In this document: piece after piece, positions 1-21,493 of the stretch
How positions within the stretch are numbered: the first letter of the stretch is position 1
Layout: each line of letters opens with the position of its first letter
Source: a virus
IMG/VR virus record: IMGVR_UViG_3300020034_000072
Location: 1-21,493 of that record
DNA: 21,493 bases
Direction: 5' to 3' (one strand)
Translations under genes and position numbers: made by a program
Notes under the pieces: model-generated
The model's database searches: none
What the model saw: only the letters and a program-made list of their open reading frames with translations
Told to the model about the DNA's origin: nothing

Positions 1-52
1 CATTCTGCGGATTTATCCCATGGCCTACCTATCGGGATAAATCCGCAGAATG
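1..52. repeat. Terminal 19-bp perfect inverted repeat
   Basis: Positions 1-19 are the exact reverse complement of 34-52, separated by a 14-nt loop. A perfect 19-bp palindrome starting at the first base of the window suggests either a fold-back artefact of assembly or amplification at a contig end, or a real hairpin. The right arm lies inside an open reading frame that continues to 233, which favours the right arm being native sequence and the left arm being a copied-back extension. Confidence 0.9.
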
Positions 53-233
53 CGAAAGATGGCACAAAGCTTATGAGGTAGAACGGGAGGCGCGTGTCAC
101 CTCAAACGCTCAGACCGTCGAGCTGCTCGAGCTTGCCAAGACCTCGCATAGCATTCTTGTCGCTTGGTTCGGTACCGTAGGAACTACGCGACAGTCAGGA
201 GGAGCCGATGTTGTGGTTCCGACACCGAGATAG
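3..233 (+). CDS. Partial hypothetical phage protein (start missing)
   Basis: This frame is open from the first bases to a TAG at 231-233 and contains no usable start codon, so the gene is truncated at the left edge. The readable part from about position 24 is charged (residues such as KSAECERWHKAYEVEREARV) and then more hydrophobic (SILVAWFGTVGTT). The first residues read through the left arm of the terminal inverted repeat and may be artefactual. It overlaps the next gene by 26 nt, a spacing seen elsewhere in this window. No function is recognised; it may be the end of a small protein beside the lysis genes. Confidence 0.4.
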   Translation, partial: FCGFIPWPTYRDKSAECERWHKAYEVEREARVTSNAQTVELLELAKTSHSILVAWFGTVGTTRQSGGADVVVPTPR

Positions 234-423
234 AATTGGCACTGATTCTCAGGAAGCTCTCCGAGATGCGGAGCAGAACCTAAAGATAGTGCAAGAACGT
301 GGGCCGGAAGTAAGTCAGATCGCGGGTTCGTTAAAGAACATACGCGAACGAAACCACTTCAGGGAGGCTTTGCAAGAGATCATCACGGGTCACGGAGGAA
401 ATCTAAATGCCACACGACGTTGA
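208..423 (+). CDS. Small charged helical phage protein (DUF7620-like)
   Basis: The gene encodes 71 residues. The start ATG at 208 is preceded by AGGAGGA at a good distance. The protein is almost entirely charged and helix-forming: an ALRDAEQNL segment is followed by a conserved-looking QERGPEVSQIAGSLKNIRERNHF core and a short helix. I recall this RGPEV...RERNHF pattern from small proteins encoded beside holins in actinobacteriophages, sometimes labelled DUF7620; the exact family number is from memory. There is no signal peptide or membrane segment. It overlaps the next membrane-protein gene by 17 nt, so it is probably co-translated with the lysis module. Function unknown. Confidence 0.75.
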   Translation: MLWFRHRDRIGTDSQEALRDAEQNLKIVQERGPEVSQIAGSLKNIRERNHFREALQEIITGHGGNLNATRR

Positions 424-754
424 TACGCTAAGAGCGTGGATACATATTGTCCTCCTCATAGCGGCGGGGTGCACTACGTCTGTTCCATTCATCTATTCAT
501 TTTCACCCTGGTACAAGAGCAGTCTCGGCCGACTATTCATGCTGCAAGCTGTTTCTTTCGCAACAGCGATGGATCTCAGCGCCACATTCGCGTGGTGGAC
601 TCCGACCGATATTCTGATCCTGTTCTGGGTCGATGCTCTCGTACTTACAAGTGTTGCGTTCTCCACCGCTGCTCTGGCATATTTGATCTGGTGGTTGAAC
701 CACAATAAGCCGAAAGGAAAGCCTAAACATGCAGCTTCACAGTCGAGTTTATGA
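407..754 (+). CDS. Three-helix phage membrane protein, lysis module
   Basis: The gene encodes 115 residues. Hydrophobic segments are visible at about residues 10-32, 45-66 and 70-95, followed by a basic C-terminal tail (NHNKPKGKPKH), which suggests several membrane passes with a cytoplasmic tail. AGGAAAT lies upstream of the ATG. It overlaps the preceding gene by 17 nt and the r1t-type holin gene by 26 nt. Similar proteins with an FSPWYKSSLGR-like turn between the first two helices sit next to holins in actinobacteriophages, as I recall. It may be a second holin-like or lysis-timing protein, but that is inferred only from topology and neighbourhood. Confidence 0.8.
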   Translation: MPHDVDTLRAWIHIVLLIAAGCTTSVPFIYSFSPWYKSSLGRLFMLQAVSFATAMDLSATFAWWTPTDILILFWVDALVLTSVAFSTAALAYLIWWLNHNKPKGKPKHAASQSSL

Positions 755-1094
755 CGTGCTCAAGAAGATCGCTCAGCTCTACCTACCAGCTGCGGGTGCG
801 CTATATTTCGCTCTGGCTGGGATTTGGGGACTGCCGGCTTCTGAGCAGGTGACCGGATCTGTCGTGGCGCTTGACACCTTCTTGGGTGGCATTCTTAGCC
901 TGAGTGCAGCGTCGTATAACAACAGCGATGCTAAGTACGACGGTTCAATGGTCGGGGCAGTGGCGCCTAGCGGAAAAACTACGTATACGCTAGTGCTGAA
1001 CGATATCGAACCTGAGGATTTGGTGCAAAAGGATCAGGTCACTTTCAAGGTGGATAACTCGGCGGTTCCTCCGCCGGCTGCAGTAACTGCGTAA
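729..1094 (+). CDS. Holin, r1t family
   Basis: The gene encodes 121 residues resembling the phage r1t holin family. It has the pattern YDVLKKIAQLYLPAAGALYF, then ALAGIWGLP, then a second hydrophobic stretch around residues 45-65 (VVALDTFLGGILSLSAASYN), then a soluble tail (NDIEPEDLVQKDQVTFKVD). Holins of this type oligomerise in the inner membrane late in infection and let endolysin reach the peptidoglycan. The start at 729 follows GGAAAGCC, and the gene overlaps the upstream membrane protein. No endolysin is visible in the window, so it probably lies to the left. The next promoter begins about 10 nt after the stop, so this marks the end of the lysis operon. Confidence 0.85.
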   Translation: MQLHSRVYDVLKKIAQLYLPAAGALYFALAGIWGLPASEQVTGSVVALDTFLGGILSLSAASYNNSDAKYDGSMVGAVAPSGKTTYTLVLNDIEPEDLVQKDQVTFKVDNSAVPPPAAVTA

Positions 1095-1103
1095 TCTCCT
1101 GGG

Positions 1104-1136
1104 TCGCAAGTAAAACACACCCTATAACGAGACCCC
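1104..1136 (+). promoter_or_regulatory. Repeated promoter box, copy 1
   Basis: TCGCAAG at 1104-1110 and CCTATAACGAGACCCC at 1121-1136 form the first copy of a box found at least six times in the window. The -10-like TATAAC (1123-1128) starts exactly 19 nt after the start of TCGCA, as in copies 2-6. The start codon of the next gene lies 24 nt after the -10, which predicts a leader of about 18 nt. Confidence 0.8.
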
Positions 1137-1152
1137 TATAAAAGGAGAACGT

Positions 1153-1440
1153 ATGTTCACCAAGACCCAGACCGAGCCGACCCAGCTTGTGTTGGCGATT
1201 GACGGTGTGTTGAACGAAATGGCCACGACCAGTAGTAGTTCCAAAGAGTATGCCGCGATGGCGGACCAGCTTGTCAAATTGATGAAACTCAAAGAGGATA
1301 TTTCCTCCAAGAAGACCATCAGTTCTGACACCCTGGCCCTTATCGCCGGAAATCTTGCTGGAATCGTATTGATTTTGACCCACGAACACGCACACGTCAT
1401 CACCAGCAAAGCACTCAGCTTCGTGATGAAACTCCGGTAA
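1153..1440 (+). CDS. Small phage protein with hydrophobic segment
   Basis: The gene encodes 95 residues. AAAAGGAG precedes the ATG and the repeated promoter box ends 16 nt upstream, so this is probably a monocistronic cassette. Residues 1-55 are polar with a likely helical DQLVKLMKLKEDIS segment. Residues about 60-78 (TLALIAGNLAGIVLILTHE) could be a membrane or buried helix, followed by the motif HVITSKALSFVMKLR. I recall this C-terminal motif from many small proteins near the lysis-to-early boundary of actinobacteriophages. Function unknown. A hairpin-rich region follows the stop. Confidence 0.8.
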   Translation: MFTKTQTEPTQLVLAIDGVLNEMATTSSSSKEYAAMADQLVKLMKLKEDISSKKTISSDTLALIAGNLAGIVLILTHEHAHVITSKALSFVMKLR

Positions 1441-1452
1441 CAACCAAACCTT

Positions 1453-1535
1453 AATAAGGCCTAAGACGTAGAAGGCGTGTGAGACTAACAATCTTGCACG
1501 TCTTCTATATTTGCCCAAAACACGGCCTATAAAAA
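1453..1535 (+). terminator. Strong stem-loop region, likely terminator
   Basis: TAGAAGGCGTGTGAGA (1469-1484) pairs with TCTTGCACGTCTTCTA (1492-1507) across a 7-nt loop with few mismatches. Outside it, AAGGCC near 1456-1461 can pair with GGCCT at 1525-1529, followed by AAAAATTT. The structure sits between the stop at 1440 and promoter copy 2, which fits a terminator. The T-run is weak, so an RNA-processing site is an alternative. Confidence 0.55.
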
Positions 1536-1543
1536 TTTGCCTT

Positions 1544-1576
1544 TCGCAAGGAAAACACACCCTATAATGAGACCCT
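1544..1576 (+). promoter_or_regulatory. Repeated promoter box, copy 2
   Basis: TCGCAAG (1544-1550), then TATAAT (1563-1568) starting 19 nt after the box start, then GAGACCCT. The stretch from TCGCAAG to GAGACCC is nearly identical to copy 1, including AAAACACACCC. The next ATG is 24 nt past the -10. Confidence 0.85.
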
Positions 1577-1592
1577 AACGAAAGGACTGCCA

Positions 1593-1814
1593 ATGTTTGG
1601 AAGACTTGCAATTGAATCTAGAGTTGTCAAGAAGTCTAAGGACGATACTCCCACCGTGGAAGTAACCCATCTCGACCCCGAGCAGATCGCACAGATCGCA
1701 AAGGAGTTCGTGACTTACGTTGCCGTAACCACTGTTGGAGTAGTCGCCACTACGACCATCTTGAAGACTGTTTGTAAGATTGCTGTTATCACAGCAAAAG
1801 CAAAAATCCGTTGA
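1593..1814 (+). CDS. Small phage membrane protein
   Basis: The gene encodes 73 residues. ACGAAAGGACTGCC precedes the ATG, and the repeated promoter box lies just upstream. The N-terminal half is polar and contains the segment HLDPEQIAQIAKEF. Residues about 42-66 are hydrophobic (TYVAVTTVGVVATTTILKTV), followed by a basic end (AKAKIR), consistent with one membrane helix and a cytoplasmic tail. I recall the DPEQ...EF plus C-terminal AKAK(I/L)R pattern in actinobacteriophage small membrane proteins of unknown role. The gene is bracketed by its own promoter and the terminator at 1819-1856. Confidence 0.85.
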   Translation: MFGRLAIESRVVKKSKDDTPTVEVTHLDPEQIAQIAKEFVTYVAVTTVGVVATTTILKTVCKIAVITAKAKIR

Positions 1815-1818
1815 GTTT

Positions 1819-1856
1819 AAAGCCTGATCCCCACAAGGGATTTAGGTTTTCATTTT
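1819..1856 (+). terminator. Intrinsic terminator
   Basis: AAAGCCTGATCCC pairs with GGGATTTAGGTTT across the loop CACAA with one bulged T, followed by TTCATTTT. It lies just after the stop at 1814. The loop and the closing AAAGCCT/AGGTTT resemble the terminator at 2265-2304, so the two look like related cassette parts. Confidence 0.8.
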
Positions 1857-1891
1857 CGAAAAATACCCCGGGTGAGATTTTTGGTAGGAAG

Positions 1892-1924
1892 TCGCAGGAA
1901 TTACAAGGCCTATAATGAGAAGAT
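1892..1924 (+). promoter_or_regulatory. Repeated promoter box, copy 3 (no gene downstream)
   Basis: TCGCAGGAATTACAAGGCC is followed by TATAATGAGA (1911-1920); the -10 again starts 19 nt after TCGCA. Unlike the other copies, the sequence after GAGA diverges (AGATAAG instead of CCC), there is no Shine-Dalgarno site and no credible reading frame follows. The predicted transcript is the structured RNA at about 1923-2015. Confidence 0.85.
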
Positions 1925-2015
1925 AAGTAAGACACGAAGGTGTAGAGACATATCTCTACCTGCTAGTTAGACATTTTAGATGGATGCTAACTCTAGGTCT
2001 TCTCTTTAAATTTTT
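1923..2015 (+). ncRNA. Candidate small structured non-coding RNA
   Basis: A transcript from promoter copy 3 would start near 1923. It contains a GTAGAGA/TCTCTAC hairpin (around 1942-1959), then AGTTAG-a-CAT paired with ATGCTAACT (around 1965-1993). The outer ACCT/AGGT pairs could extend the second hairpin. CTTCTCTTTAAATTTTT follows, a terminator-like U-rich end. GAGAAGA at 1917-1923 is also complementary to TCTTCTC at 1998-2004, though most of it lies upstream of the predicted start site. The ACCT strand could join either hairpin, so alternative folds are possible. No open frame of note lies inside. Function unknown; a regulatory phage RNA is an inference. Confidence 0.55.
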
Positions 2016-2017
2016 CC

Positions 2018-2050
2018 TCGCAGAAATTACAAGGCCTATAATGAGACCCC
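2018..2050 (+). promoter_or_regulatory. Repeated promoter box, copy 4
   Basis: TCGCAGAAATTACAAGGCC is followed by TATAATGAGACCCC, with TATAAT at 2037-2042, 19 nt after the box start. It is almost identical to copy 3 upstream of the -10 and to copies 5 and 6 downstream. The next ATG is 24 nt past the -10. Confidence 0.9.
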
Positions 2051-2066
2051 CTATGAAAGGACCATC

Positions 2067-2246
2067 ATGACCATGATCGAAGAGATCAACGCTATGAGTG
2101 ACCAAGAAGTAGCCAAGCTCAACAAGAAGCTCGCCGTGAAGGTGCTGATGACTCGCGTCGTCGCCCCGATCGCCATTGCTGTTGTTGCGCACGTGGCTGT
2201 TTCCTTGATCGCTAACAAGCTTGATAAGAACCGCTCGGAAGCCTGA
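2067..2246 (+). CDS. Small single-pass phage membrane protein
   Basis: The gene encodes 59 residues (begins MTMIEEINAMSDQEVAKLNK). ATGAAAGGACCATC provides the ribosome-binding site and promoter copy 4 lies 24 nt from -10 to ATG. The N-terminal half is an amphipathic charged helix. Residues about 29-49 (TRVVAPIAIAVVAHVAVSLI) form one membrane helix, and the tail is polar (NKLDKNRSEA). It is a self-contained promoter-gene-terminator cassette ending at the terminator at 2265-2304. Function unknown. Confidence 0.85.
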   Translation: MTMIEEINAMSDQEVAKLNKKLAVKVLMTRVVAPIAIAVVAHVAVSLIANKLDKNRSEA

Positions 2247-2264
2247 TCCCCCAACAGAGATCTA

Positions 2265-2304
2265 AAAGCCTATAAACCCCACAAGGGTTTTAGGTTTACC
2301 TTTT
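2265..2304 (+). terminator. Intrinsic terminator
   Basis: AAAGCCTATAAACCC pairs with GGGTTTTAGGTTT around the loop C-ACAA with one bulged T, then ACCTTTTG. It follows the stop at 2246 by about 18 nt and closely resembles the terminator at 1819-1856. Confidence 0.8.
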
Positions 2305-2308
2305 GCCT

Positions 2309-2383
2309 CCCAGCAAGACAAGCAATGCCATATTCGTTCGCCGCGGATGGTGCGTCGTTTGGGTATGATGCAGTCTTGCTGGG
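2309..2383 (+). ncRNA. Structured leader or small RNA with 11-bp closing stem
   Basis: CCCAGCAAGAC (2309-2319) is the exact reverse complement of GTCTTGCTGGG (2373-2383). Inside it, GCA...CATA can pair with TATG...TGC, and GCCAT with ATGGT, so the 75-nt unit folds as a branched or elongated stem. It begins just after a terminator and ends 27 nt before the ATG at 2411. It could be the 5' leader of that gene, a separately processed RNA, or a transcription-control structure. There is no U-run, so a simple intrinsic terminator is unlikely. Confidence 0.6.
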
Positions 2384-2410
2384 TTAACAACTATCAGGTA
2401 AAGGAGCACA

Positions 2411-2632
2411 ATGCCCAGAACCTGGAAGATCCGCATATTTAGGCTCATTGCGGTACATCGATCCTGGAAGCGTCAACAAGCAGTCGCAAGGAGGTTGAAA
2501 AAAGAAGACGATCGATATTTTGACGAATTTGTCGCCGAGAGTCGAGCCCGTCCCCGTCCATTAGAGTTCCGTCGAGAAAGGTGTGAATCATGCCCTGGTA
2601 CCTCTCAGTGCCGTTGTATTTTGTTCTTGTGA
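2411..2632 (+). CDS. Small basic hypothetical protein
   Basis: The gene encodes 73 residues. GGTAAAGGAGCACA gives a good ribosome-binding site for the ATG. The protein is rich in Arg and Lys, with a likely helix RSWKRQQAVARRLKKEDDRYFDEF. The last residues (CESCPGTSQCRC) read through the start of the next overlapping gene, so the cysteines may not be functional. No family recognised. The 5' leader holds the strong stem-loop at 2309-2383, so its translation may be controlled by RNA structure. Confidence 0.6.
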   Translation: MPRTWKIRIFRLIAVHRSWKRQQAVARRLKKEDDRYFDEFVAESRARPRPLEFRRERCESCPGTSQCRCILFL

Positions 2633-2838
2633 TTCTGTGCTTCGCCGGCGGATCCTGGTGGATTCTCTCCGGTCTGCGCGACCCAAAGGAAGAAGTGAAG
2701 AATGAATCTAGGAGTACTAGCACGCCAAGCGGAGAAGTTGATCGCCGACAATTCGCCAACGATTCTCACAGCTATCGGCGTGACTGGGTCGGTAACGGCA
2801 GCATATCTTACGGGGACCGCAACGTTCAAAGCCGCTGA
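2590..2838 (+). CDS. Small membrane protein overlapping DUF6353-like gene
   Basis: The gene encodes 82 residues. GAGAAAGGTGTGAATC precedes the ATG. Residues 3-27 form one hydrophobic segment (PWYLSVPLYFVLVILCFAGG), followed by a polar, Ser/Arg-rich tail. It overlaps the preceding gene by 43 nt and the next one by 137 nt. The overlapping tail is low in structure and may simply be what the other frame dictates, but the N-terminal membrane helix and its ribosome-binding site argue for a real small membrane protein. Function unknown. Confidence 0.55.
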   Translation: MPWYLSVPLYFVLVILCFAGGSWWILSGLRDPKEEVKNESRSTSTPSGEVDRRQFANDSHSYRRDWVGNGSISYGDRNVQSR

Positions 2839-3469
2839 TCTGATCCGAGAGCACAACCACGAGCTCGATATTTCAGATCAGTGGATGGCTCCAAAAGAGA
2901 AGTTCCGACTGATCTGGAAGCTCTATATTCCAGCGGCCGGCACGCTCGTTCTTACAGGTGCAGCAATCATCTGTGCCAACCGTATTGGTGCTCGACGTGC
3001 GGCAGCTCTGGCAACGGCCTATACCTTCTCAGAGCGAGCGTTCGCTGAGTACAAGGACAAGGTCGTCGAGACGATCGGAGCCAACAAAGAGCAGAAAGTC
3101 CGGGACGAGATCGCCCAAGACCGAGTTACGGCCAATCCGCCTAGCTCGAGTCAGGTAGTTGTCGTTGCTGGTGATGTGCTTTGTCAGGAAGCTCTGACTG
3201 GGCGATATTTCATCAGTAGCATGGAGACCTTGAAGAAGGCTCAGAACGACACGAACTACCAGATAATGCGAGAGACTTATGCGGCCTTGAGTGACTTCTA
3301 CTACCGCATCGGTCTTCCTCCCACGGCTCAGTCCGACAATATGGGCTGGAACTCGGACATGAAGTTGCTTGAGCTGAAGTTCTCGACGGCTATATCCGAG
3401 GATCAGCGTCCAGTACTTGTGTTCGACTTCGAGGTTGTTCCGATTCGGTACGACTTCCGCCAGAACTAG
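2702..3469 (+). CDS. DUF6353-like phage membrane protein, copy 1
   Basis: The gene encodes 255 residues. An N-terminal segment (NSPTILTAIGVTGSVTAAYL, about residues 17-36) and a second one around residues 82-99 (AAGTLVLTGAAIICANRIG) are membrane helices. Between them is a soluble loop, and after them a long soluble domain with ALATAYTFSERAFAEYKDKVVETIG. The same order of segments is seen in the gene at 5804-6703, so the two are paralogs. I recall this family from actinobacteriophages as DUF6353; its role is unknown. GGAAGAAGTGAAG lies upstream of the ATG. The start is supported because the first membrane segment aligns with the paralog. Confidence 0.8.
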   Translation: MNLGVLARQAEKLIADNSPTILTAIGVTGSVTAAYLTGTATFKAADLIREHNHELDISDQWMAPKEKFRLIWKLYIPAAGTLVLTGAAIICANRIGARRAAALATAYTFSERAFAEYKDKVVETIGANKEQKVRDEIAQDRVTANPPSSSQVVVVAGDVLCQEALTGRYFISSMETLKKAQNDTNYQIMRETYAALSDFYYRIGLPPTAQSDNMGWNSDMKLLELKFSTAISEDQRPVLVFDFEVVPIRYDFRQN

Positions 3470-3509
3470 CTACATCCTGCACCACCCAACCCTATCGAAA
3501 GGTTATGCA

Positions 3510-3755
3510 ATGAACGAGACGAAGGCCATCCAGGCCACTGAAACCGCTGTTTCTGAAATGCTCGAAGGCGTGTCGGAGCTCAACAAGGCCGGCCTGCTCA
3601 ATCCGATTCTGATCGGCGGTACTGTCGCTGGCGTGGTTCTGACCCTGGGCACCATGTGGGTCGTCGGCAAGGTCAAGCAGCGTCGGTTCGTCAAGAAGCT
3701 CCAGGCTCAGGAGGCCGAAGAAGTCGCAGACGAGCTCGCTGCAAAACTCGTTTAG
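3510..3755 (+). CDS. Small single-pass membrane protein
   Basis: The gene encodes 81 residues. I chose the ATG at 3510 because CGAAAGG lies 7 nt before it; the frame is open further upstream but has no ribosome-binding site there. A polar N terminus precedes a membrane helix at about residues 30-53 (NPILIGGTVAGVVLTLGTMW). A basic stretch and a charged helix follow (KVKQRRFVKKLQAQEAEEVADEL). The helix-plus-KRKFVKxxxAQ arrangement resembles the N terminus of the protein at 6706-7467, which also follows a DUF6353-like gene. Function unknown. Confidence 0.8.
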   Translation: MNETKAIQATETAVSEMLEGVSELNKAGLLNPILIGGTVAGVVLTLGTMWVVGKVKQRRFVKKLQAQEAEEVADELAAKLV

Positions 3756-3814
3756 TTCTATCCCGTAAGTCCGGCGTCACAGTTATATCCACACCAAGAC
3801 CGAAAGGCACAAAC

Positions 3815-4375
3815 GTGCTTAAGAAGACCATTGCATACAAGGACCTCGACGGCGTCGATATTTCCGAGGATTTCTACTTCGGTCTGTCGAAGGCGGAACT
3901 CGCGAAGATCGAGCTGCAAGAGCAGGAGGGAATGAAGGCTAAGATCGATCGGATCATCGCCTCGAACAACAAGTTCGAGATCATCGAGATCTTCAGCTTC
4001 TTCCTGAACAAGAGCATCGGCCGTCGCTCCGAAGACAACAAGCGTTTCATGAAGTCCGAGGAGATCACGCAGGAGTTCCTGGAGACCGATGCCTATTCGG
4101 TGCTCTTCATGGAACTCATCACGGACGCCAAGGCCGGAGTCGAGTTCATCAAGGGCATCATGCCGACGGACCTGACCGAGATGCTCATGATGGCCGGACA
4201 TCTCGATGATGCCGTCGAAGCTGGATCTGCACAGAAGGCTCTCGCCGACTACACCAACGACGAGCTCTTGAATATGTCTTCCGAGGCATTCCGGGAGCTC
4301 GTCGATCGGCATCGCAATGGCAAGTCGATTCCGCAGAAACTCCTGCTGTCCGGCTTCGCCCGTAACACCAAGTAA
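3815..4375 (+). CDS. Tail assembly chaperone-like protein
   Basis: The gene encodes 186 residues from a GTG at 3815 with CGAAAGG upstream. The N terminus reads MLKKTIAYKDLDGVDISEDF, followed by YFGLSKAELAKIELQEQEG, a pattern I recall from proteins labelled tail assembly chaperone in Firmicutes and actinobacterial phages (KKTI.Y.D..G....E.FYF.L..AEL). Later segments include RRSEDNKRFMKSEEITQEFL and AYSVLFMELITDAKAGVEF. There are no membrane segments. No tape-measure gene follows and I see no slippery site for the frameshift usual in tail chaperones, so the role here is uncertain. It sits among small membrane-protein genes, not tail genes. Confidence 0.6.
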   Translation: MLKKTIAYKDLDGVDISEDFYFGLSKAELAKIELQEQEGMKAKIDRIIASNNKFEIIEIFSFFLNKSIGRRSEDNKRFMKSEEITQEFLETDAYSVLFMELITDAKAGVEFIKGIMPTDLTEMLMMAGHLDDAVEAGSAQKALADYTNDELLNMSSEAFRELVDRHRNGKSIPQKLLLSGFARNTK

Positions 4376-4417
4376 TTCATATTCCGGTGGTATAAACCCA
4401 ACCCGAAAGGAACTATC

Positions 4418-4531
4418 ATGTCACGCAAGCGCTACACCTTTGGATCGGCCCTGTTCGACCTGGTCATGATCTTCCTGACGGGTGGACTCTGGATCCTCTG
4501 GATGCTCTGCCGCGGCGCCAACCGGCGCTAG
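4418..4531 (+). CDS. 37-residue membrane protein
   Basis: ACCCGAAAGGAACTATC gives a strong ribosome-binding site for the ATG at 4418; the frame ends at a TAG at 4529-4531. The protein starts with basic MSRKRYTFGS, then has one hydrophobic helix (residues about 11-31, ending GGLWILWMLC) and a basic end (RGANRR). I recall very similar tiny proteins ending in TGGLW.(I/L)W in actinobacteriophages, where they are of unknown function. The positive charges on both sides do not fix orientation. A three-tier hairpin begins 16 nt after the stop. Confidence 0.8.
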   Translation: MSRKRYTFGSALFDLVMIFLTGGLWILWMLCRGANRR

Positions 4532-4546
4532 TAGTGATGTAAGGGG

Positions 4547-4600
4547 AGTCAGCAAGGGTAGTGACTGTAGGGGTCTTTCCCTCTACCGGATGCTGACTTT
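4547..4600 (+). terminator. Three-tier stem-loop after the 37-residue gene
   Basis: AGTCAGCA (4547-4554) pairs perfectly with TGCTGACT (4591-4598). Inside it GGTAG (4557-4561) pairs with CTACC (4583-4587), and inside that AGGG pairs with CCCT around a 6-nt loop, leaving a 7-nt bulge on the left. Only TTT follows, so it may be a weak terminator, an RNA-processing site or part of a stable small RNA. Confidence 0.55.
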
Positions 4601-4648
4601 AAACGACCGCCGATGATACCCCCCGTAAAGGAACAGGCGCCCTGATCA

Positions 4649-4681
4649 TCGCAGAAATAACCTGGCCTATAATGAGACCCC
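4649..4681 (+). promoter_or_regulatory. Repeated promoter box, copy 5
   Basis: TCGCAGAAATAACCTGGCC is followed by TATAATGAGACCCC, with TATAAT at 4668-4673, 19 nt after the box start. The left edge overlaps a 7-bp inverted repeat (CGATGAT at 4611-4617 with ATCATCG at 4645-4651). The next ATG is 25 nt past the -10. Confidence 0.9.
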
Positions 4682-4698
4682 TACCTAAGGAGAACCCC

Positions 4699-4941
4699 AT
4701 GACCAAGACCGACATTGCCAAGAAGATTGCAAAGCCCGTCGTCGCCTGGAGCACTTCCTCAGTTATCGGCGCCATTGTCCGTAACAACACAAACCCCCAG
4801 TCCAAACTGCAAGAAGCAGAGGTCATGGTGGCAGCAGTTGTTATCGGATACATGGTCGCTGAAAAATCTGAAGAAACTGTTTGCCGGATGATCGACAGCG
4901 TTGTATCCCTCTGGAATGACAACTTCGCCAAGAAAGCCTAA
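4699..4941 (+). CDS. Small phage membrane-associated protein
   Basis: The gene encodes 80 residues. CTAAGGAGAACCCC precedes the ATG and promoter copy 5 lies just upstream, so I chose this start. Features are a basic N terminus (TKTDIAKKIAKP), the segment VVAWSTSSVIGAIVRNNTNP, and a hydrophobic stretch at about residues 42-54 (VMVAAVVIGYMVAE) followed by a charged C terminus. I recall the pattern of S...V..I..NN..P followed by V...IG.MVA from small actinobacteriophage proteins of unknown role. Cassette-type gene: its own promoter upstream and a terminator 14 nt after the stop. Confidence 0.85.
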   Translation: MTKTDIAKKIAKPVVAWSTSSVIGAIVRNNTNPQSKLQEAEVMVAAVVIGYMVAEKSEETVCRMIDSVVSLWNDNFAKKA

Positions 4942-4954
4942 CCGTACAACTCTC

Positions 4955-4993
4955 AAAACTAAAACCCGAAACTTGGGCTTTTAGTTTTTCTTT
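4955..4993 (+). terminator. Intrinsic terminator
   Basis: AAAACTAAAACCC pairs with GGG-c-TTTTAGTTTT around a 7-nt loop with a single bulged C, running into TTTTTCTTTT. It ends about 15 nt before the GTG at 5008, so transcription of the downstream block needs read-through, antitermination or an unseen promoter. Confidence 0.85.
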
Positions 4994-5007
4994 TGGATTG
5001 AGGCATT

Positions 5008-5661
5008 GTGGATAACTTTCCCGACAACAGCCATCAGGCTAAGGCTCGGCCGACTGAGAAAGCTGAACAAGAGCCAAAGAAGATCGAACCGATCGTTACG
5101 GGCCAAGTGATTCGTCGAAAGCCGCCTTTGGGTAAGCGTTTTATGGCGACATTCTTCGGAGGCACTGCGAGATCCGCAGTTGCATCAGTGGCTACGGACG
5201 TTCTGTTGCCGGCATTCCGAGACACAGTCGCCGATGCGTTTAGTCAGGCCGTTGAACGAATGATTTACGGTGAGGCCCGCTCCTCCAGTCGTCGTACTGG
5301 TGCCCGGCCGTCCGGATCAAACGGCTACGTCAGCTACAACCGCTATGCGCCAACTTCGCCGACCCGACGTGAGGATCCTCGAGACCGCGATCGCAATCCC
5401 AGCCGACAGGCACGGGCTTCGCACAACTTCGATGAAATCATCCTGGCAACTCGCACAGAGGCTGAGGACGTTCTTAGTGGTCTGTTCGATATTCTGACTC
5501 GCTATGAGTCGACGTCGGTGGCAGATCTGTACTCGCTGGTCGGCATCTCAGCCGAGTTCACCGACAATGACTGGGGTTGGACCGATATTCGTGGTACTGG
5601 CATTGTCCGAGTTGGTAACGGATATCTGCTGGATCTGCCGCGGCCCGAATCTCTGAAGTAG
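5008..5661 (+). CDS. Conserved phage protein of unknown function
   Basis: The gene encodes 217 residues from a GTG start with GATTGAGGC upstream. Three parts are visible. First comes a charged N terminus (KKIEPIVTGQVIRRKPPLGK). Then a moderately hydrophobic region (FGGTARSAVASVATDVLLPA, continuing to FSQAVERMIYGE) is followed by a low-complexity, Arg/Ser-rich linker around residues 90-140. Last is a compact C-terminal domain (HNFDEIILATRTEAEDVL, ending WGWTDIRGTGIVRVGNGYLL). I recall this whole architecture as widespread in actinobacteriophages, without an assigned function. Its start lies directly behind a terminator. Confidence 0.85.
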   Translation: MDNFPDNSHQAKARPTEKAEQEPKKIEPIVTGQVIRRKPPLGKRFMATFFGGTARSAVASVATDVLLPAFRDTVADAFSQAVERMIYGEARSSSRRTGARPSGSNGYVSYNRYAPTSPTRREDPRDRDRNPSRQARASHNFDEIILATRTEAEDVLSGLFDILTRYESTSVADLYSLVGISAEFTDNDWGWTDIRGTGIVRVGNGYLLDLPRPESLK

Positions 5662-5663
5662 CC

Positions 5664-5804
5664 ATGAACTCGGCAGAGATGTTCCGAAACAAAATTAGAG
5701 CAGCATACGTATCTGAAGGATGGCAACGAAAAGTCGATGATATGTCTGACAATCAAGTAGTTGCCATCTATTTCAGGCTAAAAAGACAAGGAAGAGTCGT
5801 TTAA
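5664..5804 (+). CDS. Small hypothetical phage protein (46 aa)
   Basis: The frame opens at ATG 5664, 2 nt after the preceding stop, and ends with a TAA that overlaps the next ATG (TAATG). The protein (MNSAEMFRNKIRAAYVSEGW, then QRKVDDMSDNQVVAIYFRLK) is short, charged and probably a helical pair. I recall similar short proteins with (M/I)SDNQV.AIYFR in phage genomes, of unknown role. There is no strong ribosome-binding site, so translational coupling to both neighbours is likely. Confidence 0.75.
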   Translation: MNSAEMFRNKIRAAYVSEGWQRKVDDMSDNQVVAIYFRLKRQGRVV

Positions 5805-6703
5805 TGAATCTCTCAAATATCAAGAATGCGGTGACATCAAACGCCGCTCGTCAACTGCTTCACGTAAGGTCGAATTCGCCCGCAATTCTGTTCGCCGTAG
5901 GTGTGGCCGGCGTGGTTGGAACTGTCGTCCTAGCCTGCAAGGCGACTCTCAAGGTCGAGGAACTGCTCGACGAACACCAGACCTTGCTGGAGATGACCAA
6001 GTCCGATCGGTTCGAGAAGGAATACACCGACGAAGACCGTAAGAAGGATCAGGTCCTGCTGCACCTCAAGACCGCCGGGAAGCTCGTCAAGCTCTATGCA
6101 CCGGCTCTGATCGTTGGTGTGGTCTCTGTGAGTGCTCTGACTGGCTCGCATATCGTCCTGACCCGTAGGAACATGGCTGTGACTGCTGCTTACGCAGGTC
6201 TCGAGAAGGCTTTCCAGCAGTACCGGAATCGCGTGATCGGAGAGTACGGCGACAACAAGGACTACAAGTTCAAGCACGGTCTTGGCGTTAAGGATGTTCA
6301 GGCTATCGAGGGCGATCAGGTCGTGCTCAAGCAGGTCGTCTCGTTCGATCCAAATCAGTTCTCGGTCTACGCTCGGTTCTTCGATGAGCAGAACCAGAAC
6401 TGGATGAAAGAAGACGAGTACAACTTCATGTTCCTGCGGTCGGTCCAGAACCACATGAACGATCGACTGCGAGCATACGGTCACGTCTTCCTGAACGACG
6501 TCTACGACGCTCTGGGAATCCCGCGATCTCGTGCCGGTGCTGTCGTCGGTTGGGTGCTTGGACACGGCGACGCATTCGTCGACTTCGGCATCTTCGACGG
6601 CACCAAGGAACGAGCACGCGCATTTGTCAATGGCGATGAGCGGTCGATCATTCTCGACTTCAACGTCGCCGGCCTGGTCTACAACCTTATCGAGGAGCGT
6701 TAG
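5804..6703 (+). CDS. DUF6353-like phage membrane protein, copy 2
   Basis: The gene encodes 299 residues. ACAAGGAAGAGTCGTTTA precedes the ATG. Membrane segments lie at about residues 26-45 (SPAILFAVGVAGVVGTVVLA) and 98-115 (YAPALIVGVVSVSALTGSHI). They are separated by a charged loop and followed by a soluble domain with AVTAAYAGLEKAFQQYRNRV and a C-terminal FNVAGLVYNLI. Segment order and spacing match the gene at 2702-3469, with an N-SPxIL start to helix 1 in both. Function unknown; an inner-membrane protein with a large cytoplasmic domain is inferred. Confidence 0.85.
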   Translation: MNLSNIKNAVTSNAARQLLHVRSNSPAILFAVGVAGVVGTVVLACKATLKVEELLDEHQTLLEMTKSDRFEKEYTDEDRKKDQVLLHLKTAGKLVKLYAPALIVGVVSVSALTGSHIVLTRRNMAVTAAYAGLEKAFQQYRNRVIGEYGDNKDYKFKHGLGVKDVQAIEGDQVVLKQVVSFDPNQFSVYARFFDEQNQNWMKEDEYNFMFLRSVQNHMNDRLRAYGHVFLNDVYDALGIPRSRAGAVVGWVLGHGDAFVDFGIFDGTKERARAFVNGDERSIILDFNVAGLVYNLIEER

Positions 6704-6705
6704 AC

Positions 6706-7467
6706 ATGAACATCAACAAGAACGTTCTTATTCCGGTCGGCGCCTCGGTTGCTTCTCTGGCCGCCGGCGTCGGTGTGGGATGGCTTCTCGCGAAGAGGAA
6801 GTTCGTCAAGCACTACGAGGCTCAGATCGCTGCTGAGATCGAGGCAGCTCGGGAGGTCTATAACCGGGTGACCAAGAAGGCTCAGTACGCAACTCCCCAG
6901 GAAGCCGCGGCCGCGCTGCATCCGGACGAGAATATCCTGACGGAGATTCCGAAGGGAAAGACTCTCGGTACAGTTATTCGGAATTATCAGGGCATCAATC
7001 CGGCTCTGGATGTCACCGGCGACGTCGCGATCATCAACGGCAGGGATCCGCACGAGGTCAGCATATTCGACGAGTCCAACTCCGATCTGAAGCTGCCTGA
7101 GGATTTCACGGTCGAGGATCTCGAAGCCCGGACCGAGGACGAGCCGTACATCATCACTGTCGACGAGTTCGGAGATGCCGAGCCCGGCTACGGGAACGTT
7201 ACGGTCACCTTCTTCGAGGGCGACGGCGTTCTCGTGGATGACCAGGAAACTCCGATTCGTGATTTCGATGACATGATCGGCGAGAAGAACCTCGAGCACT
7301 TTGGTCAGTGGTCCGGCGATCGGAACGTTGTCTATATTCGCAACGAAAGGCTCGCCACCAACTTCGAGGTCTTGCGCAGTAAGCAGTCCTACGTCGAGGG
7401 CGTACTTAAATACGTCGATGCTCGTCCGGACACCATGCGCCGTCGTGGGCCACGTGACGATGGGTGA
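6706..7467 (+). CDS. Membrane-anchored conserved phage protein
   Basis: The gene encodes 253 residues and starts 2 nt after the preceding stop, with CGAGGAGCG upstream. One N-terminal membrane helix (residues about 7-27, PVGASVASLAAGVGVGWLLA) is followed by a basic KRKFVKHY and a charged helix, then an acidic soluble domain. The latter contains DEPYIITVDEFGDAEPGYGN and a C-terminal NVVYIRNERLATNFEVLRS segment. I recall the PYII..(E/D)EFG...PGY..VT..(F/Y)F..DGVL(V/A)D pattern from proteins in both actinobacterial and Firmicutes phages; function unknown. The stop overlaps the next start (GTGA). Confidence 0.85.
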   Translation: MNINKNVLIPVGASVASLAAGVGVGWLLAKRKFVKHYEAQIAAEIEAAREVYNRVTKKAQYATPQEAAAALHPDENILTEIPKGKTLGTVIRNYQGINPALDVTGDVAIINGRDPHEVSIFDESNSDLKLPEDFTVEDLEARTEDEPYIITVDEFGDAEPGYGNVTVTFFEGDGVLVDDQETPIRDFDDMIGEKNLEHFGQWSGDRNVVYIRNERLATNFEVLRSKQSYVEGVLKYVDARPDTMRRRGPRDDG

Positions 7468-7991
7468 GAAAGCTTCTTGACGAGCTATATCTCGAATGGC
7501 TCTACGATCAAGTTGCCGATACGAAAATGAAGTCCCCGATCAAAACATATTGGAAGCTGTTACGACAGCTGTATACCAAAGAGTTTGTCTGGTTTGTCCC
7601 TAACGACGACAACCGGATAGAGGACGGGAAAGATCTGCGGTACGAGTTCATCGATCAAGCAGAACTCGATGATGTAGATCTGAGCTGGGTCGATCTAGGA
7701 TGCTCGATGTTAGAGCTCTTAGTTGGTCTGGCTCGACGGATGGATTTTGAATCTGAGCGATTCAACATCTCAGGTGCATTCTGGCAACTCATAGATAATC
7801 TCGAGATACGTGCGGATGATACTCGTAGATTCCCGGATAAAGTCAATCAAGCTCTGGAGAATGTGATCTACCGCACTTACGATTGGAATGGGCACGGGGG
7901 TCTGTTCCCGCTACAACATCCAGCAAAAGATCAACGTGATGTAGAACTCTGGTATCAATTGAGTGCCTATATCCTGGAGAACGAATACTAG
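7464..7991 (+). CDS. Conserved phage protein of unknown function
   Basis: The gene encodes 175 residues from a GTG that overlaps the preceding stop (GTGA). The sequence is aromatic and acidic, without membrane helices. Distinct blocks are YWKLLRQLYTKEFVWFVPND, then DGKDLRYEFID, DLGCSMLELLVGLARRMDFE and a C-terminal RDVELWYQLSAYILE. I recall these blocks as a widespread actinobacteriophage family. I cannot name an activity. It directly precedes the large replication gene and may be co-transcribed with it. Confidence 0.85.
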   Translation: MRKLLDELYLEWLYDQVADTKMKSPIKTYWKLLRQLYTKEFVWFVPNDDNRIEDGKDLRYEFIDQAELDDVDLSWVDLGCSMLELLVGLARRMDFESERFNISGAFWQLIDNLEIRADDTRRFPDKVNQALENVIYRTYDWNGHGGLFPLQHPAKDQRDVELWYQLSAYILENEY

Positions 7992-8007
7992 GGCGAGAGG
8001 AGGGTAG

Positions 8008-11000
8008 ATGGATTTCTTTCAGATCTGCACGAAAGAGACCAAGGGCGGAGTCGAAGTATATCCCGACTTCACTGTTGGTCGATCCAAGGATCTTATGGTC
8101 CGAGGCGGCTCATTTTATGCTATCTGGGACGAAGGACTCGGTCTGTGGTCTACGGACGAGTACGACGTTCAACGGCTTGTGGATAAAGATCTCCATGACT
8201 ACGCCGAGAAGCTAACAGCCGAAGGTACTCAGTGCAGTGTTAAATACCTCCGCTCGTTTACTAGTAACGGATGGCAGCAGTTCCGCAGGTTCATGGCCAA
8301 CGTAAGCGACAACAGTCACACTCTTAATGAGACTCTGACGTTCGCTAATACGGAGGTGAAGAAGAATGACTATATCTCTAAGCGACTGCCTTACGCTCTG
8401 CAAGTGGCTCATTGTCCAGCATGGGTTGAGCTTGTCGGTTCGCTGTATGACAGTGATGAGCGTCAGAAAATTGAGTGGGCGATCGGCGCTGTCATTTCTG
8501 GAGATTCTAAGAAGCTCCAAAAGTTCCTGGTCCTCTACGGTCCAGGAGGTACGGGAAAGTCTACGATACTCAACATCGTACAGAAAATATTCGAGGGCTA
8601 CACAACGTCGTTTGAAGCAAAAGCGCTTGTTGGAAACAACAACTCATTCGCAACGGAGATATTCAAAGGACACCCACTTGTAGCTATCCAGCATGATGGG
8701 GATTTGTCCAAGATTGAGGACAACACCAAGCTGAACTCAATTATCTCGCACGAGGAAATGACACTGAACGAAAAGTACAAACCGAGTTATACCGCCCGTA
8801 TCGACGCATTTCTCTTTATGGGTACGAACAAACCGGTGAAGATATCTGATGCCAAGTCGGGGATCATCCGTCGCTTGATCGATGTGCATCCGACAGGCTT
8901 CACCTTCAAGCCGAAGCATTATCACTCTCTGCTGGCTCAGATCGATTTTGAACTGGGTGGGATTGCGAGTCACTGTCTCGAGGTATATCGCGAGATGGGA
9001 AAGAACTACTACAATGCATATCGGCCGCTGGACATGATGTTCCAGACTGATGTGTTCTTCAACTTCATTGAGGCGAACTATGACATATTCAAGCAGCAGG
9101 ACGGAGCGACTCTCAAACAAGCATACGCACTATACAAGGACTACGTCCAGGAAAGTAGTTTGGATTTCTCGCTTCCTTTGTATAAGTTTCGAGAGGAACT
9201 TAAGAACTACTTCGAGACGTTTGTGGATCGAATCGTTCTTGATGGAACGAATCTTCGGAGTTACTATTCGGGATTCAATGCGCAGCCCTTTAAAGTTCCA
9301 CTCGTTCAAGATACACAAACCTTCTCCTTGGTAATGGACGAGACCACATCCATATTCGACCTTGATTGTGCTGATCAACCTGCGCAGCTGGCCAAGGAAG
9401 ACGGGACGCCTACGATCGGTTGGGCCTCAGTCAAGACTCGCTTGGCCGATATCGATACGTCCGAACTCCACTACGTAAAGGTTCCTGAGAACCATATTGT
9501 GATCGATTTCGATTTGAAGGGAGACGACGGTGGACGAGATCTTGAGCGAAATCTTGGAGCGGCTAGCGAGTGGCCAGCCACTTATGCCGAGCTTAGCAAA
9601 AGCGGCGCAGGAGTCCATCTCCATTATCTTTATGCCGGGGATACATCCGGACTCAGTTCGAGTTATAGCGACGACATCGAAGTTAAAACCTTCTCAGGAT
9701 GGGCATCGCTACGTCGCCGCCTCAGTCGATGCAACAATGTACCGATCGCAACCCTGAATGGCGGTCTCCCGCTAAAGGAGAAGAAGATGCTCCAAACAGA
9801 TACCATCAAGAGCGAGAAGGGACTAAGAGACCTTATCGCCCGAAATATGCGCCGGGAGATTCATCCAGGAACAAAGCCGTCGATCGACTTCATTCACAAG
9901 ATCCTCGAAGAGGCATATCTGTCTGGTATGACTTACGACTTGACTGATCTTAGATCCAAGTTGTTGGTCTTCGCCAATGGCAGTACGCACCAGCCTCTGC
10001 CGAGTCTCAAGGTTGTCCAGACGATGAAGTTCCATTCGGACTGGGAAACTGAGGAGGTGAAGCCGATTGTCGTAGAGACTAAGGACGATCGACTTGTCAT
10101 GTTCGATGTCGAGGTCTTCCCGAACCTGTTCGTTGTGTGTTGGGGATATGAAGACTCCGACATTATTGTTACGATGATTAATCCGACAGCTCAAGAGATC
10201 GAGGAGCTGTTTAAGTACAAGCTGGTGGGGTTCAACAACCGGCGGTACGACAACCATATGCTCTACGCCCGATTCCTGGGGTACGACAATGAGCAGCTGT
10301 ACAAACTCTCGAAGAAGATCATCGATGGCGTCGTGGGCGCGTTGTTCGGCGAGGCATACAACCTGTCTTACGCCGATATCTACGACTTCACGTCTAAGAA
10401 GCAAGGACTCAAGAAGTACGAGATCGACCTTGGTATCCATCACATGGAATTAAATCTTCCGTGGGATCTTCCCGTTCCTAAAGAATTCTGGTTGAGAGTA
10501 GCAGAGTACTGTTGTAACGATGTACGGGCCACCAAGGCTACCTTCAAATCTCGTAAGCAGGATTGGGTTGCTCGACAGATTCTTGCGGAGCTCAGTGGTC
10601 TGTCGGTCAACGACACGACGGCTAAGCATGTCGCGAAGATCATATTCGGCGATGATCGCAATCCTCAGCGAAATTTCGTCTACACCAAGCTTTCTAAGGA
10701 CTTTCCTGGGTACGAATTCGATCGAGGAAAGTCCACATATCGTGGCGAGCTGGTCGGAGAAGGAGGTTACGTCTATGCTGAACCAGGCATTTATGAGGAT
10801 GTTGCTCTTCTGGATGTGGCCTCGATGCATCCAACGAGTCTCGTTAATCTCAATGCATTTGGTGAATACACCGTGCGGTTCGCTGAGCTCCTCGAAGCGC
10901 GTCTGGCGATTAAGGCTAAGGACTACGACTTGGCCAAGGGTCTTCTGCAAGGCCGACTCGCCAAGTTTCTTGATGATCCTAGTGGTGCTCAAGGGTTGGC

Positions 11001-11805
11001 CGATGCTCTTAAGATCATCGTCAACATCGTCTACGGGCTCACCAGTGCCAAGTTCGACAATTCCTTCCGCGATTCTCGGAACGTCGACAATATCGTCGCG
11101 AAGAGAGGCGCCCTATTCATGATCGACCTGAAGCATTTCGTCCAGGAGAAGGGTTTCACGGTAGCGCATATCAAGACGGACTCGATCAAGATTCCGAATG
11201 CGACACCAGAGATCATCCAGGAAGTCATGCTATTCGGGGAGAAGTACGGCTACAAGTTCGAGTACGATCCACACAAGGACCACTACGAGGCTTTGTGTCT
11301 CGTGAACGATGCGGTCTACGTGGCCCGGAAGCTGATCGACTTCGGTGATGAGGGACAGACGAACGAGAATGTCTGGACGTCTGAGTTCACCGCCGTCGGC
11401 GCTCAGTTCCAGCATCCGTATGTCTTCAAGACGTTGTTCAGTCATGAGGACATCACGTTCGAGGACCTGTGTGAGACCAAACAGGTAACTCAGGGAGCGA
11501 TGTATCTTGACTTCGAACATTCTCGTCCTATGGCTCTTGTCGAGGGCATGCATTTCGTTGGTCGGACTGGTCGATTTGTTCCCGTGGAAGAAGGTTTCGG
11601 GGGCGGTGTACTTTACCGTGTTAAAGACGAGAAGAAATATGCGGTATCGGGTACGAAGGGCTATCTTTGGCTCGAGGCCGAGATCGCGAAGGATCTAGGA
11701 GACAAGTTAGATATTGATCTGGGCTACTTCGAGAAGCTGGTGGAAGACGCACGAAACACCATCGACTTCTTCGGAGAGTTCACGAGGTTCGTCGGAAAGG
11801 AATAG
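8008..11805 (+). CDS. SF3 helicase - AEP primase - family B-type DNA polymerase fusion
   Basis: The gene encodes 1265 residues; GAGAGGAGGGTAG precedes the ATG. Residues 1-330 look like a D5-type SF3 helicase: Walker A GPGGTGKST (178-186), an LVAIQHDGD Walker B-like strand, FLFMGTNKPVK (sensor-1 type) and RRLIDVHP. Residues about 480-600 resemble an archaeo-eukaryotic primase: VIDFDLK with D500 and D502, GVHLHY with H537, and acidic residues 555-558. The C-terminal half is a family B-type polymerase. Exo I is D700/E702, Exo II is FNNRRYDN (742-749), and Exo III is Y834-x3-D838. Motif A is D936-VASMHPTS, motif B is K1002-IIVN-IVYG, and motif C is TDS with D1058. Catalytic residues appear intact apart from Lys in the first motif C position. 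Role: unwinding, priming and copying of phage DNA in one chain. Confidence 0.85.
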   Translation: MDFFQICTKETKGGVEVYPDFTVGRSKDLMVRGGSFYAIWDEGLGLWSTDEYDVQRLVDKDLHDYAEKLTAEGTQCSVKYLRSFTSNGWQQFRRFMANVSDNSHTLNETLTFANTEVKKNDYISKRLPYALQVAHCPAWVELVGSLYDSDERQKIEWAIGAVISGDSKKLQKFLVLYGPGGTGKSTILNIVQKIFEGYTTSFEAKALVGNNNSFATEIFKGHPLVAIQHDGDLSKIEDNTKLNSIISHEEMTLNEKYKPSYTARIDAFLFMGTNKPVKISDAKSGIIRRLIDVHPTGFTFKPKHYHSLLAQIDFELGGIASHCLEVYREMGKNYYNAYRPLDMMFQTDVFFNFIEANYDIFKQQDGATLKQAYALYKDYVQESSLDFSLPLYKFREELKNYFETFVDRIVLDGTNLRSYYSGFNAQPFKVPLVQDTQTFSLVMDETTSIFDLDCADQPAQLAKEDGTPTIGWASVKTRLADIDTSELHYVKVPENHIVIDFDLKGDDGGRDLERNLGAASEWPATYAELSKSGAGVHLHYLYAGDTSGLSSSYSDDIEVKTFSGWASLRRRLSRCNNVPIATLNGGLPLKEKKMLQTDTIKSEKGLRDLIARNMRREIHPGTKPSIDFIHKILEEAYLSGMTYDLTDLRSKLLVFANGSTHQPLPSLKVVQTMKFHSDWETEEVKPIVVETKDDRLVMFDVEVFPNLFVVCWGYEDSDIIVTMINPTAQEIEELFKYKLVGFNNRRYDNHMLYARFLGYDNEQLYKLSKKIIDGVVGALFGEAYNLSYADIYDFTSKKQGLKKYEIDLGIHHMELNLPWDLPVPKEFWLRVAEYCCNDVRATKATFKSRKQDWVARQILAELSGLSVNDTTAKHVAKIIFGDDRNPQRNFVYTKLSKDFPGYEFDRGKSTYRGELVGEGGYVYAEPGIYEDVALLDVASMHPTSLVNLNAFGEYTVRFAELLEARLAIKAKDYDLAKGLLQGRLAKFLDDPSGAQGLADALKIIVNIVYGLTSAKFDNSFRDSRNVDNIVAKRGALFMIDLKHFVQEKGFTVAHIKTDSIKIPNATPEIIQEVMLFGEKYGYKFEYDPHKDHYEALCLVNDAVYVARKLIDFGDEGQTNENVWTSEFTAVGAQFQHPYVFKTLFSHEDITFEDLCETKQVTQGAMYLDFEHSRPMALVEGMHFVGRTGRFVPVEEGFGGGVLYRVKDEKKYAVSGTKGYLWLEAEIAKDLGDKLDIDLGYFEKLVEDARNTIDFFGEFTRFVGKE

Positions 11806-11809
11806 AGCT

Positions 11810-12097
11810 ATGCCCCTGTTCAGCAGATATCGTCTCATCCCTATCCCAGCAGACGTGGTGGAGTTAACTGAGCGCAACATCGAAAAGGTAGCCAAGTGGT
11901 GTGGCTCTGACATGATCCATGAGACTAATCCGCGTCAAGGCAGTGGCGTTATGCCGAGATTGTTCATTATGGTTCCAACTCAATCTGGACCTGTAGTGGC
12001 GATGGTTGGAAGTTTTGTCGTTCGATCAATGGGCGGTGGGTTCGAGGTTCTATCTCGCCGTCAATTTGAGGCTTCATACGAGAGGGCGAGCGACTGA
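11810..12097 (+). CDS. VAxWC-family small phage protein, member 1
   Basis: The gene encodes 95 residues. The ATG at 11810 follows GGAAAGGAATAGAGCT and starts 4 nt after the polymerase stop; the frame is open further upstream but only inside the polymerase gene. It has the block VVELTERNIEKVAKWCGSDM, a middle strand VAMVGSFVVR and a tail GFEVLSRRQFEASYERASD. The same three blocks recur at 13329-13577, 14428-14799 and 14799-15170. I recall such proteins as common in actinobacteriophage replication regions; function unknown. The stop overlaps the next start (TGATG). Confidence 0.8.
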   Translation: MPLFSRYRLIPIPADVVELTERNIEKVAKWCGSDMIHETNPRQGSGVMPRLFIMVPTQSGPVVAMVGSFVVRSMGGGFEVLSRRQFEASYERASD

Positions 12098-12327
12098 TGT
12101 TTAACGAACATGTTCGAGCTCTGGTTGAGAAAGAAGATCAGAAGCTAAGAGAAATCTACGAAACAGTACCTGAAGACTATTACCTCTGCGTTCATGATCA
12201 CGAATATCAGTGGTTCCAGGAGGGGTTTGGTCTTAGACTAATTCACCAGCAAAGCTTCCACCCCATTCCAACTCCTGAGTATTGCGAAGCTAAGGTGTCC
12301 AAGAAGCAGTATGGCCCGAAGGTCTGA
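12097..12327 (+). CDS. Small hypothetical phage protein
   Basis: The gene encodes 76 residues, starting in a TGATG overlap with the preceding gene. The sequence is polar and rich in aromatic and His residues (YYLCVHDHEYQWFQEGFGLR, then LIHQQSFHPIPTPEYCEAKV). The His and Cys residues (C31, H33, H35 among them) could bind metal, but they do not form a spacing I recognise. Its end overlaps the next gene by 17 nt if that gene starts at 12311. No family recognised. Confidence 0.65.
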   Translation: MFNEHVRALVEKEDQKLREIYETVPEDYYLCVHDHEYQWFQEGFGLRLIHQQSFHPIPTPEYCEAKVSKKQYGPKV

Positions 12328-12595
12328 CATGCCTAAACGCGGAATGATGTTGAAAGACGTTCTCGAGATCAATCGACTCCTAAGCGTCATTGATTTGGTT
12401 GATCGAAAAAGGGGCTGGGAATTGATCGCTGGCGTAGTTCCTACGACCATAAACATCTACGAACCTGACCCGACCTTCATCGCCATGCTAATGCCCAAGT
12501 ACTTATTTCGGGCTTACGTCGGCGAAGATTATTTCGTTCATGCCAAGAGTAGGCACGGTCGAAAAGTTTTGCACCCAGATGCCCAGAAACTCTAA
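12311..12595 (+). CDS. Small hypothetical phage protein
   Basis: The gene encodes 94 residues if it starts at 12311; an ATG at 12329 (MPKRGMMLKDV), 2 nt after the preceding stop and with GAAGG 12 nt upstream, is equally plausible and would give 88 residues. It has a helical LKDVLEINRLLSVIDLVDRK and a C-terminal basic stretch (HAKSRHGRKVLHPDA). No membrane segment or known motif. It overlaps the following small zinc-binding-type gene by 17 nt. Confidence 0.6.
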   Translation: MARRSDMPKRGMMLKDVLEINRLLSVIDLVDRKRGWELIAGVVPTTINIYEPDPTFIAMLMPKYLFRAYVGEDYFVHAKSRHGRKVLHPDAQKL

Positions 12596-12731
12596 GTACA
12601 ACTGCCCTATCTGTGGCGCGGTGGGAAAACAGCAATGTGTCCGGGGGAAGATCGGGAGTCGCGTGTGGTTTAAGCAGCTTCCATATTCCCCCGGACATCA
12701 GTCGAGATGGCGAATTAATAAGGAGGCCTAA
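12579..12731 (+). CDS. Small zinc-binding-type protein
   Basis: The preferred ATG at 12579 gives 50 residues; an in-frame ATG at 12540 would add 13. Neither has a strong ribosome-binding site, and the gene is probably translated by coupling. The motif CPICGA...C, followed about 20 residues later by a PGHQSRW segment, resembles the C-P-x-C-G-A...C...H arrangement I recall from tiny zinc-finger proteins in actinobacteriophages. The four potential ligands are three Cys and one His. Role unknown, possibly nucleic-acid binding. The stop TAATG overlaps the next start. Confidence 0.65.
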   Translation: MPRNSKYNCPICGAVGKQQCVRGKIGSRVWFKQLPYSPGHQSRWRINKEA

Positions 12732-13327
12732 TGGCCGCTCACACATGTCCAAAGTGTGGAAAACTTCGTAAAGTAGATAATCAAGTCGACAAATTCGGAT
12801 GGCAACAACCTCCTTGTTATAACTGCGGCGATCCTGGTTATTACGAAGTTCATGGCGCAGAAGAAAATCCAGCGCGACTTTGGGTGACTGCAAAAAATCA
12901 AGAGTGGGTTGCTGAAGTTTCCGGGTTGTCGTTACCACACGTTAAAGCCTTGTATTATCAGGCGAGAACACGCAAAGAAACCTGTACGATAGTCGTACGA
13001 AAAAAGGAGAATGAAATGGCAAAGGACCCGCAAGAGAACGAAGTGAACGGTCTTGAGGTTGAGGACCGCGGCTATATCCTGGCTCTGCCAAGTCGGGCTT
13101 GTGCAATCGTCGACGCCTACATCATGTCGCGGCTGGACAAGTCGGACGAGAAGGCTGAGTACGAGGTCTACGTCGTCTGGTTCAGCAAGACGCTGCAGAA
13201 CTGGAAGGCCCTGCTGAGCAGCACGCTGCCGGACGGGAAGTACTACGAGGTTACGTACGATGGCAACATGTCTCGTACCTACCTCGATGTCTACGTCAAG
13301 GTCGAAAACGTCTGCATCAAAGACTGA
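12731..13327 (+). CDS. Zinc-ribbon protein fused in frame to a conserved phage protein
   Basis: The frame encodes 198 residues from ATG 12731 with AAGGAGGCCTA. Residues 1-40 hold CPKCGK and CYNCGD, a four-cysteine zinc ribbon. Residues about 50-90 are a basic region with an HTH-like VAEVSGLSLPHVKALYYQ. An internal ATG at 13016 (residue 96) has its own strong AAAAAAGGAGAATGAA site. It begins a 103-residue unit (DRGYILALPSRACAIVDAYI, then YEVYVVWFSKTLQNWKALLS) that I recall as a stand-alone protein in other phages. The sequence becomes GC-richer from that point. Two products, a fusion and a short form, are likely, or a lost stop codon joined two genes. Confidence 0.75.
   Translation: MAAHTCPKCGKLRKVDNQVDKFGWQQPPCYNCGDPGYYEVHGAEENPARLWVTAKNQEWVAEVSGLSLPHVKALYYQARTRKETCTIVVRKKENEMAKDPQENEVNGLEVEDRGYILALPSRACAIVDAYIMSRLDKSDEKAEYEVYVVWFSKTLQNWKALLSSTLPDGKYYEVTYDGNMSRTYLDVYVKVENVCIKD
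13016..13327 (+). CDS. Internal in-frame start: conserved 103-aa phage protein
   Basis: This is the C-terminal half of the longer frame at 12731, listed separately because it has its own start. The ATG at 13016 follows GAAAAAAGGAGAATGAA, one of the better ribosome-binding sites in the region. The product begins MAKDPQENEVNGLEVEDRGY and contains the VVWFSKTLQNWKALLSSTLP and YYEVTYDG segments, which I remember from separate genes in related phages. Function unknown. Its codon use is GC-rich compared with the upstream half. Confidence 0.65.
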   Translation: MAKDPQENEVNGLEVEDRGYILALPSRACAIVDAYIMSRLDKSDEKAEYEVYVVWFSKTLQNWKALLSSTLPDGKYYEVTYDGNMSRTYLDVYVKVENVCIKD

Positions 13328-13328
13328 G

Positions 13329-13577
13329 ATGGAAAAACTATATCGGCTCAAGATCCCCGTCACGGTTAACGCAATTAAGCTCACTCCGGAGAACTTGAAG
13401 TGGGTGGCTCAATGGTGTGGCGGCGAGGTCGGAGTGATGGATGTTAACATCAAAATTCCGACCTTGTACGGGTCTATGTATGCTGTCGACGGTAACTACG
13501 TCATCAAGAAGCGTAACGGTGATTTCTTTATTCTGCATTCGTCTTACTTCGAGGACCAGTACGAACTCGTAAACTAG
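13329..13577 (+). CDS. VAxWC-family small phage protein, member 2
   Basis: The gene encodes 82 residues; the ATG at 13329 lies 1 nt after the preceding stop, so translation is probably coupled. It has the family blocks VNAIKLTPENLKWVAQWCGG, a middle strand (VDGNYVIKKRNGDFFIL) and the tail SSYFEDQYELVN. The block order matches the genes at 11810, 14428 and 14799. There are no membrane segments. Function unknown. Confidence 0.8.
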   Translation: MEKLYRLKIPVTVNAIKLTPENLKWVAQWCGGEVGVMDVNIKIPTLYGSMYAVDGNYVIKKRNGDFFILHSSYFEDQYELVN

Positions 13578-13585
13578 GAGGAATC

Positions 13586-13855
13586 GTGCCCAAAGAAGTT
13601 CCTCTTGTCATCTATAAGAACGATGGCGAGCGAGTTGTTATCGGTACGGCCATGGTGTACAATAATGGCTTTACTGACACGCGGGTCACGGACAAGGACC
13701 TGATTAAGAAGATCGGGTCAGTTGATCCCGACGAGTATTCGATCATCTCGGTCGGATGGACTCCTCCGGACTTCAAGGCTGATGTTCAGGTCGAAGTCAA
13801 TCGGGGTGCTCATGATCTGATCCACAAATACAAGCAAGCTGTGAAGGAGTTGTAA
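13586..13855 (+). CDS. Conserved small phage protein
   Basis: The gene encodes 89 residues from a GTG preceded by CTAGGAGGAATC. The sequence (VPLVIYKNDGERVVIGTAMV, then a DPDEYSIISVGW segment) suggests a compact beta-rich domain. The C-terminal part (VEVNRGAHDLIHKYKQAVKE) is helical. I recall it in part from actinobacteriophage replication regions but cannot name a function. Its stop overlaps the start of the probable ssDNA-binding protein (TAATG), which suggests a link to replication. Confidence 0.75.
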   Translation: MPKEVPLVIYKNDGERVVIGTAMVYNNGFTDTRVTDKDLIKKIGSVDPDEYSIISVGWTPPDFKADVQVEVNRGAHDLIHKYKQAVKEL

Positions 13856-14358
13856 TGGATCAAGATAAGACGGTCTTGATGGAGGGAGTTCGGATTCTCT
13901 TCCGCAACTTCGCCGGCAAGGAAGGCCCGATGAATCGTGAGGGCGACCGCAACTTCTGCGTTCTCCTGGACGAGGAAGTGGCCGAGGCGATGCACGCGGA
14001 TGGATGGAACGTCAAGCCTTTGCGGGCTCGCGAAGAAGGAGATCCGGATCAACCATATCTGCCGGTCTCGGTTAACTTCAAGAACCGACCACCGAAGATC
14101 TGGCTAGTGTCGTCACGGGGACGTACTCTGCTGTCTGAGGACGTTGTCGAGATCCTGGACTACGCCGATATCCTCTCGGTCGATCTGTTGGTCAACCCAT
14201 ACAACTGGACGGTCAACGGAAAGTCCGGCGTCAAGGCTTATCTTAAGACGGCTTTCATCGTGATCAACGAAGATGAGTTGGAGCTTAAGTACGCCGACCT
14301 GAATGAGCTCCCGACCCGCTCTGGAAAGGTGGACGATGACCCGCCGTGGAACCCGTAA
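13855..14358 (+). CDS. Probable single-stranded DNA-binding protein
   Basis: The gene encodes 167 residues, starting in a TAATG overlap with GTGAAGGAG upstream. It opens with VRILFRNFAGKEGPMNREGD and FCVLLDEEVAEAM, continues through a strand-rich middle (DQPYLPVSVNFKNRPPKIWL), has YNWTVNGKSGVKAYLKTAFI, and ends in an acidic tail (DDDPPWNP). I recall this family being annotated as ssDNA-binding in actinobacteriophages, and the acidic, proline-containing end fits such a protein. The middle portion could form an OB-fold, but that is not provable from sequence alone. Its location between a helicase-polymerase and other replication genes fits. Confidence 0.65.
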   Translation: MDQDKTVLMEGVRILFRNFAGKEGPMNREGDRNFCVLLDEEVAEAMHADGWNVKPLRAREEGDPDQPYLPVSVNFKNRPPKIWLVSSRGRTLLSEDVVEILDYADILSVDLLVNPYNWTVNGKSGVKAYLKTAFIVINEDELELKYADLNELPTRSGKVDDDPPWNP

Positions 14359-14431
14359 GGGCGGTATTCCAGCCTGGATCTGGGTACTGGTAATCATCGC
14401 CGCGGTGGTCGTGCTGCTTATTCAGTCATGA
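14336..14431 (+). CDS. 31-residue single-pass membrane protein
   Basis: ATG 14336 lies inside the end of the preceding gene in another frame and follows GGAAAGGTGGACG, a clear ribosome-binding site. The product is MTRRGTRKGGIPAWIWVLVI followed by IAAVVVLLIQS: a basic head and one hydrophobic helix, which predicts N-in orientation. The stop overlaps the next ATG (ATGA). Size and topology are typical of phage microproteins; function unknown. Confidence 0.65.
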   Translation: MTRRGTRKGGIPAWIWVLVIIAAVVVLLIQS

Positions 14432-14799
14432 ACACAGCCGGCGCTATCGCCATTGGGTCGATTCTATTTCTTGGGATCGTTGCCAATGGTCTCGTTATCC
14501 GTTATCAAGGAAGGCATCCTGTGAAATTCAGGCGAATTCCCGCTGTCGTCGAGGCAATCCAGTTCACCGGCGACAACATCACAGAGATCTGGGATAAATT
14601 CGGTACGGCCGGGATCTATGGTCCGACTGAGAACAATCCGGACTATCTCTTGGTGGAGGCTCAAGCACAACTCCAAGACAGGCATCGGCACGTCAGGGCG
14701 TTTAAGGGCGACTGGCTTGTCAAGGGCCAGCTGAAGGACACGTTCCAGGTGTACCGTCCCATCGAATTCGAACTACTATATTCCAAGATTGAGGACTGA
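14428..14799 (+). CDS. VAxWC-family-like protein, member 3, with N-terminal membrane helix
   Basis: The gene encodes 123 residues from ATG 14428. Residues 4-25 (AGAIAIGSILFLGIVANGLV) form a membrane helix, followed by the family domain (VVEAIQFTGDNITEIWDKFG, then GDWLVKGQLKDTFQVYRPIE). A GTG at 14521, with AAGGAAGGCATCCT upstream, would give a soluble 92-residue form like the other family members. Which start is used cannot be decided here; both may be. This copy lacks the W-C pair of the other members. The stop overlaps the next start (TGATG). Confidence 0.7.
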   Translation: MNTAGAIAIGSILFLGIVANGLVIRYQGRHPVKFRRIPAVVEAIQFTGDNITEIWDKFGTAGIYGPTENNPDYLLVEAQAQLQDRHRHVRAFKGDWLVKGQLKDTFQVYRPIEFELLYSKIED

Positions 14800-15170
14800 T
14801 GTCTGTTCAGACCAGCTCGTTCGTCCGTAAGCCCTTCTACGTCGATGCACTGCAGGTGACCGAAGAGAACATGGGTGAGGTTGCTTCGTGGTGTCGTGGT
14901 GAGATCCGTCGGGCTTCGGCTCGTACGATTCCAACTCCGATGCCGGCGGCGAAGTACATCAAGGTCGACGTCACTCGAGCACAGCAGGAGCGTCAGACGA
15001 TGGCGTTTGTGGGTGACTGGATTCTGCGTCTGGGATCCGGCTATAAGGTCTACACTCGTAAAGCATTCGAGCGAAGCTTCGAGCCGGTCCGTGAGGACGT
15101 CGAGGCGTTGCTGGATGAGGTTTTTCCGGAAACCGTGAGCGATCTCGCAGGTAATAAGTACAACGTCTAA
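14799..15170 (+). CDS. VAxWC-family small phage protein, member 4
   Basis: The gene encodes 123 residues, starting in a TGATG overlap. It shows the full family pattern: YVDALQVTEENMGEVASWCR, a variable middle with PTPMPAAKYIKVDV, MAFVGDWILRLGSGYKVYTR and a KAFERSFEPV end, plus about 30 extra C-terminal residues (EDVEALLDEVFPETVSD). It is the longest soluble member of four in this 3.4-kb stretch. Function unknown. After its stop a 175-nt intergenic gap holds promoter copy 6. Confidence 0.8.
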   Translation: MSVQTSSFVRKPFYVDALQVTEENMGEVASWCRGEIRRASARTIPTPMPAAKYIKVDVTRAQQERQTMAFVGDWILRLGSGYKVYTRKAFERSFEPVREDVEALLDEVFPETVSDLAGNKYNV

Positions 15171-15219
15171 CACTTGTATGTGATGGATGGCGCTTTTGTA
15201 TCCTTAAGGAGGAGATAAC

Positions 15220-15252
15220 GTGTTCTTATTTGGGCTACGATCTACTTGCTGA
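15220..15252 (+). CDS. Possible 10-residue leader peptide
   Basis: GTG 15220 follows TTAAGGAGGAGATAAC, as strong a ribosome-binding site as any in the window, and opens a frame of 10 residues (MFLFGLRSTC) ending at TGA. It lies in the intergenic gap before promoter copy 6. It may be a remnant of a decayed gene or a translated leader; there is no attenuator-like codon run. Confidence 0.25.
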   Translation: MFLFGLRSTC

Positions 15253-15296
15253 ATCAGGATCCCAGCACACTGCATCACTGAGTAGTAGGGGTCTCG

Positions 15297-15329
15297 TCGT
15301 AGAATTTACATGCCCTATAATGAGACCCC
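15297..15329 (+). promoter_or_regulatory. Repeated promoter box, copy 6
   Basis: TCGTAGAATTTACATGCCC is followed by TATAATGAGACCCC. TATAAT is at 15316-15321, 19 nt after the box start. This copy lies about 10.6 kb from copy 5 yet keeps the same spacing and downstream GAGACCCC. The next ATG is 24 nt past the -10. Confidence 0.9.
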
Positions 15330-15345
15330 TATGAAAGGAACTAAA

Positions 15346-15549
15346 ATGACTTCGGACGAACGCATCATCTACACCAAGTTGATTTTGAATCCCGGAATGA
15401 CATACATCACACCAGATGGACAGCAGCTATATTTGCTAGTCACTGGCGGGATGATGTGCCTGACTGGACCAGACTTCAACTTGCTGAATGAAGCAGACAT
15501 CAACAAGTTCATTCAAGACGCCTTAACCCAAACTCGTCTCGTAAACTAA
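15346..15549 (+). CDS. Small hypothetical phage protein
   Basis: The gene encodes 67 residues. I chose ATG 15346 because ATGAAAGGAACTAAA lies before it; upstream in-frame ATGs at 15310 and 15331 fall within or next to the promoter. The sequence (KLILNPGMTYITPDGQQLYL, then a TGGMMCLTGPDF segment) suggests a small beta-rich fold with a helical end. No family recognised. It is a promoter-gene-terminator cassette like those in 1104-4993. Confidence 0.75.
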   Translation: MTSDERIIYTKLILNPGMTYITPDGQQLYLLVTGGMMCLTGPDFNLLNEADINKFIQDALTQTRLVN

Positions 15550-15590
15550 AAGAACTGAGGGCCTAACCATGGCCTTTAGTTTTTGCCTTT
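15550..15590 (+). terminator. Intrinsic terminator
   Basis: Fourteen bases at 15550-15563 pair continuously (some G-T wobbles) with 15571-15584 around a TAACCAT loop, running into TTTTTGCCTTTT. It directly follows the stop at 15549. Confidence 0.9.
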
Positions 15591-15602
15591 TAAGGAGGAG
15601 AA

Positions 15603-15869
15603 ATGTCGGAAGTAACTGAGCTATGGATGGCTAACGGAACGCATCAGGACGAAGCCGATCTGGTCAAAAGCGAAGACGTCTATATTCTTAGCGTTTATAG
15701 TGACGAGATAGCTAGAATACAACTTGACCGAAAGGACTTGAAAGATCTGTTCAACGCGATCGGGAACGAACTCAACATATGGTGGGGCAATGTGTCCATG
15801 AACGAGGTGAAACATGCTGGGACCGAAGTTGAAGGAACACCAGTTAAAAGCCCTTCAGAAGCTCTCTAA
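15603..15869 (+). CDS. Small hypothetical phage protein
   Basis: The gene encodes 88 residues; TTAAGGAGGAGAA precedes the ATG. Visible blocks are an acidic middle ([20 protein letters not shown]), a helix [17 protein letters not shown] and a polar tail. It overlaps the SF2 helicase gene by 56 nt, so its tail is encoded over the helicase start. It starts only 12 nt after a terminator, so its transcription needs read-through. No function is recognised. Confidence 0.7.
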
Positions 15870-17001
15870 CGGACGAATTCTGTGGGGGGGTACAGGTAGT
15901 GGCAAATCAATCGTTGCTGCGGCCTATTACATGAAAAAGGAGGCCGACGCTGACGTTTACGTGATTACGACAGCCAAGAAGCGTAACTCACTTGATTGGG
16001 AAGGGACGTTCGTAAAGTTCGGAGTTGGTAAGCATTTGAATGCAACAGTGGCCGGCGCTTTGACGGTTGACTCGTGGAACAATCTAGGTAAGTACAGGGA
16101 TGTGAAAAATGCTTTCTTTATCTTTGATGAACAGCGTCTTGTGGGCTCTGGGAGCTGGACTGCTCACTTTCTTAGCATTGCAAAAGCGAACCGCTGGATT
16201 TTACTATCTGCTACTCCTGGGGATAACTGGCTGGATTACATCCCTGTATTTCTTGCGAATGGTTACTATCGCAATCGCACAGAGTTCAAGCGGGAGCATG
16301 TTGTATATAGTCCATACAGTAAGTTCCCTAAAGTAGATCATTACGTGGGTGTGGGAACACTGGTGAGACTGCGGAACCAGCTCCTGGTTGAGATGCCATA
16401 CGAGCCGCATACCACTCGAGTGATGAAGCAGATCGAGGCTGAATACGATAAAGAGTTATTTGACAAGGTGGTGAAGCAACGATGGGATGTTTACAACGAA
16501 CGCCCTATCAGGGACGTCGCGGGACTATTCAGTGTGATGAGGAAGGTTGTAAATTCCGACAAGTCGCGCTTACGCATCCTGACGGAGCTGTTGGCTACGC
16601 ACTCGAGGCTGATTGTGTTCTACAATTTCGACTACGAGTTAGAGATTTTGAGGACCTTATCGGTCGAGGGATTGTCTATATCGGAGTGGAATGGCCACCG
16701 TCATCAGGATGTGCCGACGACTGATTCTTGGTTATATCTTGTGCAATATGCGGCAGGCGCGGAAGGTTGGGAGTGCACGTCTACGGACGCGATGGCGTTC
16801 TATTCTATGCCATATTCGTACAAACTGTGGCATCAAGCACCAGGTAGGATCGATCGGTTGAATACACCATATTCTACACTTTACTACTATACCATCACCA
16901 GTCGGTCACCAATAGACAAAGCTGTAACAGGGTGTTTGAAAGCTAAGAAATCGTTCAATGAGAGTGCATATCGGACAGACTTTGATGTCTGGAAAGCGTA
17001 G
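15814..17001 (+). CDS. SF2 DNA helicase (DEAD/H or SNF2-like)
   Basis: The gene encodes 395 residues; GAGGTGAAAC precedes the ATG. The protein has the full SF2 motif set. These are a Q-type [12 protein letters not shown] start, Walker A GGTGSGKS (25-32), Walker B variant DEQR (105-108), SATP (132-135), and a C-terminal motif [10 protein letters not shown] (341-348) preceded by a V-like [17 protein letters not shown]. It is shorter than typical SNF2 proteins and lacks accessory domains. Likely role: ATP-driven unwinding or translocation in phage DNA replication or recombination. It completes the replication block. Confidence 0.85.
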
Positions 17002-17077
17002 TATGTCTTGTATGAGCGAAATAACCCTTGTCACTTTGCCACTTTTACTTGAAAAAACTTCCCAGTAATGTTTTATG

Positions 17078-17094
17078 GGTATCTAATAGATACC
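17078..17094. promoter_or_regulatory. 17-bp perfect palindrome, operator candidate
   Basis: GGTATCTA-A-TAGATACC is a perfect 8+1+8 palindrome in an AT-rich 168-nt spacer between the helicase stop (17001) and the ATG at 17170. A TTGAAA at 17049 with a TTTTAT about 16 nt later could be a weak promoter abutting it. The symmetry fits a dimeric repressor site. Confidence 0.5.
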
Positions 17095-17169
17095 TTATAA
17101 GAGATTATAGAAAGTTTTTCGAAGAATTTTTGGCAAAATGACGGGATGTGGATGAAAGGGATAAATAGG

Positions 17170-17679
17170 ATGCAGTCAAGATGGAGTGTTATTCCAGAGT
17201 TCCCTAATTACTCTGTGAGTGACACCGGCTTTGTTCGTAATGACGATTCGGGAAAGTTGATGTCTGGTTTAGTGAATCAGCATAATTCTTTGATCGTCGG
17301 AATTACACGAGGGCATGTTCAATACAAGAGGGCCGTCGCGCCCTTAGTAGCTTCGGCATTTCTACCACCACCAAAACTAGAAACGTTCAACACGCCAATA
17401 AATCTAGATGGAGATCGAATCAATTGCCACGTCGACAATCTTATGCTCCGTCCGCTCTGGTTCGCGCGTAAGTACTTCGCTCAGTTCAGGTTCTTATATC
17501 CTCGCATCTCAAATCCGATCGAAGAACTAAAGTCTGGTGAATGGTTTGAGAACTCACGAGTCGCTGCTACCACACATGGTCTTCTAGATTTAGAGATCTT
17601 GATCGCAACGCTAAATCATACCTATGTATGGCCGACTTATCAGAGATTTCGCATCATTCCCCAAACAGATACCGTATAG
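17170..17679 (+). CDS. NUMOD4/HNH-like protein with degenerate HNH
   Basis: The gene encodes 169 residues from ATG 17170, chosen because GAAAGGG lies 9 nt upstream; in-frame ATGs at 17146 and 17155 are less well placed. The N terminus RWSVIPEFPNYSVSDTGFVR is a NUMOD4-type DNA-binding motif. It is followed by INLDGDRINCHVDNLMLRP, which matches the HNH core spacing (H-x-D-G-...-N...NL) but has Asn where the catalytic His is expected. A C-terminal segment (SRVAATTHGL...LEILIATLNHTYVWPTY) resembles a NUMOD1-like helix pair. It may be an inactive HNH or a DNA-binding regulator. Confidence 0.75.
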   Translation: MQSRWSVIPEFPNYSVSDTGFVRNDDSGKLMSGLVNQHNSLIVGITRGHVQYKRAVAPLVASAFLPPPKLETFNTPINLDGDRINCHVDNLMLRPLWFARKYFAQFRFLYPRISNPIEELKSGEWFENSRVAATTHGLLDLEILIATLNHTYVWPTYQRFRIIPQTDTV

Positions 17680-17681
17680 CA

Positions 17682-17703
17682 TCGCAAACATGCCCTATAA
17701 TGG
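17682..17703 (+). promoter_or_regulatory. Promoter-like site, divergent box copy 7
   Basis: TGCCCTATAATGG at 17691-17703 matches the core of the repeated box, and TCGCAA lies upstream at 17682. The spacing from TCGCA to TATAAT is only 14 nt instead of 19 and the GAGACCC part is missing. It stands 15 nt before the GTG at 17717, so it may be a separate, weaker promoter or a chance match. Confidence 0.45.
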
Positions 17704-17716
17704 AAGGAGGAAGCCT

Positions 17717-18037
17717 GTGCTTGAGTCACGTTATCAAGCGTATCTCATCCGAAAGATCAAGGAAGAATTTCCTGGTGCTTTCGTGATGAAGAATGATACG
17801 GGTTATATTCAAGGCGTCCCAGATCTCAGCGTTCTATTCAACAAGAGTTGGGCTGAGCTAGAAGTAAAGACACACGCATCGCAGAGGCACGAACCAAATC
17901 AAGACTTCTATGTTAATCTGCTAGACGAAATGTCTTTCGCCCGGTTCATATATCCTGAGAACGAAGAGGAAGTCTTCCATGATCTACAACAAGCATTTGA
18001 ACCTCGCCGGCATGCACGCGTTCTTAAGTCCAAGTAG
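17717..18037 (+). CDS. PD-(D/E)XK nuclease, VRR-NUC-like
   Basis: The gene encodes 106 residues from GTG 17717, chosen because GGAAGGAGGAAGCCT precedes it. The catalytic core reads GVPDLSVLFNKSWAELEVK, with P35-D36 and E49-x-K51. An upstream E/K-rich helix (LIRKIKEEFPGAFVMKNDTG) and a downstream ANQ-like helix fit a VRR-NUC or Holliday-junction-type nuclease. The C-terminal PENEEEVFHDLQQAF is a block I recall from such phage nucleases. It probably cuts DNA during replication, recombination or packaging. It overlaps the next nuclease gene by 59 nt. Confidence 0.8.
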   Translation: MLESRYQAYLIRKIKEEFPGAFVMKNDTGYIQGVPDLSVLFNKSWAELEVKTHASQRHEPNQDFYVNLLDEMSFARFIYPENEEEVFHDLQQAFEPRRHARVLKSK

Positions 18038-18539
18038 TTATCACTGGCTAAACTATGATGACGATAAACTAGACCGTGTGTTCTACACAAATGTACAAGC
18101 ACAACGGGGAACCGAGCTTCACACACTTGCACACGATCTTATTCGTCTAGGCGTCAAGCTGCCTGAGGATCAGAAGACTTTGAGTCGATACGTCAACGAT
18201 GCCATTGGTTATCGGATGACACCTGAGTTGACTCTATATTACTCAGACAACTGTTACGGTCACGCAGATGCTCTTGGGTATCGGAATGACAAACTCCGAA
18301 TCCATGATCTAAAGACCGGTGTTACTCCAACAACAGAACACCAACTCGAGATCTACGCAGCCTTATTTTGTCTCGAATACAAGTTCAGACCTTTCGATAT
18401 GGAGATAGAACTTCGTATCTACCAGTCAGATGAGGTTCGAGTCTACGAGGCAGATCTCGATGTCATATTCCACATCATGGAAAAGATCAAGTACTTCGAC
18501 AAGCGTCTCAACGCACTCAGAGCGGAGGTACTAGAGTGA
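17979..18539 (+). CDS. Cas4/RecB-like PD-(D/E)XK exonuclease
   Basis: The gene encodes 186 residues. The pattern is that of RecB/Cas4 nucleases: an N-terminal helix pair with RGTELHTLAHDLIRLGVK, then GHADALGY (D97), HDLKTG (D110, K112) and QLEIYAALF (Q122, Y126). No cluster of four cysteines typical of Fe-S Cas4 enzymes is visible. In phages such proteins are usually taken as recombination or DNA-processing exonucleases. It overlaps the previous nuclease by 59 nt and the RNA-polymerase-like gene by GTGA, which suggests translational coupling. There is no CRISPR array in the window. Confidence 0.8.
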   Translation: MIYNKHLNLAGMHAFLSPSSYHWLNYDDDKLDRVFYTNVQAQRGTELHTLAHDLIRLGVKLPEDQKTLSRYVNDAIGYRMTPELTLYYSDNCYGHADALGYRNDKLRIHDLKTGVTPTTEHQLEIYAALFCLEYKFRPFDMEIELRIYQSDEVRVYEADLDVIFHIMEKIKYFDKRLNALRAEVLE

Positions 18540-21187
18540 TCATTACCGAAGAGCAATATCTCGCGCACTACGGTACTCTTCGCCGGTCTGGACGATATCC
18601 TTGGGGTTCGGGTGGATCAGACGCAGAACACAATCGGAACTTCTTGGAGTTGGCCGCACAACTTCATAAAGAAGGAAAGACTGACACTGAGATCGCGAAG
18701 TATTTTGGTTTGACTACAACACAACTTCGTGCTTCCAAGTCGATTGCCAAGAACTCAGAAAAGCAAATACAGATCAACCTAGCACAAGATCTACACGACA
18801 AGGGAAATTCAAACGTAGCCATTGGTAAACGAATGGGTCTTCCTGAGTCATCAGTTCGTGCATTACTAGCGCCTGGTACCAAAGACAAGAATGATATTCT
18901 TCAGGCCACATCGAACATGCTGAAGGATCAGGTTGATCAGAAAAGATTCGTCGATGTTGGCGTTGGTGTAGAGCACTATCTCTCCATCAGCGATACGAAA
19001 CTACGAACCGCTCTGGCTCAACTGCAAGAAGAAGGATATGAGGTTCACCCTATTCAAGTGGATCAGATCGGAACCAACAACAAGACCATTGTCAAGGTTC
19101 TCGCGCCTCCTGGTACTACTTATCGAGACATTGTCACTAACAAAGACAAGATCCAATCGCTTACTGATTATTCCACTGATGGTGGTCGTACCTACGTTGG
19201 TACACAAAAACCTCTCAACGTGGATCTGAAGCGGGTTGCAGTACGGTATGCAGAAGAAGGTGGCGCACAATCAGATGGCGTTATTTACGTTCGTCCTGGT
19301 GTGTCAGATCTAAGTCTTGGTGCCGCTCGCTATGCTCAGGTTCGTATCGCTGTTGGTGGTACGCATTACCTAAAAGGCATGGCAATGTACAAAGACGATC
19401 TACCAGCTGGTGTAGATCTAATGTTCAACACCAACAAGAGCAACACAGGAAATAAGTTAGACGCAATGAAGCCGCAGAAGCTTGACGATCCTACCAATCC
19501 GTTTGGTGCGTCAGTTAAGCAGAAGACTGATCCAGAAACAGGCAAAGTTATATCTGCAATGAACACGGTCAATGAAGAAGGCGATTGGCAGAAATGGTCA
19601 AACAATCTTTCTTCTCAAATGTTGTCTAAGCAGAGCCCATCTCTTGCTAAGACACAATTGAACATGACCTATGAACAATCTAAAAATGATCTTGATGAGA
19701 TCATGAAGCTGACCAACCCAGCTGTTCGCAAGAAGTTGCTTGAAGGATACGCTGATGCAGCAGACTCTTCGGCTGTGCATCTTGAAGCAGCCGCGCTTCC
19801 TCGCCAAGGTCCGCACGTTATTTTGCCAATCGAATCGATGAAGGACACAGAGATATATGCTCCCAACTTCAATAGCGGTGAGCGTGTAGCTCTTATTCGG
19901 TACCCTCATGGTGGAACGTTTGAGATTCCTGAACTTACTGTAAATAACCGTCAGCCAGAAGCTAAGAAGTTATTGGGCGATGCTAAAGATGCAGTAGGTA
20001 TCAACAGTAAGGTAGCCGAACGTCTCTCTGGTGCAGATTTCGATGGCGATAACGTTTGGGTTATTCCAAATAACTCAGGTAAAGTTAAAACATCGCCTGC
20101 ACTGGCTGGTTTGAAGAACTTTGATCCCAAGTCAGCATATCCTAAGTATGAAGGCATGCCAGTAATGACGCCTCGTCAAAAGGGATTTGCGATGGGTGAT
20201 ATTTCAAACCTCATCACAGATATGACAATCCAAGGCGCACCAACGGCCGAGCTCGCTCGAGCAGTTCGGCATTCAATGGTAGTCATTGACGCAGAGAAAC
20301 ATGAACTTAACTGGAAACAGTCTGCCATCAAAAATGGTATTCCTGCATTGAAAGTTAGGTATCAAGGCAAAGCAAACGCTGGTGCTTCAACTCTTATTTC
20401 CAAAGCCACCGCTCGAATCGATGTACCTAAATTTAAACCCCGTGCCATATCAAAAGGGGGTCCAGTTGACAAGCAAACTGGTGAGAAGATATTCGAGAAG
20501 ACTGGTGAGTCGTTCGTAGACAAGAACGGCAAGACTGTTATTAACACCACTAGATCTAAGAAGCTAGTGGAGACTAACGATGCGCATACCCTGTCCTCAG
20601 GCACGCCCATAGAGAAGGTCTATGCAGACCACTCCAATGCACTGAAGGCGCTAGCTAACACAGCTAGGAAAGAAGCGGTCAATACGAAGAATGCTGAATG
20701 GTCTGACTCTGCTAAGAAGGTGTACTCCAAAGAAGTAACCTCCCTCAACGCAAAGTTGGCCCTTGCTCAGAGAAACGCCCCTCTTGAAAGAGCCGCCCAG
20801 GTCCTAGCAAACGCCCTCGTTGCACAGAAGCGTGCCGCTAAACCCGGCATGGACGCAGCGGAACTGAAAAAGATCAAGTTTCAAGCTCTTACAGAATCCC
20901 GTATCAGAACCGATGCCAAGAAACAACGCATCAAGATAACCGATGACGAATGGGCTGCCATACAGGCAGGCGCAATTAGTTCTAACAAACTAAATCAGAT
21001 CATTAACAACTCTGATCTAGACCGTCTCAAAGAACTTGCTATGCCCAAGACTGCTGTTCTGATGACGTCTGCTAAGACTGCTAGAGCTAAGCAGATGGTA
21101 GCATTAGGCTACCCACAGGCAGAGATAGCTAGTGCTCTAGGTGTAGGACTAACCACACTCAAGAAGACTCTTAGTGAAGGAGGCTGA
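18536..21187 (+). CDS. Candidate single-subunit double-psi beta-barrel RNA polymerase with helix-turn-helix domains
   Basis: The gene encodes 883 residues from GTG 18536, overlapping the previous stop (GTGA). Residues 8-27 hold an HYG...SGRYPWGSGG motif, which I recall from phage virion-associated proteins. Helix-turn-helix units lie at about 39-66 and 82-111, and a third at about 850-880 (GYPQAEIASALGVGLTTLKK). Residue block 276-301 (HYLKGMAMYKDD...FNTNKS) offers lysines 280, 286 and 301, as a beta-like barrel would need. IRYPHGG (R455) precedes SGADFDGDN (D501, D503, D505), the metal-binding loop of beta-prime-like barrels. Downstream HSMVVIDAEKH (D585, K588) resembles the D-x-x-K of QDE-1-type polymerases. 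The nearest comparison is the YonO/QDE-1/crAss-phage group. Activity is inferred. Confidence 0.75.
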   Translation: MIITEEQYLAHYGTLRRSGRYPWGSGGSDAEHNRNFLELAAQLHKEGKTDTEIAKYFGLTTTQLRASKSIAKNSEKQIQINLAQDLHDKGNSNVAIGKRMGLPESSVRALLAPGTKDKNDILQATSNMLKDQVDQKRFVDVGVGVEHYLSISDTKLRTALAQLQEEGYEVHPIQVDQIGTNNKTIVKVLAPPGTTYRDIVTNKDKIQSLTDYSTDGGRTYVGTQKPLNVDLKRVAVRYAEEGGAQSDGVIYVRPGVSDLSLGAARYAQVRIAVGGTHYLKGMAMYKDDLPAGVDLMFNTNKSNTGNKLDAMKPQKLDDPTNPFGASVKQKTDPETGKVISAMNTVNEEGDWQKWSNNLSSQMLSKQSPSLAKTQLNMTYEQSKNDLDEIMKLTNPAVRKKLLEGYADAADSSAVHLEAAALPRQGPHVILPIESMKDTEIYAPNFNSGERVALIRYPHGGTFEIPELTVNNRQPEAKKLLGDAKDAVGINSKVAERLSGADFDGDNVWVIPNNSGKVKTSPALAGLKNFDPKSAYPKYEGMPVMTPRQKGFAMGDISNLITDMTIQGAPTAELARAVRHSMVVIDAEKHELNWKQSAIKNGIPALKVRYQGKANAGASTLISKATARIDVPKFKPRAISKGGPVDKQTGEKIFEKTGESFVDKNGKTVINTTRSKKLVETNDAHTLSSGTPIEKVYADHSNALKALANTARKEAVNTKNAEWSDSAKKVYSKEVTSLNAKLALAQRNAPLERAAQVLANALVAQKRAAKPGMDAAELKKIKFQALTESRIRTDAKKQRIKITDDEWAAIQAGAISSNKLNQIINNSDLDRLKELAMPKTAVLMTSAKTARAKQMVALGYPQAEIASALGVGLTTLKKTLSEGG

Positions 21188-21189
21188 CA

Positions 21190-21447
21190 ATGGTAGAGTC
21201 TATGCTCACTACAGTGGACAATCCATACAGTCCATTCACACAGTACGATGAGTGGTACGCCTTTGATGAAGGCAGTGGCTACCACACTACTGCCTTCCTA
21301 GCTAGGATTGCTGTTGTGTCTGATGATTCATCAGAAGCAGATCAAAGTTTAGCAATTGAAGACGCAATCGATGAGATTGTTAAAGAGAATGTTCTTGGAA
21401 TTTATAGAAAAGTTCCTGATCCAAATGGTCAGAGCTCGGACGATTAG
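21190..21447 (+). CDS. Conserved small phage protein next to the RNAP-like gene
   Basis: The gene encodes 85 residues; GTGAAGGAGGCTGACA precedes the ATG, 2 nt after the RNAP-like gene stop, so the two are probably co-translated. It reads NPYSPFTQYDEWYAFDEGSG, then LARIAVVSDDSSEADQSLAI and EDAIDEIVKENVLGIYRKV. I recall this short acidic protein from phage genomes just before the terminase genes, with no assigned function. No membrane segment. It may mark the edge between the early/replication region and the packaging module. Confidence 0.8.
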   Translation: MVESMLTTVDNPYSPFTQYDEWYAFDEGSGYHTTAFLARIAVVSDDSSEADQSLAIEDAIDEIVKENVLGIYRKVPDPNGQSSDD

Positions 21448-21459
21448 TTGGTAGGGGGC

Positions 21460-21489
21460 GGGGGGTCTCGCAGAAACCACCCCCCTTCT
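21460..21489 (+). terminator. GC-rich stem-loop at the right edge
   Basis: GGGGGGT (21460-21466) pairs with ACCCCCC (21479-21485) around a 12-nt loop, directly after the stop at 21447. There is only a TTCT tail, so termination would be weak. The loop contains TCGCAGAAA, like the promoter box, but no TATAAT follows at the right distance. Confidence 0.4.
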
Positions 21490-21493
21490 GCAT

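Follow-up and report, generated by a model that had tools for sequence, protein, structure and literature searches.

A single-subunit two-barrel RNA polymerase of phages that carries a candidate capsid-targeting tag, and a repeated promoter-like element in the early regions of phages that encode it

The window analysed here is a viral DNA record of 21.5 kb (21,493 nt) that, with relatives of 42-45 kb, is probably a genome fragment. Towards its right end lies an operon, on the plus strand, that begins with a small endonuclease gene (17717-18037; phrog_93, E 6e-11), for which a GTG start was chosen by its position after a promoter-like site, and continues through a RecB/Cas4-like exonuclease gene (17979-18539; phrog_3953, E 1.7e-72) into a polymerase gene (18536-21187). 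The exonuclease ORF overlaps the polymerase start by 4 nt, consistent with coupled translation, as a preliminary description of this DNA had proposed for the polymerase and a Cas4-like nuclease. The same operon order is found in Scap1, Bing, Secretariat and Circum. Located 3' to the polymerase gene is a gene for a conserved 85-amino-acid protein (21190-21447, plus strand; phrog_4303, E 4.5e-35), 68% identical to Scap1 gp56, and near the right contig end there is an inverted repeat, GGGGGGTCTCGCAGAAACCACCCCCC (21460-21485), possibly linked to the genome end. Elsewhere in the window, positions 8008-11805 encode a 1265-amino-acid protein with an end-to-end match to phrog_4210 (DNA polymerase), in which primase/helicase-like profile matches occupy the N-terminal third and DNA polymerase matches lie behind. 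Terminator-like hairpins, each with a T-rich run behind it, are present between early genes (1826-1856, 2277-2304 and 4965-4994), with similar repeats in Bing, Scap1 and ReqiPepy6.

The polymerase ORF, previously predicted at these positions, has a GTG start at 18536, a stop at 21187 and encodes 883 amino acids. PHROG 4291, named 'RNA-dependent RNA polymerase', matches residues 4-881 against positions 7-907 of its 909-position profile with 1310 bits, a full-length membership, and the polymerase is present in 250 of 50,697 phage records, with a match covering at least 80% of its length in all but one (249), so that the ORF is not a chance occurrence. The hosts of these records include Arthrobacter (95), Gordonia (55), Streptomyces (54) and Lactococcus (13), and depositors usually name the polymerase, uninformatively, a helix-turn-helix protein. 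When two divergent homologues served as scan queries, just five further viral contigs came to light. Several homologues in Gordonia phages (G021, G022, G025, G034 and G039) have one in-frame TAG within the profile match. With PHROG 4291 and these 250 records, the family is already catalogued and the polymerase itself is not new; it is named both in PHROGs and in RefSeq, contrary to the earlier expectation that homologues are usually left unnamed.

The active-site residues lie where the preliminary description had placed them. The metal-binding loop, DFDGD (residues 501-505; 20036-20050, plus strand), has its aspartates at D501, D503 and D505 as numbered, within the motif S498-G-A-D501-F-D503-G-D505-N506; the range quoted for this motif, 499-506, was one residue short of the actual 498-506. 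R455-Y-P-H, K280, K286, K301 and V583-I-D585-A-E-K588 are likewise found as listed. In 92 homologues, with identities down to 42%, D501, D503, D505, K280, R455, D585 and K588 are invariant. The three aspartates, whose conservation had been suggested as a check, thereby constitute the DxDGD metal triad of the two-barrel RNA polymerase superfamily. K301 is retained in 91 of the 92 homologues. Only 81 retain K286, and from this alignment a catalytic role for K286 is therefore unlikely.

Sequence searches of the solved structures, even with a 56-sequence profile, found no polymerase, and the sole credible matches were to helix-turn-helix proteins, so a comparison of folds was needed. An AlphaFold2 model of the polymerase, built from 56 homologues, has a mean pLDDT of 80.7. 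With this model, Foldseek ranks QDE-1 at the top (E 1.5e-9), then the P23-45-type gp64/gp62 enzymes (E 4e-8) and, behind these, RDR2 (E about 1e-5). VIA-align gives Z scores of 17.2 for maize RDR2, 16.6 for QDE-1, 13.1 for P23-45 gp64 and 9.8 for the virion enzyme gp96, with most of the alignments spanning residues 223-714. The first barrel region (residues about 223-350; 19202-19585, plus strand, boundaries approximate) has six strands in the model, lies within the QDE-1 match and holds the invariant K280 together with K301. The catalytic double-psi beta-barrel (residues about 419-515; 19790-20080, plus strand) also has six model strands and contains the DFDGD loop, and its residues 419-512 match an isolated VCP-type double-psi beta-barrel domain (7dg9) with Z 9.5. 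At the level of the predicted structure, the fold matches to QDE-1, RDR2 and P23-45 gp64 support the proposal that this protein is a single-subunit, two-barrel RNA polymerase. The crAss-like phage gp66 (PDB 6VR4) was not among the fold matches listed, an absence that does not argue against a relationship between the two enzymes.

Domains predicted to bind DNA flank the catalytic core. Residues 28-222 (18617-19201, plus strand) form an N-terminal module of two helix-turn-helix units followed by a winged helix, as indicated by the model (pLDDT 85.7 in this region) and Pfam helix-turn-helix hits; in a fold search with this module, winged-helix matches were weak, with a best Z of 8.5. Residues 845-881 (21068-21178, plus strand) form a C-terminal helix-turn-helix recognized by Pfam (HTH_23, E 3.7e-7; HTH_7, E 5.9e-7). 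The helix-turn-helix flanks noted previously are therefore present at both ends.

N-terminal to these domains, residues 11-26 (HYGTLRRSGRYPWGSG; 18566-18613, plus strand) form a tag that, from its conservation, disorder and the occurrence of related tags near terminase and portal genes, is a candidate capsid-targeting peptide. It is the most conserved stretch measured in the polymerase, with 81% of its positions at least 90% conserved, whereas residues 27-222 reach 25% and the catalytic barrel 54%. The model leaves residues 1-27 unfolded (pLDDT <50), and a stretch so strongly conserved yet unfolded is typical of a linear targeting motif. In phage MT835616, two proteins that flank the terminase start with a near-identical tag, HYGLPRRSGRYKWGSG and HYGLPRRSGRYKYGSG. 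SGRYKWGSG is present on non-polymerase proteins beside the terminase in three contigs (L093, L100 and L102), of which L100 and L102 each have a terminase and two tagged proteins, and in other contigs it is present on the polymerase itself.

A shorter related tag, LAHYGVKGMKWG, is catalogued as Pfam DUF7211 (PF23847). The two have in common an HYG...WG sequence near the N-terminus, with HYGVKGMKWG as the DUF7211 form and HYGxxRRSGRYPWG, four residues longer, as the polymerase form. The window polymerase has no match to Pfam DUF7211 at E <= 1, and its tag is therefore described as related to DUF7211 rather than as a member. DUF7211 scores above the cut-off in 20 of 20 near-full-length relatives and in 0 of 14 control genomes, and tag matches number 31 in 2,192 ORFs versus 0.06 in shuffled sequences. 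In ReqiPepy6, the DUF7211 tag heads seven consecutive genes, gp15 to gp21 (14185-19935), between the terminase and the portal, with bodies that are all different. In Scap1, 1706 and the first 50 kb of BitterVaud1, tags are confined to the terminase-portal cluster and the polymerase. By genus, the KWG tag and the polymerase are found in nearly identical sets of phage records. Secretariat gp15 (9829-11382) consists of a tag, a GNAT acetyltransferase, a second tag and a papain-fold glutamine-deamidase-like domain, an arrangement suggestive of a pair of cargo units joined in a single chain, perhaps to be cut apart. Upstream of the terminase, ReqiPepy6 (10681-12276) and Secretariat (5953-7653) each encode a 2H phosphoesterase (2'-5' RNA ligase-like) in which a DUF7211 tag is internal; this may be a counter-defence enzyme that is injected. 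A literature search found no phage paper on the tag or DUF7211, and none in the collection searched that names the DUF7211 family; as far as could be found, the polymerase tag is undescribed.

The GenBank record of Lactococcus phage 1706 bears on whether the polymerase is a virion protein. Both its polymerase, orf75, and orf7, a protein with two tags, were deposited as 'structural protein', and this wording suggests experimental detection because the terminase and portal in the same record are merely 'putative'. Two small proteins of the early region, orf62 and orf71, are also labelled 'structural protein', so contamination could lie behind the labels; the tag was sought on orf62 and orf71 and not found, and so cannot explain all of these assignments. 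Taken with the tag sequences, the polymerase is probably carried in the phage particle.

TCGCA-N14-TATAATGAGACCCC is common to direct repeats in the early regions of the window, of Bing and of Scap1, and the general form of the repeated element is TCGCR-N5-WACA-N5-TATRRT. By weight matrix, the window and Scap1 have 6 sites each, Bing and Secretariat 10 each and ReqiPepy6 11, and shuffled sequence has none. Genomes carry about 4-13 copies, which with few exceptions lie in the early or middle region and on its coding strand; the same scan detected no site in the late region of Secretariat (1-30 kb) or of Bing (before 25.7 kb). Circum, BitterVaud1 and 1706 have their own versions, with TATAGT replacing TATAAT in nearly all 1706 sites, and the spacing is identical in the actinophages, the Bifidobacterium phage BitterVaud1 and the Lactococcus phage 1706. 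Promoter-like elements are located in the window, all on the plus strand, at 1104-1136, 1544-1576, 1892-1924, 2018-2050, 4649-4681, 15297-15329 and 17677-17701. A start codon follows 24 nt after the TATAAC hexamer of the 1104 site and 24 nt after the TATAAT of the 1544 site, and in the window, Secretariat and ReqiPepy6 most start codons are 23-27 nt after TATAAT. There is no ORF behind the 1892 site; the sequence that follows it (1918-2010) folds somewhat better than shuffled versions (z -2.0), and a small structured RNA here is possible. In ReqiPepy6, one element ends just upstream of a tRNA-Ala gene, which favours the element marking the start of transcription over its being a translation signal.

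The 17677 site precedes the endonuclease-exonuclease-polymerase operon. Equivalent sites with one or two mismatches are present in Secretariat, Circum and ReqiPepy6, and weaker ones, with three mismatches, in Scap1, Bing and FP_oengus; the region ahead of the polymerase showed no element in 1706, P118 or BitterVaud1. Within window positions 1-8000, no element site scores as a sigma-70 promoter, and the flank at the expected -35 position is not conserved. Downstream of the element, GAGACCCC is conserved in several actinophages. A dyad, GGGGTC...GAGACCCC, at the 15297 site and in Bing was considered as an operator and rejected because it flanks only some copies of the element.

When 2.9 million viral contigs were scanned for TTACANNNNCTATAATGAGACCCC, 108 stretches were returned. 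Of the 35 source contigs of at least 35 kb that have this motif, 29 encode the full polymerase and 34 DUF7211; in the six without a full polymerase, the gene may, judging from the gene order of relatives, lie beyond the contig ends. An exact scan for TTACANNNNCTATAATGAGACCCC in 85,000 bacterial and archaeal genomes returned none. Because tag, polymerase and element mark one phage group, their co-occurrence may reflect common descent and is in itself no proof of joint function; more weight attaches to the spacing, which is conserved between phages whose hosts belong to different phyla. No phage paper was among the matches listed in a literature search on the element, which, as far as could be found, is also undescribed.

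From the features computed here, namely the polymerase fold, its invariant residues, the tag and its sharing with proteins adjacent to the terminase and portal, and the element and its placement, we infer packaging and injection of the polymerase, promoter recognition by it, and a DNA rather than an RNA template. The explanation that we judge to be on the probable side, if not by much, and the simplest to cover all of these features at once, is that a packaged, injected polymerase starts early transcription at TCGCR-N5-WACA-N5-TATRRT by means of its own helix-turn-helix and winged-helix domains. The polymerase would be packaged in the phage head via its N-terminal HYG...SGRYPWGSG tag and injected together with the phage DNA, and its fused domains would then recognize the element. 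The short early genes would be transcribed first and its own operon later, with a transcript of the operon that could pass the junction of the genome ends and continue in the direction of the late genes. A broader proposal, plausible and falling somewhat short of an even chance, is that HYG...WG is a general capsid cargo tag of this phage group that loads both a self-sufficient, promoter-specific polymerase and injected effectors into the head, with infection starting at this cross-phylum promoter; the GNAT acetyltransferase, the papain-fold deamidase-like domain and the 2H phosphoesterase are the effectors proposed.

The main alternative, which we consider unlikely, is a non-virion enzyme made during infection that, as YonO does for the late genes of SPbeta (PMC5467207), reads late genes together with its own operon, with the early element read by host RNA polymerase and its sigma factor and the tag binding a partner of phage origin, for instance the packaging machinery. 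The operon adjoins the genome end and, from the gene order, would lead into the late genes after circularisation, and the TATAAT of the early elements fits host sigma A. The other proteins with the tag are, however, those of the terminase-portal cluster, 1706 orf75 was deposited as a structural protein, and the late regions of Secretariat and Bing have no copies of the element. It is also conceivable, though less likely than not, that the element is a promoter for host sigma A (TATAAT) joined to a site for a phage activator or repressor (TCGCR...ACA) and is unrelated to the polymerase, which could then be packaged or not. Many copies do have a perfect -10 consensus, TATAAT being that of the host sigma, and actinobacterial promoters tolerate poor -35 boxes. 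This reading fits less well with the unconserved -35 flank and the sites in window positions 1-8000 that are not of the sigma-70 type, with TATAGT in nearly all 1706 sites, with the conservation of GAGACCCC downstream in several actinophages, and with a spacing that is the same across host phyla in an element that has no exact match in 85,000 prokaryotic genomes. That the enzyme is an RNA-dependent RNA polymerase copying phage or host RNA, as the name of PHROG 4291 and the nearest folds, QDE-1 and RDR2, would have it, appears very improbable: structures of QDE-1 with DNA templates exist, as their titles document, those phage relatives that have been characterised, YonO and the P23-45 enzymes, use a DNA template to transcribe phage genes, and the helix-turn-helix and winged-helix units at both ends of the polymerase suggest a duplex DNA target.

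If the polymerase is indeed a virion enzyme, the phages of these about 250 records, mostly of Arthrobacter, Gordonia and Streptomyces, do not need the host enzyme to begin transcription, a strategy described until now, to our knowledge, in few phages (N4, jumbo phages, crAss-like phages and P23-45). A head-loading tag, if correct, would account for DUF7211, would allow virion cargo to be predicted from sequence alone and could be a means of loading proteins of choice into the heads of laboratory phages. The conserved element is a testable candidate promoter for a two-barrel single-chain polymerase.

The existing names of the family, PHROG 4291 'RNA-dependent RNA polymerase' and SEA-PHAGES 'helix-turn-helix DNA-binding domain protein', make no mention of a tag, packaging or a promoter. 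The cell-encoded QDE-1 and RDR2 are the best fold matches (Z 16-17 over residues 223-714, at about 13% identity), and we know of no phage tag or N- and C-terminal helix-turn-helix modules in either. Like the window polymerase, YonO of SPbeta, of about 100 kDa, is encoded by a phage as a single chain; its published description relates it to the two barrels of cellular RNA polymerase, and it reads late genes from promoters whose sequence was left open in the 2017 paper (PMC5467207). In P23-45, both gp96 and the non-virion gp64 are, like the window polymerase, single-chain two-barrel phage RNA polymerases, and gp96 contains DFDGD and is packaged, with a repeated promoter motif as the proposed site from which it reads pre-early genes (PMC10770324). 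That motif differs from TCGCR-N5-WACA-N5-TATRRT, and gp96 is part of the tape measure protein, whereas the window polymerase is a protein on its own and has a short tag and helix-turn-helix domains that belong to it. A virion-borne polymerase that starts early transcription in these phages would do as P23-45 gp96 does, by another route.
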